A DNA stretch of 51,684 nt from a virus: positions 1-51,684 of IMG/VR virus record IMGVR_UViG_3300042288_001152; one strand, written 5' to 3'. This document shows positions 1 to 51,684 of this stretch, piece by piece; within the stretch, counting starts at the first letter, position 1, and each line of letters begins with the position of its first letter. Made by a program: the position numbers and the translations under genes. Under the pieces are notes generated by a model. That model was given only the letters and a program-made list of their open reading frames with translations. It was not told where the DNA came from and did not search any database.

Positions 1-1278
1 TGGGTAATTGTATTGTCCTACTGCATAGTCGTATGCTGAGTATATTTTTGATCCAGAATTATCTGCATAAAAATCTTTATTTGAATACATATCAATTTCT
101 AACTTATCAAAATAAGGTAGGTCAAAGGATGAATCTTGTGTAGTCATTGTTACCCTTATATCTAGTATTGGGCTTCCTGAGTTCTGGTTTTTGTTGTAGT
201 ATGGCATCGGAGAATTATTTTTGCAAACTACCCATGGCTGATTTGGGATTTGTATTTCAACCAAAATATTATCTACATCCTGCCCATAGCAAATTCTAGA
301 AGAAACAATATCTTCTGGATTTGATATATACAGTCTTTCTTGAAAAGAAAATGTTTTTGTTTCTACGGCATCTGTTTCTTCAAACTCAATTCTGTTATAT
401 TCTGAGTTATAATATGCATCTCCAGAAGCAAGTTCTTCTAGTGCTTTTATTCCAGGATACCTATATGAAATGTCTGGTCTTACTGATGCCGAGTTTAATG
501 AAAAAAGAATTCCATTATTTGAATAAACAATTTGTGAGTACTTTGTCTCTTTGTATCCCGACAGATAATGATTTAATATTTTTGCTTCTTCTAGCTCATA
601 GGCATATATTGCTGCTGAATCAACAATAAATTTTTTGCCTGAGTTGGCTGGTCCCAAGGATAGGTTTAAGCTTGAATTAGTAAATTTAAAGCTATCTACA
701 ACTGGACTTTCAGAAACAATTTTTCCATCGACATAAAGTGAAATTGTATCTTTAGAAAACATACCTACAACATGCATAGCTTTATTTTTTGTAATCTTAT
801 GCCAAACCATCTGTGTTGGACTACATTTAAAAATAATATTTTCATTTTTATAGAATAGACCAATTGAATTGGCAGCATCTCCTAGAATAATATATTCGGC
901 ATTGTCATCTTTGGCTGGACTAAACCATATTTCAAATGAGAATGGGCCATCTGGATTTCTATTCATACCAAGTCCTAGGGCTTTTAGGCTTATCTGTGCA
1001 TTTTCATTTATCTCTGTTCCTCTTACTCCCGCCCCAATAATAGGAAGAACTTCCATATCTGAGGTATTAATTGCATAGCCCTCCATTGAATTTCCAGTGT
1101 AATCAATTATTGGTAGCCCGCTTACAGCAGCATATGATACGCCATTATCTTTTAAATCTTGATATGTTGAATATAGAGTTGTTAAATTGCTGTATACGCC
1201 AACTTCTCCAGAACGAACTTCATCTAGTAAAAAAAATGCAACTGGATTATCTTTTAAGACAGTATATTTATATGACAT
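1..1278 (-). CDS. Tail fibre/adhesin with LamG-like domain (partial, 3' end missing)
   Basis: The frame is open for 426 codons from an ATG at 1278 to the window edge, so the C-terminus lies outside. About residues 105-215 look like a LamG/concanavalin-type jelly roll: PFSFEIWFSP, then MHVVGMFSKDTISLYVDGK, then a beta-rich stretch. Such domains bind sugars or proteins in phage tail tips. It starts 4 nt after the stop of the collagen-like fibre gene and has no good ribosome site of its own, so translation is probably coupled. A receptor-binding or adhesin role is inferred from the fold and from its place in the tail-fibre block. Confidence 0.75.
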   Translation of the reverse strand, partial: MSYKYTVLKDNPVAFFLLDEVRSGEVGVYSNLTTLYSTYQDLKDNGVSYAAVSGLPIIDYTGNSMEGYAINTSDMEVLPIIGAGVRGTEINENAQISLKALGLGMNRNPDGPFSFEIWFSPAKDDNAEYIILGDAANSIGLFYKNENIIFKCSPTQMVWHKITKNKAMHVVGMFSKDTISLYVDGKIVSESPVVDSFKFTNSSLNLSLGPANSGKKFIVDSAAIYAYELEEAKILNHYLSGYKETKYSQIVYSNNGILFSLNSASVRPDISYRYPGIKALEELASGDAYYNSEYNRIEFEETDAVETKTFSFQERLYISNPEDIVSSRICYGQDVDNILVEIQIPNQPWVVCKNNSPMPYYNKNQNSGSPILDIRVTMTTQDSSFDLPYFDKLEIDMYSNKDFYADNSGSKIYSAYDYAVGQYNYP

Positions 1279-1281
1279 GTC

Positions 1282-2394
1282 TTAAATCTCTTCTAGTGCT
1301 TTAACTCTCGCTGTAAGCTCTTGTACTGCTTTAATTAATGGTGAAATAAATTGATCGTATCTTAATCCTTGCATAGAATCTTCTTCAGACATATCAATCT
1401 TTACCCAGCCAGCAAAGTCTTCTACTCCAGATTCATCTAAAGCTTCTTTTACTTGCTGAGCTATAAGTCCATAATGAGTTCTTGTTCCAGGAAGTGAAAC
1501 TAAGTCTCCATCTACTAATTCTTTCCCGCCCTCAATAAATTTATATTTTACTGGATTTAAATTGTTTATAAAATCTAATCCTAAGTCGGAAGAAAAAATA
1601 TCTGTCTTTAGTCTTTCATCAGAAGTATTTATTGTTCCAGTGTTAGAGTATATAGTTTTCCAAAATCTATTTGATGCTACACCAGCACCCGCATCTATTG
1701 GCTGTCCTATTGAGTACAAGTTATTTGCAAGTGGGTACCAGTTTGAGTTTACTCCATATCCAGACGTTGTTGGAATATTTAATGAAATAGTTGTAGGTAC
1801 TGGATCAATAGTTGCACTAGATCCAGGGATTCCTTGTGGGCCTTGTGCTCCAGTTAATCCAGTTGCGCCTCTAGGTATTGTAAAAGCAAATACAGCATTT
1901 GTAGCGGTTCCAGTATTTGTGACAGAAGCATTTGTTCCAGCTGCACCAGTTGTTGTTGTTCCAATTGCTAGTGTAGTTGGCCCTGGTATTCCTTGTGGTC
2001 CTGCTGGGCCAACAGGCCCTTGTGGTAAAACAAGATTTAAAGTTTGTGAGGGACTTGTGCCAGATATAGTTGCATCTGCATTTACACCAGACTCAACAGT
2101 TCCTATTGAAAGAACATTAGATGGTCCTGGGCCTCCAATTATTCCATCTACACCTCTAGGTAATGTTAAGTTTAATATTGCTGCTTCTGGTGTTCCTACA
2201 TTTACTACTGACGCTGGAGTTGATGCGCTAACAGTTGTTACAGAGCCTATCGTTAAAGTCCCTGAAGGCCCTTGTGGGCCAGGATGAGCATCTAGATAAG
2301 CATCTACATCAGCAGCAAGGTACCCTAGGTCTCTAGGGACGTCTGGCGTGTCTGTATACTGCGGGTACCTAAACCCTTTTCCTGTTGTGCTCAT
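1282..2394 (-). CDS. Collagen-like tail fibre with C-terminal S74 chaperone/autoprotease
   Basis: The protein has 370 residues. Gly-X-Y runs occur at about 39-45, 126-140 and 179-191, and the last two contain Gly-Ile-Pro triplets with Pro in the Y position, the site used by collagen prolyl 4-hydroxylases. The runs are separated by beta-rich repeats. From residue 255 there is a peptidase_S74-type intramolecular chaperone: NTSDERLKTDI (Ser258 and Lys263 are the likely cleavage residues), LIAQQV at 310-315, and a terminal coiled coil at 353-370. In this family the chaperone trimerises the fibre and then cuts itself off. The gene has its own extended -10 promoter six bases before ATG and lies next to five oxygenase genes. 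Confidence 0.88.
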   Translation of the reverse strand: MSTTGKGFRYPQYTDTPDVPRDLGYLAADVDAYLDAHPGPQGPSGTLTIGSVTTVSASTPASVVNVGTPEAAILNLTLPRGVDGIIGGPGPSNVLSIGTVESGVNADATISGTSPSQTLNLVLPQGPVGPAGPQGIPGPTTLAIGTTTTGAAGTNASVTNTGTATNAVFAFTIPRGATGLTGAQGPQGIPGSSATIDPVPTTISLNIPTTSGYGVNSNWYPLANNLYSIGQPIDAGAGVASNRFWKTIYSNTGTINTSDERLKTDIFSSDLGLDFINNLNPVKYKFIEGGKELVDGDLVSLPGTRTHYGLIAQQVKEALDESGVEDFAGWVKIDMSEEDSMQGLRYDQFISPLIKAVQELTARVKALEEI

Positions 2395-2400
2395 TTTTTT

Positions 2401-2409
2401 ATTATACCA
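2401..2409 (-). promoter_or_regulatory. Extended -10 promoter, leaderless, for the collagen-like fibre
   Basis: On the minus strand TGGTATAAT ends six bases before the ATG at 2394. A start point about 6-7 nt after the -10 box falls on the A of ATG, so the mRNA should be leaderless. There is no clear -35. Confidence 0.6.
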
Positions 2410-2414
2410 CCTAT

Positions 2415-3065
2415 TTACTTAATATATACATGTGCTGGGCTCATGTATCTTGTCCCAGAAGTGATTGGCATAACTTCATGTACATAAGGCTGCTGTGATG
2501 GGAACATAATTAGACTTCCAGCCTTTGGCTTAATTGTAATGTTTTGATTAGGAAAATGAATTTCTCCGCCTTCATAATCGTCATTTACATAGGCTACCAA
2601 AGAAAATGCTAGAGTTGAATCTCCATCTTGCCCATCAAAATGTGGGCCCATGGACTGGCCCTGGTTCCACTTTTTAATTGGAACTTGGTTTAGCTCTAAA
2701 TTATATCTATTTTTATCCAGGTTATTTCCAGCTAAATATCTATCGGAACACATTTCAAATGCCATCAAAAAGCTATTTGCTATGTAAAGAGTTTTTTTAT
2801 CAATTGCATCAGACCCAGTAGATTTTTTTAGATTAGATGAAAATATATTTTTTGTAGCCCCGTACACTATAGATTCATTATCGCTTGCTGTCCAGTTTTC
2901 CCACTTTGAAATTCTACTAAATGATGATGGCTCTAAATCTATCTCTTCTATAAAGTCCTTTAAGTACTCTGGAAAACTAAGTGCATTCTCCCAGTACCAT
3001 ATATTTTTTTCTACAATCTGCAAATTAAACATTGTAAATTGCTTGAATATTGGCTCGCCTTCCAT
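2415..3065 (-). CDS. 2OG-Fe(II) oxygenase, prolyl 4-hydroxylase type
   Basis: The protein has 216 residues with the double-stranded beta-helix core in its C-terminal half. The iron ligands are H142-x-D144 (GPHFDG) and H196 (YVHEV), with R206 placed to bind 2-oxoglutarate. The strand motif NDDYEGGEIHFP (161-172), typical of P4H-like proteins, is present. All catalytic residues are intact, so it should be active. It is the last gene of a five-oxygenase run, 2 nt after the stop of the previous one, and it immediately precedes the collagen-like fibre gene. A substrate among tail-fibre prolines is inference; free amino acids or other proteins remain possible. Confidence 0.9.
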   Translation of the reverse strand: MEGEPIFKQFTMFNLQIVEKNIWYWENALSFPEYLKDFIEEIDLEPSSFSRISKWENWTASDNESIVYGATKNIFSSNLKKSTGSDAIDKKTLYIANSFLMAFEMCSDRYLAGNNLDKNRYNLELNQVPIKKWNQGQSMGPHFDGQDGDSTLAFSLVAYVNDDYEGGEIHFPNQNITIKPKAGSLIMFPSQQPYVHEVMPITSGTRYMSPAHVYIK

Positions 3066-3066
3066 A

Positions 3067-3819
3067 TTAGCCCTCTACTTCTGATGCTGGATAAACTTCT
3101 CCACGTGGAGTTATTCTTAAACCTTTATTTCTATAGTCTTCCCATTCAATGGCTTCATCTGCCTGCATTGCTCTAACTTTAGCAAGCTCTTCAGCCCAGG
3201 CATCTCTAACCTCTTGTGGGTAGTCACTCTCTTCTCTGTCATCCCAGAATGAGCCAAGTGTGTACCTGATTGATTTCTTAACTGTAGTAACTTCGTGCAT
3301 ATTGTGGAATCCTCCAGCAAAAGTGACTAAGGTTCCAGTTTTCGGAACAATTGTAAGCCCATGCTTAAAGTTTAAAACTCCATCTTCAAAGTCATCATTT
3401 AAATAAAGAAATGTTGCATATCTGCTTCTAGTAAATGCTCCTGAAACTCCATCATTAGATGTATTGTCAGAATGCATATTGGCAAAAGCTCCTGGGGCCC
3501 ATCTTTGAGAATGCCAGCTAATTTGTGACATTTGTGCAGGATCTTTTCCAGCCATATCTGCTGTAACGTCAACTACTCTTTGTTTTAGAACTTGAAAAAA
3601 ATCTCCTGGGAGCCCATTAGCAATTGTATCTGGATCATTTAGCTCTGGAGTTCCTGATGAGTATGACTCATAGAATGAAATTGGCATCCATCTTAATTGA
3701 TCTTTTTCCATTTTAATTGCCAAAACTTTAATTATTGCTTGACATTCTTCTGGAGTAAGAAAGTTTTCATACTCAACTATATCCTCTTTATGTCTTTTAA
3801 CAATCATATTTCTTTCCAT
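3067..3819 (-). CDS. 2OG-Fe(II) oxygenase, P4H type
   Basis: The protein has 250 residues. Ligands are H116-S-D118 (NMHSDN) and H175 (NMHEV), with R185 as the likely 2OG-binding residue and the LNDDFEDGVLNF strand at 140-151. After the core there is an extra charged helical tail (200-250) not found in its neighbours. It starts at an ATG overlapping the stop of the upstream oxygenase by one base (TAATG), so the two are translationally coupled. ATG at 3807, with a GGAAAG site, is an alternative start. Sequence identity to the neighbouring oxygenases is low outside the core, which suggests separate specificities rather than a recent duplication. Confidence 0.88.
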   Translation of the reverse strand: MERNMIVKRHKEDIVEYENFLTPEECQAIIKVLAIKMEKDQLRWMPISFYESYSSGTPELNDPDTIANGLPGDFFQVLKQRVVDVTADMAGKDPAQMSQISWHSQRWAPGAFANMHSDNTSNDGVSGAFTRSRYATFLYLNDDFEDGVLNFKHGLTIVPKTGTLVTFAGGFHNMHEVTTVKKSIRYTLGSFWDDREESDYPQEVRDAWAEELAKVRAMQADEAIEWEDYRNKGLRITPRGEVYPASEVEG

Positions 3820-4637
3820 TAGTACATTTCTCCATCTTCTGTTGGATTGTAAACCTCATACGGAACCTGAACTCCATCTTTAAAATAAATCATATTTCTT
3901 TTGTTTTCGTAATTAGTTCTTTCCATTTCCATCTTAGCCCATCTAAATGCACCAAATTTTCTTTGGTTGGCAAGCCACTCCTCTGTTCCGTTATGAGGAA
4001 CCATTATAAAGTTTCTTACAAAAAACTTCTCATTGGTGTTAATTGTTTTAACGCCATGGTAGTATGGCTCAGTAGAAGGGAATACTAAAATATCTCCTGC
4101 AGCTGGCTTATGGTTTATAAACTTGCCGTCTACGTAAAATTCTATGTCTCCGCCGTCATAATCATCATTGATATACATAGTACATGTAAGGTAAAATTTG
4201 CTTCCAGGCATATCTTTTTCTGAAGTAATATGGTCTGTATGATACTGCATTGTCATCTTATTTGATAGAGTATCTATTTTAGCGTTATACTTTGAGTAAG
4301 AACATCCACTAAAATGCCAGCCTTCTGGAAGATCAACACCATGTCTTTCTACATAGTCTAAAAGAACTTTATTATAAGCTGCCTCTACTTCTTCAACAAA
4401 CTTTTTCTCTTTGATAAACATTTCGTCAGACAAAACTTCTGTAGAAACTTCTCGCATGTCTTTCTTTTGTGTGTATGTGCCAAAATGTGCCCAAGGATCC
4501 CACGTCTTCAAAAAGTACTTCCCATCTGATGTTTTTTCAGACTCATTCATTGTTTGATACAGTTCTTGTGGATTAGATAGAACGTTTCTGTAGACATCAA
4601 TTTTAGGATGTAGCTCTATGTACTCTAAATTACTCAT
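3819..4637 (-). CDS. 2OG-Fe(II) oxygenase, P4H type
   Basis: With the start at ATG 4637 the protein has 272 residues. This ATG overlaps the upstream stop as ATGA and has AGGAGA 8-13 nt before it; a longer frame from 4673 lacks these. The core has YHTDH (His and Asp ligands), INDDYDGGDIEFY and the distal YYHGV histidine. A lysine (NEKFFVR) lies ten residues after that His, as in collagen P4H where Lys binds 2OG. A C-terminal extension of about 60 residues rich in Lys and Tyr follows. It probably acts on a protein or on a bulky substrate, but the target cannot be read from sequence. Confidence 0.88.
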   Translation of the reverse strand: MSNLEYIELHPKIDVYRNVLSNPQELYQTMNESEKTSDGKYFLKTWDPWAHFGTYTQKKDMREVSTEVLSDEMFIKEKKFVEEVEAAYNKVLLDYVERHGVDLPEGWHFSGCSYSKYNAKIDTLSNKMTMQYHTDHITSEKDMPGSKFYLTCTMYINDDYDGGDIEFYVDGKFINHKPAAGDILVFPSTEPYYHGVKTINTNEKFFVRNFIMVPHNGTEEWLANQRKFGAFRWAKMEMERTNYENKRNMIYFKDGVQVPYEVYNPTEDGEMY

Positions 4638-5308
4638 GGCTGTTTTTCTCCTGTATGTTTTCTTATCGTCCAAAAAAATGGCGAAGTAAATCTATTTCCA
4701 GATTTTACTGGTCTTACCCCGTGAGTATAATTCATATCTCCTGGGAAAAAATATGCTGCTCCAGCAACAGGCTGGAACTCAATTCCATGTTGTGGGAAGT
4801 AAAGCTCTCCACCTTCATAATCATCGTTAAAGTAAAACAGTCCAGCTAAATCGTACCATGGGAAATTATTTGGTCTACCTTTTTCTGGGCCAGAGTGAAA
4901 TTCTTTGTCTGCATGAGGCTCTTGTCTTGCACCTACTGGCCAGCGAACAATAGCTGGACCAGTTTCTTGTGCATCTACGCTAAAAAATTTATCTACTTCT
5001 ATTTTTAATCTTGCTATCATGCTATAGATTAAATCTAATATTTCTGGATCAGAAGCCATAAGAGATGCATAGGTACAAACTCTATCTTCCCATACTGTGT
5101 GATCATATAGCACAAGGCCGTCTGCATCTCTGCGTGTTTCAGTTATATCCCAAATTTTATTATTTTTTGCAAAGTCCATGAGTCTTTTTCTCTCATCTTC
5201 TGATAAGAAATTTCTTAGCTCTACAATGTTGTCTGAAGAGTTGCCAAAAAAACCAGAAGGTGTAATAGATTTAGGTGCATTGTTTTCCCAGTTATCTGCT
5301 AATTTCAT
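4634..5308 (-). CDS. 2OG-Fe(II) oxygenase, P4H type
   Basis: The chosen start is ATG 5308, preceded by GGAGATAAAG; an in-frame ATG at 5320 lacks such a site. This gives 224 residues. Iron ligands are H132-A-D134 (EPHADKE) and H196 (YTHGV), R206 fits the 2OG site, and FNDDYEGGELYFP is present at 160-172. All active-site residues are intact. The start overlaps the DUF6065-like gene by 17 nt and the stop overlaps the next oxygenase by 4 nt, placing it in one polycistronic unit with them. Confidence 0.88.
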   Translation of the reverse strand: MKLADNWENNAPKSITPSGFFGNSSDNIVELRNFLSEDERKRLMDFAKNNKIWDITETRRDADGLVLYDHTVWEDRVCTYASLMASDPEILDLIYSMIARLKIEVDKFFSVDAQETGPAIVRWPVGARQEPHADKEFHSGPEKGRPNNFPWYDLAGLFYFNDDYEGGELYFPQHGIEFQPVAGAAYFFPGDMNYTHGVRPVKSGNRFTSPFFWTIRKHTGEKQP

Positions 5309-6038
5309 CTTTATCTCCATAATTAATTATATCATTGCTTACCTTAAGCCTTATTGATTTTACCTGGTGAGAGCCTATTTTTCTCTTTAAATGATCAACT
5401 GCATCCCTATAAAAATTTGACCAATCTCCAGAATTATTTAACCCTTTTATTGTTTCCCTGTATTCATTTGGGTCAAATACATCATTGTATGGATTTTGGG
5501 GAAATTTTGAAATATCCTGAAAAACCATTTCAGAATTATTTAATGAGCTTAAATCTATTGGTAGTACTGCTACTACTGGGGTTCCTGCCTTAATGGTTAT
5601 TACTTCATTTGGCTTTGTTATCATCCAGGCAATAGGGAGTGGGCCAGTAAAAAAAGAACTACTCATAATTGTAGTAAACGGAACTGCACCATCAATAAAT
5701 AAATTTGGAACTGGCATTGAAAGCAAGCTTAAGTTTGTATCTGTTTTAAAAACTAATCCGCTATTAAAACTAATAGTTCCATTTGCTCTTCCAGAATATG
5801 CATATTTTTGTCCAGACAATATTTTTACGTGATCTGGGCTGCTATCAGAAATTCCATCCCATATAAAAGATATGTCTTCTGGAAAAGATATTCCCCAGCC
5901 AAGCTGGTTACTTAAACTAACTGGAAAGCATTTGTATGCATGAGATTCAAATGTGTTGTCCATCCACTCTCTTTTTGCAGATAATGGCTCAAGTATACCA
6001 AGTCCTTCTTTAGTTATAAATACTTCTATTTTATCCAT
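5292..6038 (-). CDS. DUF6065-like protein of unknown function
   Basis: The protein has 248 residues. The N-terminus has the pattern KREWMDNTFESHAYKCFPVS followed by SNQLGWGI and a DGI segment, which I recognise as DUF6065-like: a Trp-Met-Asp stretch, then Cys-x-Pro, then a Gly-Trp-Gly turn. No catalytic motif is evident to me. It sits between two 2OG oxygenases with overlaps at both ends, so it is probably an accessory or partner of the hydroxylation module. No signal peptide or membrane helix is visible. The family assignment is from memory of its motif and was not verified by search. Confidence 0.6.
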   Translation of the reverse strand: MDKIEVFITKEGLGILEPLSAKREWMDNTFESHAYKCFPVSLSNQLGWGISFPEDISFIWDGISDSSPDHVKILSGQKYAYSGRANGTISFNSGLVFKTDTNLSLLSMPVPNLFIDGAVPFTTIMSSSFFTGPLPIAWMITKPNEVITIKAGTPVVAVLPIDLSSLNNSEMVFQDISKFPQNPYNDVFDPNEYRETIKGLNNSGDWSNFYRDAVDHLKRKIGSHQVKSIRLKVSNDIINYGDKDEISR

Positions 6039-6735
6039 TTTGGTTTTTGCCAGTTGACAAATCTTCTTCTACCCATTTTGACCTCATTTGCATAAACTCT
6101 TGTCTATGAGCATGGTCATTGTAATCTAACATGGTTACTATTGAAAATTTCATTCCAGATTCAACTGGCATGGCTCTATGTGAAAATAAATATGTAGATG
6201 GGAATATATATAGGTCTCCAGCTTTAGGCTTAATGTCTAAGTTTAATTTAGGAAAATATAGGTTCCCTCCCTCATAGTCATCGTTTACATAAGCTACAAG
6301 AGATACTGTGGCGCTGTATGAAAACCCATGATCAGCATGCTCTTGAAAATGCTGTCCTTTGCCATATCTAATACAATTCATTACTTCCCAGTAATTCATT
6401 TTTACGTTATACATATTACAATAATCTTCTACTGCTGGTAACTGATGCTGCTTTAAATCCTGCCATAAATCTGAAACCAATGATTGTGTTTTAGATTGTG
6501 GATTAGATATTTCTCCTACCTTAATATCTTCACAATCTCTGTAAGATGGTCTTTTTTCGCTATAACCAACAAATCCAAATGTCCATTCATATCTAGACTC
6601 TTTGTCTTCAATTGCAGACTGACCTATTACATTTAACCTATTTATTACGTCAATTTCTTTTTTAATTACATCTCTATACACCCAAACTCCTGGGAAAAGC
6701 TGTTCTTTAGAAGAAAAATTATATATGTTATTCAT
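6031..6735 (-). CDS. 2OG-Fe(II) oxygenase, P4H type (first gene of the oxygenase operon)
   Basis: The protein has 234 residues. Ligands are H133-A-D135 (QEHADHG) and H186 (FSHRAMPV), with K196 in the 2OG position and YVNDDYEGGNLYFP at 149-162. ATG 6735 lies seven bases after a TATACT box paired with TTGACT, so the operon message seems to begin at this start codon. It leads a unit of oxygenase, DUF6065-like, and three more oxygenases running to 3067, then a fourth at 2415. The gene directly upstream encodes the Fn3 protein with FFAPPG repeats, making that proline-rich tail a candidate substrate (inference). Confidence 0.88.
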   Translation of the reverse strand: MNNIYNFSSKEQLFPGVWVYRDVIKKEIDVINRLNVIGQSAIEDKESRYEWTFGFVGYSEKRPSYRDCEDIKVGEISNPQSKTQSLVSDLWQDLKQHQLPAVEDYCNMYNVKMNYWEVMNCIRYGKGQHFQEHADHGFSYSATVSLVAYVNDDYEGGNLYFPKLNLDIKPKAGDLYIFPSTYLFSHRAMPVESGMKFSIVTMLDYNDHAHRQEFMQMRSKWVEEDLSTGKNQNG

Positions 6736-6742
6736 ACTATGA

Positions 6743-6772
6743 AGTATAGCATTTTTTAATTAGTAAAGTCAA
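6743..6772 (-). promoter_or_regulatory. Sigma70-type promoter of the oxygenase operon, leaderless
   Basis: On the minus strand TTGACT (6767-6772), an 18-bp spacer and TATACT (6743-6748) end seven bases before the ATG at 6735. It lies immediately downstream of a terminator, so the operon is insulated from the fibre gene upstream. Confidence 0.7.
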
Positions 6773-6773
6773 T

Positions 6774-6803
6774 AAAGGACGGGAGATTTCTCTCCCGTCC
6801 TTT
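6774..6803 (-). terminator. Rho-independent terminator after the Fn3/FFAPPG gene
   Basis: A perfect 13-bp stem (AAAGGACGGGAGA and its complement) with a 4-base loop lies 15 nt past the stop of the Fn3 gene. Short U runs are contributed by the stem ends, so it may act in both directions. Confidence 0.75.
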
Positions 6804-6817
6804 ATTTGTGTTTTATA

Positions 6818-7651
6818 TTAAACTGCAAAGACTCCTGGTGCTCCGAATCCTGGCGGTGAGAAGAATCCTGGCGGTGCGAAGAATGCTGGCGGTGCGAAGA
6901 ATCCTGGCGGTGCGAAGAATGCTGGCGGTGCGAAGAATCCTGGCGGTGCGAAGAATCCTGGCGGTGCGAAGAATCCTGGCGGTGCGAAGAAACTTGGCGG
7001 TGCGAAGAATGCTGGAGGGAAGAATGGTGGTGCAAAGAATGACGGTGCTAATGTCGTAACAGTATTTGTGTTATTTGATGCTGCTGATCTTCCATTAGCA
7101 TTATCTGCATAAACATTGTAGTACTGAGATGTACTAGCTGTATCTGATATTGATATAGATAAGTTAGTTGTATTTCCAGTTGTTCCATCATTACCTTGAA
7201 CAAAGTAGTTGGTTATTGGCTTTCCACCTGTTGCAGGTGCTCCCCAGCTAACCGTATTTGCATTAACTCCAGCAGTTGCAGATGCGCTTGTTGGTGCAGC
7301 TGGCTTTGTTGTTGCTGTTGCTGATGCTGAATTAGAATCTGCTGATGTTCCATAAAGGTCAACTGCTTTTACTGTATAAGAGTAAGAAGTTCCACCAACT
7401 AGTCCAGTATTAGAGAAGGTAGTAGTAGGAGCACTTACTGTTCCTACCTCTACTCCACTTCTAAATATTTTGTATTGAGTTGGTGCATTTCCTGTTGCTG
7501 GTGCTGTCCATGACAGATTAATCATTCCATCGTTAAAGTTTCGTTGGTTATTAACGCCGTTCAAATGATCTGCTGCGGTTAGCCCAGTTGGTGCATTTGG
7601 GCCAATGAAGTTGTCTTGAGCTGATGCTCTTCTGCCTATATTTTTTGACAT
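6818..7651 (-). CDS. Fn3-domain tail protein with C-terminal FFAPPG repeat
   Basis: The protein has 277 residues. Two fibronectin type III-like domains occupy about 20-116 (LSWTAPATG, YTVKAVDLYG) and 118-201 (VSWGAPATGG, YNVYADNANG). Residues 203-277 are a low-complexity run of FFAPP units with G, A or S between, closing with GFGAPGVFAV. The same closing peptide ends the 799-residue protein at 12841. Fn3 repeats in phage structural proteins usually bind surface carbohydrate. The Pro-Pro run would demand EF-P during translation and offers many prolines to the P4H genes just downstream. It is followed by a strong terminator. No signal peptide is present. Confidence 0.8.
   Translation of the reverse strand: MSKNIGRRASAQDNFIGPNAPTGLTAADHLNGVNNQRNFNDGMINLSWTAPATGNAPTQYKIFRSGVEVGTVSAPTTTFSNTGLVGGTSYSYTVKAVDLYGTSADSNSASATATTKPAAPTSASATAGVNANTVSWGAPATGGKPITNYFVQGNDGTTGNTTNLSISISDTASTSQYYNVYADNANGRSAASNNTNTVTTLAPSFFAPPFFPPAFFAPPSFFAPPGFFAPPGFFAPPGFFAPPAFFAPPGFFAPPAFFAPPGFFSPPGFGAPGVFAV
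6838..7042. repeat. Tandem 18-bp repeat encoding FFAPP(G/A/S) hexapeptides
   Basis: About ten near-identical 18-bp units built on GGCGGTGCGAAGAATCCT run through the 3' end of the Fn3 gene. In the coding frame each unit encodes Phe-Phe-Ala-Pro-Pro-X. Units differ at few bases, so the array probably expands and contracts by recombination. Confidence 0.85.
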
Positions 7652-7671
7652 TTTATTCTCCTATTCCCCAA

Positions 7672-9963
7672 TTATGCTTTCAAGTCTCCAGCAAGTAACC
7701 ATGTATCTGTTGCTACCTTGGTTATTGTTGCTGATGAATATAATGCTCTTAGCTTTAGTCCTGGAGTTCTCAATATTGTAACTCCAGATGCTTCTGCAAA
7801 TACTGCGTCTGCTCCAGCTGACTGGTAGAAGCTTATTGAAGTTCCTATTGGATAAGCTGTAGTTGCATTTGTAGGAACTGTAATTGTGTGTGCTCCAGAA
7901 ACTGGAATTAACTGATCTCTTAGCGCTAATCCACCTGTTGATAGATTGTATGCTCCAGCAATTGCTGTTCCAATTACAGTCCGTGAAGGAACGCCTTCCT
8001 TTGTCTGAGTTCCATCTGTAAACGCTACACCTGCTGCTGCAACCGTTACTGTTCCAGTAAATGTTGGTGAAGCAATTGGTGCTTTAGATGCAAGACTGGT
8101 AGTGACTGTTGTTGCAAAGTTTGCATCGTCACCTAGTGCTGCAGCAAGCTCATCAAGGGTGTTAAGGGCTGCTGGGGCTGCTGCAATTACTGCATTTACC
8201 TGAGCTGTTGCATCTGCAATTGCTTCTGACTTAGCAGTTGCTATTGCTGAAGCCTGTGCTGTGGATACTGGCTTTGATGCATCTGATGTATTATCAACAT
8301 TTGCAAGGCCTACTGAAGACTTTGTAAGTGCTGCTACTGCATTTGCAACCTTTGTGTCTGCTGCTAATCCTGCTGCTGTAATTGCATCTGCTTCTGCAGT
8401 GTCTGCATAAGACTTTGTTGCAAGAAGTGCTGTATCTGCAATTCCATGAACATCAGTTGTATCTGATGCGTGATTTGAAAGAGCTGTTGCAGCTGATCCA
8501 AACTGTGTTTGAATTGAAGATGTAACTCCATTTAGGTAAGTTATTTCTGTTGAATCAACATTACCTATGGTTGTTGACTCTGGCAAAACAACTAGACCTG
8601 CAAATGTTGGTCCACTTAGTGGTGCTTTGGCATCTAGTGCGTCTCCTAGTCCAGCAATCTTGGACTGTGCAATTTCTGCACCGTCAACAATTTTTGCATT
8701 TGTAATAGACTGAGCAGCAATCTTAGATTCTGTAACTGCATTGTTTGCAATTTTTGTTTCTGTTATGGCACCGTCTGCGATTTTACCATTAACTACTGCA
8801 TTGTCTTGAATTTTTTCGCTAGTTACTGAATCAACAGCTAACTTTACATCAGTTACAGAGCCAGTTGCAATTTTGTCAGTTGAGATAGAACTATCTGCAA
8901 CTTTATCGTTTGTTACTGAGTTGGTTGCCAATTTTTGTTCTGTTACAGAGCTATTTGCAATTTTTTGTGTTACCACAGCGTTTGCTGCAAGCTTTTCTTC
9001 TGTTACTCCTTGACTTTCAATTTTATCAGTTGTAACTGCACCGTTTGCAATTGAAGCAGATATAATTGATGAGACTGGAACATCAAGTGTTCCAGTAAAT
9101 TCTGCGTTATTTATTGTTGCGCTAGATGTTGCTTCCAATCTTCCAAGGGCTAGTGTGTCTAAGGATCCTTGAGCAAAATTAACTACAGTGGTTGGAGTAT
9201 CTGTAACTCCTTTGAAAAGCTTCCACTTGTCTGCTGATGCATCACGAACTAGTCCAGTGTGGTTTGCTACTCCAGTGTTATGGTTAGCAACAAATCCTAA
9301 GTCTAAAATGTTTGTTGTATTGTCTTTTCCAATTGATAGAAGTGCATCTTCAAAAGCAACATTTTGGGTATCAATAGTTGTGGTTGTTCCGCTTACAATT
9401 AAGCTACCATTAATAACTACGTTTTGAGCTGTTAGATCTCCCTCTGTTGAAATATGTGTTGTTAGGCCTGTTAGTTTTAGTTGAGCTTCTGGAACTTTAA
9501 CGTTTCCATCAAGTGAAGCAACTCCGTTTGCTATGCCTCTGTCACCTGTCTCTAGGTATCCTGACAATGAGCTATTTACTCCATTTACAGCAGCATCTGT
9601 GTAACCTTCTGCTGCTGAAATAGCTGCTTCTCTAGCTGCTGATGCTTCTGATGTTGCAAACGCTTTTGTAGAAATAACATTTGTATCTACAGTTATTGTT
9701 ATTGTGTTTGATCCATCATTATAGGTCTTTGTAAGACCTGCTCCCATTGAAAGAGCCTGATCTATAGCATCTTGTGAAATTTCACCAATTGCTGCTGTGT
9801 CGGCTGCTGCATATGAAAGAGCGGTCCATGTAGATGAACCATTACCGAATTTAAATTTATTAGTGTTTGTTTCAACACCCATTTCACCTGCAGCTAATAC
9901 TGGATTTGCTGCGGTCCATTCTGAAGATAAACCTCTACGTACTTGAATTCTTACTGTTGACAT
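7672..9963 (-). CDS. Long tail fibre with Mtd-type N-terminal domain
   Basis: The protein has 763 residues. The first 55 (VRIQVRRGLSSEWTAAN, GEMGVETNTNKFKFGNG) match the N-terminal module of the major tropism determinant family, used for virion attachment. A shaft follows; between about 300 and 440 it consists of roughly 11-residue repeats of the type SVTNDKVADS / ITETKIANN, typical of a beta-helix. It continues with a LNTLDELAAALGDDANF module and a C-terminal beta domain. It has an AAAGGGGTGGC ribosome site and an extended -10 promoter at 9994. No diversity-generating retroelement is visible nearby, so the Mtd resemblance concerns attachment only. Confidence 0.85.
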   Translation of the reverse strand: MSTVRIQVRRGLSSEWTAANPVLAAGEMGVETNTNKFKFGNGSSTWTALSYAAADTAAIGEISQDAIDQALSMGAGLTKTYNDGSNTITITVDTNVISTKAFATSEASAAREAAISAAEGYTDAAVNGVNSSLSGYLETGDRGIANGVASLDGNVKVPEAQLKLTGLTTHISTEGDLTAQNVVINGSLIVSGTTTTIDTQNVAFEDALLSIGKDNTTNILDLGFVANHNTGVANHTGLVRDASADKWKLFKGVTDTPTTVVNFAQGSLDTLALGRLEATSSATINNAEFTGTLDVPVSSIISASIANGAVTTDKIESQGVTEEKLAANAVVTQKIANSSVTEQKLATNSVTNDKVADSSISTDKIATGSVTDVKLAVDSVTSEKIQDNAVVNGKIADGAITETKIANNAVTESKIAAQSITNAKIVDGAEIAQSKIAGLGDALDAKAPLSGPTFAGLVVLPESTTIGNVDSTEITYLNGVTSSIQTQFGSAATALSNHASDTTDVHGIADTALLATKSYADTAEADAITAAGLAADTKVANAVAALTKSSVGLANVDNTSDASKPVSTAQASAIATAKSEAIADATAQVNAVIAAAPAALNTLDELAAALGDDANFATTVTTSLASKAPIASPTFTGTVTVAAAGVAFTDGTQTKEGVPSRTVIGTAIAGAYNLSTGGLALRDQLIPVSGAHTITVPTNATTAYPIGTSISFYQSAGADAVFAEASGVTILRTPGLKLRALYSSATITKVATDTWLLAGDLKA

Positions 9964-9993
9964 TATGCCACCCCTTTAATTTGATATATTGAA

Positions 9994-10002
9994 ATTATAG
10001 CA
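9994..10002 (-). promoter_or_regulatory. Extended -10 promoter upstream of the long tail fibre
   Basis: TGCTATAAT on the minus strand lies about 30 nt before the ATG at 9963, which has its own Shine-Dalgarno sequence. This message therefore has a leader, unlike many others in the window. Confidence 0.55.
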
Positions 10003-10024
10003 TTAAAACGATTATACTTGAGCA

Positions 10025-10387
10025 TCATGCTACTAACGCTCCTGAATCAAAAGTTATTCCGAATTCAGATGTTGATGGCTCTCCGCCAGATATGAACTTG
10101 TTTGTTCCTGTTGGAGTTACACCGTTTGCCTGAATTATATATGTTGGTTGACCATCGTAATCAATAGCCAATCCTACGTCCATAAATGTAAGCATGTTAG
10201 CTTCATTTGGAATCTCTGAATATAAAGCAATAGGCTGCCAAGTTCCATCTATCTGAACCTTGAGCCTATTTGTTGTTGTATCAAAAGATATTGGGGCTGA
10301 CCCTAAAACTATGTCTGTGTCAAACGTCGCAGTGCCTGCTACATTTAACCCGTTCTTTACTCTAAAATTTTTATTTACTGTTGCCAT
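10025..10387 (-). CDS. Short tail-fibre/virion protein
   Basis: The protein has 120 residues and begins MATVNKNFRVKNGLNVAGTA, almost the same start as the 468-residue fibre upstream (MATVVKNFRIKSGLIVEG). This implies a shared virion-anchoring module. The remainder is beta-rich with a FDTTTNRLKVQIDGTW segment common in phage tail fibres. It is probably a minor fibre or fibre base protein; no receptor-binding domain is recognisable. Confidence 0.7.
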   Translation of the reverse strand: MATVNKNFRVKNGLNVAGTATFDTDIVLGSAPISFDTTTNRLKVQIDGTWQPIALYSEIPNEANMLTFMDVGLAIDYDGQPTYIIQANGVTPTGTNKFISGGEPSTSEFGITFDSGALVA

Positions 10388-10418
10388 TTAAGTTCACATA
10401 TCCCCTAATTGTTATTGT

Positions 10419-10441
10419 GGGGGATTTTTAAGGAATCCCCC
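10419..10441 (-). terminator. Possible terminator/hairpin
   Basis: An 8-bp stem (GGGGGATT / AATCCCCC) with a 7-base loop lies shortly after the stop of the fibre gene at 10457. It lacks a U tract, so termination may be weak. Confidence 0.45.
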
Positions 10442-10456
10442 AAAACCTTTATTTAA

Positions 10457-11863
10457 TTATTTAAGAAGTGTTCCAGTTACTTTGATTGTTGAATCATTTA
10501 CTGGATCTACTCTTAGCTGAACATTTGCACCAGATACTGATGCTGTAATTGTGCCTCGTGCTCCATTAGTTCCAACGATTGCATACTCTGTAATTGCTAC
10601 GTTGTCTGATGAATCTAGAGTTACTAGAATTTCTGATATTTCGTTGTGTGTTCCGTTGTCAATCTTAACAACAAACTTTCCTGAGCGGTAAGCCGCCTTT
10701 GGCCACTCGTATGCAGTTACAACAACTGATCCAAGTGATGTTGATGATGCTGCAATTTGCTTAGCCTCATCATTAATGTTTAATGCTGTGAATGCTGTAG
10801 TTCCATCTTGCTGTGCTGTATTAGCTGCTGCTGCTGTTGCTTCTGCTGCTGCTTGAGCGTCGTTAGCCTTAGATGTTGCATCTGCTGATGCAGTAGCTTC
10901 TGCTGCTGCTTGGGCTGCGTTAGCCTTAGATGTTGCATCTGCTGATGCTGTGGCTTCTGCTGCAGCCTGTGCTGCGTTAGCCTTAGATGTTGCATCTGCT
11001 GATGCTGTGGCTTCTGCTGCAGCCTGTGCTGCGTTAGCCTTAGATGTAGCGTCTGCTGATGCATTTGAAGCGGCAGTTGCAAGACTTGCAGTTACATCTG
11101 CTGAATTAGCCTTTGTTGCTAATGCTGATGTAAGAGTTGTTGTGTAATTAGCGTCGTCATTTATTGCTGCTGCCAATTCATTTAATGTGTTAAGAAGAGC
11201 TGGTGCTCCATCTACTAATGAATCTACTGCATTTGAAATTGCTGTATTGCGGTTTGAAACCTCTGTTGATATTGCAGATGAAAGAGCTGATGCTGCAGTT
11301 GCTTCTGCTGCTGCTTGAGCGGCGTTAGCTTTTGTAGTAGCATCTGCTGCTGCTGCAGAGATTGCTGCAGACTGTGCTGCATTGGCCTTTGATGTTGCAT
11401 CTGCTGATGCTGTAGCTTCTGCTGCTGCTTGAGCGGCGTTAGCCTTAGATGTTGCATCTGCTGCTGCAGTTGAAACTGAAGCTGCATCGCCTGATACTCT
11501 AAGTGCTGCTTCTGCGGCTACCTTAGTTGTAGCATCAGTTGCTGCTGCTGTAATTGCAGCTGACTGTGCATTTGAAGCTTTTGTGCTTGCATCAGTTGCT
11601 GCTGCAGAAATTGCTGCTGCTTCAGCTGCTGAAGCGGAACCGTATGAGTCAAATGTATTAGCATTTACTGTAAGGTTACCTGAACCATCTACAGAAAATA
11701 CTCCTGTATCTACTGACTTTACAAGTGTAGCTCCACCAACGAGGTTGAGAATATAGGAATCTCCACCTGTTTCTGTAAGTATATTTTGACCACCGATTGT
11801 ACCTGTGTTACCTTCTACAATGAGGCCTGATTTAATTCTAAAGTTTTTTACTACTGTTGCCAT
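10457..11863 (-). CDS. Tail fibre with alanine-rich coiled-coil repeats
   Basis: The protein has 468 residues. It starts with the MATVVKNFRIKSGL anchor module, followed by a small beta region to about residue 75. A long Ala/Ser/Thr-rich shaft includes four consecutive 19-residue copies of the ADATSKANAAQAAAEATAS type, likely a trimeric coiled coil. A LLNTLNELAAAINDDANYTT module matches the one in the 763-residue fibre. The C-terminal 90 residues are a beta domain resembling that of the neighbouring 185-residue protein. AGAGGAG precedes the ATG. Base composition in the shaft is richer in GC because of the GCN codons. Confidence 0.82.
   Translation of the reverse strand: MATVVKNFRIKSGLIVEGNTGTIGGQNILTETGGDSYILNLVGGATLVKSVDTGVFSVDGSGNLTVNANTFDSYGSASAAEAAAISAAATDASTKASNAQSAAITAAATDATTKVAAEAALRVSGDAASVSTAAADATSKANAAQAAAEATASADATSKANAAQSAAISAAAADATTKANAAQAAAEATAASALSSAISTEVSNRNTAISNAVDSLVDGAPALLNTLNELAAAINDDANYTTTLTSALATKANSADVTASLATAASNASADATSKANAAQAAAEATASADATSKANAAQAAAEATASADATSKANAAQAAAEATASADATSKANDAQAAAEATAAAANTAQQDGTTAFTALNINDEAKQIAASSTSLGSVVVTAYEWPKAAYRSGKFVVKIDNGTHNEISEILVTLDSSDNVAITEYAIVGTNGARGTITASVSGANVQLRVDPVNDSTIKVTGTLLK
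10844..11071. repeat. 57-bp tandem repeats inside the fibre shaft
   Basis: Copies containing GCGTTAGCCTTAGATGT start at 10917, 10974 and 11031, with a variant copy before them, giving a period of exactly 57 bp (19 codons). Near-identity at DNA level indicates recent amplification and possible length variation. Confidence 0.8.
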
Positions 11864-11892
11864 TTATATGACTCCTCTTACTGCTTTTTTTG

Positions 11893-12450
11893 TTATGCCT
11901 TTAATGCTGTTCTTACAAATCTTACTGCGATTTCACCAGAAACAGGGGTGACTCTTAAACTAATTATACCTGAATTTTCTTCAAAGGTATAAGTAAATAG
12001 GCTATTGTTTGTGTTTGATATGATGTTAGACTCTGATACTAGCATGTCTGATCCAGATTGTGTTGCCGTGATCTCAGATGCATAAACATCTGCTCCCCTT
12101 GTAACCTGAAGATTATATCTTACTGTTTTCCATGTATTTTTTGCAAATGAATCTACATTAGTTGCATTTTCAATTCCATAAACTGCAAGGTCGTTATTAC
12201 CTTCTAGGCCAAGTAGCTCTATTACATTGTCTGTGCTGTTATCTAGGTCTCCTAGAATAGAAACTATATCGTTAATTTTATAGGTTAAAGAATCTGGATC
12301 TTGTGACCCATCTATTCCTACCTTTATTTGAAGAGCTTCAATTGCATCATTTGCATTTGCATGTTGCTCTGAATGTGATGGCGCTGATAATTGATCAGTG
12401 CCGTTTGGATTAATTAATTCGTCTAGATTGTTTGGATAATTGGTGGCCAT
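11893..12450 (-). CDS. Virion/tail structural protein
   Basis: The protein has 185 residues. The N-terminus MATNYPNNLDELINPNGTD, followed by HSEQHANANDAIEALQIKVG, is a pattern I recognise from many phage structural proteins (helical base then trimerisation). A C-terminal beta domain (TWKTVRYNLQVTRGADVYAS onward) resembles the C-terminus of the fibre at 10457. AAGGGGG precedes the ATG. It probably forms a fibre adaptor or short spike. Confidence 0.72.
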   Translation of the reverse strand: MATNYPNNLDELINPNGTDQLSAPSHSEQHANANDAIEALQIKVGIDGSQDPDSLTYKINDIVSILGDLDNSTDNVIELLGLEGNNDLAVYGIENATNVDSFAKNTWKTVRYNLQVTRGADVYASEITATQSGSDMLVSESNIISNTNNSLFTYTFEENSGIISLRVTPVSGEIAVRFVRTALKA

Positions 12451-12520
12451 TGGCTACCCCCTTGTGTAAGTCTTGTTACTTAGTCAATTATATCCTACAA
12501 ATATTTATAATCCACCAAAT

Positions 12521-12757
12521 TTACCATTTATTTATAGGGCATTGAGCAGCAGAAAGCTTGGTTTTTAACTTCATTATACATCCGCATTTTTTGCATTGTG
12601 TAGTTAAGTCAATGAACTCTGGACAAGACCTACACACGCTATACCTTTGTTCTTGCAATTCATTTGGTGCAAAATCTGTGTTGGGGTTTAACAAATCCCA
12701 AGGCCTAGTGTCACCTAAGTTTTCTTTGTATTTTTCCCATGCACTTTTTTCTGTCAT
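12521..12757 (-). CDS. DUF6171-like small zinc-binding protein
   Basis: The protein has 78 residues. The second half has RYSVCRSCPEF, then CKKCGC, then CP near the end: five or six cysteines in a zinc-ribbon arrangement followed by MKLKTKLSAAQCPINKW, characteristic of DUF6171. The function is unknown; such genes are common beside phage structural genes. A TTGACA hexamer at 12817-12822 lies upstream and may belong to its promoter. Confidence 0.7.
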   Translation of the reverse strand: MTEKSAWEKYKENLGDTRPWDLLNPNTDFAPNELQEQRYSVCRSCPEFIDLTTQCKKCGCIMKLKTKLSAAQCPINKW

Positions 12758-12840
12758 AGTTTAACTTTCTAGTGTTGTAAGCTTGTATTATAATTTTAAC
12801 ATAATTTACATTAATATGTCAATGTAAGTTTTATATTTGT

Positions 12841-15240
12841 TTATACAGCAAATACTCCTGGTGCTCCGAATGCTGGCGGTGCGAAGAACTCTGGTGGCGC
12901 AAAGACTGGGTCTGGGTCTGGTTCTGGGAATGCTGGTGGTGTAAAGACTGGTTCTGGATCTGGATCTGGAAATGCTGGTGGTGAAAAGAATCCTGGTGGC
13001 GCAAAGAATGATGGTGGTGCAAATACAGCTGGTGCACATCCTGCTTGGGCTGCGGCTGCTAAAGCGGCAGAAGATGTTGATCGGTATCTCAATACTTCTC
13101 GTGCACTACTTGGACCTGAAATTACATCTGTTGGAATTGATGAAGCAGTATAAGGACCACTAACAGATGGACTTGAGCCATAATTTCCAGAGTTATTGTT
13201 ACACAAAGAATATCCTATATAATAAGTTACTGTTACTGGTGGTGTACATTCCTGAGTTTGTGTTTCAGTATATGCAGTGCATGATCCAGCATGATAGTTT
13301 GTTCTTGTTTTAGTTTGTGTTCCTTCAGAAGAACATGTGCTCCATGCGCTCCATGCACTTGGTGTTGGACATGAAATAAAATCACCGCAGCATTGCTGTC
13401 CAACGCTTATTGCATAAGTTGTAGAGTTACCAAGTAACTGTCTTCCAAGCTCAGCACAGGTATATGCTGCTGCATTTGTTATAGTTCCTGGACATGCTGG
13501 TTTTTCTTGTGGTGGTGGGAAATCTGGGGATGCTTGATACGTAAACTTATTTACTGTAATTGTAGGTATTGGAGATGAATTTACAATAGTTCCAGCAGCG
13601 GGGGATTGTGAAGAAACTAGTCCTTCTTTTGTATAATCAGTGGTGCCAACTGCTGTTCCTGCTGCAATGTTGTAACTTGATGTGCTAGAAGGATTATATG
13701 TTCCAACTAGGTTTGGGATTGTATATGTTGTGGGTACGCAAACTGGGGTTCTAGATACTCCTCCAGCAACCTGATTATTTATTCCTGGCTCATCAGCGTT
13801 GCAAGCTGCATTTAATCCTGTAAGAGCTGCGCTGCTATTTGCATAAGTTCCAGTTACTCCAGCCCCATTGCCGCAACAGGCCCAATATTGAACTGGTGAA
13901 GTAGGCTCTTCTGCTTCTTTTGTTGTAGATGCAACTGAGTTACTGCTATATGTTTTTGAGGTAGTATTTAAATCGGTAGTCAATACATAAACAGAAGATG
14001 TTATTGACTTGTTGTCATATTGAGTTGTGTCGCCTAGGCTTAATGTACTTCCAATTCCAAATGGTATGTTGACCCCATCCGCATACCATTCATGAATATA
14101 AGAATAAATTGAAGAAGAATTACTCCATGTTCCATTTGTTGATGTAAATGATCTTCCAGTTCCAGAAACTGTTGGTGCAACTTGATTTACTGGTAAAGGA
14201 ACTGATGGATATACTATAGGTAATCCTGGGAAAGAAGACCATGATGTTTCAGTAAATCTTGGAGCGGTTCCAGTTACAGTAATTGTGTATGATCCATATG
14301 TTGTTCCGCCAACCCCTATTCTTTCAATCCAATATGAGGTTTGAGAAGGACCTCCAGAAAAATATGAACTAGACTCCATATTACCGTTGTTATATACAAT
14401 CCATTCTGTTGGCTGTATTAAATTTAAAGACCAAGACAGGGTTCCTCCATTTGAGCTTGAAGACATAGTCGTTGTAACTCCAGGCTTATTTGGCTTTACA
14501 TCAGAAACTGATGCATTAGCACCAATACCTTGAACTGTAGTTCCGCTAATATTAGATGTATTTAGTGGTCTTACTAATAACAAAAGTCCGCCGCTTCCAT
14601 TTCCAGTATCTATCTCATATGTATTTACATCTCCAGTAAGCTGTATTTCTCCAGAAGCGGCACCTGAATATTGTATATAAAAATCATTTGCTCCAATTGG
14701 CTTTGTCCAATCTACTTTTATTACTCCATTTGATACTACAGATGCAGATACAACAGAAAGTTTTTGTGGACCTATTAATGGGCTCGGTAAAGTATAGACA
14801 TCTGGATCATTATCTCCAGCAGCATTTGTAGCTGTTACCTTACACCTTACAACATACCCAACATACTTTAAAGTTCTAGTAGAATTCCATTCGTCTTCAT
14901 CTAATTGAAGTGTATTTGATGTCTTGCCTGTAATGTTTGACCAATTATATGAAGACCCAGTCCATGCTGCTTTTTGCCATTGATATTTAAATGAAGTTGG
15001 AGAATTTTCCCAGACACCGTTTGAAACAGAAACAGTTTCTTGTGCTGCATACCAGAAAGCTCCTCCTTGCAATGAAAGTATAGGAAGCTCTGTGTTTTTT
15101 GGTTTTAAGTCAAGTAGGGATTTCCATTCAGAACCATCCCATATATATGCCGCTTTAGATTCATTCCATGTGCTTCCATCATGAATCTGTACTTTTTTTA
15201 AAGGATTCCAACTGGAACCGTCAAAAATATTTAGCGGCAT
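12841..15240 (-). CDS. Large modular adhesin: Ig/Fn3-like, PASTA-like and thrombospondin-like modules, FAPP tail
   Basis: The protein has 799 residues. The N-terminus carries three DGSxW motifs (7-40), a common tail attachment signature. Ig- or Fn3-like beta domains follow (70-440). A PASTA-like segment (506-563, TIPNLVGTYN to PTITVNK) comes before a Cys-rich region with a thrombospondin type 1-like motif WSAWSTC (630-636) and further paired cysteines (649-665). The tail (739-799) alternates FAPP and PDPDPEP units and ends GAPGVFAV, as in the Fn3 protein at 6818. PASTA domains bind peptidoglycan or muropeptides, so a cell-wall contact role is plausible. AAGGAG precedes ATG. Confidence 0.78.
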   Translation of the reverse strand: MPLNIFDGSSWNPLKKVQIHDGSTWNESKAAYIWDGSEWKSLLDLKPKNTELPILSLQGGAFWYAAQETVSVSNGVWENSPTSFKYQWQKAAWTGSSYNWSNITGKTSNTLQLDEDEWNSTRTLKYVGYVVRCKVTATNAAGDNDPDVYTLPSPLIGPQKLSVVSASVVSNGVIKVDWTKPIGANDFYIQYSGAASGEIQLTGDVNTYEIDTGNGSGGLLLLVRPLNTSNISGTTVQGIGANASVSDVKPNKPGVTTTMSSSSNGGTLSWSLNLIQPTEWIVYNNGNMESSSYFSGGPSQTSYWIERIGVGGTTYGSYTITVTGTAPRFTETSWSSFPGLPIVYPSVPLPVNQVAPTVSGTGRSFTSTNGTWSNSSSIYSYIHEWYADGVNIPFGIGSTLSLGDTTQYDNKSITSSVYVLTTDLNTTSKTYSSNSVASTTKEAEEPTSPVQYWACCGNGAGVTGTYANSSAALTGLNAACNADEPGINNQVAGGVSRTPVCVPTTYTIPNLVGTYNPSSTSSYNIAAGTAVGTTDYTKEGLVSSQSPAAGTIVNSSPIPTITVNKFTYQASPDFPPPQEKPACPGTITNAAAYTCAELGRQLLGNSTTYAISVGQQCCGDFISCPTPSAWSAWSTCSSEGTQTKTRTNYHAGSCTAYTETQTQECTPPVTVTYYIGYSLCNNNSGNYGSSPSVSGPYTASSIPTDVISGPSSAREVLRYRSTSSAALAAAAQAGCAPAVFAPPSFFAPPGFFSPPAFPDPDPEPVFTPPAFPEPDPDPVFAPPEFFAPPAFGAPGVFAV

Positions 15241-15249
15241 TTGGTCTCC

Positions 15250-16896
15250 TTAGTATTGAATGTAGATGTCTCCAGCAGAGTTTCCGCTTGAAGGTGGTGT
15301 TATATCTGTTCCATAAGTAATTTTATTAATATTTGATCCTGATATACCATTTGTGTATCCAGTAACAACAGTTCCGCCAAGTGCTATCGCTGTTCCATTT
15401 ATGGTAATTGAATTATTTTCAAGCATTGTATTTGATATTGCTGGCACAGCAGATGTTAATATCTTACCTGCTGAATCTAGACCAGCATACCCATTGCTTT
15501 GGTTTCTTTCATTTTCTGGCTGATATCCACCAAGTGAGTTTTCTATTCCTTCTATTGCCAAGTCAGTGTAATCATTAGCAGAGGCTAAAGTAGAAGCCAA
15601 ACCTGAAGTTAGGTTGATAGCTGTTGCATATCCAGATATTAATGCCCCTGCTGGTATTGTAACTGTACCAGTAAATGTAGGAGAGGCAATTGGTGCAAAC
15701 CCTGCAATACTTGCTCCTTCTGGAATTGTTACTGTACCAGTAAATGTAGGAGAAGCAATTGGTGCCTTTAATCCAATTAAAGATGTTAAAGAAGAAGCTG
15801 CAGTTTGATCTTGTGCAATATAATCTGAAATCTCTTTAAGAGTATCAAATGCAGTTGGTGCAGAAGCAATAACTCCTTCAATAGCAGAGACTAAATCTGA
15901 AGATCTTGCTATTGTTTGTGGTATAACAGATTCTAATACCTTGCTATTTGAGTCCAAACCAGCAATTCCACCAGAAGAATTTCTATCTGAAACTGGAATG
16001 TAATTTGTTAATTCTGAAATTGGGACATAATTTGTTAAGCTAGTATTAACTTCTGTTCTTAAATCATCGACTGCTGTTAATGCAGATACAAGCACAGCTG
16101 TTCTAGCATTGTTTGTGGCTGAAATTGCTCTAGCATTAGTAAAATATAAATTGCTGCCTTCTGGAACGTCTGAAGTAGAAGATATGTTTGATATAGGCGG
16201 GATAAAACCTGAAAGTGCTTCGTCTGTATATTCCTTGGCCCCAGCGACTTCTTGATCTACATAGCCTCTTGTTTGTGTAATAAGTGGATTTACTATGTTA
16301 TTAACTCTAGACTCTGTAAAATAAAGTCTTGTTCCTTCTTCTATATCAGATGTGCTTAAAGCATTTATTGATGCTACTGTAAATTCTTCAGCGTCTGCTT
16401 TAGCGGTAACAAGTGCGGCAGCAACTTTGTCTGTTGCATCTATTGCTGCAGCTAGTTTAGCTGCATTTACTTTTGTTGTAGAATCTTGTTTTGCTTCATC
16501 TAGTGCATCATCTGCAGATCCTATTGGGTCAAATAACCCTTGCACTGCATTGACTGCTCTAGGTTCTGAAAAATATAAATTTCCTGATTCTGTAATGTCA
16601 TTTGTTGTAATAGAAGACAAAGCATTTTGTATTGCAAGCAGAGCTTCGGAGTCTAATGAAACTTGATCTGGAAGCTGGGATAAAGGAATTTTGCCATCTG
16701 AATTTAATGTAGCAACTCCGTTAGCCATTCCAGGTTTAAGGGCATAAGAAGTTATTGAGTTCCATCTTTGAGTTCCATTGCCTATTTTAAACTTAAGCGT
16801 GTCTGTTTCTATTCCTATTTCACCGTTCAAAAGCAATGGGTTATTTGCTGCCCAGTTTGCTGCAACATCTCTTCTTAATTGAATTTTATATGCCAT
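15250..16896 (-). CDS. Tail fibre with Mtd-type N-terminal domain
   Basis: The protein has 548 residues. MAYKIQLRRDVAANWAANN, then GEIGIETDTLKFKIGNG, is a second Mtd-like N-terminal module, paralogous to that at 7672. The shaft has repeats of the form GNLYFSEPRAVNAV / TRLYFTESRVNNIV / SNLYFTNARAISAT and two near-identical TFTGTVTIPEGA copies. GGAGG precedes the start. It is probably a homologous or alternative fibre able to share the same virion socket. Confidence 0.82.
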   Translation of the reverse strand: MAYKIQLRRDVAANWAANNPLLLNGEIGIETDTLKFKIGNGTQRWNSITSYALKPGMANGVATLNSDGKIPLSQLPDQVSLDSEALLAIQNALSSITTNDITESGNLYFSEPRAVNAVQGLFDPIGSADDALDEAKQDSTTKVNAAKLAAAIDATDKVAAALVTAKADAEEFTVASINALSTSDIEEGTRLYFTESRVNNIVNPLITQTRGYVDQEVAGAKEYTDEALSGFIPPISNISSTSDVPEGSNLYFTNARAISATNNARTAVLVSALTAVDDLRTEVNTSLTNYVPISELTNYIPVSDRNSSGGIAGLDSNSKVLESVIPQTIARSSDLVSAIEGVIASAPTAFDTLKEISDYIAQDQTAASSLTSLIGLKAPIASPTFTGTVTIPEGASIAGFAPIASPTFTGTVTIPAGALISGYATAINLTSGLASTLASANDYTDLAIEGIENSLGGYQPENERNQSNGYAGLDSAGKILTSAVPAISNTMLENNSITINGTAIALGGTVVTGYTNGISGSNINKITYGTDITPPSSGNSAGDIYIQY

Positions 16897-17351
16897 TATG
16901 AATTACCTCCATCGAGTGATGGTGCATCAAAGTCTTCCGACCCTCCGCCTCCCAAAATCTCTTCCTCTACTACTGTTGTTCCATCAAAAAGACCTGCATC
17001 AAACAATGTTTCTTCAACAAACGACGGGCTATTAAGATTACTACCAGGCAATCCTCCGTCATATCCAATTATCTCAGGTAAAACAAGTCCAGGAGTATTT
17101 GGATTATCAAGATTCTTAAAGTCAATTTGATTCTGTATATCTATTGTATGTACATCTCCATCAAATGTGTGGGTGTGCATATAGAATGGAGTTGGATCTG
17201 TACTTGGAGGAGTAAGCTCTATCCAAGTAGTTCCATTGTGAACACGCAAGTTTTTTGTAGTAGTATTTATGTATACTTCTCCAACTTGCCCAAATGCTGG
17301 GTCTGTTGACAAGGCTAATAGCCTTAAAGGTACCAGCATCTGTCTAGACAT
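16896..17351 (-). CDS. Tail-associated structural protein
   Basis: The protein has 151 residues. The first 50 (PLRLLALSTDPAFGQVGEVY, NTTTKNLRVHNGTTWIEL) are the short beta module seen in many phage fibre genes. The C-terminal third is acidic and Gly/Asp-rich with little predicted structure. The stop overlaps the start of the next gene by one base, so the two are coupled. Confidence 0.68.
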   Translation of the reverse strand: MSRQMLVPLRLLALSTDPAFGQVGEVYINTTTKNLRVHNGTTWIELTPPSTDPTPFYMHTHTFDGDVHTIDIQNQIDFKNLDNPNTPGLVLPEIIGYDGGLPGSNLNSPSFVEETLFDAGLFDGTTVVEEEILGGGGSEDFDAPSLDGGNS

Positions 17352-17353
17352 GA

Positions 17354-18325
17354 TTAGCCTACTACAACTACTCTGTATTCTCCAGCTGATGGAGCGGATG
17401 CAAAGTTGATTGTTACTGAATTAGCATTTGGCCTAAGAACATCTGCCTCAACTTGTGCATATGGTACGGCAGCTTCAAATATTTGAACTGTCACATCTGT
17501 TGTTCCTAAATTGTGTGTAATTGTATAAGATGTTGCAGATGCGCCTAAAGTCTGTGCGAACTTTCTTGCAATATCATGATAGTTTGATCCATTATTTGTT
17601 AATGTCCATTTATCGGATGTTTCGTTCCATAGTATTTCTACATCTGATTCTGTTCCACGCTCTACTACTACTCCAGCATCTGTTGTTGGAGTTCCAGTAA
17701 AATTGCTGTTAAGCTTTACTTTATTATCTTCAATGTTAATCTGTGTTGTATTTACAGAATTAACAGTTCCTATTACATTTAAATTTCCGCCAACTTGTAA
17801 GTTGCCAGCTATCTCAACATTGTCTGGCAAACCAATTGTTACTGCAGCATTATGTCCGCTATTTGGTGAAACAGTAACTTCATTTGCTGTTCCAACAATT
17901 GTTGCTACATAATCACCAGTTGTTTGTTCATCAAGTGGTATGATTAAGTCTACTTCGCCTGCGTTTGTAAGTCTACCTTGTGCATCTACTGTAAATGTAG
18001 GAACTTTCGTTGTTGATCCATAATCTCCAGCTGATACCGATGTATCATCTAAATCTATTGTTGTTGTGCCAGTTGAATCATTATAAGATTTTGTTAGACC
18101 AACTCCGCCATTTATATATGAACCAATAGCATCTTGAATGACTTCTAGTGAACCAGATGTAGAGATCCACTCTGTACCATTCCAGAAGTACATAATGTTG
18201 TCTTGAGAATTGTAATAAATTTGACCTGATACTGGACTCGATGGAGCAGAACCTAAGTTTTGAATTCTAGCATTGAGTAACTCATTCTTGTTTAGATCAA
18301 CGCTAACTAAAAATTTTCTTGCCAT
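17354..18325 (-). CDS. Tail fibre/receptor-binding protein candidate
   Basis: The protein has 323 residues. [20 protein letters not shown] and the [19 protein letters not shown] strand pair form a recurrent virion-attachment module. A middle beta region includes [20 protein letters not shown], a fibre shaft motif. The C-terminus ([17 protein letters not shown] to YRVVVVG) is a compact beta domain often found at the distal end of fibres. AAAAGGAG precedes ATG. Confidence 0.75.
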
Positions 18326-18339
18326 TTTTTATCTCCTTT

Positions 18340-18777
18340 TTAGGACAGGTATGCTGTCCCCGAAAATGGCTGAGCCATTGTCAATGTTATTTGGTTAATA
18401 CTATTATAGTCTATTCCAGTTTCTAACAAGTCACCTGAACTTGACTTAACAGAAACATTAGGGTGAAATTGTAAATTATGGGTAATTGATACAGAATATA
18501 CTCCATTTACTGGGCCAGATATTTGGCTCATTTCCCAAGAGTACATATAGGAAACTTGCTTGTCTAAAATAAAGCTGCTGTCCACATCCCAAGAATCTGA
18601 GTCCAATGATTTTGGCCCCCAAAACCTTGTAGTTAATGTGTCAAAGTAAAAATCTCCTGGGGATCCTAATGAATTTGCTGGATTTCCTTCGCCACTTATT
18701 ATTGTTCTTCCAGGAGAGCCAGAAGCTCTTACTACTACTAGTGGATTATTTTCGGTTACTATTAGGCGGGTTGCCAT
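18340..18777 (-). CDS. Tail structural protein
   Basis: The protein has 145 residues. It is mainly beta, and its C-terminal half (YSVSITHNLQFHPNVSVK to FSGTAYLS) resembles the distal domain of the preceding fibre ([12 protein letters not shown]). A GNPANSLGSPGDFYFDT turn module precedes it. The start overlaps the stop of the next upstream gene as TAATG. Confidence 0.65.
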   Translation of the reverse strand: MATRLIVTENNPLVVVRASGSPGRTIISGEGNPANSLGSPGDFYFDTLTTRFWGPKSLDSDSWDVDSSFILDKQVSYMYSWEMSQISGPVNGVYSVSITHNLQFHPNVSVKSSSGDLLETGIDYNSINQITLTMAQPFSGTAYLS

Positions 18778-19121
18778 TATAAGGTTACCGCCCTATTCAA
18801 GGTTAGATATCCTTCTAGAAGTCTTGTTATATTAACGCTTGGGTCAATTAATACTAAATCATACGCCGATTTTGGATAAAAAAGTTTTTTAGTTCTTTCT
18901 GATGAAACTGAAATAGAAAGCTTTCCCAATGATGGAGTTATTGTAATACCGTCTTGATCAGTTAGAGTGAATGCTAATTTTTTTCCACCTTGAGTATCTC
19001 TTACTTGCATTTTAGCGGTGTGGTGATTTAATTGTATAGGGACATTATCTTCGTCTAAGTATTGAACTTCAAACGTAAATGTGGTGTTTTCGTCTACTTG
19101 AAAATTTTTTTGCGCTGCCAT
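18777..19121 (-). CDS. Phage structural protein, tail baseplate/BppU-like module
   Basis: The protein has 114 residues. The organisation FTFEVQYLDEDNVPIQLNHH, TAKMQVRDTQGGK, GITITPSLGKLSISVSSERT and YDLVLIDPSVNITRLLEGYL follows a small beta-sandwich found in many tailed phages as an N-terminal module of baseplate or tail-tip proteins. Exact location in the virion is unknown. AGGGG precedes ATG. It is the first structural gene after the holin terminator. Confidence 0.65.
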   Translation of the reverse strand: MAAQKNFQVDENTTFTFEVQYLDEDNVPIQLNHHTAKMQVRDTQGGKKLAFTLTDQDGITITPSLGKLSISVSSERTKKLFYPKSAYDLVLIDPSVNITRLLEGYLTLNRAVTL

Positions 19122-19139
19122 TTTATACCCCTAAAGAGA

Positions 19140-19172
19140 AATGCCCTTACACTATTTTAGCATAAGGGCATT
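19140..19172 (-). terminator. Rho-independent terminator after the holin
   Basis: A 10-bp stem (AATGCCCTTA / TAAGGGCATT) with a 13-base loop, followed on the minus strand by TCTCTTT, lies 17 nt after the holin stop codon. Confidence 0.7.
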
Positions 19173-19188
19173 CCTAATTGACTAATAA

Positions 19189-19431
19189 TTACTTAGACTT
19201 AAATCCGAAGCTGTGGTCGCTAGGCGACAAAGCCTTCAAAATAACTGGGGCAATTGCTGCAAATCCAGCAGCTACTAAATCTTTTGGATCTGTATTTCCA
19301 GTCATGTAAAGAGCCATTGCTGCGGCTAAAAATGCTCTTCCGTAAGAGCCTAGTGCAGATAAAATTTGTTCTTGCATAGTTACTTTCCCGTCTTTATTTA
19401 AATCAGCTTTATCAAAATTTTTGATAGCCAT
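19189..19431 (-). CDS. Putative holin with EF-hand calcium-binding loop
   Basis: The start is set at ATG 19431, which has GGAG 8 nt upstream; a longer frame from 19482 lacks a good site. The protein has 80 residues. It opens with a canonical EF-hand loop (D10, N12, D14, G15, V17, E21 in DLNKDGKVTMQE). Two hydrophobic segments follow (about 31-45 and 50-68), and the tail is short and charged. Small size, two membrane segments and position between tail genes and RNR suggest a holin. Calcium gating is speculation from the loop. A membrane-anchored virion protein is the alternative. Confidence 0.6.
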   Translation of the reverse strand: MAIKNFDKADLNKDGKVTMQEQILSALGSYGRAFLAAAMALYMTGNTDPKDLVAAGFAAIAPVILKALSPSDHSFGFKSK

Positions 19432-19497
19432 ATTATCATCTCCATTTGGGCGGTGTTGCCCATGAATTTTGGTTTTACCCAATACTTAATTCTACCA

Positions 19498-21432
19498 CTA
19501 GGCAGATATATCTACAAGTTCGCAATTTCCGTCTGAACTGCAAGCCAAGGTGGCGTTTGTTGAAGTTCCATCTTCTGTTTCATAAAAAGAGAGATCTTCC
19601 CACCTAATATTCTTTGGCATTTTAGATAAAAGCTCTTCATATTCTTCTTTTGAAATTTCTTGATAAGGTGCTTGCTTATATGTATGCTCTGAGTGTGGCA
19701 GGAAAGAAATTCCAGATACTTCATCAAAATTCTTGTATACCCAAGCTCCTACTTCCATCCACTCTTCTTCTTTTACTGAAACAGTAATAGAAGGCTTATG
19801 CTCACACCAAGCTCTTTGATAAACAAGCCAAATATTTAAGTGGTCAATTGCAGTTAAATCATTTCTAACAATTGCACCTTCTGGTGCTTTTACTGGGAAC
19901 GAAAATACATATGTTTCATTAGGCTTCATTACATCATCTTCTACTGGTATTCCAACTTCTTTTAGGAAAACAGAAATTGGATCTCCTTTTGAACCACGGA
20001 CTGTGCGAACATAATATGGTGAATGCCATGGATGCATTCCTGAAGATACCCCGACCAATTGAGATACTGTTCCAGAAGGTTTTACGCATGTAATAGCTGC
20101 AGACTCAGGAATTCCAATTTTTTCAGCCTCTTCTTTATTAGTTTCACGAGCATACTCTCTTAAAGACATCAAGTAAGCTTCTAAAGCAACTATATCCTTC
20201 TTGCCAGACATAAACTTGTGTCCAAATTGTCCTGTCAAAGAAACACCAAGAAGTCTCTCTTCTTCTGTGTTATCTTTCCATATTTTTCTTAGGTACTTAA
20301 AATCTGTAAGAGTTGACTGCCAGGTTCCAAGTATTGTTGCAAGCCTTACTTTATTTGCAATATCTTCTTTGGTGTCTTTCTCACGCAATACTACTTCTGA
20401 AAGATTGCAAAACTGATACGGACGAAGGATAATTTCAGAGCAAGGGTTTGTACCATAATGAATATCTGGATCTCTACGACCAAACTTCGCTGCTTGTGCT
20501 TGAGCTGCGGCTACGTTGTAAATACCACGTTCACCAGACTTTGAATCATAAAGAGATTTCCACTCTGCAATAAACTGTTCCATTTCTGGCTTTCTTGAAT
20601 ATGCAACTGAGTTATTAGATAATGCTCGTTGTGTATTACCTTCCCACCAATTACCAGCCTTTGCTTGAGCCATTTCAATATCATTAATGTTTGACAGAGA
20701 AATCATTGCAGATCTTCTTACTCCACCAACAACTACCACTTCACCAATCTTACACATAATGTCATGACATTCAATTGGTTTAAGATTTCTACCTGCTGCA
20801 TTTTTAAACTTAGCAATAGTAAAGTCAAAAAGATTTACTAGGGGCTGAGGACCAGAAGATCTACCACCCATTGTTTTTAATCTTGCACCAGCAGGTCTAA
20901 CTTTAGTTACATCAATTGCTGGAATATGTCCTGTCCAAAGAAGTGCTAATAGTTCACGATATGCTTTTGCCCATCCTTGCTTTGAATCTTCGACAACAAT
21001 AATAGTATCCGACTTCTCTAGTTTTTCTGGGACGGCAGGAAGCTTATTAATATACTTGTACTCAACTGAGAATCCTACACCAGTTCCGCACATAAGTACA
21101 TACATTGTTTCATCAAATGATCTAGGTGAATCAACTGGCAAGAAAGCACAATTGTATCCTGCTACATTATCTCTTTCAAGTGCTACGCCAGAAGTCATTA
21201 CAGATCTCATTGATGGCATAACATTTCGTTCAAATACAAACTCTTTTAATTCCGCAACAAGCTTCTCATTTGGAATGTAATTATGGTTTTCTTTTAAGTG
21301 ATTGGTCATGAAAGAAAAATATCTATCTACCGTTTCTCCCCATGTTTCTCTACGTCCTTCTGCTTCTACCCATTTAGCATATCTTGATAGTGCAATAAAG
21401 TTTTCATAAGGATTTTCAATAGTATTTTTCAT
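19498..21432 (-). CDS. rtpR: Adenosylcobalamin-dependent (class II) ribonucleoside-triphosphate reductase
   Basis: The protein has 644 residues, somewhat shorter than the monomeric RTPR of lactobacilli. Recognisable elements are YNCAFLPVDS (C95, reducible pair), RPAGARLKTMGGRSSGPQPL (179-198), TNPCSEI (C331 thiyl site, E333), CNLSEVV (C342) and a C-terminal CSSDGNCELVD with two cysteines (631, 637) that reload electrons. It reduces NTPs to dNTPs and supplies phage DNA synthesis without oxygen or an R2 subunit, but needs host B12. GAAAAGGCG lies upstream of the ATG. It is divergent from the endolysin gene. Confidence 0.93.
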   Translation of the reverse strand: MKNTIENPYENFIALSRYAKWVEAEGRRETWGETVDRYFSFMTNHLKENHNYIPNEKLVAELKEFVFERNVMPSMRSVMTSGVALERDNVAGYNCAFLPVDSPRSFDETMYVLMCGTGVGFSVEYKYINKLPAVPEKLEKSDTIIVVEDSKQGWAKAYRELLALLWTGHIPAIDVTKVRPAGARLKTMGGRSSGPQPLVNLFDFTIAKFKNAAGRNLKPIECHDIMCKIGEVVVVGGVRRSAMISLSNINDIEMAQAKAGNWWEGNTQRALSNNSVAYSRKPEMEQFIAEWKSLYDSKSGERGIYNVAAAQAQAAKFGRRDPDIHYGTNPCSEIILRPYQFCNLSEVVLREKDTKEDIANKVRLATILGTWQSTLTDFKYLRKIWKDNTEEERLLGVSLTGQFGHKFMSGKKDIVALEAYLMSLREYARETNKEEAEKIGIPESAAITCVKPSGTVSQLVGVSSGMHPWHSPYYVRTVRGSKGDPISVFLKEVGIPVEDDVMKPNETYVFSFPVKAPEGAIVRNDLTAIDHLNIWLVYQRAWCEHKPSITVSVKEEEWMEVGAWVYKNFDEVSGISFLPHSEHTYKQAPYQEISKEEYEELLSKMPKNIRWEDLSFYETEDGTSTNATLACSSDGNCELVDISA

Positions 21433-21735
21433 TTGTCGCCTTTTCTTCCGCCATACGGATTGATTAATTTTTAAGTGAAGTCTAAGTGTACCAAAGTTTT
21501 TTATAAAAGAAAAGAAAAATTATTTTTGTTGTTGTTTTTTAGTTAACTATAATATATAATACTTTATATATACATATATATAATATATGTTGATTTTTGT
21601 TGATTTGCTGACCCCCCGACCCCCCTATTGGAATTATACTATTTACATATTCTTTGTCAATAGCAAAACCATTTGACATGTTCTTTATTACAATGGTATG
21701 ATTATACTTCGCTATCTCTAAAGGAGGAAATGCCA
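21433..21735. other. Divergent intergenic region
   Basis: This gap between RNR and endolysin is very AT-rich (alternating TA runs at about 21545-21595), then holds two C6-type runs (CCCCCCGACCCCCC at about 21613), then the endolysin promoter. A possible TACACT -10 for RNR lies at about 21487-21492 on the minus strand. I see no gene in it. Confidence 0.6.
21673..21702 (+). promoter_or_regulatory. Sigma70-type promoter of the endolysin operon
   Basis: TTGACA (21673-21678), an 18-bp spacer and TATGAT (21697-21702) are followed by a leader with AAGGAGG before the endolysin start. Confidence 0.7.
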
Positions 21736-22284
21736 ATGGAGAATATAAAAGAAAGTTTGAGTAGTGTTGTTCATCACTGGACAGCAATTGCAGTAGCAAC
21801 AATGTTTTTGTTTTCAAACAGCAATACTGTTGCACTAGCTCAAGCAGAAATAGTAAAACCAAAGACAGAAGTACAACTTAAGAAAGAAACCTTAGAAAAG
21901 TACAGCAATACTGTTTATAAGCCTTCAGAAATGCTTACAGACGCAGAACTAATAGAACTGTTGTCTACAGTAGGATTTGAAGGAAAAGCCCTTAAAACGG
22001 CTTGGGCTATTGCAAAGCGGGAGTCTAACGGACGACCATTAGCTTACAATGGTAACAGAGCAACTGGAGACAGTTCTTACGGAATTTTTCAGATCAACAT
22101 GTTGGGTAACCTCGGAGTAGATCGTAAAGAAAAATTTAACTTGAAGTCAAACGAGTCGTTGTTTGACCCAACTAAAAATGCAGAGATAGCGTATTACATG
22201 ACCAATGGCGGTACTGATTGGTCTGCTTGGAAGGGTTTAACCCCAAGAGCAATGGAATTTTATTTAAAATTTCCTGATAACTAG
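21736..22284 (+). CDS. Exported lysozyme/transglycosylase-fold endolysin
   Basis: The start is ATG 21736, 8 nt after GGAGG. The protein has 182 residues. Residues 10-37 form a Sec signal or anchor (AIAVATMFLF, then VALAQA as a likely cleavage site). The catalytic domain (65-182) has KRESNGRP with E96 as the general acid, SYGIFQIN (114-121) and AEIAYYMTNGG (149-159), the SLT/goose-lysozyme pattern. It cleaves peptidoglycan glycan strands. Because it carries its own export signal it would not need a holin pore to cross the membrane. A virion-associated or superinfection role is the alternative. Confidence 0.85.
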   Translation: MENIKESLSSVVHHWTAIAVATMFLFSNSNTVALAQAEIVKPKTEVQLKKETLEKYSNTVYKPSEMLTDAELIELLSTVGFEGKALKTAWAIAKRESNGRPLAYNGNRATGDSSYGIFQINMLGNLGVDRKEKFNLKSNESLFDPTKNAEIAYYMTNGGTDWSAWKGLTPRAMEFYLKFPDN

Positions 22285-22296
22285 AAAGGGTATATA

Positions 22297-22509
22297 GTGA
22301 AGATACAATATGTGTCTACGTATATAAACCTTTCTCTAGAAGGCCTTGTTCCTAAGCTTTTATGCCCACAGGATCAAGGTCTTCTATTTTGTAATGGGGA
22401 CGGGGAGTCGGAAATATATCTTTACTGTTTAGAGTGTAAATATAAAAACACTTTGGGTTTACAAAAGTATGACGATATAGTAAGATTAGTAGATGAACAA
22501 ACAAAGTGA
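22297..22509 (+). CDS. Small zinc-ribbon-like protein
   Basis: It starts at GTG 22297 after AAAGG and has 70 residues. Cysteines in LLCPQDQGLLFCN and YLYCLECKYK form two knuckles of a probable zinc ribbon. It follows the endolysin by 12 nt, in the same transcription unit. The function is unknown. Confidence 0.6.
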   Translation: MKIQYVSTYINLSLEGLVPKLLCPQDQGLLFCNGDGESEIYLYCLECKYKNTLGLQKYDDIVRLVDEQTK

Positions 22510-22600
22510 TTTTGAGTCATCCATACTTTCTGAAACAGATGCTATGGGAAGAGAAATTTGGTGGACAGATGCAGGAAGACCCTCAGATCCAACAAAATAA
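22493..22600 (+). CDS. 35-residue protein
   Basis: ATG 22493 opens a 35-codon frame (MNKQSDFESSILSETDAMGR start, then a WWTDAGRPSDP segment) overlapping the upstream gene by 17 nt. Codon use resembles its neighbours, and this frame explains the region better than a longer GTG frame starting at 22506. The function is unknown. Confidence 0.55.
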   Translation: MNKQSDFESSILSETDAMGREIWWTDAGRPSDPTK

Positions 22601-22619
22601 TTTGGAAGACAACCTTCCA

Positions 22620-22781
22620 ATGGTCACATATATTATGCTACACAGAATATATGATTTGCTAAGCCTAATAGCTAGTAAAGTTGCGGATCCAAAAGAAGTA
22701 GAAAAAATGATTGAATACCATGAGGCGGGATATTTGTTAGGCCCAGTTCCGTCTTTTAACCCAGGAGAAGATAATGAATAA
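22620..22781 (+). CDS. Small helical protein
   Basis: With ATG 22620 the protein has 53 residues. It has a Leu/Ile-rich helix (IMLHRIYDLLSLIASK) followed by a DPKEVEKMIEYHEAGY segment. GGAAGA lies about 11 nt upstream. The frame remains open upstream to GTG 22506, but that part overlaps the 35-residue gene. The function is unknown. Confidence 0.55.
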   Translation: MVTYIMLHRIYDLLSLIASKVADPKEVEKMIEYHEAGYLLGPVPSFNPGEDNE

Positions 22782-22956
22782 ACAAGAGCTTTTAACATTT
22801 ATGATATTAGAATTTGAAAATGCAAACAAACAGGCAATGATTGGCAGCGGAATAACAGAGCAAGAAGCGGACAGCAAGAATGAGGAGTACAGGCTTTCTA
22901 TAAGCATGCTACTTGCACAGGTTGTAGACAAAATGTTCGAAAAAAATATACTCTAG
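22774..22956 (+). CDS. Small helical protein
   Basis: The protein has 60 residues, starting at ATG 22774 after AGGAGAAGATA and overlapping the previous gene by 8 nt. It is almost entirely helical and charged, with no Cys. It is the last gene of the endolysin operon. The function is unknown. Confidence 0.6.
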   Translation: MNKQELLTFMILEFENANKQAMIGSGITEQEADSKNEEYRLSISMLLAQVVDKMFEKNIL

Positions 22957-23035
22957 ATATTGCTTTTTAAAAACAATTCTTGTACTATAGATTTACGCTA
23001 GTTGAGTCAATCCTGGCGTATGCATGAAAATGCAA

Positions 23036-23079
23036 GTAAGCCCCTGGATCCGCCTCCAGGGGCTTACGCATGCTATAAT
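23036..23079 (+). promoter_or_regulatory. Hairpin fused to an extended -10 promoter
   Basis: A perfect 13-bp stem (GTAAGCCCCTGGA and complement, 23036-23067) with a 6-base loop is followed directly by TGCTATAAT (23071-23079). The ATG at 23089 comes nine bases later. The hairpin probably ends the upstream transcript, while the extended -10 starts a near-leaderless mRNA for the next operon. Confidence 0.6.
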
Positions 23080-23088
23080 ATAGATATT

Positions 23089-23241
23089 ATGACAAGAGAC
23101 TACTTTGCAAAATATATGCTTAGCCCTCAATTTCAGCAGGACGAAAATAATAAAGAGGAGCATAAAAAAGTTTGTCAGAAATGTCGAGATGGAATTATTA
23201 AATTTTACTTTAAAAAGATTATTGGGAGGAATAAAAAATAA
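23089..23241 (+). CDS. Small basic protein with CxxC
   Basis: The start is ATG 23089 just after the -10 box. The protein has 50 residues with one CQKC pair and a Lys/Arg-rich C-terminus. Its stop overlaps the next start as TAATG, so it is coupled to the oxygenase gene. A longer TTG frame upstream would run through the promoter hairpin and is unlikely. Confidence 0.55.
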   Translation: MTRDYFAKYMLSPQFQQDENNKEEHKKVCQKCRDGIIKFYFKKIIGRNKK

Positions 23242-24101
23242 TGTTTTATGATAGAGAAGATTGTATCAAAGTTTCTTTTTTCCCCGATGATTATGGTACA
23301 CAGAGTGGAGTATTTTTATTTAAAGGGTTTTACACTGACGAAGAATGTAAAGTTGTAGAAGATGCTTTAAAAAACTACGACAAGGGAATGAAGCATAAAG
23401 ACACCCTTATAAGCTGGTATTCAGAGAAGGTTAGCCCAGTAATACCAGGACTTTTTGATCTTTGGGAAAAAGCAAGCGAGATGCTTTACCCAGACTATGT
23501 AATACATCCTCAAGCAAACGTATTGATAATAACCCCAGAGATGAATGAAGGAATGTTTACGCATTCAGATTCTCCAGGTAAGGGAGAATGTCATAGACTT
23601 TCTCAGGTAGATGTATGGAAGACCTGTTGCGACTTAGACTTTGGCCTAGTTGCTTATTTTGGCGACTTTGAAGGCGGAGAAATATTTTATGTAAACATAG
23701 ATAAAGACGGAAACAGGAACCCAGCCGTAGATACGCAAAATAGATTATCTATAAAACCAGAAAGAGGCGACTTAGTTATACACGGAGCCTTTGATCCGCA
23801 TTCACATGGAGTTATGCCAGTTTCAAAAGGAAAGCGATATGCTTTTTCAAACTTTGTATTAAAGGCAGAAGATAACCCTGGTACATTTCATAATTATAAG
23901 AGCCCAGAGTATTATAGTGAGCTCGTAGATAGAGAGTCTCCAGACTTTAATGAGTTTATAAAAAAGTGGCTTAAGCCGCTGAAAGAAAATCCACAATTTA
24001 CTCCAGAAAGAATTAAAGAGTATCAAGCTTCAGGGCTAGAGGGAACAGAATTATCAGATAAGTTTATGGGTGAGTTCAAAGAGCACAAAGGAGAAAACTA
24101 A
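23241..24101 (+). CDS. 2OG-Fe(II) oxygenase, P4H type
   Basis: The protein has 286 residues. Ligands are H108-S-D110 (FTHSDSPG) and H189 (HSHGVMPV), with R199 in the 2OG site and GDFEGGEIFY at 141-150. An insert of about 15 residues (151-166) separates two core strands, and an 80-residue helical C-terminal extension follows the core. It is intact and divergent from the left-end cluster. It forms an operon with a 50-residue basic protein and a degenerate oxygenase paralogue. Confidence 0.87.
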   Translation: MFYDREDCIKVSFFPDDYGTQSGVFLFKGFYTDEECKVVEDALKNYDKGMKHKDTLISWYSEKVSPVIPGLFDLWEKASEMLYPDYVIHPQANVLIITPEMNEGMFTHSDSPGKGECHRLSQVDVWKTCCDLDFGLVAYFGDFEGGEIFYVNIDKDGNRNPAVDTQNRLSIKPERGDLVIHGAFDPHSHGVMPVSKGKRYAFSNFVLKAEDNPGTFHNYKSPEYYSELVDRESPDFNEFIKKWLKPLKENPQFTPERIKEYQASGLEGTELSDKFMGEFKEHKGEN

Positions 24102-24647
24102 ATGCTTAAAGAAATAAATACTGGTATATATTCCTGGAAAAATTATGTTCCTAAAAGCACACTAGACTACTATCAAAGCCTTTTAGACAATTTATCTGAA
24201 GACAGCTGGTATATCCACTGTAATGTCGATGCTGGCGATATATCTGGAAAATTTTTAGATGGCAAGCTAAGTTTTGATATTGTAGAAAGGCCTTTTCTAA
24301 ATGAGCTTATAGATCTTTTTGGCCCAGATAAAATGTGGATATACTGCCATGGTAATTTTTTAAGGCTAAAGACTGGAGAAGGCTCAGGTAGAGAAGATAG
24401 TTATACAAAAATACTTAGTGGCTATGCTCCGTTTATTCAAAAAAAGATTGCAATATACATGAGTGAATTTTCTGGCGGTGAGATAGTTTTCCCTGAAATA
24501 AATTTTGAATATAAGCCAGAGGCTGGAGAGCTTCTTGTGTTTGACATAGATAGTAAATTAGATCATTATACTAAACCTGTTACATCTGGAACTAGATACG
24601 TCTATATGGACTATGTAATTCAGCATCCAGGTTATTATATGCCTTAA
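24102..24647 (+). CDS. Oxygenase-fold protein lacking the first iron ligand (putative pseudoenzyme)
   Basis: The protein has 181 residues. The 2OG-oxygenase core is clear: MSEFSGGEIVFP (120-131), EYKPEAGELLVF, then H155 in LDHYTKPV and R165 in GTRYVYMDYV. At the place of the H-x-D motif it has R97-E98-D99 (GREDSY), so one iron-binding histidine is missing. It directly follows an intact oxygenase (next base after its stop). It may be a regulatory or substrate-binding partner of that enzyme, or decaying. The open frame and conserved core argue against simple decay. Confidence 0.75.
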   Translation: MLKEINTGIYSWKNYVPKSTLDYYQSLLDNLSEDSWYIHCNVDAGDISGKFLDGKLSFDIVERPFLNELIDLFGPDKMWIYCHGNFLRLKTGEGSGREDSYTKILSGYAPFIQKKIAIYMSEFSGGEIVFPEINFEYKPEAGELLVFDIDSKLDHYTKPVTSGTRYVYMDYVIQHPGYYMP

Positions 24648-24689
24648 AGTGCGAAAAAAGTGCGCCGCGAGAGAAGCATATTTTAGTCA
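24648..24689 (+). repeat. Dispersed ~40-bp element, copy 1
   Basis: A sequence beginning AGTGCGAAAAAAGTGCGCCG and ending TAGTCA lies just after the stop of the oxygenase-fold gene. A close copy occurs on the other strand at 42353-42389. Confidence 0.55.
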
Positions 24690-24701
24690 ACTGTAATATA
24701 T

Positions 24702-24717
24702 GGTTTCACGTGGAACA
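24702..24717. other. parS-like palindrome
   Basis: GGTTTCACGTGGAACA matches the bacterial chromosomal parS consensus (TGTTTCACGTGAAACA) at 14 of 16 positions, and the central 14-mer matches the actinobacterial form at 13 of 14. It lies in a non-coding gap. No ParB or ParA gene is seen in the window. Confidence 0.4.
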
Positions 24718-24890
24718 TATAATCCACATGCCCAACTATCTGAAATACCCCTTATAAAGCCCGTAGAGGCTCTCTAAGCCTTTACTAGGCTTTTGCCTAC
24801 CCAAGGGCGGGAGAGGGCCAAAAAGTCCCTTTACGACGATATCTTTTATTGTCCCAAGTATAATCAATAGGACGTATATATATCAAGGTA

Positions 24891-25028
24891 TTATATAGAC
24901 TCATCTTCGTCATCGACATCAAAGATATCTCTAATCCCGCCGATTTTTTCAATTATCTGAGAAAAGAATATACTTGCAGAAAAGAATAATAGCGTAGGTA
25001 TCATAACCATTTTAAGATACTTCTTCAT
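24891..25028 (-). CDS. 45-residue membrane protein
   Basis: ATG 25028 has AGGA 6-7 nt upstream, overlapping the stop of the SGNH-like gene. One hydrophobic helix (MIPTLLFFSASIFF) is followed by an acidic tail (DVDDEDES). It is the last gene of its operon. The function is unknown. Confidence 0.55.
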   Translation of the reverse strand: MKKYLKMVMIPTLLFFSASIFFSQIIEKIGGIRDIFDVDDEDESI

Positions 25029-25035
25029 ATATATC

Positions 25036-25701
25036 CTAGTCAACTGCAATTATGCTAAGTTTATCTGCGAACAATTTCCAGATCTTTGCCATATGCTCAG
25101 GCTTTAATCCATCTACTGGATGTGGAGCATCTGTATGAGTCATAGATGGAGTTAGCTCAGGTACCCCTAATGTATCTAAGATATCTTGTTGAGTAATTAT
25201 TACTTCAAATCCCGCTTCTTTTGAATACTTGTGTAATGCAGCCAAGAACTCTCTATTCTGATCTATTCGCTGCTCATGTGTGTAGTAAGGACTAATTCCT
25301 TCATGCTTTAGCAGCATCTCAGTAAACTGAGGCAATGGCTCTATAATCACAACACGAGAGTTAGGAAAGTTTAACTTAATATTGTCGATAAATGCTTTTA
25401 CTGTAGCATCTGCATTTTTATACTTAGGTAGAAATGTCCTAGTGTCAACATACCCCATCCATAAAGCCAATACTCCATCATCTTTAATTATTGAGAATGG
25501 TTGTGAGGTATGATTAACAGTTCTAGCAATTTCTACCCCAGAAGACATCTCGTCTTCTTCCCGCATTTGCTCAACACTAAATCCATGCATCTTCTTAGCA
25601 GCTTTAGGCCAAGGTATAAAAGTAACATCATGCTTTTCTGGATAGTAGTGCTCAATTGCTCTAGACAGATGACAATCACTAATCATATATACATTTTTCA
25701 T
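25036..25701 (-). CDS. SGNH/GDSL-like hydrolase
   Basis: With ATG 25701 the protein has 221 residues (a TTG at 25710 is possible). An N-terminal strand VYMISDCHLS could be the block I serine region, a VLALWMGYVDTR segment block II-III, and HPVDGLKPEHMAKIW near the C-terminus provides the Asp-x-x-x-x-x-His block V dyad. Such enzymes are esterases or acetylhydrolases, often acting on glycans. The canonical GDS triad is altered to SDC, so catalysis is uncertain. It is grouped with a JmjC-like oxygenase and a sulfotransferase. Confidence 0.6.
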   Translation of the reverse strand: MKNVYMISDCHLSRAIEHYYPEKHDVTFIPWPKAAKKMHGFSVEQMREEDEMSSGVEIARTVNHTSQPFSIIKDDGVLALWMGYVDTRTFLPKYKNADATVKAFIDNIKLNFPNSRVVIIEPLPQFTEMLLKHEGISPYYTHEQRIDQNREFLAALHKYSKEAGFEVIITQQDILDTLGVPELTPSMTHTDAPHPVDGLKPEHMAKIWKLFADKLSIIAVD

Positions 25702-25702
25702 T

Positions 25703-26248
25703 TTATTCAAATACCTTTCCTACTGCAGCATATTGTTTTGTAAGAAAATCTTTTAGGATATTATTTTCCATAAAGATAATAGAAACCTTATTTTCTAAAT
25801 TTTGTACAGAATGATCCTGATGTTTTTTGAACCATACAACGTCTCCAGCATTTAATATAAATTTTGTTTCAGAACCTTTTGTTGGATTGTCATACATAGT
25901 CCACTCTGATTTTCCCATGCATTGCCAATGTATTACATCAGCTTCATCTGAATGCCTAGTTGTTGGGCTACCACCACCAGCTCCTTCTAGAAGCAAAAGT
26001 GTAGTCTGTACATTATAGACACTAGAGCACTCTTTATAAAAATTATCTACAGTCTTATCTTCAAAAAAATATTGAGGAGCTATTTTCATAGACCCTAAAG
26101 GCTTTCCGTCCTCACTATTTGTTACATCTTCTTGTGTTTTATATGCTTTATAAAATAAAGAAATATCTGGTGGAGTTGCATAATTTCTAAAAATTATATG
26201 CTTATTTAACTCAAGTTCAGCAAGTGCTTCTTTAGATTTAATATTCAT
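25703..26248 (-). CDS. JmjC/cupin-like Fe(II) oxygenase
   Basis: The protein has 181 residues. TTRHSDEADVIHWQCMG places H99 and D101 as ligands, with H107 nearby. LNAGDVVWFKKHQDHSVQNL supplies the distal H146 in the cupin strand pair. This is the JmjC/cupin_8 arrangement, unlike the NDDYEGG-type oxygenases elsewhere. A close functional relative in the window is at 44063. Substrate is unknown; family members hydroxylate proteins, tRNA or small molecules. The stop lies one base before the next start. Confidence 0.72.
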   Translation of the reverse strand: MNIKSKEALAELELNKHIIFRNYATPPDISLFYKAYKTQEDVTNSEDGKPLGSMKIAPQYFFEDKTVDNFYKECSSVYNVQTTLLLLEGAGGGSPTTRHSDEADVIHWQCMGKSEWTMYDNPTKGSETKFILNAGDVVWFKKHQDHSVQNLENKVSIIFMENNILKDFLTKQYAAVGKVFE

Positions 26249-26249
26249 T

Positions 26250-26864
26250 TTATAATCCTTTTGCGTCCAGATTAGCTTTTAGACCTGAGTAAATTTCCCA
26301 TGCCTCCCAGTTGTCCTGAGCATAAGATTTTTTTACTAGATCGTCTATAATTTTCCTTGCTTCTGTTGTTTCACGAGGCCTTCTGTTTCTATTATTTTTT
26401 AAATCAATTTGATAAAATATGTCTTTAATTAAAACTTCTTCAACAATAGGGCTAATGCCAAAGTATTCCGCAACTTCTTTTATAAACTGATTATGGTTTT
26501 GCGTAACAAATTCAAAGCTAAATAACTTTATGTTGTCTATTGCCTCTATATCTTTGAAAAAATTTATGTACTCTCTAGAATGAGAATCTATTGTTAAAAC
26601 AACAGCTTGAGTATCTTTTATATCGAGGAGTTCTGCTTTTTTGTTATCGAAGTCTCTGTGCCCAGATGTGTTAATCCATCTTTCTGCACCAGATGCAATA
26701 GCATCATATGGATTTCTAATAATTGCAATCTGCTTAGCACTTTCATCTATTTCTGATCGTATATGCTTGCCGCCAATTGCTCGTTCCTTAAATGCTATGT
26801 TGAGTGCCTCTACAGCAAAGTTCATCCCTGAGCCTGCTGGGCTTACTACTACTATTTTGTTCAT
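26250..26864 (-). CDS. Sulfotransferase-like P-loop protein
   Basis: The protein has 204 residues. VVVSPAGSGMNFAVEAL (5-21) fits the 5'-phosphosulfate loop and IAIIRNPYDAIASGAERW the 3'-phosphate-binding motif of PAPS-dependent sulfotransferases. A helical C-terminus follows. It would transfer sulfate to a carbohydrate, lipid or tyrosine. Being next to an SGNH-like hydrolase and an oxygenase, it may modify a surface or virion glycan (inference). ATG lies six bases after a TATAAT box. Confidence 0.72.
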   Translation of the reverse strand: MNKIVVVSPAGSGMNFAVEALNIAFKERAIGGKHIRSEIDESAKQIAIIRNPYDAIASGAERWINTSGHRDFDNKKAELLDIKDTQAVVLTIDSHSREYINFFKDIEAIDNIKLFSFEFVTQNHNQFIKEVAEYFGISPIVEEVLIKDIFYQIDLKNNRNRRPRETTEARKIIDDLVKKSYAQDNWEAWEIYSGLKANLDAKGL

Positions 26865-26870
26865 AATATT

Positions 26871-26876
26871 ATTATA
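26871..26876 (-). promoter_or_regulatory. -10 box for sulfotransferase, leaderless
   Basis: TATAAT on the minus strand ends six bases before ATG 26864 and 14 bases after the tRNA-Ile gene. The tRNA and downstream genes may also share an upstream promoter. Confidence 0.45.
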
Positions 26877-26890
26877 CTCTTTTTATATTG

Positions 26891-26963
26891 TAGGGATACT
26901 GGGACTTGAACCCAGACTCTATTGTATATAAGACAAGTGCTTTCACCATTAAGCTATATCCCC
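26891..26963 (-). tRNA. tRNA-Ile (anticodon UAU)
   Basis: It folds as a 73-nt cloverleaf: acceptor GGGGATA/TATCCCT, D-arm GCTT/AAGC, anticodon loop CTTATAT giving anticodon TAT, T-arm CTGGG/CCCAG with loop TTCAAGT, discriminator A, no encoded CCA. It reads AUA, a codon frequent in this AT-rich genome. Most bacteria read AUA with a CAU tRNA carrying lysidine, so a UAU anticodon is unusual. Confidence 0.85.
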
Positions 26964-27043
26964 TAGTTTGTATAGACTTGCAGAAGTATTCCGCATATAC
27001 ATACTAGGATTGATATTACACCTATCCAAAATATAGTTTTCAT
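26963..27043 (-). CDS. 26-residue membrane peptide
   Basis: ATG 27043 overlaps the upstream stop as ATGA. The 26 residues are one hydrophobic helix (IFWIGVISILVCICGILL). The stop codon abuts the tRNA-Ile gene. The function is unknown; small size keeps confidence moderate. Confidence 0.45.
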   Translation of the reverse strand: MKTIFWIGVISILVCICGILLQVYTN

Positions 27044-27153
27044 TTTCCGCCCTTTATTAGCTTATTGATGCAACTAACGCAAAAGTTTTCTAGTACGCCT
27101 TTTGAGTTTAATCTTTCAACGTATTTTGGTCTATCACAGAAGTTGCATTTCAT
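27040..27153 (-). CDS. 37-residue zinc-finger protein
   Basis: CNFC and CVSC pairs about 20 residues apart with basic residues between form a typical zinc knuckle. The ATG lies six bases after an extended -10 promoter. It is the first gene of the operon leading to tRNA-Ile and the sulfotransferase group. Confidence 0.6.
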   Translation of the reverse strand: MKCNFCDRPKYVERLNSKGVLENFCVSCINKLIKGGK

Positions 27154-27159
27154 AATTTA

Positions 27160-27168
27160 AGTATATCA
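27160..27168 (-). promoter_or_regulatory. Extended -10 promoter, leaderless
   Basis: TGATATACT on the minus strand ends six bases before ATG 27153. It is divergent from the plus-strand small-gene block. Confidence 0.55.
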
Positions 27169-27297
27169 TATTTTTAGTTGACTGCTATTTGAGATCTTAC
27201 AAAATGTTAATAAATTTTTAATATGTATGATACACATATTTGAAATGTCCGTTTTGTCTGCATAGTCCGCACATATGTTTAAGGGCTTGAGCGTGAG

Positions 27298-27373
27298 TGT
27301 GATGGACCTCACAAAAGTTTTTTGACGACACGCCCGAGAAACGGGCATAAATGTCAGTCCCCCCTGCTATGCT
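27298..27373 (+). promoter_or_regulatory. CRP-like site plus TGTCAG-N10-TATGCT promoter
   Basis: TGTGATGGACCTCACA (27298-27313) is a perfect TGTGA-N6-TCACA palindrome. Its centre is 62.5 bp before the -10 box TATGCT (27368). TGTCAG is at 27352-27357. CGACACGCC, the complement of the recurrent GGCGTGTCG element, is at 27326-27334. This is the first promoter of the plus-strand block. Confidence 0.7.
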
Positions 27374-27409
27374 TAAGGTATAACAAAAACAAACGAAAGG
27401 GGTCACACA

Positions 27410-27565
27410 ATGACTCAACTAACCGAAACACTATTTAGCACTATCGTGCACGATTTCCACAATGGTGGCGTAAAGTCATCTTATGGATTAGATGCGTACA
27501 CACGCAAGGAAATCCTTGCCTACCTTATCCGCTCTAAGGGTTGCGAGTGCATCAACTGTCTGTGA
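27410..27565 (+). CDS. 51-residue protein
   Basis: ATG 27410 follows AACGAAAGG. It has a helical LTETLFSTIVHDF region and a C-terminal CECINC cysteine cluster, possibly metal-binding. The stop codon overlaps the next CRP-like site. The function is unknown. Confidence 0.6.
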   Translation: MTQLTETLFSTIVHDFHNGGVKSSYGLDAYTRKEILAYLIRSKGCECINCL

Positions 27566-27625
27566 GGTAAATCACACGACACACCCTAGCAACCTCCCCA
27601 ATTTGTCAGCCCCATACGCTACAAT
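27561..27625 (+). promoter_or_regulatory. CRP-like site plus TGTCAG-N10-TACAAT promoter
   Basis: TGTGAGGTAAATCACA (27561-27576) is centred 51.5 bp before TACAAT (27620). TGTCAG is at 27604-27609. The operator overlaps the end of the preceding gene. Confidence 0.7.
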
Positions 27626-27657
27626 TACAACATAACAACAACGAAAGGTCAGAATAA

Positions 27658-27750
27658 ATGACACTAGATGAATACAAGGCGCTAGTAGAAGCGCAACGCA
27701 AGGAAAGCCTTGCACAAGCCCTATCCGCACTAACAAAAGAGGTTAAATAA
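27658..27750 (+). CDS. 30-residue protein
   Basis: ATG 27658 lies after ACGAAAGG. It is a short amphipathic helix (MTLDEYKALVEAQRKESLAQ start). Its stop overlaps the next start as TAATG. The function is unknown. Confidence 0.55.
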   Translation: MTLDEYKALVEAQRKESLAQALSALTKEVK

Positions 27751-27932
27751 TGTCATACGCATACTCATACCAAACCAATAGCGTGTCTAAGTGGGATACT
27801 ATCCAAGAGGATGTCGCAGACCAATACACTTACCTTGATGAGGTAGATGAGGAACAACCTCCACTAGATGAATTCTATGATGAAGATTCTGAACAACTAG
27901 CACAACTATTCGCACTAACATGGGAGAACTAA
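27750..27932 (+). CDS. Acidic 60-residue protein
   Basis: It is coupled to the previous gene by TAATG. It is strongly acidic (DEVDEEQPPLDEFYDEDSEQ) with aromatic residues, a composition seen in DNA-mimic and inhibitor proteins of phages, though no specific family is recognised. Confidence 0.6.
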   Translation: MSYAYSYQTNSVSKWDTIQEDVADQYTYLDEVDEEQPPLDEFYDEDSEQLAQLFALTWEN

Positions 27933-27934
27933 CA

Positions 27935-28084
27935 ATGACTATCACTTACTCACTATGGGACGGGGCACAATTCCTCGGTTTCTTTACCGCTACTAGCGCA
28001 GATGAAATGCTAAAGGTAGTAAGCGACTTACAAAAAGTTTCTAAAAATGTAGTAGCACATATGCGAAAGGTAGAACAGAACTAA
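27935..28084 (+). CDS. 49-residue protein
   Basis: It begins MTITYSLWDGAQFLGFFTAT, a small beta then helix layout. ATG 27935 is 2 nt after the previous stop, and the next gene overlaps by TAATG. The function is unknown. Confidence 0.58.
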   Translation: MTITYSLWDGAQFLGFFTATSADEMLKVVSDLQKVSKNVVAHMRKVEQN

Positions 28085-28275
28085 TGACAATAGAACTAGA
28101 TGACTACGGCTTAATGATTGACCTAGGTGATTTTCTCTATGTATCTCTATCATGGGCGTTTATTATTTTGACCGCCGTTATTCTTGTCGGTGCTAAGGTA
28201 TACAATAAGATAAAGAGTAATAAGCAAGTAGCCCCTATCGGCTTTAACAATGATGATGATTGGATGACTAAATGA
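28084..28275 (+). CDS. Small membrane protein
   Basis: The protein has 63 residues. One membrane helix (VSLSWAFIILTAVILVGAKV) lies between an acidic N-terminus and a basic then acidic tail, predicting the N-terminus outside. It is coupled to both neighbours. Confidence 0.6.
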   Translation: MTIELDDYGLMIDLGDFLYVSLSWAFIILTAVILVGAKVYNKIKSNKQVAPIGFNNDDDWMTK

Positions 28276-28394
28276 ATCGCTTACTAACTACACTAGTGCA
28301 ACTATCTATCGCTATCCCCGCCCTATACATGATGAGGATCGTGTACCATGATTTCAAGGCAGAGATGCGAGAGATGTGGCAAGAATCACACTAG
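28272..28394 (+). CDS. Small membrane protein
   Basis: The protein has 40 residues and starts at an ATGA overlap. It has one hydrophobic helix (LVQLSIAIPALYMM) and a charged C-terminus. It is the last gene before a large regulatory cassette. Confidence 0.52.
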   Translation: MNRLLTTLVQLSIAIPALYMMRIVYHDFKAEMREMWQESH

Positions 28395-28400
28395 GGTAAC

Positions 28401-28580
28401 GGCGTGTCGCCTTGACAAAGGCGTCAGCTGCCCCTATCTTTTGTGGGGGGTTATCCACAGGTTAAGAAGGTCTGTGGAAAACCCCTGAAATTTTGTGAGA
28501 TTTATCACATAGGCTGAGCGTCTCACATCTTGGAATTACTCGCTAGTAAGTAGCCAAATGTCAGCCCCTTAGTGTAAAAT
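28401..28580 (+). promoter_or_regulatory. Full regulatory cassette: GGCGTGTCG, DnaA boxes, CRP-like site, TGTCAG promoter
   Basis: In order: GGCGTGTCG (28401) plus TTGACA; DnaA box TTATCCACA (28451-28459) with an inverted near-copy TGTGGAAAA (28472); TGTGAGATTTATCACA (28494-28509) centred 73.5 bp before the -10; TGTCAG (28559) and TAAAAT (28575-28580). The 219-bp gap has no gene. Confidence 0.7.
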
Positions 28581-28613
28581 TCCTACTATAACAACAACGA
28601 AAGGGGTCATACC

Positions 28614-28793
28614 TTGACCATACTAATCTCATCAGAGGTTTTAGAGAATAGAGAATTATCTAACTCTAATCCATACATGTATCAAAAAGCAAAAACTTAT
28701 TTGCTATCATGCACAATTTGTGCGAATAACTATTTAGAAATTTTTGCAAAAGATGCAGACTTTACTAAATTTACTTGTGAGGAGTGCTGGTAA
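28614..28793 (+). CDS. Zinc-ribbon-like protein
   Basis: It starts at TTG 28614 after ACGAAAGG and has 59 residues. CTIC and CEEC pairs about 25 residues apart form a probable zinc ribbon at the C-terminal half. An internal ATG would remove the first third. The function is unknown. Confidence 0.58.
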   Translation: MTILISSEVLENRELSNSNPYMYQKAKTYLLSCTICANNYLEIFAKDADFTKFTCEECW

Positions 28794-28795
28794 TC

Positions 28796-28945
28796 ATGGC
28801 AGTTTATGAGTTTAATGCTTTTATAAATGTAGAGGCTGAATCCTATGATGATGCTATTGATACATTTCAATTTCAATTAAAATACGGAATAAATCAAAAT
28901 AATGTTTATGTTGCCGACATAAGAGATTTGGAGTTAAGCGAATGA
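28796..28945 (+). CDS. 49-residue protein
   Basis: MAVYEFNAFINVEAESYDDA, then a QFQLKYGINQNNVYVADIR stretch, suggests a small alpha-beta fold. ATG is 2 nt after the previous stop; an ATGA overlap follows. The function is unknown. Confidence 0.58.
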   Translation: MAVYEFNAFINVEAESYDDAIDTFQFQLKYGINQNNVYVADIRDLELSE

Positions 28946-29136
28946 AATCAGATTTCGAAAAAGATTTAGAAATTAAAGAAAGTTTTATTGATTTACTAAA
29001 TGATGTTTATCCTACTGTAAAAATTGGTTATTCAACTTTTACACCCGCCGAAATTTTAGAATGTTGCGACCCAGTAGCATTTGCAATTGGTTTAGTAGAA
29101 CACGCAGATTATTTAGCAGAAATGGAAAACGAATGA
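28942..29136 (+). CDS. 64-residue protein
   Basis: The protein is acidic, starting MKSDFEKDLEIKESFIDLLN, with a TPAEILECCDPVAFAIGLVE segment of the type seen in small actinophage proteins of unknown role. It is coupled on both sides by ATGA. Confidence 0.6.
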   Translation: MKSDFEKDLEIKESFIDLLNDVYPTVKIGYSTFTPAEILECCDPVAFAIGLVEHADYLAEMENE

Positions 29137-29231
29137 GCGACTTATTTGGATTTGAAAAAGCAATTCAGCTCGATCATCTTAGCGATGAACAAATAAATCA
29201 ATTAGAGGAAATTCTAAAAGATTATCAATAG
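29133..29231 (+). CDS. 32-residue acidic peptide
   Basis: MSDLFGFEKAIQLDHLSDEQ, then a helix ending KDYQ. It starts at an ATGA overlap and is the last gene before the next cassette. The function is unknown. Confidence 0.52.
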   Translation: MSDLFGFEKAIQLDHLSDEQINQLEEILKDYQ

Positions 29232-29236
29232 ATAGC

Positions 29237-29474
29237 GGCGTGTCGCCTTGACAAACAGGGCGGCACCCCCACATATGCACGGGGTCGGGCGTGTCGTTAT
29301 GAAGATGTTATAAAATCCCCCGAAATTTACGGCGTGTCGATTTGACAGGGTTATCCACAGATCTCGGGCGTGTCGTCCACAGGCTAAATGTGATTACTAT
29401 CACACGGCTTGAGCGTCTCATTATTTGGATTTACTGGCTAGTAATTATCTTTTGTCAGTGCTATCCGCTATAAT
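29237..29474 (+). promoter_or_regulatory. Full regulatory cassette with four GGCGTGTCG copies
   Basis: GGCGTGTCG occurs at 29237, 29288, 29331 and 29367; TTGACA follows the first and third. A DnaA box TTATCCACA lies at 29351-29359. TGTGATTACTATCACA (29389-29404) is centred 72.5 bp before TATAAT (29469). TGTCAG is at 29453. The segment GGCTTGAGCGTCTCA to GCTAGTAA duplicates the one at about 28512-28550. No gene is seen in this 274-bp gap. Confidence 0.7.
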
Positions 29475-29505
29475 TGCTACTATCAACAAACGAAAGGCGG
29501 ACTCC

Positions 29506-29718
29506 ATGTCAGCAAATGTCTACACAATCGAAAGCCTACTTGTAGGAAAAATGTATCGCTCAAATTCTCTTACTGGAGAAATTATCTCAGCAGAAAAAAA
29601 TGATAGTGTCTGGTATGCAAATGCAGATACTTACAAAGTGCAGGTACGCCCAATTTATTCTGCACCGCTAAATCTAAAAGATACTTACCGCTATTTAGCC
29701 GTAAAAACTTCCGATTAA
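29506..29718 (+). CDS. 70-residue beta-rich protein
   Basis: The start is ATG 29506 after CGAAAGG; an upstream in-frame start would run through the promoter. MSANVYTIESLLVGKMYRSN, then KNDSVWYANADTYKVQVRP, suggests a small beta barrel. The function is unknown. Confidence 0.65.
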   Translation: MSANVYTIESLLVGKMYRSNSLTGEIISAEKNDSVWYANADTYKVQVRPIYSAPLNLKDTYRYLAVKTSD

Positions 29719-29743
29719 ATAAAATCGAAACAGGGGCAGTTTA

Positions 29744-29792
29744 GAGAGTGTTCTCGCCCAATGTCGTAAGTAAGAACTCTCACCAATTTTTT
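29744..29792 (+). terminator. Probable terminator or attenuator
   Basis: An imperfect stem (GAGAGTGTTCT with AGAACTCTC) is followed by ACCAATTTTTT, then directly by ACGAAAGG and the next gene. It may end the upstream transcript or attenuate readthrough. Confidence 0.5.
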
Positions 29793-29807
29793 AACGAAAG
29801 GAAAACT

Positions 29808-29972
29808 ATGCTAAACATAATCGACAAAACCGATTTCTATGAAATCGCAGATGAGCAACACTTTTGCTGTGATGAAAGTCAGTTTAAGTATTACTGTATC
29901 GAACACCTAGAATTTATGGGTTGCTACTTTTGCGGATTTGACTATGACAAAGATTGCGAGGAACAACACTAA
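29808..29972 (+). CDS. Cys-rich 54-residue protein
   Basis: The start is ATG 29808 after ACGAAAGG. Six cysteines (FCCDES, YYCIEH, GCYFCGF, DC) and several His suggest a compact metal-binding fold. A longer frame from 29748 would cross the terminator and is rejected. Confidence 0.6.
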   Translation: MLNIIDKTDFYEIADEQHFCCDESQFKYYCIEHLEFMGCYFCGFDYDKDCEEQH

Positions 29973-30115
29973 TGGGATACATTGAGATTTTTAGAATGGA
30001 TCAAGACGGGGCGGGTTGGGTAGATTTATCCGAAGCCACCCCCGATGAACTATTTACTATTGAGGTTGGGCTACTTAATGAGGGAGCCTTATTCACTAGC
30101 CCCGAAGCCGACTAA
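29972..30115 (+). CDS. 47-residue acidic protein
   Basis: It is coupled by TAATG. The protein begins MGYIEIFRMDQDGAGWVDLS and continues ATPDELFTIEVGLLNEGA. The function is unknown. Confidence 0.58.
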   Translation: MGYIEIFRMDQDGAGWVDLSEATPDELFTIEVGLLNEGALFTSPEAD

Positions 30116-30116
30116 A

Positions 30117-30138
30117 TGTCAGTGGGCTAGGCTATAAT
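30117..30138 (+). promoter_or_regulatory. TGTCAG-N10-TATAAT promoter
   Basis: TGTCAG begins 2 nt after the upstream stop codon, and TATAAT is at 30133-30138. There is no room for a CRP-like operator outside the preceding gene and none is seen. Confidence 0.7.
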
Positions 30139-30166
30139 AAGCAATAACAACAACGAAAGGAAAACT

Positions 30167-30292
30167 ATGATTAACTCAGTAATGACTATCGAGTGCGTGG
30201 ATTGCCACGGATACGGAATTATCTTTTTTGGTAATGATAACGACTATGATTGCGAGCCATGCGATTGCGTGGAAGAATTGGAGAACAACTAA
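30167..30292 (+). CDS. 41-residue zinc-finger protein
   Basis: CVDCHGYG and CEPCDC resemble half of a DnaJ-type zinc finger. The start follows ACGAAAGG; the stop overlaps the next gene by TAATG. Confidence 0.58.
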   Translation: MINSVMTIECVDCHGYGIIFFGNDNDYDCEPCDCVEELENN

Positions 30293-30495
30293 TGTATAAA
30301 TTAACTTGTGCTTATGACGGACACGCTCCTCATTGGTCAGCAGAATACGAAAACGAATTTGGTGCATGGGAAAACTTTTTCTTATTCACCGATTGGGGAT
30401 TTGCTAACGAATACTCAACTGTAAATATTTACACGCCAACAGGCAAATGCTATACAAAAGTTTTCTACAGAACAGGAATGGTATCAGTTAAATGA
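30292..30495 (+). CDS. 67-residue protein
   Basis: MYKLTCAYDGHAPHWSAEYE, then aromatic-rich strands (WENFFLFTDWGFANEY), suggests a small beta fold. The start is ATG 30292 within TAATG; a longer upstream frame overlaps the previous gene. Confidence 0.6.
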   Translation: MYKLTCAYDGHAPHWSAEYENEFGAWENFFLFTDWGFANEYSTVNIYTPTGKCYTKVFYRTGMVSVK

Positions 30496-30683
30496 TGACA
30501 CGAAAAGATTATGTCGCAACCGCTGAAATTCTAAAGTATGTAAGCGATAAAACTCACCCCGCTGTTTTTTCTAAAATGGTAAATGATTTTGCGGAGATGT
30601 TCGCAAAAGATAATGAGCGATTTGATGTAAAACGATTTCACGAAGCGAGTGGATACAATGTTCCAAAATTCACTTCGAGATAA
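30492..30683 (+). CDS. 63-residue protein
   Basis: It is helical, with MTRKDYVATAEILKYVSDKT and a basic C-terminus (FHEASGYNVPKFTSR). ATG 30492 overlaps the previous stop. This composition recurs in cyanophage and actinophage proteins of unknown role. Confidence 0.6.
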   Translation: MMTRKDYVATAEILKYVSDKTHPAVFSKMVNDFAEMFAKDNERFDVKRFHEASGYNVPKFTSR

Positions 30684-30789
30684 AGTAAAACGCATTCAGG
30701 AATTGCGCCGCAGTAATGCGGCGCAACCTGTTCGCAATAAAAAAAAATACACACGCAAAATAAAACATAAAAATAAATTTGACACTTAA
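30658..30789 (+). CDS. Highly basic 43-residue protein
   Basis: ATG 30658 opens a frame starting MFQNSLRDKVKRIQELRRSN and ending in a Lys/Arg tract, overlapping the previous gene by 26 nt. Roughly one residue in three is basic, suggesting nucleic-acid binding. A 10-bp hairpin (30703-30726) lies inside it, so this stretch could instead be a non-coding terminator region. Confidence 0.45.
   Translation: MFQNSLRDKVKRIQELRRSNAAQPVRNKKKYTRKIKHKNKFDT
30703..30726. repeat. Perfect 10-bp hairpin
   Basis: TTGCGCCGCA and TGCGGCGCAA are separated by GTAA. No U run follows on the plus strand. It may mark the end of the 30167-30683 transcript or stabilise its 3' end. Confidence 0.55.
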
Positions 30790-30797
30790 CGCAAAAT

Positions 30798-30900
30798 CCC
30801 GCACATAGCTGCGGGGTCGGGCGTGTCGTTAAGGACGTGATGTAAATCACCCTGGAATTTTGGGCGTGTTGTGGAAAATGTCAGTGGCCTATGGTATTAT
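30798..30900 (+). promoter_or_regulatory. Cassette: hairpin, GGCGTGTCG, near-CRP site, TGTCAG promoter
   Basis: A CCCGCA/TGCGGG hairpin is followed by GGCGTGTCG (30820) and a variant (30863). CGTGATGTAAATCACC (30836-30851), one change per half-site from TGTGA-N6-TCACA, is centred 51.5 bp before TATTAT (30895). TGTCAG is at 30879. Confidence 0.6.
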
Positions 30901-30929
30901 TCTCTTAAATCAAACGAAAGGCTCATCCC

Positions 30930-31040
30930 ATGGATTTTTATGATGACTACTATGAAACAGATATGATACGCCCTGACGCTAAGTCATGCTATTGTACTAA
31001 CCATTCTATTTGTACTAATTGCACTAAGGGGTATAACTAA
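30930..31040 (+). CDS. Cys-rich 36-residue peptide
   Basis: CYCTNHSICTNC contains four cysteines and one His within 12 residues after an acidic N-terminus. It is coupled to the GP88-like gene by TAATG and may be its metal-binding partner (inference). Confidence 0.55.
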   Translation: MDFYDDYYETDMIRPDAKSCYCTNHSICTNCTKGYN

Positions 31041-31762
31041 TGACTAAACTAAAAAGATCTAATGATAGAAAGGTGGCTAACCTTGTCACAAAAAATGGAA
31101 AGCAAGCCGCAATTGCGAACACGTTCGGGCTCCCTGCAGGAAAGAATTATTCATGCCCTGGTGCCACTAGTATTTGTGAGAGTGTTTGCTACGCAGGAAA
31201 ACTCGAAAAGGTATTCCCAAGCGTTAAAGTAAATCTATTGCATAACTGGGAATTACTAAAAGACGCAGACGGTGAAACTATGGTGCGTCTACTTAATGAA
31301 ATGATAATTGACTTCAAGGCTGATTGTGTAAAGAAAGACGCACCTATGCTATTCCGTATCCACTGGGACGGAGACTTCTTCAATGATACTTATGCATATG
31401 CATGGAAAATAGTTATTGATAAGCATGAGGATGTTCAATTCTGGGTTTATACTCGTGTAAAGTCTGCGGCGCTTATTCTTAAGGATGTATCTAATCTATC
31501 GCTATACTATTCAACGGATGATGATAATAAAGAAATCGCATTCGACTTAAAAACTAATTCAAAAATCCGCCTTGCTTATCTTGGTAAGACATTCGCTGCA
31601 ACCGAAGACACAATGAAAGAATTGACTGGTAAGCCTGGTGCTAAGTGTCCTGAGAATATGAAGAGTATTCCACTTATCTCTAGCAATGGGTCCGCCTGCG
31701 TATCTTGTGGTCTATGCGTATATGGTAAAGCGGATATTAGATTTTCTGCGAGTAAAAAATAA
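31040..31762 (+). CDS. GP88-like phage protein
   Basis: The protein has 240 residues. FGLPAGKNYSCPGATSICES, then CYAG, followed later by KCPEN and CVSCGLCVYG, matches the phage gene product 88 family. It has Cys clusters at both ends that could hold an Fe-S cluster or zinc. An alpha/beta core (RIHWDGDFFNDTYAYAW, VYTRVKSAALIL) lies between. The biochemical function is unestablished. It lies in the early small-gene block. Confidence 0.8.
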   Translation: MTKLKRSNDRKVANLVTKNGKQAAIANTFGLPAGKNYSCPGATSICESVCYAGKLEKVFPSVKVNLLHNWELLKDADGETMVRLLNEMIIDFKADCVKKDAPMLFRIHWDGDFFNDTYAYAWKIVIDKHEDVQFWVYTRVKSAALILKDVSNLSLYYSTDDDNKEIAFDLKTNSKIRLAYLGKTFAATEDTMKELTGKPGAKCPENMKSIPLISSNGSACVSCGLCVYGKADIRFSASKK

Positions 31763-31857
31763 TGTATGAGGTTATTGGTATGATTGGCGGATCTATGGTA
31801 ATTCTTATATCGCTCCTGCCAATTTTATTAGCTGCATATGTAATATCTAAATTGTAA
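31762..31857 (+). CDS. 31-residue membrane peptide
   Basis: It is coupled by TAATG to the GP88 gene. A single hydrophobic helix (MVILISLLPILLAAYVI) makes up most of it. The function is unknown. Confidence 0.5.
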   Translation: MYEVIGMIGGSMVILISLLPILLAAYVISKL

Positions 31858-31858
31858 C

Positions 31859-32013
31859 AGCGTGTCGGCTTGACAATGTCAAGCTGGCCCGCAATGTTGC
31901 GGGGTTATCCACAGGTTTAAGGGGCTTATCCACAAGCCCCTGGAATTATGTGAGATTTATCACAAGGCTCATGCGTAAATAGATTAGGTAATGTCAGTGG
32001 GCTATGTTATAAT
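31859..32013 (+). promoter_or_regulatory. Full regulatory cassette with two DnaA boxes
   Basis: AGCGTGTCG plus TTGACA; a CCCGCA/TGCGGG hairpin; TTATCCACA at 31905 and again at 31926, 21 bp apart; TGTGAGATTTATCACA (31949-31964) centred 51.5 bp before TATAAT (32008); TGTCAG at 31992. It is the clearest example of the cassette. Confidence 0.75.
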
Positions 32014-32041
32014 TCTCTTATCCAACAACGAAAGGCAATAA

Positions 32042-32245
32042 ATGAAAATAGAACACAACCTAAAGTTTGTAACTGAGTTTGCAGACGGACACCCAATAAC
32101 TGCACGGGTAATGGCACTTGATGAGTCAATGCGTACTGAAATGCTTGAAGGTATGCTAAAGGATTTAGTAGGCTCTCGCTTGCAACCAATTCTTGATGAA
32201 ATAAATGCCAATGGCTCATACGCAATTCTAAAGGTTGCTGAATAA
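32042..32245 (+). CDS. 67-residue protein
   Basis: It begins MKIEHNLKFVTEFADGHPIT and has a helical MRTEMLEGMLKDLVGSRLQ region. The start follows ACGAAAGG; the stop overlaps the next ATG. The function is unknown. Confidence 0.62.
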   Translation: MKIEHNLKFVTEFADGHPITARVMALDESMRTEMLEGMLKDLVGSRLQPILDEINANGSYAILKVAE

Positions 32246-32514
32246 TGGGAAGTGTAACAGCACTAGGTATTCAGGACAGTGTGTTAGATTTAGAAACACA
32301 ATTAGCCTATCACTTACAGGGTAATCACTATCCACCCGTTCCACTATCTATGGTACCAGTATGTATTCAGGCAATAGATTTTGCTTATGATGAAATGTGG
32401 GATGAAACTATTGAAATGCCTGATGGTATTTCTTATAAGGGTGAAACATGTGCGCCAGTATGGGCGATCATCGAGGCTCACCACTTACACTTTTGGCTAC
32501 CTGAAAGTGACTAA
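32245..32514 (+). CDS. 89-residue protein
   Basis: It begins MGSVTALGIQDSVLDLETQL and has a LSMVPVCIQAIDFAYDEMWD helix and a His-rich C-terminus (EAHHLHFW). It is coupled by TAATG. The function is unknown. Confidence 0.62.
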   Translation: MGSVTALGIQDSVLDLETQLAYHLQGNHYPPVPLSMVPVCIQAIDFAYDEMWDETIEMPDGISYKGETCAPVWAIIEAHHLHFWLPESD

Positions 32515-32559
32515 GGTCACACAATAACTTTCTCAAATAATGAGATGGGGGTTGATAAA

Positions 32560-32581
32560 TGTCAGCCCCCAATGCTACAAT
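32560..32581 (+). promoter_or_regulatory. TGTCAG-N10-TACAAT promoter
   Basis: TGTCAG at 32560 and TACAAT at 32576-32581, with no CRP-like operator within 100 bp. The gene downstream has a variant AAAGAGG ribosome site. Confidence 0.65.
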
Positions 32582-32609
32582 ACTACCCTACAAAGAAAAG
32601 AGGCAATAA

Positions 32610-32792
32610 ATGACAATACAAGATAAGTTGTATCAGGTTGGAGATTTATTCACTACCCTAAAGTCAAAAAAGACGGGCGTGATTAAAGAAATCCACCCAC
32701 AAGCATCTGGCTCGGTGCGTGTGCTACTAGAAATGCCAACAAAGGAAACTCGCTGGACAACAGTATCAGCAAGCACCCTAGCAGGTAATTAG
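32610..32792 (+). CDS. 60-residue SH3-like protein
   Basis: YQVGDLFTTLKSKKTGVIKE, then SVRVLLEMPTKETRWTTVSA, suggests a small beta barrel (SH3/KOW type). It is monocistronic between two TGTCAG promoters. The function is unknown. Confidence 0.6.
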   Translation: MTIQDKLYQVGDLFTTLKSKKTGVIKEIHPQASGSVRVLLEMPTKETRWTTVSASTLAGN

Positions 32793-32816
32793 CATAGGGC
32801 AGGGGGGTCGCAGAAA

Positions 32817-32838
32817 TGTCAGACCCTCCTGCTATACT
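32817..32838 (+). promoter_or_regulatory. TGTCAG-N10-TATACT promoter
   Basis: TGTCAG at 32817 and TATACT at 32833-32838. A leader with AACGAAAGAGAG precedes ATG 32878. Confidence 0.65.
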
Positions 32839-32877
32839 ACTCTAACAAACAACCAACCAACGAAAGAGAGAAAATAA

Positions 32878-33300
32878 ATGGCACGACAGAAAGCAATTAG
32901 CGTAAAGATAGCAACACCAAAGGTAATCAAGGCACTAGAAACTCGCTTGACAAAGTTAAATGCCGATTACGCATCACAAGAAGCCAACGAAGCAAAGCAC
33001 GAAAAGGCTTTAGAAAAGTGGCGCAAAGAAGTAGGAAAGTTCGCTATGGCTAATTTTGCTAAGGCAGAAAACTTCCGCACAAACTATCGCTCATGGAATA
33101 AGACACTTAATGTTGATTTCGATTTAACAGTTAATGAGTCAGACTTTCCTAAAGAGCCTGAGAAGGACTACGAAGTTCTCCACCGCCACTCATACAATGA
33201 GATGAAAGAGGAATTGGAAAACGCAATTCGTATTCTAAAGATGACAGATGAGGAAACAGTAAGCACAAGCACTTACAATGCTATTGCTCGTTATCTCTAA
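32878..33300 (+). CDS. Helical/coiled-coil protein
   Basis: The protein has 140 residues. Residues 13-62 are strongly helical and basic-acidic alternating (ALETRLTKLNADYASQEANE), and a second helix lies at about 105-125. It may bind DNA or form a scaffold; no family is recognised. Confidence 0.65.
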   Translation: MARQKAISVKIATPKVIKALETRLTKLNADYASQEANEAKHEKALEKWRKEVGKFAMANFAKAENFRTNYRSWNKTLNVDFDLTVNESDFPKEPEKDYEVLHRHSYNEMKEELENAIRILKMTDEETVSTSTYNAIARYL

Positions 33301-33371
33301 ATAATCCAACGACCTGAGTATGTCGCCAAACTGCTCTCCCTTTTGGGACAACTACTAACAAAGGTAATACA

Positions 33372-33599
33372 ATGCGGTTCAAGATAGAAATGTATGACGA
33401 AGTAAAACAAAACGACTTAACAATTTATTCTGATGAAGGCTATGACAATGAAAGCCTAAAGGAATTAGTTTTCTCAAACTTAAAAAGATTTGACGGAAAT
33501 GTTAAGGCTTTTGTTTATGATCAAAAAAATAAAAAGAAAACATCAGCAGCGTTCTTTCCAATGGAAACAGTAAACTATGTAAAGTCCTTATCTAAGTGA
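33372..33599 (+). CDS. 75-residue protein
   Basis: MRFKIEMYDEVKQNDLTIYS, then an alpha/beta layout with a KNKKKTS basic loop. It lies 71 nt after the previous gene with only a weak AAAGG site. The function is unknown. Confidence 0.58.
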   Translation: MRFKIEMYDEVKQNDLTIYSDEGYDNESLKELVFSNLKRFDGNVKAFVYDQKNKKKTSAAFFPMETVNYVKSLSK

Positions 33600-33604
33600 A
33601 AGGT

Positions 33605-33774
33605 GGGGCAGCTAATTCTGCCCCGCCCAAGCTTGGCCCGCAATAATGTGCGGGGTTTTCCACAGGTTTAAGAGGGCCTGTGGATAACGCCTGGAATTTG
33701 TGAGATTACTCACATGGATCAATTCGGACATATTGTAACTAATCATAGACAATGTCAGTGGGGTCTGTTATACT
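33605..33774 (+). promoter_or_regulatory. Terminators plus full regulatory cassette
   Basis: Two hairpins, GGGGCAG/CTGCCCC (33605-33624) and CCCGCA/TGCGGG with TTTT (33637-33659), end the upstream unit. Then TTTTCCACA (33656) and an inverted DnaA box TGTGGATAA (33679-33687), TGTGAGATTACTCACA (33699-33714) centred 62.5 bp before TATACT (33769), and TGTCAG (33753). Confidence 0.72.
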
Positions 33775-33804
33775 TACAACTAACTAAACGAAAGGTAAAA
33801 ATAT

Positions 33805-34812
33805 ATGGCTCACAATCTCGAAACCGAAAACGGCGAAGTTGCTTTTGCATTGCGTGGCGCACCTGCATGGCATAATCTTGCTAATCGTATCTTCACACAA
33901 GATGAAGATGTTACTACTCAAATGATGTTAGATGAGGCAAAACTATCTAACTGGAATGTTCGTCTATCTCCATTGACCGACCACATCTCAGATACATGGA
34001 ATGATGTATCTAATGCTCAATTAGTTATTCGTGACAACCCATTCAATAGCGGAACTGATGTTCTTGCTACTGTTGGTAAGCGTTACAAGCCTGTGCAAAA
34101 TGAAGAATTGTTTGCATTCGCAGATGCAATTCATGATGCCAATGCTGATTGCCGTTGGGAATCTGCTGGCTCACTTCGTAGCGGTAAGGTTGTTTTTGGT
34201 ACTGTGGATATTCCTCGCACAATGGTGCTTGACCCACAAGGTGCAAATGATGAAACCAAGTTGTATCTAATTGTTTGGACATCACATGACGGGTCTGTTG
34301 CGGTTCAGGCTGCAGTTACCCCTGTTCGTGTAGTTTGCCAAAACACATTGAATCTTGCAATGCGTAATGCTAAGCAATCTTTCAAGATTCGTCACACGCA
34401 ATCTGTTGAAGGTCGCATTCAAGTAGCCCGCGAAACTCTTGGGCTTGCTCTTGGATACTTTGATGAATTTGAGAAAGAGGCTCAGGCTCTTTATTCTCAA
34501 TCAATTACTGATGCTGAATTCTCAAAGTTAATTCAGACAATTTATCCTAAGCCAGATAAAGATTCTGCTAAGGTTGCGCTAACTAAGTGGGAGAATAAGG
34601 TTGTCCTTCTTGACAATCTTTATCATAACTCACCAACTAACGCTAACATCAAGGGAACTAAGTGGGGTGCGTTCAATGCACTAACTGAACGCCTTGACTA
34701 TTATCGTTCAGGTCGCGGAAATTCTGAAACACTTATGGCTGGTGCATCAGGGTTTGACCCAATTCTTACCGCAGAAAAAAATAAAATTAAGAAATTAATT
34801 TCTGCGTTTTAA
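33805..34812 (+). CDS. DUF932 (TIGR03299-type) phage/plasmid-like protein
   Basis: The protein has 335 residues. AFALRGAPAWHNLANRI at the N-terminus, GTDVLATVGKRYKPVQNEEL, VTPVRVVCQNTLNLAM and the C-terminal TKWGAFNALTERLDYYRSGR are hallmarks of the DUF932 family found in phages and plasmids. The function is not established; an association with DNA metabolism has been proposed from context in other genomes. It has its own CRP-like/TGTCAG promoter, and tRNA-Asp follows 47 nt later. Confidence 0.85.
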   Translation: MAHNLETENGEVAFALRGAPAWHNLANRIFTQDEDVTTQMMLDEAKLSNWNVRLSPLTDHISDTWNDVSNAQLVIRDNPFNSGTDVLATVGKRYKPVQNEELFAFADAIHDANADCRWESAGSLRSGKVVFGTVDIPRTMVLDPQGANDETKLYLIVWTSHDGSVAVQAAVTPVRVVCQNTLNLAMRNAKQSFKIRHTQSVEGRIQVARETLGLALGYFDEFEKEAQALYSQSITDAEFSKLIQTIYPKPDKDSAKVALTKWENKVVLLDNLYHNSPTNANIKGTKWGAFNALTERLDYYRSGRGNSETLMAGASGFDPILTAEKNKIKKLISAF

Positions 34813-34859
34813 TAAATAAATTCCTGAGCATGAATAAAAACTGCTCACAATTTTTTCTA

Positions 34860-34933
34860 GGTCCATTAGCTCAGTTGGTTAGAGCGCTACCCTGTCACGG
34901 TAGAGGTCGACGGTTCAAGTCCGTTATGGATCG
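34860..34933 (+). tRNA. tRNA-Asp (anticodon GUC)
   Basis: It is a 74-nt cloverleaf: acceptor GGTCCAT/ATGGATC, D-arm GCTC/GAGC, anticodon stem CTACC/GGTAG with loop CTGTCAC (GTC), T-arm GACGG/CCGTT, discriminator G. CCA is not encoded. It lies 47 nt after DUF932 and may be cotranscribed with it. Confidence 0.92.
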
Positions 34934-35010
34934 CAAATCGCCCGCAATATTTAGGGACAAAAAAGTGTGTTAAGTGTCACATAAAAAAATCCCTGGAATC
35001 TATAGACAAA

Positions 35011-35032
35011 TGTCAGTGGGACCCTGTATAAT
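35011..35032 (+). promoter_or_regulatory. TGTCAG-N10-TATAAT promoter, leaderless
   Basis: TATAAT (35027-35032) ends seven bases before ATG 35040, so this member of the TGTCAG family makes a leaderless message. Confidence 0.65.
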
Positions 35033-35039
35033 TCTCTAC

Positions 35040-35657
35040 ATGACCAACGAACTAGTATCAAGCGTATATACATTTGTCTGTGACCCAGATGAATGCGATT
35101 CTTTAATTCAATTAACATCATCTGATGGATTTGGTTTTCCTTCAGGTGTGACAGAACTCACATGCCCTTGCGGACGTAAGACCACCTTATTGTCAGTCGA
35201 GCATGCTACAATTACACCAACAACAACGGAAGAGGTAAAAATGGAAACAACTACAGACAATCACTACATGACACGAGAATTCCTTGAGTCACAGTTAGTA
35301 GATAACAAAGCCCGCATTACACAGTTAGAAGAGCACATCCAGCGTATAACTCAGCGTGATTATGCAACTGCAGGAACTCTAAGCAAATTGCGTGATGACA
35401 TGAAGGTATTCACACTCGAAGGCCTTGATGACGAATCTCTTACAGAATTTCAAGCAGAAGAAATTGCTGGCATCTGTGGATTTGAACTAACAAATGAGTT
35501 TGAACTAGAAGTAACAGTTCTATATTCAATTACAGTTAATGCTCGTGATGAAGAGAGTGCACATAATCTAATTCATGATATTGATTTTGACACCGTGTCT
35601 TATGACTCAGACGGTATTAGTTGGCTATCATCATCTGTAGATAGAATTGAGAACTAA
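35040..35657 (+). CDS. Two-part protein: zinc ribbon fused to a helical domain, with internal promoter
   Basis: The long form has 205 residues. Residues 1-50 carry CDPDEC and CPCG, a zinc ribbon. Residues 51-67 (LLSVEHATITPTTTEEVK) are the translation of an internal TGTCAG promoter and its leader. ATG 35241 then starts a second module (coiled coil, then EFELEVTVLYSITVNARDEE) of 138 residues with its own GGAAGAGG site. It probably arose by loss of a stop between two genes, so a long and a short product can be made. Confidence 0.65.
   Translation: MTNELVSSVYTFVCDPDECDSLIQLTSSDGFGFPSGVTELTCPCGRKTTLLSVEHATITPTTTEEVKMETTTDNHYMTREFLESQLVDNKARITQLEEHIQRITQRDYATAGTLSKLRDDMKVFTLEGLDDESLTEFQAEEIAGICGFELTNEFELEVTVLYSITVNARDEESAHNLIHDIDFDTVSYDSDGISWLSSSVDRIEN
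35191..35212 (+). promoter_or_regulatory. TGTCAG-N10-TACAAT promoter inside a coding frame
   Basis: TGTCAG at 35191 and TACAAT at 35207-35212 are followed by AACGGAAGAGG and ATG 35241. It is identical in form to the intergenic promoters but is read through by the upstream frame. Confidence 0.65.
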
Positions 35658-35977
35658 TGTTAAAAGAAGGAGAAAACATTGTTTACCTTAAATTAAGAAT
35701 TCAAAATGAAATAAAAGATTTAAGTTTAAATCATCCTGAATTATTAGAAGAGTATAAGCAAGATGCAATTAAATCTATTTTTAATTCAGCTATCCTTAAA
35801 GAAACTTTGTCCGTTAAAGAGTTTAGGGATTTAGTGTCAACAGTACGACCTGATTTTTATGAGGGGTATACGATTGAAGATGCAGAAGCGGAATGGGAAT
35901 CTATAAAAACAGGCATGATTATTGTTTCTCTTTTTGTTGTGATAGTTGGCGCTCTTATACTTAAGTGGGTGTTCTAA
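35657..35977 (+). CDS. Membrane-anchored protein
   Basis: The protein has 106 residues: a soluble helical N-terminus, then a C-terminal membrane helix (TGMIIVSLFVVIVGALIL), i.e. tail-anchored. It is coupled by TAATG at both ends. The function is unknown. Confidence 0.62.
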   Translation: MLKEGENIVYLKLRIQNEIKDLSLNHPELLEEYKQDAIKSIFNSAILKETLSVKEFRDLVSTVRPDFYEGYTIEDAEAEWESIKTGMIIVSLFVVIVGALILKWVF

Positions 35978-36180
35978 TGTACTTTGAACTTACCGCTCCA
36001 TCTCGTGTAGCCTTTGCGAGGGCCATTTGGGATGCAGAAATAACTGGACTAGACCCTGAAGCAATGAGTGCATTGACATTCAACATAGGAACTGGTAGTA
36101 TTGAGAAAGTAAGTAGGATTCGTGATAAGTATAACTTAATTGAATCTTATGTAAGCGACAGTAAAACTACAGGATACTAG
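35977..36180 (+). CDS. 67-residue protein
   Basis: The start is ATG 35977 within TAATG; a GTG four codons earlier is in frame. It begins MYFELTAPSRVAFARAIWDA and is helical. The function is unknown. Confidence 0.6.
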   Translation: MYFELTAPSRVAFARAIWDAEITGLDPEAMSALTFNIGTGSIEKVSRIRDKYNLIESYVSDSKTTGY

Positions 36181-36188
36181 GAGATAAA

Positions 36189-36335
36189 ATGTCAGACTAT
36201 AAAGATGGTTTTGAAGATGGGTACAAGTTTGCCCGTGAAGAAATTATAGAAAAACTATCAGAGATTGATATCGCAGATATTGATACATGGATTCTTGATC
36301 GTCTATCTGACATGATAGAAGGCGGAACGCTATGA
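36189..36335 (+). CDS. 48-residue acidic protein
   Basis: It follows AGGAGATAAA. MSDYKDGFEDGYKFAREEII is a repeated DG-[FY] helix seen in many small phage proteins. An ATGA overlap leads into the next gene. Confidence 0.6.
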   Translation: MSDYKDGFEDGYKFAREEIIEKLSEIDIADIDTWILDRLSDMIEGGTL

Positions 36336-36529
36336 ACGAATGGGTTGGGTGCGATAAGTGTAACTCAGTAGTACCTGCAATGTATTTAATTAAAATGGTT
36401 AGCGGAGAGCTTTCTTTCTGTGGACACCACTTTAATAAGTTCAAGCCTAGTCTTGACAAAATCGCTTACGAAGTGATAGAATTAAACAAAAAGGAAGAAG
36501 TACCTCAACTAGTAGAAATGGCGGAATAA
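36332..36529 (+). CDS. DUF7455-like zinc protein
   Basis: The protein has 65 residues. CDKCNSVVPAMYLIKMVSGE, then FCGHHFNK, gives a C-x2-C ... C-x-H-H set as in the DUF7455 family that is widespread in actinobacteria and their phages. This supports an actinobacterial host. The function is unknown. Confidence 0.7.
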   Translation: MNEWVGCDKCNSVVPAMYLIKMVSGELSFCGHHFNKFKPSLDKIAYEVIELNKKEEVPQLVEMAE

Positions 36530-36530
36530 A

Positions 36531-36932
36531 ATGGGAGATAGAGCAAACTTCGGATTTAAACAATCCAATGGAGAAACAATTGTGCTATACGGACACTGGG
36601 CTGGACATGGAATGTTAGAGCGCTTAGCAGATGCTGTTGAAGCAGCACGTTCTAGGTGGGGAGATGAATCATATGCTACCCGCATTGCGGTTTCGCATTT
36701 AGTTGGAGAACAATGGCAAGATACAACTGGATGGGGATTATCTGTTAATAACATCCTAGACAACGAGCACAAGATTCCTGTGATTGACTGGAATACACAA
36801 ACGTTTTCACTGCACGAAGAGGCGCCTTGGTCCGAGTCGACAGAATATAAGGTCCGTGGAATGCAAGACGAGCCCATATTCAAAATGACATTGGATTCAT
36901 TTATTAATAAGTACTCAAGGGTTAATGCATAA
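36531..36932 (+). CDS. Conserved phage protein of unknown function
   Basis: The protein has 133 residues. MGDRANFGFKQSNGETIVLY, GHWAGHGMLERLADAV and SRWGDESYATRIAVSHLVGE form a pattern I recognise from many phage hypothetical proteins. It lies one base after the previous stop and ends the operon before a strong terminator. Confidence 0.7.
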   Translation: MGDRANFGFKQSNGETIVLYGHWAGHGMLERLADAVEAARSRWGDESYATRIAVSHLVGEQWQDTTGWGLSVNNILDNEHKIPVIDWNTQTFSLHEEAPWSESTEYKVRGMQDEPIFKMTLDSFINKYSRVNA

Positions 36933-37026
36933 TTAATCTAAGGGTGCCCCTATAGTCATTAATGGCCAGGGGTTAAATAAAGCAGAGTTCTTTTACTTTC
37001 GTTGGTGAACCTCTAGCAGCCTATGT

Positions 37027-37068
37027 AAAACCCCAGTTATGGAATAAGCCCCTACAGCTGGGGTTTTT
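37027..37068 (+). terminator. Rho-independent terminator
   Basis: AAAACCCCAG pairs with CTGGGGTTTT over a 21-base loop and ends in a T run, 95 nt after the last stop. The rest of the 36933-37247 gap holds the next promoter cassette and no gene. Confidence 0.8.
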
Positions 37069-37137
37069 GCATGGCCCGCAAAAGACTAAGGGTAATATAT
37101 TTCTTTTACGGTGTCAATATGAAATCGCCTGGAATTT

Positions 37138-37220
37138 TGTGATCTTGACCACATGCATACAAAATGTGGTGTGAAACACACCCAAATAGTATTCCATTTG
37201 TCAGTGGTCCAATGTATAAT
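37138..37220 (+). promoter_or_regulatory. Near-CRP site plus TGTCAG-N10-TATAAT promoter
   Basis: TGTGATCTTGACCACA (37138-37153) has one mismatch to TGTGA-N6-TCACA. TGTCAG is at 37199 and TATAAT at 37215-37220. This site is centred 69.5 bp before the -10, slightly off the phase of the other sites. Confidence 0.6.
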
Positions 37221-37247
37221 TATCACATATCAACGAAAGGATATAAA

Positions 37248-37982
37248 ATGCCAAATTGGGTATTTAATGGATTAACAATTGAAGGTAATCCTGAGCAAGT
37301 AAAATCTTTAATCAAGCAGATGAATAAGCCATTTGTTTATTCTATTACTGCATTAGGTGATTTATCATATGATGTCAAGCAGACTAAGTATATTAATCCT
37401 ATCTTTGCTTTTCATAATATCTATAACTATAGAGATGCTGGTATTACTGATGAGGTATATCATGGACAGCCTCCTCGTTCCACCGATTTTTCTCAGGCAA
37501 TGAAGTTTGAAACCAATGACTGGTACAACTTTAATGTGCGTGAGTGGGGAACCAAGTGGGATGTTGCTGTAGCAGAGGATAATAAGTATCCTGATACAAC
37601 TATTGAAGAAGCAGAAAATGGCGAGAACTATGTAGTTCATTACAATTTTAATACTGCATGGTCACGACCTCTTGGCGCTATTGAAAAACTATCTGCACAA
37701 TACCCAACACTACTCTTTACTTTATCATATGAGGAAGAGACAGGTTGGGGTGGAGAAATGGAATTCCTCCGTGGTGAAGTTATCTCAGAATCAGAATACG
37801 ATAATATGTGCCGTGATTGTGATGCAACTGACCAAATGGAATACTGCGAGAATGACTGCGGTGAAATCTGTAGCAACTGCAACTGGCTTGGCGAGGCAGA
37901 CCTAGAGGCTGTCGCAATTTGTCAGACCCATAAGATATACTTAGACACTAAAGTACCCGAATATAGAAAGGCGGAAGCATAA
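37248..37982 (+). CDS. Api92/DUF1281-like protein
   Basis: The start is ATG 37248 after AACGAAAGG; an upstream in-frame ATG would cross the promoter. The protein has 244 residues. MPNWVFNGLTIEGNPEQVKS is the typical start of Api92-like proteins with a ferredoxin-like domain. NTAWSRPLGAIEKLSAQYPT and EEETGWGGEMEFLRGE are also diagnostic. The C-terminal 45 residues add six to seven Cys (CRDCDATDQMEYCENDCGEI), a metal-binding extension. Confidence 0.78.
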   Translation: MPNWVFNGLTIEGNPEQVKSLIKQMNKPFVYSITALGDLSYDVKQTKYINPIFAFHNIYNYRDAGITDEVYHGQPPRSTDFSQAMKFETNDWYNFNVREWGTKWDVAVAEDNKYPDTTIEEAENGENYVVHYNFNTAWSRPLGAIEKLSAQYPTLLFTLSYEEETGWGGEMEFLRGEVISESEYDNMCRDCDATDQMEYCENDCGEICSNCNWLGEADLEAVAICQTHKIYLDTKVPEYRKAEA

Positions 37983-38194
37983 TGGAAGCATTTACAGATA
38001 CAGTAGGAGAACATATCCTTGGAGCAATTCAAGTAGATATTGAGCAACATCTCTTTGAACAATGGAACAGCAAAAATTTAGATGAGGGTAGCGATTATGC
38101 TGAATATATGTTCATGCAATTTGCTCCTGATAGCCTAAAGCAATCATACAATGAGTATTATGGCTATATTGAGGGAGATGAGTTTCTATTATGA
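37982..38194 (+). CDS. 70-residue acidic protein
   Basis: It begins MEAFTDTVGEHILGAIQVDI and is acidic and helical. It is coupled by TAATG to the Api92-like gene and by ATGA to the next. The function is unknown. Confidence 0.6.
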   Translation: MEAFTDTVGEHILGAIQVDIEQHLFEQWNSKNLDEGSDYAEYMFMQFAPDSLKQSYNEYYGYIEGDEFLL

Positions 38195-38337
38195 TTACAT
38201 CACAAGAACTACTTGACTATATGTATGATGACAACTTAAGTCATTTTGACGACAGAGACACATCAGATGATTGTGATTGTTATATTCACATAACACTTAA
38301 TACTATGCTTAAATACATGGAGGCAATAGAATGTTAG
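38191..38337 (+). CDS. 48-residue protein
   Basis: It starts at an ATGA overlap. It begins MITSQELLDYMYDDNLSHFD, then has an acidic DCDCYIH segment. The function is unknown. Confidence 0.57.
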   Translation: MITSQELLDYMYDDNLSHFDDRDTSDDCDCYIHITLNTMLKYMEAIEC

Positions 38338-38507
38338 GATATACTAAAACAGATATAGATGAAATGGGGAATGCTATGCATGACGCCAAGCTTTTCTATA
38401 TTCTTAAATCAGATATCGTTCGTGTTGATGAAGATCCAATTGTGGACGGGCTACTAAAAGCACAAGACTTTCTACAGGGCTTATGGGCAGAAGGGTACTT
38501 TGACTAA
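38331..38507 (+). CDS. 58-residue protein
   Basis: It begins MLGYTKTDIDEMGNAMHDAK and is acidic and helical. It overlaps the previous gene by 7 nt and the next by one base. Confidence 0.58.
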   Translation: MLGYTKTDIDEMGNAMHDAKLFYILKSDIVRVDEDPIVDGLLKAQDFLQGLWAEGYFD

Positions 38508-38743
38508 TGAAGTTTGGCGATGCTATGGTTCTTGCTCTACTTATTCAAATCCCGTTGATTCCCGTGGTTGCTTTTGTTGATTGGATTAATGCCCCTGATA
38601 AACCAGATAAAGTAGTTTGTTATTATCAGGGAGGGTTTGGACATTTTGATGACCCAACTGTACACAAATACACAACAATTGGAAACTGTTCAATAACTCA
38701 TAAACAAAGATACTTTCTGAAAAAGGAGATAATTAATGACTAA
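38507..38743 (+). CDS. 78-residue membrane protein
   Basis: An N-terminal membrane helix (AMVLALLIQIPLIPVVAFV) is followed by a soluble, His- and aromatic-rich tail with two Cys. It is coupled on both sides. The function is unknown. Confidence 0.6.
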   Translation: MKFGDAMVLALLIQIPLIPVVAFVDWINAPDKPDKVVCYYQGGFGHFDDPTVHKYTTIGNCSITHKQRYFLKKEIIND

Positions 38744-38945
38744 GTCATCTTATTTCCTGGAGTATATGAAGTTACATCTAATTAGTCTTAATCAAGATTG
38801 GGAAGATTCTAAAAATAGCGTACCTTTAAATGAAGATGAATATGACCCTTCAGATGATTACTATGTAGGAGCAACTGAGGCTGTTGAACATTTATTGTCA
38901 GTGGCTACTGATATAATGAATTCTTCTAACGAAAGGTATGAATAA
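38736..38945 (+). CDS. 69-residue protein containing a downstream promoter
   Basis: It begins MTKSSYFLEYMKLHLISLNQ, then an acidic middle. The codons for LLSVATDIMNSSNERYE are also the TGTCAG-N10-TATAAT promoter and ACGAAAGG site of the next gene. The function is unknown. Confidence 0.6.
   Translation: MTKSSYFLEYMKLHLISLNQDWEDSKNSVPLNEDEYDPSDDYYVGATEAVEHLLSVATDIMNSSNERYE
38896..38917 (+). promoter_or_regulatory. TGTCAG-N10-TATAAT promoter within a CDS
   Basis: TGTCAG at 38896 and TATAAT at 38912-38917 lie inside the end of the upstream gene, followed by TAACGAAAGG and ATG 38945. All features of the intergenic family are kept. Confidence 0.68.
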
Positions 38946-39148
38946 TGAATATAACATCTAGAGAAGTTACTTATCGTTCCGCCGTTGAACAAATCTTTTT
39001 TGAGGACGGGACAGAATTGGTAATCACAGTCGGTGCTCCTGCCGAAGGCGGAGGAGATATCGATATTAAATATGATTGGGTAGAAGGAAAGCCTGATTGG
39101 GCAAACAACTTAAATGAATCAACACTAGTGAACTATGAGGTAATCTAA
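38945..39148 (+). CDS. 67-residue beta-rich protein
   Basis: It begins MNITSREVTYRSAVEQIFFE, then TELVITVGAPAEGGGDIDIK. It is a small beta fold with a Gly-rich loop, coupled by TAATG. The function is unknown. Confidence 0.6.
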   Translation: MNITSREVTYRSAVEQIFFEDGTELVITVGAPAEGGGDIDIKYDWVEGKPDWANNLNESTLVNYEVI

Positions 39149-39420
39149 TGAATGCAGAAGACATTGGGCTCCCACCTCATTTGCAACGCATGGTCAATGC
39201 AGGTGTTAGTGGATTAGATATAATGCACGGAGAACTAAAGAATCTAATGTTAATTGCTGAGCAAGACCTAGCAAGCGCATTAGAACAGGAGGAATTGTCT
39301 GAAGAGGCAATGGATTCCATGGTCCGCACAGAATGTGAAGGGCGCCTAGACATGCTAGTAGAACTATATAATCTAACATACCAACTATCATTTGCGATTG
39401 GAGCACGGGATGAAGCCTGA
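39148..39420 (+). CDS. 90-residue helical protein
   Basis: It begins MNAEDIGLPPHLQRMVNAGV, and the rest is acidic helices (ALEQEELSEEAMDSMVRTEC). It overlaps the next gene by 11 nt. The function is unknown. Confidence 0.6.
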   Translation: MNAEDIGLPPHLQRMVNAGVSGLDIMHGELKNLMLIAEQDLASALEQEELSEEAMDSMVRTECEGRLDMLVELYNLTYQLSFAIGARDEA

Positions 39421-39724
39421 CGATAAAGATAAACTAAACAAATGTTTAGAGATTCTAGACAGCACTGACTTAGGTCTATCATTAGTTTGGTTGTGGACAT
39501 GGTCGACAATTGACAATATCTTAAATGATGACAACTACAAGGCCAAGGTAACCAAGGACCAGATGTGGGACCACCTCTGCGAGGCTGTGGAGGCTGGCCA
39601 AGGGTTCTCTTTGGAGTGGGGAGCAGAACAACATCAAGAAGAAGTTTTAGACTGGATGTTAAACAGGGACTACATCGTAGACCCCGAAGATGAAGATGAG
39701 GAGGACGAAGATGAAGATGAGTGA
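39410..39724 (+). CDS. 104-residue protein with acidic tail
   Basis: The start is ATG 39410 after GGAG; a TTG six codons earlier is in frame. A Trp-rich core (LVWLWTWSTIDNILNDD, KDQMWDHLCEAVEAGQG) is followed by a C-terminal run of Asp and Glu. A DNA-mimic-like or Ca-binding tail is possible. The function is unknown. Confidence 0.6.
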   Translation: MKPDDKDKLNKCLEILDSTDLGLSLVWLWTWSTIDNILNDDNYKAKVTKDQMWDHLCEAVEAGQGFSLEWGAEQHQEEVLDWMLNRDYIVDPEDEDEEDEDEDE

Positions 39725-39851
39725 TGACTATATTAATGATCAATTAAACAAGGCTCAACAATTGCTATGGGGTGGCAGCGAAACTGAAAACATCGAAGCC
39801 CATAACATTATATCTAAACTAATTAAAGACAGAATAGAACAAGTTTCATAA
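39717..39851 (+). CDS. 44-residue protein
   Basis: It begins MSDDYINDQLNKAQQLLWGG and is helical. It overlaps the previous gene by 8 nt within the acidic tail. It is the last gene before a canonical promoter. Confidence 0.52.
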   Translation: MSDDYINDQLNKAQQLLWGGSETENIEAHNIISKLIKDRIEQVS

Positions 39852-39879
39852 GGGCAGAAAAAATGGTTTACGGCGACTA

Positions 39880-39908
39880 TTTACAATTCCGTGGAAAGTT
39901 GCTATAAT
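39880..39908 (+). promoter_or_regulatory. Canonical sigma70 promoter
   Basis: TTTACA (39880-39885), a 17-bp spacer and TATAAT (39903-39908) preceded by TGC. Unlike the rest of the block it has a normal -35 and no TGTCAG. Confidence 0.72.
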
Positions 39909-39942
39909 TAACAAAACAACTATCTCTTGAAAGGGGATTAAA

Positions 39943-40092
39943 ATGACAACAAAGCGTGAATATCTAAAGCAGCAGGGCATTACAGTTGGTGTGCGTGGGC
40001 GCTTCTCAGGAGCAGCCAAGGTAGCTCTAGCTGAGGCGGAGGCCAAGGGCGTTAAGTTTACTGCAGAGGCACCTGTCAAAAAGGCGAAGTAG
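39943..40092 (+). CDS. Lsr2 C-terminal-like DNA-binding mini-protein
   Basis: The protein has 49 residues. REYLKQQGITVGVRGRFSGA matches the pattern of the Lsr2 DNA-binding domain (REW...G..V..RGR.P), with RGR at 18-20 as the AT-rich minor-groove clamp. The Lsr2 N-terminal oligomerisation domain is missing. Lsr2 silences foreign AT-rich DNA in actinobacteria; a free binding domain could compete with it or bind phage DNA. It has its own strong promoter and a strong terminator, suggesting high expression. GAAAGGGG precedes ATG. Confidence 0.6.
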   Translation: MTTKREYLKQQGITVGVRGRFSGAAKVALAEAEAKGVKFTAEAPVKKAK

Positions 40093-40101
40093 TTCTGGGA
40101 C

Positions 40102-40153
40102 GGGAGTCAGGGCTTCGTTGGTCCTTGACTCCCTCCTTTATTTTTGGTACAAT
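40102..40153 (+). terminator. Terminator overlapping the next promoter
   Basis: A GGGAGTCA/TGACTCCC stem with T-rich tail (to 40145) ends the Lsr2-like message. The same bases contain TTGACT (40125-40130), spaced 17 bp from TACAAT (40148-40153), a promoter for the gene at 40179. Confidence 0.7.
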
Positions 40154-40178
40154 CAATAGTTAAAGAACAGGGGCGGAC

Positions 40179-40454
40179 ATGGCAAAGACATCATCAATCG
40201 AAACAAAGGCGGCAGAAAAAGTACTGGAGGCTATGGATAGTCATTGGTTTAATCCAACTATCATGGCACGGGAATTAGTCAATGGTTGTGGCTATTATAC
40301 TCAATCTAAGGTAATGGAACTAGTAGTAGAAATTATCAAACAAACGGCGGGACAGTTTGATAATGCGTGGGAAGAAGGGGTTACATCAGAAGCCCTATTC
40401 ATGGCAGATAGACTAAATGACTACATTGCTAACTTTGAACCAATAGAGGCATAG
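40179..40454 (+). CDS. 91-residue helical protein
   Basis: It begins MAKTSSIETKAAEKVLEAMD, then a predicted helical bundle (KVMELVVEIIKQTAGQFDNA). It is monocistronic between its own promoter and a terminator. The function is unknown. Confidence 0.65.
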   Translation: MAKTSSIETKAAEKVLEAMDSHWFNPTIMARELVNGCGYYTQSKVMELVVEIIKQTAGQFDNAWEEGVTSEALFMADRLNDYIANFEPIEA

Positions 40455-40520
40455 CCAACATATAGATCAAGACCGAAAGGATATATTTATCTAAGTATTA
40501 CTCTTGATCATATAGCCCAA

Positions 40521-40561
40521 GATATCCATAGGATCTACACAGGTCCTGTGGATATCTTTTT
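40521..40561 (+). terminator. Strong terminator ending the plus-strand block
   Basis: GATATCCA-T-AGGA pairs with TCCT-G-TGGATATC (about 13 bp) and is followed by TTTTT. One arm contains TGTGGATAT, a near DnaA box. Confidence 0.75.
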
Positions 40562-41051
40562 ATGTATGGGCATGTGGGCAAAATTATCCGTTTACGACCA
40601 AGCTTAAAAAATCGCTGGAATATTTGGCAGAATATAATAAAATGAATATAATATCTATTAAAACATATAATGAATTAGGCATAATATAGCCAGAATCTGT
40701 CAGAATTTATATCAAAATTTTATATAAAATATGTTGACAATGTGGGCCAAATATGCCTTTTACGACGCTATTGACAAATTCGCTGGAATATGCGCTATGT
40801 CTCATATAAGTCCATATGGCCCTATTGACATTACGACCATCATTATGATAAGCTCAATTACATAGTAATGTTTATCTTAGTATAACTATAGTATATGGAT
40901 CTGAATCTATAGTATATATTCTCCACTATACTCCACTTTACTCCACATTAGAAGCCTTCTAGAGGCTCATACAAGGGAGATAAAGGGGAGGGGGATATAG
41001 GAGTTAGAGACCATATTGCTATATTTTCTAGAGCTTTATCCTTGGTCTATA
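40562..41051. other. AT-rich intergenic region between convergent blocks
   Basis: No gene is seen. Two degenerate direct repeats of the type ATGTGGGC..AAA to TTTACGAC to TCGCTGGAATAT lie at about 40569-40625 and 40739-40795, resembling parts of the regulatory cassettes. Tandem short repeats lie at 40886-40950. A small inverted repeat AGCCT/AGGCT lies at about 40953-40967. Confidence 0.55.
40886..40950. repeat. Helically phased short repeats (iteron-like)
   Basis: CTATAGTATAT occurs at 40886 and 40907 (21 bp apart). Three consecutive 10-bp units CTCCACTATA, CTCCACTTTA and CTCCACATTA occupy 40921-40950. Repeats spaced by whole helical turns suggest a protein-binding array, for example at a replication origin or operator. 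Confidence 0.6.
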
Positions 41052-41408
41052 TTACTTGCTATGGACTAATTGACATTCCTTGCATACATGATCTACAAAT
41101 ATCTTAGTTGACAAGGATGTATGTTCTATCTTAGTCTTGGGATTAGTTCTCTTGAATATATCTCTTAATAGTTCTATTGGTGAAGTTCTTACTTCTTCTG
41201 GTAGCCCGCCGTGTTTGTGAAGAATTTTCAATAGGATGCCTGCGATGAATATGTCATCGCTAAATGCCATCCAGGGAAATAGTATATCAAATGGGTCAAT
41301 TGGGACAGATAGGTACATAACGCACAAAACGGCTATGATCTTTATATGTCTAGGACATCTGTCAAATTGAGCTTTATATGGCTTAAATACCTCATTAAGG
41401 TTCTTCAT
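41052..41408 (-). CDS. DUF1232 (YkvA-type) membrane protein
   Basis: The protein has 118 residues. VPIDPFDILFPWMAFSDDIF is the DUF1232 signature, embedded in two membrane segments (30-45 and 55-68). The C-terminus adds a CKEC pair. Function in membranes is unknown. Its start overlaps the stop of the oxygenase gene by 4 nt. Confidence 0.72.
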   Translation of the reverse strand: MKNLNEVFKPYKAQFDRCPRHIKIIAVLCVMYLSVPIDPFDILFPWMAFSDDIFIAGILLKILHKHGGLPEEVRTSPIELLRDIFKRTNPKTKIEHTSLSTKIFVDHVCKECQLVHSK

Positions 41409-41938
41409 TGCCAGAAGCCAACTACTATGTATTTAGTTCCTGAAATGATTGGATCAGCAGAATGAGAGAACTCTGCATTGGAAGGAAATACAAATAGGCT
41501 GCTAGCTTCTGGTTTAGTAGGTGTACCTATCTTAGTAAATGTTATGGTTCCACCTTCGTAATCATCATTTATGTATAGAACAATTGATATCTGTCTTGGG
41601 AACTCATCTGTCTGGTCTGTATGCTCTTTAAAGTATTGGCCCTTTTCGTACCTAACTACATGGTATCCTTCAAGCTTGGATATAGGGATGTTATGGTCTA
41701 AAGAGTACTGTCTAACAATTGGATCTACCTTTTCTCTCAAAAGGGCAGTAAATTCGTCATCTATTCTGCCAACGTGGGCATGTCTAATGTCTTTAGAGAC
41801 TACGCCTTCGCCATATGTTTTTACTCTAGATTCAGCAACTAATGCATCAGTCCATGTATCTTCTGGTATGTGTTTCAATGCATATTCAAGGTTAATCTCT
41901 GGTATATGTGTGATTGATATCATGTCTTTAACATTCAC
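41405..41938 (-). CDS. 2OG-Fe(II) oxygenase, P4H type
   Basis: The protein has 177 residues, one of the smallest in the set. Ligands are H106-T-D108 (KEHTDQT) and H159 (FSHSADPI), with K169 in the 2OG site and YINDDYEGGTITF at 122-134. It starts at GTG 41938 after AGG; ATG five codons in is an alternative. It is compact, with almost no extensions, and intact. Confidence 0.88.
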   Translation of the reverse strand: MNVKDMISITHIPEINLEYALKHIPEDTWTDALVAESRVKTYGEGVVSKDIRHAHVGRIDDEFTALLREKVDPIVRQYSLDHNIPISKLEGYHVVRYEKGQYFKEHTDQTDEFPRQISIVLYINDDYEGGTITFTKIGTPTKPEASSLFVFPSNAEFSHSADPIISGTKYIVVGFWQ

Positions 41939-42110
41939 AATAATGCCTATCTAAGTCAGGTACTGACTTTATGGTCTCTCCCGCCGCGAATTCACTTTCT
42001 AGGCGGTCAATATACTGCTATATATCTTCTTTATCTATATCTTCAGTTAGATCTAAGTCTTTAATATCGCCAAGATCTATGTATGCTTCAAGGTTGTCTA
42101 GTATGCCCAT
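41928..42110 (-). pseudogene. Small gene interrupted by one in-frame amber codon
   Basis: ATG 42110 opens 30 codons (MGILDNLEAYIDLGDIKDLD, then EDIDKEDI) ending at TAG 42018-42020. The same frame continues for 29 more codons (QYIDRLESEFAAGE, then DLDRHYCEC) to TAA 41928. Both halves look coding and acidic. Either a nonsense mutation split one gene or the TAG is read through. It is coupled to the upstream gene by TAATG. Confidence 0.5.
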
Positions 42111-42322
42111 TATTTAAGGAACGTACCTTTCCATATAGACTTCTCTACCTGACCTGCTTCAGATAGATCCTCCGCCTTTTCAATAGGCACACAATTAGGT
42201 ACCTGCTTGCCGTTTTTATCTTTCATGCCTCTTTGGGTGTAGCCCCTCCAGCATGCCTTTTCAATGTTATCCCACTTGTCTTCGTCTTCGTTATCTGATA
42301 AGTAATCCATTGTATTGTCCAT
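42110..42322 (-). CDS. Small conserved phage protein
   Basis: The protein has 70 residues. WDNIEKACWRGYTQRGMKDK, followed by QVPNCVP, is a motif common in small cyanophage and actinophage proteins of unknown function. The ATG follows an extended -10 box by six bases. Confidence 0.68.
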   Translation of the reverse strand: MDNTMDYLSDNEDEDKWDNIEKACWRGYTQRGMKDKNGKQVPNCVPIEKAEDLSEAGQVEKSIWKGTFLK

Positions 42323-42328
42323 GTTATC

Positions 42329-42337
42329 ATTATAGCA
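42329..42337 (-). promoter_or_regulatory. Extended -10 promoter, leaderless
   Basis: TGCTATAAT on the minus strand ends six bases before ATG 42322. Confidence 0.6.
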
Positions 42338-42352
42338 TTTGTTGTCACATAG

Positions 42353-42389
42353 TGACTAGATGCTCTCTACCGCCGCACTTTTTCGCACT
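42353..42389 (-). repeat. Dispersed ~40-bp element, copy 2
   Basis: On the minus strand it begins AGTGCGAAAAAGTGCGGCGG and ends TAGTCA, matching 24648-24689 apart from small gaps. It lies after the stop of an oxygenase gene, like copy 1. Confidence 0.55.
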
Positions 42390-42403
42390 AAATGGGGCCT
42401 ATA

Positions 42404-43042
42404 TTAATTTAAATATGTAATGTCTGTAGATATTCTAGTGCCACTAATAACAGGATTCACATAATGCCAGCGTTGTGAATCAAATATAGCTACATGGCCA
42501 GCTGAAGGCTTTATAACTATGTCATTATTCTTTTGTAAGCTAGGGTCTTTATGAATAGAATCTTTATCTACAAAAACAAGATCGTCCTTTTCTACAAAAC
42601 CAAGCTCTCCGCCTTCAAAGTCCGAAGAAAGGTACAGCACAATACTTACTGCGGGGACTATCGTTTCTCCATCAGAATCCCATGAATCAGAATGATATCC
42701 AATAAAAGCTCCAACATCGTATGTCTTAATCCAATATACTGGTATAGATATTGTATACTTTCCCATATCTAAACCAAAATGATTGGTGTAAATTTCCATT
42801 GCTCTTATCATTACTGGATGAATTTTTTTAAATGCTTCTTTGGATATTTTTATTTTTTCGGCATCTTCTTGTCTGGGACTCCATTCATTACCATCAATTA
42901 CAGTATGTGCACCTAAACGACTGGTACCTTTCTCTAATAATTCTGATTTAGAAAGATTTAAAAGCTCATCTATATCTTCTTGAGAAATGCAATTGCTTAG
43001 ATAAAGTCCGTAGTCTTTTATTTCCTGCACTATATTGAACAT
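42404..43042 (-). CDS. 2OG-Fe(II) oxygenase, P4H type
   Basis: The start is ATG 43042, six bases after a TATAAT box (43049-43054); a GTG five codons upstream overlaps that box. The protein has 212 residues. Ligands are H117-S-D119 (GYHSDSWD) and H193 (RWHYVNPV), with R203 in the 2OG site and LSSDFEGGELGF in the core. A 25-residue insert between core strands is rich in Asp and Lys. All active-site residues are present. Confidence 0.87.
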   Translation of the reverse strand: MFNIVQEIKDYGLYLSNCISQEDIDELLNLSKSELLEKGTSRLGAHTVIDGNEWSPRQEDAEKIKISKEAFKKIHPVMIRAMEIYTNHFGLDMGKYTISIPVYWIKTYDVGAFIGYHSDSWDSDGETIVPAVSIVLYLSSDFEGGELGFVEKDDLVFVDKDSIHKDPSLQKNNDIVIKPSAGHVAIFDSQRWHYVNPVISGTRISTDITYLN

Positions 43043-43048
43043 AGTACT

Positions 43049-43054
43049 ATTATA
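43049..43054 (-). promoter_or_regulatory. -10 box, leaderless
   Basis: TATAAT on the minus strand ends six bases before ATG 43042. There is no clear -35. Confidence 0.45.
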
Positions 43055-43056
43055 CA

Positions 43057-43293
43057 CTATAACGGTATTTCATTTACTGGCTCTTTGGACCAATGTATAT
43101 ATGATCTAATATAGACTACAGCATAAGCAAGGGCTGCAAATATAAAGCCGTACTGCTCAGTAGTAAGAGCATACACTATCCAAAGAAACTCATTGAACAA
43201 TAATAGTAGCCAACCCCAAATAGCTTTTCTACCCACAAAAAATATTCCAGTTACACCAATTGCTGCTAGTATCCATGACCAGTATTGCATCAT
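43057..43293 (-). CDS. Small membrane protein
   Basis: The protein has 78 residues with three hydrophobic segments (WILAAIGVTGIFFVG, WLLLLFNEFLWIVYAL, GFIFAALAYAVVYI). It starts at an ATGA overlap. Such small proteins of unknown role occur in T4-like and cyanophage genomes. Confidence 0.65.
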   Translation of the reverse strand: MMQYWSWILAAIGVTGIFFVGRKAIWGWLLLLFNEFLWIVYALTTEQYGFIFAALAYAVVYIRSYIHWSKEPVNEIPL

Positions 43294-43568
43294 TTTGTTA
43301 CCCCCTCATCTGCTTCTCTTAGCCATTGATCTTCCCATAGACCTATAAGAGACTTGTTGCCAATGTCATCAAAATAGTAACGTCTTGCGTTACTATTATA
43401 TGTCCAACCATACCACATGTCGCCTTCCATCCAGCTCAATGAGCCTGTATTCATTGAATCTGGATCGTTCATAATGCTATCTATATGATCATACATATGC
43501 ACCTCATCAAAAATAGCATCTCTTAAAGGAGACCACCAAAATAATTTATTTACTAACCAATTAATCAT
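43290..43568 (-). CDS. 92-residue Trp-rich protein
   Basis: It begins MINWLVNKLFWWSPLRDAIF, then GDMWYGWTYNSNARRYYFDD. It is rich in Trp, Tyr and Asp. It overlaps both neighbours. The function is unknown. Confidence 0.6.
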   Translation of the reverse strand: MINWLVNKLFWWSPLRDAIFDEVHMYDHIDSIMNDPDSMNTGSLSWMEGDMWYGWTYNSNARRYYFDDIGNKSLIGLWEDQWLREADEGVTK

Positions 43569-43779
43569 TTGTCCACTTTAGCTGCAATATCTGTTCAGAC
43601 ATTTCTGGGTAAGATATAGCAAGCCTTTCTAATTCTTTATTGTATCTTCTCTTGCTTCCGTAAGACTTGGCTCTTTCAAGGCGTACGAGTACCTTTGTGG
43701 CTTCTTTTGGCATAGACACTTTGCTGGGCCTTACTTTACAAGTGCTAAGCATTGCTGATTCTCTAGCTGACTTTGTCAT
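43561..43779 (-). CDS. Small basic protein
   Basis: The start is ATG 43779 with AGGA 6-7 nt upstream; a longer frame from 43809 overlaps the previous gene. The protein has 72 residues, Lys/Arg-rich (RLERAKSYGSKRRYNKELER), and may bind nucleic acid. Confidence 0.58.
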   Translation of the reverse strand: MTKSARESAMLSTCKVRPSKVSMPKEATKVLVRLERAKSYGSKRRYNKELERLAISYPEMSEQILQLKWTND

Positions 43780-43873
43780 CGTTGTCCTTTTCCCACGTAA
43801 GCTTGCCATCTTTGTATACTGGCCAATACCCTAATGACCGCCAGTCCATCTTCATAATCTTAGGCTCTTTCAT
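43763..43873 (-). CDS. 36-residue protein
   Basis: It begins MKEPKIMKMDWRSLGYWPVY, then KDGKLTWEKD. TAATG couples it to the preceding gene, and it overlaps the next by 17 nt. The function is unknown. Confidence 0.52.
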   Translation of the reverse strand: MKEPKIMKMDWRSLGYWPVYKDGKLTWEKDNDDKVS

Positions 43874-44016
43874 TATAAAGAATTTCTAATCTGGTCTGCA
43901 ATAAATGCCTGTTTTCTTTCAAATGCACTTATCTTAGGCTTAGATGCTAGCCTCTTCAGATTCTTTTTTTGACGCTTCATTTTAGACTGAGAGGCTGGTA
44001 CATTATTTTTTTTCAT
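43873..44016 (-). CDS. Highly basic 47-residue protein
   Basis: It begins MKKNNVPASQSKMKRQKKNL and continues KRLASKPK. ATG lies six bases after the -10 of a perfect consensus promoter, so it should be abundant. Composition suggests nucleic-acid binding. Confidence 0.58.
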   Translation of the reverse strand: MKKNNVPASQSKMKRQKKNLKRLASKPKISAFERKQAFIADQIRNSL

Positions 44017-44022
44017 ATATTT

Positions 44023-44051
44023 ATTATACTATTTACAGGAATAGGTGTCAA
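44023..44051 (-). promoter_or_regulatory. Perfect consensus sigma70 promoter, leaderless
   Basis: TTGACA (44046-44051), exactly 17 bp, TATAAT (44023-44028), then six bases to ATG 44016. Confidence 0.82.
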
Positions 44052-44062
44052 TACGTTTAAGA

Positions 44063-44608
44063 TTAATTTATAAACTTTACTGCAAAAGATAGTGCTGCTC
44101 TTGGCATCAATGGCACAATCTCATGCATAAGGCCAGCTGGTACAAATATTACGTCTCCTGGCTCTAAAACAAATTCTTTTTCTAAATCATCTACTAGTAT
44201 GCACCACTTAGCACTACCAACTGCTTGAACATAAAAAATTAAACAGTTATCGCTATGACGAGAAGTAGTTTTTTGAGAGTCTGCAAAATTCATTAAACTC
44301 ATTGTAACAAAAGGCTCTAGATTTAAAGTTTTTAAAAAATTAATTATTTCTGGGAGCCCTTTGTAAGGATATTTGTTTGAATGATCTATACCTATGGTTA
44401 GCTTGTCATAAAATCTAACATGGTTTACTCTTTCAAAGTTTAGTAGTGGGGGCTCTTTTGTGTAAGAATCATCTTTAATGGCGCTATTAATATTATTAAT
44501 AAAGTCAGACCAATCAGGCAACACAGATACTTGTTTTTTTGCATAAAGAGGTGTTTTATCTTCAAAAGCTTTCTTTATCTGACTACTGGTAATTAACTTT
44601 TTTTTCAT
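44063..44608 (-). CDS. JmjC/cupin-like Fe(II) oxygenase
   Basis: The protein has 181 residues. TSRHSDNCLIFYVQAVGSAK gives H118-x-D120, and LEPGDVIFVPAGLMHEIVPL gives H162. The layout is the same as the gene at 25703, but sequence similarity is limited to the core. It has a longer helical N-terminus. The substrate is unknown. The gene is followed by the promoter at 44023. Confidence 0.72.
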   Translation of the reverse strand: MKKKLITSSQIKKAFEDKTPLYAKKQVSVLPDWSDFINNINSAIKDDSYTKEPPLLNFERVNHVRFYDKLTIGIDHSNKYPYKGLPEIINFLKTLNLEPFVTMSLMNFADSQKTTSRHSDNCLIFYVQAVGSAKWCILVDDLEKEFVLEPGDVIFVPAGLMHEIVPLMPRAALSFAVKFIN

Positions 44609-44616
44609 AATTAATT

Positions 44617-45075
44617 CTACTTAAGAATTTGGCTAATAAATCCATCTATTTGTTCTGGGGTTGTTCCTGGACCCATTGATCTAAACTGATCATCAATTAA
44701 AAATTTAGTAAAGTTCCACGGGACTTCATCAAAATCAGATTGTGATACTAAATATTTAAATAGTGGGTGAGCATTATCTCCATTTACCTCAACTTTTGTT
44801 GACATAAGGAAGTCTACCCCATAGTTTGTTTGGCAAAATTCTTTGATCTCTGCATCGGTCCCAGGCTCTTGCTCTCCAAATTGATTACATGGGAAGCCAA
44901 TTACTACCAAGCCCTTATCTGCATATTTCTTGTGAAGTGCCTGCAAACCTTCATATTGTGTAGTGAAACCACAACGGCTTGCTACATTTACAAGGAGCAA
45001 CAGCTTGCCTTTAAATTGTCCTAAATCTACTTCGTTACCATTGTTATCTGTAAAGCTATAATCAAATGCTGACAT
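44617..45075 (-). CDS. Glutathione peroxidase-family protein
   Basis: The start is ATG 45075 after GAAAGG; a longer frame from 45117 includes promoter sequence. The protein has 152 residues. VNVASRCGFTTQYEGLQAL has the catalytic C35, GFPCNQFGEQEPG has C63 and Q65, and VPWNFTKF gives the Trp. It reduces peroxides; the Cys type usually uses thioredoxin. It has its own promoter. Phage-borne examples are uncommon. It would complement the AhpC/AhpD pair nearby. Confidence 0.9.
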   Translation of the reverse strand: MSAFDYSFTDNNGNEVDLGQFKGKLLLLVNVASRCGFTTQYEGLQALHKKYADKGLVVIGFPCNQFGEQEPGTDAEIKEFCQTNYGVDFLMSTKVEVNGDNAHPLFKYLVSQSDFDEVPWNFTKFLIDDQFRSMGPGTTPEQIDGFISQILK

Positions 45076-45116
45076 GTTAGTCCTTTCAAGTAAAAGCAGG
45101 ATCGCTTTATATAACA

Positions 45117-45145
45117 ATAATACTATTATAGGGTGTATTTGTCAA
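45117..45145 (-). promoter_or_regulatory. Sigma70 promoter of the peroxidase gene
   Basis: TTGACA (45140-45145), a 17-bp spacer and TATTAT (45117-45122) on the minus strand, with a 41-nt leader containing GAAAGG. Confidence 0.7.
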
Positions 45146-45366
45146 GAGGAGTAGCGTTCTTCGTCTAATATTATTTCATAATATAGCATGTCTGGCAGAT
45201 CGTGTCCCGCCTTCAAATGATCCTCTATATGTATGAATAAATGTTCATCATCTTTTATTACTTCAGATTTGGCTTCATCTGATAGCCAGCATGCCGCACA
45301 ACATATATATCCATCTACATGAGAATAGATATAGATATCGCTATCCCAGAACCTGCTGTAAGCCAC
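45142..45366 (-). CDS. 74-residue protein of a common phage family
   Basis: It starts at GTG 45366. SDIYIYSHVDGYICCAACWL, then HIEDHLKAGHDLP, resembles a small family seen in many actinophages, with a CC..C cluster and two His near the C-terminus, probably zinc-binding. The function is unknown. Confidence 0.65.
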   Translation of the reverse strand: MAYSRFWDSDIYIYSHVDGYICCAACWLSDEAKSEVIKDDEHLFIHIEDHLKAGHDLPDMLYYEIILDEERYSS

Positions 45367-45368
45367 AA

Positions 45369-45494
45369 CTATCCCATATACTTTAAATGAAAATGTTTTT
45401 CACAAACGTCTATAACTTTGCCAGTTTTAGGCTCTGGCTCTGAATACTTGCTTTCTGATGGACAATAAAAGCATGGCGGAATATTTGTGTTCAT
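45369..45494 (-). CDS. 41-residue zinc-binding peptide
   Basis: CFYC at the N-terminus and CEKHFHL at the C-terminus make a C-x2-C ... C-x2-H knuckle. The ATG lies six bases after TGGTATAAT. It precedes the 74-residue gene. Confidence 0.57.
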   Translation of the reverse strand: MNTNIPPCFYCPSESKYSEPEPKTGKVIDVCEKHFHLKYMG

Positions 45495-45500
45495 ATGTAT

Positions 45501-45509
45501 ATTATACCA
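45501..45509 (-). promoter_or_regulatory. Extended -10 promoter, leaderless
   Basis: TGGTATAAT on the minus strand overlaps the end of the upstream gene and ends six bases before ATG 45494. Confidence 0.6.
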
Positions 45510-45630
45510 GATTTACTTCAATCATATTTAGACACCTGTCGCACACATCATAAGTTTTGCCAGTAAATGGGCAAGCACCTGCCCTCTTAAGCTTGTGTCC
45601 AACAATTTTACAATAAACTGATTTAAACAC
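45502..45630 (-). CDS. 42-residue zinc-finger peptide
   Basis: It starts at GTG 45630 with GGAG upstream, overlapping the kinase gene by 8 nt. Cys at positions 7 and 20 and a CDRC pair suggest a zinc finger; the protein is basic. Its stop overlaps the next promoter. Confidence 0.52.
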   Translation of the reverse strand: MFKSVYCKIVGHKLKRAGACPFTGKTYDVCDRCLNMIEVNLV

Positions 45631-46168
45631 TGTGTTTCTCCAACAACATGTCTATAACATTATTTAAGTCTAGTACGCTATAATCATTATCAATAATGTG
45701 ATTAAAGTTATAGTTATCTAAATCTAATTCGGAAGAGTGATCTGTTACTGGGCCTACCCCATACCTATTTATTCTCCACACTTGGCCGCCTACTGCTTTT
45801 ATAGCATCTGCTTCGTTTTTAAATCTTACATCACTTATAACAACTTTATCTTCTGTCATGCTTTTTAATGCAAGTTCCACCCAAAAATTAATACCAAACA
45901 TGTCTCTTCCTACTTCTGTTCCGAATACTTGTAGCAGCCTGCGTATCTCTGGGTGAGAGTCTTTAGCTTGGTCTAAGCCATAGGTATCTACCAAATCTTT
46001 GTATCTAAAATTACCTATTTTATCTGAATGAACTATTGGATTAAGTTTATACATAGCATCTTTCATTGGAGCTGCAAATGAGTACCTAGTGAATCCATAT
46101 TTGTTTACTAAATGGTCCGCAGCAGTATCTTTACCAGACCTTGCATATCCAGATAAACCAATTATCAT
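45623..46168 (-). CDS. Deoxynucleoside monophosphate kinase-like protein
   Basis: The protein has 181 residues. GLSGYARSGKDTAADHLV (4-21) is a P-loop, FAAPMKDAMYKL and LLQVFGTEVGRDMFGINFWV form the lid and NMP-binding regions, and VVISDVRFKNEADAIKAVGG is the Walker B-like strand, as in phage dNMP kinases. It phosphorylates dNMPs for DNA synthesis, fitting with the RNR upstream. The start overlaps the oxygenase stop by 4 nt. Confidence 0.85.
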   Translation of the reverse strand: MIIGLSGYARSGKDTAADHLVNKYGFTRYSFAAPMKDAMYKLNPIVHSDKIGNFRYKDLVDTYGLDQAKDSHPEIRRLLQVFGTEVGRDMFGINFWVELALKSMTEDKVVISDVRFKNEADAIKAVGGQVWRINRYGVGPVTDHSSELDLDNYNFNHIIDNDYSVLDLNNVIDMLLEKHSV

Positions 46169-46722
46169 TTATCACCACTTCCCGCCTTAAAAACAAACTT
46201 TTGAATAACTATTCTTTCTCCACTAATATAATTTAATACTTCGTGATTAGATTCAGAAGGAAATAGAATTAGTGTTCCATTTTTTGGCTTTAAAAGAAAA
46301 TTTGAATCTGGAAACTCTAGGTTACCACCCTCACACTCGTGTGCCAGATAAAATATTGCTGTCAAGAATGGCTGAGAGTGATCCTCATCTGACAAAGAAA
46401 CATCAGCTATATGGTCGTTATGTAGTGGCATACCTCTGTCTGGAACAGTCCAACCAATTAAAATCCAATCTGAAAAAGAATATTTCTCATTTGGGTCTAA
46501 TCCATATTCCTTAATGTACTCTTCTAGACATGGGCCAAAATCTATATCTAGCTGATTATTAGACGGCATAGATTTATCCATAACCATTCTATATCCAGTA
46601 TGGTGTTCAATCAAAGAATCTTTTCTTTTTTCATACTCTTGCATAATATCTTTTTTAAGAGCAGGAAGATCTTTAGATATGTTTTCCCACACTAAAATTC
46701 TATCAGAGCGATCAACTATCAT
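46165..46722 (-). CDS. 2OG-Fe(II) oxygenase, P4H type
   Basis: The protein has 185 residues. Ligands are H101-N-D103 (PLHNDHI) and H160 (SNHEVLNY), with R170 in the 2OG site and AHECEGGNLEFP in place of the usual NDDYEGG strand. It is intact, but its core differs from the left-end cluster. It is placed between a HAD phosphatase and a dNMP kinase with 4-nt overlaps, so a nucleotide or nucleic-acid substrate is conceivable here. Confidence 0.85.
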   Translation of the reverse strand: MIVDRSDRILVWENISKDLPALKKDIMQEYEKRKDSLIEHHTGYRMVMDKSMPSNNQLDIDFGPCLEEYIKEYGLDPNEKYSFSDWILIGWTVPDRGMPLHNDHIADVSLSDEDHSQPFLTAIFYLAHECEGGNLEFPDSNFLLKPKNGTLILFPSESNHEVLNYISGERIVIQKFVFKAGSGDK

Positions 46723-47189
46723 CTTTTAACACCATCCCATGTTCCTATTTTGGTAGTAGGTATACCGTTTTCTTCCCACAATCTAATTATACTAGGGTTG
46801 TCATCTACAGCATGCTTTACTTCCCAGTACTCATTTATGTGCCCAAGTATATCTTTTTTAACTTCATAATCTTCTCTATGATCATCATCTTTTCTCATAA
46901 ACAATGCATCATGAGGAACATTATGCATCTTAAGCCACTTAGAAGTTAAGCCCCTATATTTTTCTTTTCTGGCGGTAACTATAATTATATCTAGACTATC
47001 GCATACTTCCCACACCATATCAACTACATCTTTGTGGGGTATACAATTTATAGAAGCTTTATGAAAATCATCAAAATTTCTTTTAAAGGAATCGCTAGAC
47101 CTATCCTGATTTAATATATGATGAAGTATTGGATCTACATCAACTAATGTGCCATCTACATCAAATATCCAAGCTGGTCTTTTTATCAT
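46719..47189 (-). CDS. HAD-family phosphatase (polynucleotide kinase 3'-phosphatase-like)
   Basis: The protein has 156 residues. IFDVDGTLVDV (8-18) holds the nucleophile and acid Asp, IIIVTARKEKYRGLTSKWL is motif II with the Thr, and HAVDDNPSIIRLW the acidic motif III. The layout matches the phosphatase half of T4 PseT; no kinase half is present. It could repair 3'-phosphate ends or act on nucleotides. It overlaps both neighbours. Confidence 0.78.
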   Translation of the reverse strand: MIKRPAWIFDVDGTLVDVDPILHHILNQDRSSDSFKRNFDDFHKASINCIPHKDVVDMVWEVCDSLDIIIVTARKEKYRGLTSKWLKMHNVPHDALFMRKDDDHREDYEVKKDILGHINEYWEVKHAVDDNPSIIRLWEENGIPTTKIGTWDGVKR

Positions 47190-47698
47190 GCTGAAAGTAT
47201 CTTTGCCAATGCATTTATTGTTGCTGCAATTCTTCCGATATCACGCAACTGCTCTACACTATAGCCTTCTTCTTTTAATGTTTCATAATGTGCTTTAACA
47301 CAAAAGTGACACTTACCAACAATAGATGAAGCTAATGAATAAGCTTCAAACTTACCTTTTGTAGTCCCGCCATGAGAAGTAATAGCATTCATTCTTAATT
47401 GAGCTGGTAACCCCTTTAAGTTTACGTCATCAGCCATTTCAATAAATGGATACCAAACGTTATTCTGTGCCATGATGGCACCAGCAGTAAGGGCAGCATT
47501 TTTTTCAACTTCATCTTTTGCATTAGCAGTAATAAAGGCAAGCAGTTTACCGTTGCCTGTTGCAAATGCTGCTGCTATTGAAATATACGTAGCATGCTCT
47601 GCATCTATAGATGATCTATTGATTACAGCATCAAGATTTAACTTAATGTCTTTAGCATATTCTGGAAGAGAATCCTTAAGCTGGTCCACCCATGTCAT
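47186..47698 (-). CDS. ahpD: Alkyl hydroperoxide reductase AhpD-like protein
   Basis: The protein has 170 residues. KCHFCVKAHYE gives the CxxC pair (C130, C133) and H137 of the carboxymuconolactone-decarboxylase fold of AhpD. In actinobacteria AhpD recycles AhpC using lipoamide. It overlaps AhpC by one base, as in bacterial ahpCD operons. Full-length and intact. It is a host-type metabolic gene carried by the phage. Confidence 0.92.
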   Translation of the reverse strand: MTWVDQLKDSLPEYAKDIKLNLDAVINRSSIDAEHATYISIAAAFATGNGKLLAFITANAKDEVEKNAALTAGAIMAQNNVWYPFIEMADDVNLKGLPAQLRMNAITSHGGTTKGKFEAYSLASSIVGKCHFCVKAHYETLKEEGYSVEQLRDIGRIAATINALAKILSA

Positions 47699-48234
47699 TA
47701 TAGAGTTTCTCCGCCCAAAGATCTGTTACAGGCACATAGCTCCCCTGTTTGAAGTGCATCTAGTACACGAAGAGTTTCATCTGGGTTTCTTCCTACATCT
47801 AAGTTGTTTACAGTAACATGCTGAATTGTATTGTCTGGGTCAACAATAAATGTGGCACGGTATGTAACTCCAGATGGGTGATGTACGCCAAGATCGTTTG
47901 CTAACTGGTGGCCTGTATCTGCAAATGACCAAGAGTTAGTTTTGCGTAAATCATCATGTGCGTTACGCCATGCAATCTTACAAAATTCATTATCTACTGA
48001 ACCAGTCATAAGAATAGCATCTCTATCATTAAAATCATTTACTAATGCATCGTATGCAACAATTTCTGTTGGACATACAAATGTAAAATCCTTTGGATAA
48101 AAAGCAATGATCTTCCACTTTCCAGGGAAAGAGTCTTGATTTAATACTTCAAAAGAACTATCTTCATAGCTCAGGGCTCCTGGCTTTACACCAGTAACTG
48201 CAAAATTTCCTAACTTATCTCCTACTGTTTTCAT
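47698..48234 (-). CDS. ahpC: Peroxiredoxin AhpC
   Basis: The protein has 178 residues. FTFVCPTE carries the peroxidatic C54; the C-terminal GELCACN (C167, C169) carries the resolving cysteines, with two as in mycobacterial-type AhpC. It reduces hydrogen peroxide, organic peroxides and peroxynitrite. AGGAG precedes ATG. It lies 30 nt after tRNA-Lys and is probably cotranscribed with the two tRNAs from the promoter at 48423. Confidence 0.94.
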   Translation of the reverse strand: MKTVGDKLGNFAVTGVKPGALSYEDSSFEVLNQDSFPGKWKIIAFYPKDFTFVCPTEIVAYDALVNDFNDRDAILMTGSVDNEFCKIAWRNAHDDLRKTNSWSFADTGHQLANDLGVHHPSGVTYRATFIVDPDNTIQHVTVNNLDVGRNPDETLRVLDALQTGELCACNRSLGGETL

Positions 48235-48264
48235 TTTTCTCCTATATAGTTTATCTTACACGTG

Positions 48265-48337
48265 TGTCCCCAGATGGGCTCGAACCATCGACCCGCAGAT
48301 TAAAAGTCTGCTGCTCTACCAGCTGAGCTATAGGAAC
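48265..48337 (-). tRNA. tRNA-Lys (anticodon UUU)
   Basis: It is a 73-nt cloverleaf: acceptor GTTCCTA/TGGGGAC, D-arm GCTC/GAGC, anticodon stem GCAGA/TCTGC with loop CTTTTAA (TTT), T-loop TTCGAGC, discriminator A. One base separates it from tRNA-Asn. Confidence 0.93.
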
Positions 48338-48338
48338 G

Positions 48339-48411
48339 CTGCCCCACCTGGTCTCGATCCAGGGACACCCGAATTAACAGTTCGGTGCTCTACCAGCTGA
48401 GCTATGGGGCA
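48339..48411 (-). tRNA. tRNA-Asn (anticodon GUU)
   Basis: It is a 73-nt cloverleaf: acceptor TGCCCCA/TGGGGCA, anticodon stem CCGAA/TTCGG with loop CTGTTAA (GTT), T-stem CCTGG/CCAGG, discriminator G. The T-loop is ATCGAGA rather than TTCGAGA, a small oddity. Confidence 0.9.
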
Positions 48412-48422
48412 CAACTGACTTA

Positions 48423-48451
48423 AGTATATAATTTATTTCAAAGGGAGTCAA
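48423..48451 (-). promoter_or_regulatory. Sigma70 promoter of the tRNA-ahpCD operon
   Basis: TTGACT (48446-48451), a 17-bp spacer and TATACT (48423-48428) on the minus strand place the start about 5 nt before tRNA-Asn. Confidence 0.75.
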
Positions 48452-48454
48452 TAG

Positions 48455-48721
48455 TTACTTAATGTGATCGATAGATTGTTTTGCTTTTGTTTTAATCCAT
48501 TGACCTATTCTTCCTCTATTAACTTTTTCTATTAAAATTGGGGCAAAGCTTTCATTTTTAATTTCTGAGCCAATATACTCTTCGCCTGTTTCAAGGTCTA
48601 ATACCTTATACTTTCCTGGCGCTTTGGTGTGTATAATTAGATCAACCGCCTCATCAAGTTCAGAGACGGTTGATCCATTTAGTAATTTTCTAATTTTTAT
48701 AATCCAGGCCTTAAATAAAAT
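48455..48721 (-). CDS. 88-codon frame without a standard start codon
   Basis: The frame runs from just after TAG 48722-48724 to TAA 48455 with no ATG, GTG or TTG; the earliest candidate is ATT 48721 (ILFKAWIIKIRKLLNGSTVS, then ELDEAVDLIIHTKAPGKYKV, then LDLETGEEYIGSEI). It looks coding: charged, ordered and filling the gap exactly between neighbours. A rare ATT start or a sequence error at the start codon would explain it. The function is unknown. Confidence 0.5.
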   Translation of the reverse strand: MLFKAWIIKIRKLLNGSTVSELDEAVDLIIHTKAPGKYKVLDLETGEEYIGSEIKNESFAPILIEKVNRGRIGQWIKTKAKQSIDHIK

Positions 48722-48729
48722 CTAATTGT

Positions 48730-48918
48730 TTAGATCTTTTTTCTGCCTATTTTTTTAGGCGGTCTTTGTGCAGTATTTATCTCACGACGAATACCATGTT
48801 TATTTGTATCAATCTTTAATCCTTGTCTAGGATTTTTTCTTGTAGCCTCTCGGCTTGTTACTGCACCAGCTGCTGCACCGTTAGGTGGAGGAGCCATTCC
48901 TGTTCCATCCATTGACAT
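48730..48918 (-). CDS. Small basic Pro/Gly-rich protein
   Basis: The protein has 62 residues. MSMDGTGMAPPPNGAAAGAV is followed by a basic tail (RREINTAQRPPKKIGRKK). The start overlaps the previous stop as TAATG. It is possibly a virion or DNA-associated protein. No family is recognised. Confidence 0.58.
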   Translation of the reverse strand: MSMDGTGMAPPPNGAAAGAVTSREATRKNPRQGLKIDTNKHGIRREINTAQRPPKKIGRKKI

Positions 48919-49082
48919 TAATTCATGTCCATTTCTGTTTTTGAAACTCCAAGAGTATTTTCGGAGTCTGTGCCAAACATAACTGGTGAAGGTAGTTGGC
49001 CTGGGCCAACGTCATACACGTTTTGGTTTGGCATCTCTACGCCCATAAATGCTTCTGAGCTGCATCCACACATAGCGCACAT
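48918..49082 (-). CDS. 54-residue protein
   Basis: MCAMCGCSSEAFMGVEMPNQ has a CxxCxC cluster, then a Pro/Gly-rich segment. The ATG is 3 nt after the previous stop. The function is unknown; metal binding is possible. Confidence 0.57.
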   Translation of the reverse strand: MCAMCGCSSEAFMGVEMPNQNVYDVGPGQLPSPVMFGTDSENTLGVSKTEMDMN

Positions 49083-49085
49083 AGA

Positions 49086-49244
49086 TTACTTACCGTTGTT
49101 TCCTACGCCAGAACCGTCTTGTGTTGACTTATCTGATGCTGGAAAAGCTGAAGCTGGTGCCTCTGTGTAGTTTTCTGTTGGCCAAGGTGAAGTACCTGCT
49201 GGCTTTACTTCGTTAAATCCTGTTAAATTCAATCCATCTGTCAT
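49086..49244 (-). CDS. 52-residue protein
   Basis: MTDGLNLTGFNEVKPAGTSP and a low-complexity Ala/Ser/Gly tail. AGGAG precedes ATG. It is preceded by a possible leaderless 9-residue leader. The function is unknown. Confidence 0.6.
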   Translation of the reverse strand: MTDGLNLTGFNEVKPAGTSPWPTENYTEAPASAFPASDKSTQDGSGVGNNGK

Positions 49245-49265
49245 TTTATTACTCCTATAGGTTAT

Positions 49266-49295
49266 TTATTTGAGCGGGACTAGTAATCCACTCAT
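49266..49295 (-). CDS. Possible leaderless 9-residue leader peptide
   Basis: ATG 49295 lies exactly six bases after TATAAT, the same spacing as the window's other leaderless genes. It encodes MSGLLVPLK and a stop, 22 nt before the next gene's start. It may be a chance frame in the leader or a translated upstream peptide. Confidence 0.3.
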   Translation of the reverse strand: MSGLLVPLK

Positions 49296-49301
49296 ATGAC
49301 T

Positions 49302-49310
49302 ATTATAGCA
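49302..49310 (-). promoter_or_regulatory. Extended -10 promoter
   Basis: TGCTATAAT on the minus strand drives the 49244-48455 group. Confidence 0.58.
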
Positions 49311-49319
49311 TTTAGTTGA

Positions 49320-49442
49320 TTAGGACTTGTACTGCTTATGCCAGCAGTCATCACAAATATCTATTATCATGCCTTCTGGCTTAGATGATAGTCTAGTTGC
49401 TTTATTACCGCAGTCTTTTATCTCACAATGCCCACTAAACAC
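49320..49442 (-). CDS. 40-residue zinc-binding peptide
   Basis: It starts at GTG 49442, overlapping the upstream TAG (TAGTG) with AGGA upstream. CEIKDC and CDDCWH are paired cysteines around a short linker, a zinc finger. The function is unknown. Confidence 0.55.
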   Translation of the reverse strand: MFSGHCEIKDCGNKATRLSSKPEGMIIDICDDCWHKQYKS

Positions 49443-49582
49443 TACTTAGATCCTTTTGCCTTTTGTCCTCTATATCCAGTTTTCTTTATATTCATAGATC
49501 CTGGCTTTTTCTGCCCACTAGCATATGTTCCTGCTTGTCTTTGAGCTAAAGCTCTTTGCATTTTATCTAAATGTTTTCCCAT
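49442..49582 (-). CDS. 46-residue basic protein
   Basis: MGKHLDKMQRALAQRQAGTY, then a Gly/Lys-rich tail (KKTGYRGQKAKGSK). TAATG couples it to the DUF2061 gene. It may bind nucleic acid. Confidence 0.55.
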   Translation of the reverse strand: MGKHLDKMQRALAQRQAGTYASGQKKPGSMNIKKTGYRGQKAKGSK

Positions 49583-49782
49583 TATTTTACCTTATTCCCA
49601 AATTTTACCCAAAGTCTTTCATGAATAAAATATCCAGCTGCCTCAAAAGCTATGTATAGGAATGCTCCGATAGTAGCATATTCCCATTCCCCAGTAAATA
49701 AAAATATTAAGCCTGCAAGTACAACTAAATGAAATACTTCCCAGCTAATAGTTTTTAAAGATGTTCTTTTATTTGACTCCAT
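49582..49782 (-). CDS. DUF2061-like membrane protein
   Basis: The protein has 66 residues. SLKTISWEVFHLVVLAGLIF, FTGEWEYATIGAFLYIAFEA and HERLWVKFG follow the DUF2061 pattern with two membrane helices. Function is unknown in any organism. It overlaps the end of the monooxygenase gene by 14 nt. Confidence 0.78.
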   Translation of the reverse strand: MESNKRTSLKTISWEVFHLVVLAGLIFLFTGEWEYATIGAFLYIAFEAAGYFIHERLWVKFGNKVK

Positions 49783-50566
49783 TTTGTTCCCCTATCATTT
49801 CTTTTATTAAATAATGTATCGATGAAACATTATTATCTTCTGGATGAGTACTAATTAATAAATCAGTTGCACCCAAATCTTTTAGATCATTTATCTGTTT
49901 TTTAACTATATCCTTGCTTCCGCATATTGTCCATTGATCGGATCCAGGATTTTTTTGGATCATCTCTTTTATTTCTGACTCTGATTCATTTATAATTATT
50001 CTAAAAGATAACATTTGCTTTTTATTTTTTATAAAATTAGTATCGTTGTAGGAATTCTTATGCATGTTTATCATGGCCAAGTGAGTTGCATTGTATTTGT
50101 CTGCCATAAGCTTAGTCTCATTAGAATGACCGCCCATTACTATTTCTGAAACGGTATCCCCAGACAACTCAATAAACTTTGCAAGCCAGTCGTCCGTATA
50201 CTTTAATCTTTTTTCTGGAGTATTGAGTTGATCGCTTACCCATATTAAGTCCTCAACTGATGTTTCGTCTTTATGAAGATCCCCTGAGACTATATTTAGC
50301 ATCAGTCTGTTTGGAGAGATTGAATAAAAAGCTTTGCACATCATTGCACAGTATTCTGGGCTAATTGCATATGTTCTTATAGCTGGCATGTATTTAAATT
50401 TATGATTTACATCTAATGCTCTAGCTGCTTTAATCCAATTGTCATCTATCTTTGAGTGATAAACCAATAATATTGATTCGTAACCAAACTCATCGACAAT
50501 ACCAGAAATTGTTTTTAGGTGAGATATACTTGTATCTTCGCCTCTTTCCATCCAATGAAATCTCAT
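49769..50566 (-). CDS. Luciferase-like (LLM family) flavin monooxygenase
   Basis: The protein has 265 residues. MRFHWMERGEDTSI, FGYESILLVYHSKIDDNWIK, YMPAIRTYAISPEYCAMMCK and SPNRLMLNIVSGDL follow the alkanesulfonate monooxygenase-like (SsuD) members of the bacterial luciferase superfamily, a TIM barrel using FMNH2 or F420H2. It is shorter than typical SsuD (about 380). Substrate is unknown; sulfur scavenging from sulfonates is possible. The ATG lies six bases after an extended -10 box. Confidence 0.8.
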   Translation of the reverse strand: MRFHWMERGEDTSISHLKTISGIVDEFGYESILLVYHSKIDDNWIKAARALDVNHKFKYMPAIRTYAISPEYCAMMCKAFYSISPNRLMLNIVSGDLHKDETSVEDLIWVSDQLNTPEKRLKYTDDWLAKFIELSGDTVSEIVMGGHSNETKLMADKYNATHLAMINMHKNSYNDTNFIKNKKQMLSFRIIINESESEIKEMIQKNPGSDQWTICGSKDIVKKQINDLKDLGATDLLISTHPEDNNVSSIHYLIKEMIGEQNGVK

Positions 50567-50572
50567 ATTCCC

Positions 50573-50581
50573 ATTCTATCA
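50573..50581 (-). promoter_or_regulatory. Extended -10 promoter, leaderless
   Basis: TGATAGAAT on the minus strand ends six bases before ATG 50566. Confidence 0.5.
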
Positions 50582-50593
50582 TTTATAAGATAA

Positions 50594-50621
50594 GGGGGCA
50601 AGACCAATAGATCCTGCCCCC
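50594..50621 (-). terminator. Rho-independent terminator
   Basis: GGGGGCA and TGCCCCC pair across a 14-base loop, followed by TTATCTTAT on the minus strand, 14 nt after the stop of the last gene. Confidence 0.75.
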
Positions 50622-50634
50622 TGTTACTAATTAA

Positions 50635-51684
50635 TTACTTAACTAAAGTAACTTTAGCCTTTGGATTCTTTGCATTCCATTGGCGAGCCAACTTGTTGAA
50701 AGCATCCTTAAGTGACTTAATTGCTGCAGCATTATCTGCAGTAAGCTTAGCAATCTGAGCATCCTTTGCAACAAGTGCTGCATCTGACACTACCTTTGCA
50801 TCTGCGAGTGCCTTAGCAGAAGCAGCCTTCTCTGCTGCTAGAGCAGCATCTGAAGCAACCTTTGCAGCAGCAGCATCTGCAGCAGCCTTTACAACTGCAG
50901 CATCTGAAATTGCCTTAGCGGCCAGTGCAGCATCCTTTGCGGCCTTCTCAGCAGCAAGCTCTGATACTAGATCACGAACCGCAATCTCTGCGAATGGTGC
51001 AAGTGTTGGAGCAGTCAAACCTACTACTGCACCTGCAACTGCATCTCCTGCAGTTGTTGGAGCAAACGTAATAAGTGAGCGTGTTCCAGTTGTTGGAAGA
51101 GTAGCCTTAAAGGTTGCTGTTCCAAAATCTGTAAGCGTAGCACCAGTTGTTACTGTTGCTGTGTCTAGTACTGCTGTTGCAGCAAAGACTGTTGCTGTAA
51201 TTGACTTACCAGACACCTTGTTACCAAATGCGTCTGTTGCAGTTACAACGATATCCTGCTTAGTTCCTGCTGCACCTGCTGAAGGTGCTGAAACTGTTAG
51301 GTTATTGATCTTGCCAGCAGTACCCTGTACATAGTATGTAAGAGTTGTTCCACCATTGTTAATTACAACGGTTCCAATTGCTGTTGTCTTTGTGTAGACA
51401 AAAAATGTTGCAGTTGTTCCAGTGCCTGTTGCGATTGTCAAAGATGATGATCCTGACGATGCTCCGACTGGTGCTGCTGATGTGTGTAGTGCTGATACGA
51501 TTGTTGCGTTAGTTGCAGTTGCAGTTACTGATGTTCCTGCTGCTACTGTTGCTACAAAGCGTAGTGCATCTGCTGCATCGATTGTATTATCTGCTGGGAC
51601 TGGCAATGACGCAGGTGTAGCGATTACACCGTTAGTAGTGTTCGCTGTTCCATCTAGCGTTACCGCTACTGTCATTACTGTAGC
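50635..51684 (-). CDS. Ig-like, Ala-rich surface or structural protein (partial, 5' end missing)
   Basis: The frame is open to the window edge; an ATG at 51675 is in frame but codons continue upstream of it, so the start is probably outside. It contains beta domains with a bacterial Ig/invasin-type segment (DIVVTATDAFGNKVSGKSIT). An Ala/Lys coiled coil follows (LAAEKAASAKALADAKVVSD) and a conserved-looking C-terminus (FNKLARQWNAKNPKAKVTLV). GC content and codon use are higher than neighbours, consistent with strong expression. It may be a virion decoration or fibre protein, or a host-surface-like protein. Confidence 0.65.
   Translation of the reverse strand, partial: ATVMTVAVTLDGTANTTNGVIATPASLPVPADNTIDAADALRFVATVAAGTSVTATATNATIVSALHTSAAPVGASSGSSSLTIATGTGTTATFFVYTKTTAIGTVVINNGGTTLTYYVQGTAGKINNLTVSAPSAGAAGTKQDIVVTATDAFGNKVSGKSITATVFAATAVLDTATVTTGATLTDFGTATFKATLPTTGTRSLITFAPTTAGDAVAGAVVGLTAPTLAPFAEIAVRDLVSELAAEKAAKDAALAAKAISDAAVVKAAADAAAAKVASDAALAAEKAASAKALADAKVVSDAALVAKDAQIAKLTADNAAAIKSLKDAFNKLARQWNAKNPKAKVTLVK

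Follow-up and report, generated by a model that had tools for sequence, protein, structure and literature searches.

The window analysed here, a 51.7-kb stretch of viral DNA comprising positions 1–51,684 of the IMG/VR record IMGVR_UViG_3300042288_001152, is probably a fragment of a virus genome; a nucleotide search of INPHARED returned no near relative. Its tail region lies entirely on the minus strand, and the genes at 1282–7651 read as one operon. The order of transcription in this region is Mtd_N fibre, fn3/FFAPPx protein, oxyA, DUF6065, oxyB, oxyC, oxyD, oxyE, S74 fibre, and LamG-like protein (Table 1). Pfam matches and coordinates agree with an earlier note on this DNA, which had described five oxygenase genes and a DUF6065-like gene directly upstream of a fibre with Gly-X-Y runs and Gly-Ile-Pro; the runs comprise three to six triplets, and Gly-Ile-Pro occurs twice. 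The Phe-Pro repeat protein encoded at 6818–7651, which did not figure in that account, is located 82 bp upstream of oxyA, the first of the oxygenase genes.

Table 1. Features of the tail operon and other coordinates referred to in the text, numbered along the window.
Feature	Position	Strand	Evidence
LamG-like protein	1-1278	-	
Tail-fibre protein, 370 aa, four short Gly-X-Y runs and Peptidase_S74 chaperone C-terminus	1282..2394	-	PF13884 1e-14
oxyE, 2OG-Fe(II) oxygenase; H142 D144 H196 R206	2415..3065	-	PF13640 1e-12
oxyD, 2OG-Fe(II) oxygenase; H116 D118 H175 R185	3067..3819	-	PF13640
oxyC, 2OG-Fe(II) oxygenase; H133 D135 H194 K204 (numbered from ATG at 4637)	3819..4637	-	PF13640
oxyB, 2OG-Fe(II) oxygenase; H136 D138 H200 R210	4634..5320	-	PF13640
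DUF6065 protein	5292..6038	-	PF19541 5e-28, 98.5 bits
oxyA, 2OG-Fe(II) oxygenase; H133 D135 H186 K196	6031..6735	-	PF13640 7e-14; AlphaFold2 model
Hairpin, 16-bp stem, between repeat gene and oxyA	6771..6806	-	-27.2 kcal/mol, z = -8.7
FFAPPx repeat region, limits approximate	6845..7040	-	
fn3-domain tail protein, 277 aa, C-terminal FFAPPx repeats	6818..7651	-	Pfam fn3 7e-10; PHROG tail families
Mtd_N fibre	7672-9963	-	
Second structural-looking protein, 799 aa, FAPP/FFAPP-type C-terminal tail	12841..15240	-	ends in GAPGVFAV
PF13640 match	23241-24101	+	
PF13640 match, just under cut-off, without HxD	24102-24647	+	
PF13640 match	41405-41938	-	
PF13640 match	42404-43057	-	
PF13640 match	46165-46722	-	

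The products of oxyA to oxyE all score above the curated cut-off of PF13640 (27 bits). Their iron-binding HxD...H and R/K residues, which had previously been read as intact, are maintained throughout the family: the triad is invariant among the 44–57 distinct homologs compared per oxygenase, and either R or K is always present, the two being interchangeable. The start of oxyC may alternatively be a TTG at 4673 instead of the ATG at 4637. The paralogs have diverged considerably (21–30% identity to oxyE). A profile built from the ten oxygenases of the window has its best match in the prolyl 4-hydroxylase (P4H) of Bacillus anthracis (7e-14), followed by prolyl 3-hydroxylase and PKHD hydroxylases. 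The AlphaFold2 model of oxyA, the only oxygenase that was modelled (pLDDT 91), shows a double-stranded beta-helix fold of the P4H/PHD type, with matches to PHD2, vCPH, Cr-P4H, and bacterial P4Hs at E-values down to 6e-11; the best 50 fold matches listed are peptidyl-prolyl hydroxylases, among them PHD2, viral vCPH, and an algal P4H with a Ser-Pro peptide. Sequence and model support a resemblance to peptidyl (prolyl) hydroxylases and predict peptidyl hydroxylation, with a substrate that the 2OG fold itself does not fix. Since the location of the genes in the tail-fibre operon is fixed, a virion protein is the likely substrate. Five further PF13640 matches lie outside the tail operon (Table 1) and had escaped the earlier description.

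The gene between oxyA and oxyB encodes a true DUF6065 protein (PF19541, 98.5 bits versus a cut-off of 26.6). Its classification as an oxygenase was dropped; the model (pLDDT 89) weakly resembles the dUTPase fold (TMq 0.40), and sequence comparison provided no convincing solved relative. Searches of a library of open-access papers found neither a mention of DUF6065 nor a description of the cassette.

More than 100 IMG/VR loci show the block with its gene order conserved. Among the relatives gathered by searches with DUF6065 (80 virus loci) and oxyE (71 virus loci), nearly all loci that offer sufficient room show the succession repeat protein, oxyA, DUF6065, oxyB, oxyC, oxyD, and oxyE, with most genes at 50–100% identity, and the comparison indicates that the block is a real operon and not a chance neighbourhood. 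A host-derived cassette was considered but not seen: a search for FFAPP in bacterial genomes yielded 24 scattered matches, none with an adjoining oxygenase in the stretch covered.

The protein preceding the oxygenases matches the repeat pattern eight times, compared with no match in shuffled sequences, and its C-terminal end after the FFAPPx repeats reads GFGAPGVFAV. In relatives, the repeat takes the form FFPP, HFPP, or FPYFPP. At the DNA level, the arrays draw on different synonymous codons, with 4.5 spellings per array on average, a pattern to be expected where it is the protein sequence that counts. The same final GAPGVFAV follows the FAPP-type repeats of a different protein, encoded at 12841–15240, which is a further candidate substrate; in many relatives, the last residues of the two repeat proteins match within one phage but differ between phages. 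Some relatives (L165:4048-5253, L151:8640-9968, and others) possess an additional C-terminal domain after the Phe-Pro repeat, with weak matches to Intein_splicing and Hint_2; such a domain is absent from the repeat protein of the window.

The gap between the repeat gene and oxyA contains a hairpin (Table 1), and similar hairpins are present in the corresponding gaps of 26 of 58 relatives. The scan scored it as terminator-like on the plus strand; the T tract is weaker on the minus strand. Such a structure would suit an abundant structural protein whose expression is uncoupled from that of its enzymes. A promoter-like site is located just past the hairpin on the minus strand, although sites of this kind occur at chance level overall.

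The connection between PF13640 oxygenases and Phe-Pro repeats extends well beyond the window. PF13640 is present in all 43 virus contigs selected solely by the FFAPPxFFAPP DNA pattern and in 38 of the 42 selected by triple FFPP. In 50 contigs taken as a neutral sample on the basis of an unrelated fibre motif, every cluster of at least four PF13640 matches is accompanied by Phe-Pro repeats (26/26), which occur in only some of the contigs with one or two matches (5/11) and in none of those without PF13640 (0/13); for any PF13640 match, this amounts to 31/37 versus 0/13 (Fisher 8e-8, calculated for sequences that are not independent). The contigs are partial, and they are related, so that the counts are not independent. 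Once the clusters had been dereplicated by their first oxygenase (80% identity), a Phe-Pro gene is situated no more than 2 kb upstream in 32 of the 33 clusters that have upstream sequence, a set partly selected for FFAPP, with 7/8 in the neutral group alone and 4/4 in the group selected by oxygenase or DUF6065 alone. The one remaining entry is the latter half of a cluster split in two, and a Phe-Pro gene precedes the former half. Queries with an oxygenase or with DUF6065, which involve no repeat criterion, recovered an upstream Phe-Pro gene in 35/35 and 49/49 cases before removal of redundancy. Conversely, 15 of the 42 FFPP genes with enough flanking sequence lack an oxygenase at a distance of up to 1.6 kb.

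The earlier note had proposed that the phage hydroxylates the prolines of its own collagen-like fibre, which would mean that the oxygenases act on Y-position prolines of the protein encoded at 1282–2394 and stabilise its triple helix. The Gly-X-Y runs of this fibre exceed chance, as the longest run of six triplets was reached by only 19 of 20,000 residue shuffles, and the protein has no match to the Pfam collagen model at 0.01. Its proximity to the oxygenases is conserved in the clade of the window, where a collagen-like gene follows 43 of 44 and 50 of 52 clusters, its two GIP triplets offer prolines in the appropriate position, and one of the nearest enzymes of solved structure is a bacterial P4H for which hydroxylation of proline in synthetic peptides has been reported (PMC8968730). 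However, proline is sparse at position Y: the 613 triplets of 50 distinct fibres contain 265 prolines at X versus 55 at Y, and eight of the 50 fibres, most of which adjoin intact oxygenases, have no Y-position proline at all, so that the conserved Y-position proline expected of a collagen P4H substrate is lacking. Moreover, a collagen-like gene follows merely 10 of the 25 non-redundant clusters with downstream sequence, and one clade (L085-L088) has kept the oxygenase cluster without this S74/Gly-X-Y fibre. A sample of virus contigs chosen for collagen-like repeats did not bear out a general pairing with PF13640: among 41 such contigs with runs of at least six triplets confirmed by translation (73 loci; a sample not matched by habitat), PF13640 is present in two and missing from 39. 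Phage collagen-like fibres thus usually occur without a PF13640 oxygenase, unlike in the window. Also in the prophage-type collagen-like tail fibres of E. coli O157, the fibre has Gly-X-Y runs in which proline is not preferred at Y, and a collagen domain is known to be stable in the absence of hydroxyproline, with a melting temperature of 42 °C (PMC3368898). From these comparisons, the collagen-like fibre is probably not the main target of the oxygenases, and we consider stabilisation of its triple helix a quite improbable reason for the presence of the cassette; the fibre is a possible secondary substrate. What persists of the original proposal are the prolyl-hydroxylase-like enzymes and a likely substrate in the virion.

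Instead, the cassette may modify the tail proteins of the phage with the Phe-Pro repeat tail of the 6818–7651-type protein as the predicted main substrate, a reading to which we give an even chance. The late tail operon would yield at least one structural-looking protein with an fn3 domain and a long C-terminal Phe-Pro tail (FFAPPx or FFPP/HFPP), and directly behind it five or more P4H-like Fe(II)/2-oxoglutarate oxygenases with intact iron- and 2-oxoglutarate-binding residues, together with DUF6065. The oxygenases may then hydroxylate many sites of the Phe-Pro repeats ahead of assembly, most likely at prolines and possibly at other residues, which seems about as probable as its opposite. Hydroxylation could stiffen or solubilise the repeats, render them adhesive, or create sites for further linkage, and, with less confidence than for the hydroxylation itself, the modified tail might serve in the virion as an extended, stiff, or adhesive component, or undergo further linkage. 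The presence of several paralogs might reflect different repeat positions or several repeat-bearing proteins. We tentatively suggest that such Phe-Pro tails, with many hydroxylations introduced by the enzymes of an operon devoted to this task, would represent a new phage protein material that serves as an extended or adhesive attachment structure, and that the Hint-like domain of some relatives may cleave or attach the tail; this appears somewhat less probable than the modification of the repeats as such. Association and adjacency argue for an enzyme–substrate relation but fall short of proving it, and joint carriage as one late module could explain both.

Known enzymes provide partial precedents. 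The P4H fold of the oxyA model is shared with vCPH of PBCV-1 (PDB 5c5t), which is virus-encoded, and with algal P4H-1 (2jig, 3gze), whose structure contains a (Ser-Pro)5 peptide, a repeat other than collagen. By contrast, both are single enzymes from a eukaryotic context that lack a multi-oxygenase operon behind a tail gene, and their identity to oxyA is only about 15–17%. The P4H of B. anthracis (3itq, 5hv0), the top sequence match of the oxygenase profile, is encoded by a bacterial gene, and the literature ties it to collagen-like spore proteins or EF-Tu rather than to phage tails.

2OG oxygenases also modify residues other than proline. The operon might serve tail-protein hydroxylation in general, with targets in the two types of fibre and in further virion proteins, each paralog acting on its own target and not necessarily on proline. 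The divergence of the paralogs would fit such a division of labour, as would the conserved order between structural genes and the occurrence of several candidate targets in one operon, but the consistent link is to one repeat class, and we regard the broader assignment as unlikely. An auxiliary role in metabolism or stress, in which the enzymes would act in the 2-oxoglutarate and nitrogen metabolism of the host or in nucleic acid repair and would occupy their late-operon position by chance, has its model in the cyanophages. Their 2OG-Fe(II) oxygenases (PHROG 61 and others), which are the phage relatives known best, belong to the same superfamily as those of the cassette, occur in several copies per phage, and have been discussed in the context of nitrogen metabolism (PMC3037559, PMC9602691) or, in the case of an oxygenase beside UvsX/UvsY, of repair (PMC2984593). 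The five PF13640 matches elsewhere in the window would be compatible with such a role. However, the cyanophage homologs are only about 27–31% identical over part of the protein, and those examined are located among replication genes (near uvsX/gp41) or singly, never in such a cluster. The fixed place directly behind the Phe-Pro gene in divergent phages and a fold that is nearest to peptidyl-prolyl hydroxylases also argue against a metabolic role, which we consider improbable to nearly the same degree as stabilisation of the collagen-like fibre. Because the four cyanophage records checked contain similar oxygenases but no Phe-Pro repeats, modification of Phe-Pro tails is proposed for the cassette and not for phage oxygenases in general.

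Self-hydroxylation of structural proteins by phages is not generally assumed, and bacteria and viruses have been stated to lack the prolyl hydroxylases required for collagen (PMC3368898). The pairing of a repeat protein with P4H-like enzymes in a widespread operon would bring a eukaryote-like modification into phage assembly. It would also assign a testable role to some of the phage 2OG oxygenases hitherto called metabolic genes and offer a source of new repeat-specific hydroxylases.

Several other genes of the window merit mention. Two cupin/JmjC-like proteins are encoded on the minus strand at 25703–26248 and 44063–44608; the latter matches JmjC_2, whereas the former was judged from HxD motifs alone. 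A ribonucleotide reductase-like protein of 644 aa (19498–21432, minus strand) shows merely partial matches to the class II RNR domain. Finally, a glutathione peroxidase (44617–45117), a protein of the carboxymuconolactone decarboxylase family (47186–47698), and an AhpC/TSA protein (47698–48234) form a small peroxide-defence set.

Follow-up and report, generated by a model that had tools for sequence, protein, structure and literature searches.

PafBC-type promoters with helically phased CRP-type sites in one gene block of an apparent freshwater actinophage group

Results

We analysed the whole of a 51,684-nt virus record, IMGVR_UViG_3300042288_001152 (hereafter the window), and found that one of its gene blocks carries clustered TGTCAG promoters, most of which are preceded by CRP/GlxR-type palindromes placed at steps of one helical turn. 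The reading we favor, with a probability of roughly 0.7, is that host CRP and ssDNA-activated host PafBC act together to switch on this early-type block; the binding of the two regulators, the sign of the CRP effect and the host itself are what we infer from sequence comparisons.

The promoters consist of a -26 TGTCRG element, exactly 10 bp, and an extended -10 element, TGnTAnnnT. With the extended -10 required, a spacer of 10 was seen in 472 of 478 TGTCAG and in 47 of 47 TGTCGG occurrences, the latter recovered at this spacer even though TGTCGG lay outside our search pattern, and further one-base variants of TGTCAG were rare at spacer 10. The promoters are clustered, at about 5 to 19 per genome, in a single block and orientation; motif, spacing and clustering, like the conservation described below, were observed directly. 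PafBC is a DNA-damage activator of the host, and the TGTCAG promoter, which matches the RecA-NDp/PafBC type in sequence, would itself depend on it, so that cAMP-CRP would be a second input and not the sole one. The published RecA-NDp/PafBC promoter of actinobacteria is tTGTCRgtg-N8-TAnnnT (PMC5656591), and the phage motif equals this consensus in its letters, in the A/G variation at position R and in the exact 10-bp spacing, which leaves 8 nt between the full -26 motif and TAnnnT. The outer lower-case letters of the consensus (leading t, trailing tg) are common in the phage promoters, though not universal. PafB and PafC have been reported to bind the -26 motif and sigma-A region 4, respectively, with ssDNA as the trigger (PMC11804915).

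Small low-GC Actinomycetes are the likely host type, the match of host to phage being again one that we infer. We saw adjacent, paired WYL-domain genes resembling pafBC almost throughout a set of 43 small Actinomycetes genomes, and genomes of the likely hosts gave 38 RecA-NDp matches against 11 for the control, with the promoter present at recA, radA and carD. A CRP match was present in 38 of 39 small Actinomycetes genomes and missing from one. Among solved structures, this likely-host CRP is most closely related to M. tuberculosis Crp and to proteins of GlxR type; the protein matches M. tuberculosis Crp (3d0s) over its full length (E 6.8e-77), carries a cAMP-binding domain and has a recognition helix, GASRETVNK, identical to that of these relatives. 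A search of 19 related phage records turned up no Crp-type HTH, and the regulator is therefore probably that of the host. Likewise, a WYL protein was not found in 13 phage records, and sigma-70 had no match in the window record.

A different source for the promoter's activator was considered, namely that a phage-encoded factor reads TGTCRG, such as a small HTH protein resembling sigma region 4 that takes the place of this region in the manner of T4 MotA, with CRP alone coming from the host. The -26 spacing resembles MotA-type appropriation, and 49-69 aa ORFs in six related phage records returned weak sigma-region-4-like HTH matches. These matches, however, fell below the family cut-off, and we found no convincing phage-encoded CRP, WYL or sigma factor in the records searched, the weak small HTH ORFs remaining as candidates for a phage DNA-binding activator. 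Moreover, the motif is the host consensus down to its A/G variation and spacing, and putative hosts use a promoter of this type for their own genes; we consider a phage-encoded reader unlikely. In T4 middle promoters, which work by MotA/AsiA sigma appropriation, an activator element near -30 stands in place of the -35 box. The block described here shares such a substitution with them, but its activator is probably host PafBC and no phage protein, and it is an early-type block that is served.

We identified seven perfect TGTGA-N6-TCACA palindromes in the window, all of them 5' of TGTCAG promoters on the plus strand, the strand of every feature given here. These predicted CRP sites lie at 27298-27313 (gap of 38 bp to a TGTCAG-N10-TATGCT promoter at 27352-27373), 27561-27576 (gap 27, promoter 27604-27625), 28494-28509 (gap 49, promoter 28559-28580), 29389-29404 (gap 48, promoter 29453-29474), 31949-31964 (gap 27, promoter 31992-32013), 33699-33714 (gap 38, promoter 33753-33774) and 35147-35162 (gap 28, promoter 35191-35212). 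The initial annotation had reported the first six, each of which we recovered, and had overlooked the last. To these we added one-mismatch sites at 32506-32521 (gap 38, promoter 32560-32581) and 34966-34981 (gap 29, promoter 35011-35032); a further one-mismatch site at 28375 was dropped as too distant from a promoter. Sites with up to two mismatches were not enriched in the window (24 seen, 28.9 expected), so only perfect and near-perfect sites carry meaning, and two-mismatch matches were for this reason left out unless conserved. Near-perfect sites had also been proposed at 37138, which indeed has one mismatch, and at 30836, which has two. The latter, degenerate site (30836-30851, gap 27, promoter 30879-30900) precedes a GP88 gene (31040-31762; PF17338, phrog_1392) with kin among mycobacteriophage and Streptomyces phage genes, and its gap of 27 is retained in 10 orthologous promoters. 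The CRP-site observation is thus confirmed, and is more extensive than first noted. Some neighboring cassettes resemble each other, for example those at 28494 and 31949, and the palindromes recur across one block, close to DnaA boxes and GGCGTGTCG repeats.

Five of the block's 16 plus-strand TGTCRG matches have no CRP site. Such promoters occur at 30117-30138 and 38896-38917 (both TGTCAG-N10-TATAAT), and at 32817-32838, 5' of a gene at 32878-33300; a TGTCAG-N10-TATACT match at 37920-37941 also has no site. For the promoter at 32817, the CRP site is absent from 43 of 44 orthologous promoters, which suggests that this one is of PafBC type only. Conversely, the promoter at 33753-33774, which precedes a DUF932 gene (33805-34812; PF06067, phrog_1221), retains its CRP site in 33 of 38 orthologous promoters.

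The distances from site center to -10 box that had been given for the originally listed sites (51.5 bp three times, 62.5, 62.5, 72.5, 73.5 and an outlier of 69.5) proved exact, and the added sites at 35147, 34966 and 32506 are centered 52.5, 53.5 and 62.5 bp before it. The outlier, 37138-37153 (gap 45), is out of phase with its promoter at 37199-37220 and was probably the wrong choice of operator: a degenerate site at 37165-37180 (gap 18) is in phase and better kept in orthologues, where TGTGGTGTGTATCACA is found at gap 18-19, and judged by its sequence this is probably the in-phase site of that promoter. In the window alone, helical phase was significant against uniform gaps (P = 0.0004). Relatives supplied 313 site-promoter pairs, or 123 once those of equal gap and over 60% identity were taken out, and in these the gap lengths between the CRP site and TGTCAG form peaks at 18, 28, 38, 48-49 and 59-60 bp, with a period of 10.35 bp (Rayleigh R = 0.72, n = 114). 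With these peaks the CRP centers fall upstream of the -10 hexamer by 42.5, 52.5, 62.5, 73 and 84 bp, or at about -54.5, -64.5, -74.5, -85 and -96 if the hexamer is assumed to start at -12. Class I optima in E. coli are -61.5, -71.5 and about -82 (-81.5 to -82.5), with -64.5 being weak (PMC6301791). The steps of one helical turn likened at the outset to class I promoters are thus borne out, while the absolute register, here about -64.5/-74.5/-85, is shifted upstream from the E. coli optimum by some 3 bp, and one class of pairs (gap 33-34, 10 of 123) is half a turn off and without explanation. Since the register rests on estimated rather than mapped start sites, with the -10 element taken to lie at -12, we say only that the promoters may work like class I and claim no membership. 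Compared with class I CRP promoters of the E. coli lac type and with GlxR/M. tuberculosis Crp promoters, the operator and its upstream one-turn steps are the same, but the phage core has a -26 element instead of a -35 element, in addition to the shifted register and the extra half-turn class.

If bound by CRP, the sites could also serve as a brake set by the state of the host, with CRP repressing or delaying the phage promoters, and in E. coli phage T1 cAMP-CRP does repress the pir, dam and recE promoters (PMC6737242). T1 resembles the present case in that host CRP acts on phage promoters. There, however, few promoters are repressed, whereas here the presence of about 10 phased sites within a single block points to activation; none of the gap peaks overlaps the -26 or -10 element, and repression by overlap has no need of upstream sites in several whole-turn registers. 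A brake is about as improbable as a phage-encoded reader of TGTCRG.

The arrangement is conserved. Of 796 TGTCRG promoters, 469 are preceded by a CRP site at gap 15-64, as opposed to 66 in an upstream control region, and the mirrored motif TCACA-N6-TGTGA gave no perfect match against 386 for the real one. In orthologous promoters the gap of 38 is retained or changed to 48-50 and 59-60, so the check on conservation that had been proposed found sites and spacing either kept or shifted by whole turns. Some promoters consistently have no CRP site in nearly all orthologues. These patterns bear on whether the palindromes are instead phage repressor operators (stoperators) or replication or partition elements that look CRP-like by coincidence, as their repeated occurrence beside DnaA boxes and GGCGTGTCG repeats, all within a single block, might suggest. 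Against this, they agree exactly with the GlxR consensus, TGTGANNTANNTCACA (PMC4254451), and the central T and A are biased in the CRP-type sites of relatives; further, they stay in helical phase with the -10 element, are consistently missing upstream of particular promoters, and occur in phages in whose searched records no Crp-type HTH was found. We regard such an origin as very improbable.

The initial annotation's expectation of fewer than one perfect site by chance held, whole-window dinucleotide shuffles giving 0.10 (0.016 for the gene block alone) against the seven seen, and among all 5-N6-5 palindromes in the window TGTGA is the most frequent, the runner-up having three copies. That the arrangement arose by chance, or by duplication of a single ancestral cassette as the likeness of some neighbors might imply, is extremely improbable, given that no shuffle reproduced the full site and promoter architecture, that the gap peaks persist in the non-redundant pairs and that gaps of orthologues differ by about whole turns.

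Discussion

Joint activation by host PafBC and CRP would proceed as follows. The block would comprise about 15 one-directional phage promoters of host RecA-NDp type. During infection, single-stranded DNA would activate the host heterodimer PafBC, which would act by sigma adaptation, lying between the -26 element and sigma-A region 4, and bring host RNA polymerase to the TGTCRG promoters. Roughly two thirds of these would in addition have a host CRP/GlxR dimer further upstream on TGTGA-N6-TCACA, in contact with the polymerase, probably through alpha-CTD in the class I manner; since its positions differ by whole helical turns, all would share one face of the helix. Small, probably early genes would in this way be tied to two host signals, DNA damage/ssDNA and cAMP, by a phage that itself would encode neither PafBC nor CRP. 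The original proposal that the block is tied to the host cAMP regulator is supported by phased, conserved sites fitting CRP/GlxR and by the 19 phage records, but it missed the PafBC input, and the shifted register, the half-turn class and the five TGTCRG matches without a site do not fully fit it.

More tentatively, and at somewhat less than even odds, the promoters may form a two-input gate in a large and widespread freshwater actinophage group, with PafBC reporting ssDNA or damage made by infection and phased CRP reporting the cAMP state; the phage would then sense its own entry and the energy state of the host through the host's DNA-damage machinery. If true, a normally protective host response triggered by ssDNA switches the virus on, a new promoter class combines class I-like CRP activation with a sigma-adapted -26 promoter, and loss of host crp or pafBC is predicted to delay or block infection. 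In a literature search on PafBC and phage, none of the listed titles and abstracts concerned PafBC-type phage promoters. Host RecA-NDp/PafBC promoters such as recA P1 are identical to the phage ones in motif and spacing, but host matches stand at repair and other single genes, whereas those of the phage are clustered in one block with phased CRP sites. The hundreds of promoters represent a natural library of CRP spacings tried by evolution on a non-standard core, and so make the geometry of CRP with PafBC-adapted polymerase directly testable.

A widespread virus group of freshwater actinobacteria appears to use such promoters for one gene block, at least 120 IMG/VR stretches having an equal CRP and TGTCAG arrangement. 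Known phages gave no megablast match to the block, and Streptomyces Stanwilliamsviridae, relatives whose ribonucleotide reductase is 65% identical, were set aside, the architecture being absent and TGTCRG at control level. A scan of 84,980 species' genomes gave no sign that the arrangement was copied from a host; its 42 matches to the full architecture are about the number expected by chance, apart from those in L144, a probable phage contig within a cyanobacterial MAG.

Perfect CRP sites and their spacing from TGTCAG promoters

The window contains seven perfect TGTGA-N6-TCACA palindromes (CRP sites), all within 27298-35162; the six listed in the initial annotation are real, but a further one at 35147 had been overlooked. 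Dinucleotide shuffles of the whole window gave a mean of 0.10 perfect copies, in agreement with the original estimate of fewer than one by chance, and shuffles of the promoter block gave 0.016. TGTGA tops all 5-N6-5 palindromes of the window (7 copies; the runner-up has 3), and a perfect site together with a TGTCAG promoter occurs seven times compared with none in 100 shuffles. When up to two mismatches were allowed the motif was not enriched in the window (24 observed versus 28.9 expected), so weak CRP sites carry no weight by themselves. The site-to-promoter distances first reported were correct on re-measurement, and the 11 gaps between CRP site and TGTCAG in the window (38, 27, 49, 48, 27, 27, 38, 38, 29, 28 and 45 bp) show helical phasing (P = 0.0004 versus uniform gaps).

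Conservation in related phages

This architecture recurs in at least 120 stretches of IMG/VR, in which we examined 740 TGTCAG promoters. Within 200 bp upstream of these lay 386 perfect CRP sites and no perfect copy of a mirrored control motif. Proteins in common with the window were found in 101 of 121 viral loci. Dropping pairs >60% identical at the same gap left 123 site-promoter pairs, with gap peaks at 18, 27-29, 37-38, 47-49 and 59-60 bp and a phase R of 0.72 at 10.35 bp (114 pairs, gap ≤65). Since the scan pattern admitted gaps of 22-52 only, the peaks at 18 and 59-60 were unselected. A minor class half a turn off (gap 33-34) accounts for 10 of the 123 pairs, several of which have a second CRP site at gap 59-60, together with a TGTCCGATTT element. 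Promoters of this kind, with sites at gap 33-34 or 59-60, occur at scan loci L009, L020, L024, L036, L045 and L058; the half-turn sites at gap 33-34 often have a tandem site ∼26 bp upstream, with the TGTCCGATTT element adjoining.

Upstream of the DUF932 gene (33805-34812), TGTCRG-N10-TAnnnT was present in 38 of 41 usable orthologues and a CRP site in 33 of those 38, mainly at gap 37-38 (the remainder at 48-50, 59-60 and 64-65). The gp88-like gene (31040-31762) has a degenerate CRP site upstream whose gap of 27 is conserved in ten orthologues. Some promoters are consistently CRP-free, since that upstream of the gene at 32878-33300 was found in 44 orthologues, with a CRP site in 1. The outlier among the original distances, a one-mismatch site at 37138-37153 (gap 45), is explained by orthologues of the promoter at 37199-37220, which carry TGTGGTGTGTATCACA at gap 18-19, and by a degenerate copy of this type of site in the window (37165-37180).

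Probable identity of the promoter and its regulators

We surveyed 395 Actinomycetes genomes with the pattern TGTCAG-N10-TAnAAT, and the numerous matches shaped TGTCAGTG...TAGAAT led us to recognise the RecA-NDp promoter, whose consensus is tTGTCRgtg-8 nt-TannnT (PMC5656591). Its activator is PafBC, with PafB on the -26 motif and PafC on sigma-A region 4, contacts that arise once the WYL domains bind ssDNA (PMC11804915). When an extended -10 was required, the spacer was 10 in 472 of 478 TGTCAG and 47 of 47 TGTCGG matches in the phage loci; because TGTCGG was absent from the search pattern, the published R (A/G) position was recovered independently. Alignment gave a phage consensus of roughly WWTGTCAG-T-S-S-N4-TGnTAtaaT. 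Across whole phage records the matches lie mostly in a single block and a single orientation, above the reversed control; in three Streptomyces relatives they were no higher than control.

Searches of 19 related phage records turned up no Crp-type HTH, and searches of 13 phage records, the window included, no WYL domain; the regulators of the block are probably the host's own. The small Actinomycetes genomes surveyed (1.0-1.6 Mb, with 36-50% G+C in most), which plausibly belong to the acI/Nanopelagicales type, nearly all have adjacent WYL gene pairs, and 38 of 39 have a CRP gene. Their CRP matches M. tuberculosis Crp over its full length (E 6.8e-77) and retains the recognition helix GASRETVNK. 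The full RecA-NDp consensus had 38 matches in 38 of these genomes versus 11 for the control; it lies upstream of recA and radA, and a slightly looser form upstream of carD (genes identified from protein sequences). We infer the putative phage host from the promoter type and the actinophage relatives.

Proposed mechanism

The sites, spacing, clustering and conservation of the CRP/TGTCAG architecture are directly observed. At -26 promoters ssDNA-activated PafBC recruits sigma-A RNAP (PMC11804915); the GlxR operator is TGTGANNTANNTCACA, and the effect of GlxR is mostly activation (PMC4254451). In the phages, PafBC would be activated by ssDNA arising from infection, and phased CRP would strengthen RNAP recruitment. 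Class I activation by CRP varies with helical phase and is strongest at -61.5, -71.5 and about -82 (PMC6301791). With the -10 hexamer placed at -12, the CRP sites of the phages are centred at about -54.5, -64.5, -74.5, -85 and -96. This puts their register ∼3 bp further upstream than the E. coli class I optima, a shift that may reflect either altered alpha-CTD presentation by a PafBC-adapted complex or a different start site. The block is probably early, to judge by its small genes and by the position of the DUF932 gene in Streptomyces relatives, near the start of the record, which contains a further match. The individual parts (CRP sites, PafBC-type promoter) are already known; a non-exhaustive search of titles and abstracts returned neither their combination nor phage use on such a scale.

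Other features in and around the block

The DnaA-box-like sequence TTATCCACA has five perfect copies in the window (0.72 expected), four on the plus strand (28451-28459, 29351-29359, 31905-31913 and 31926-31934) and one on the minus strand (33679-33687). Each lies a short way upstream of a CRP/TGTCAG promoter, and some copies are in inverted arrangements. Near the same promoters lie seven exact copies of a GGCGTGTCG repeat (27326-30871) with a GTGTC/GACAC core. The block also contains a tRNA-Asp(gtc) (34860-34934, plus strand). ORFs of 49-69 aa with weak matches to a sigma-70 region-4-like HTH occur in several related phages (G010:C1:9589-9678; similar in G006, G007, G009, G012 and G018). The same promoter architecture was seen on a 110-kb contig (L144, CAINGU010000031.1) in a cyanobacterium-labelled MAG, probably a misbinned phage contig. 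On the minus strand, a redox/oxygenase gene cluster (41405-48234) encodes three 2OG-Fe(II) oxygenases, a JmjC-like protein, glutathione peroxidase, AhpC/TSA and carboxymuconolactone decarboxylase.
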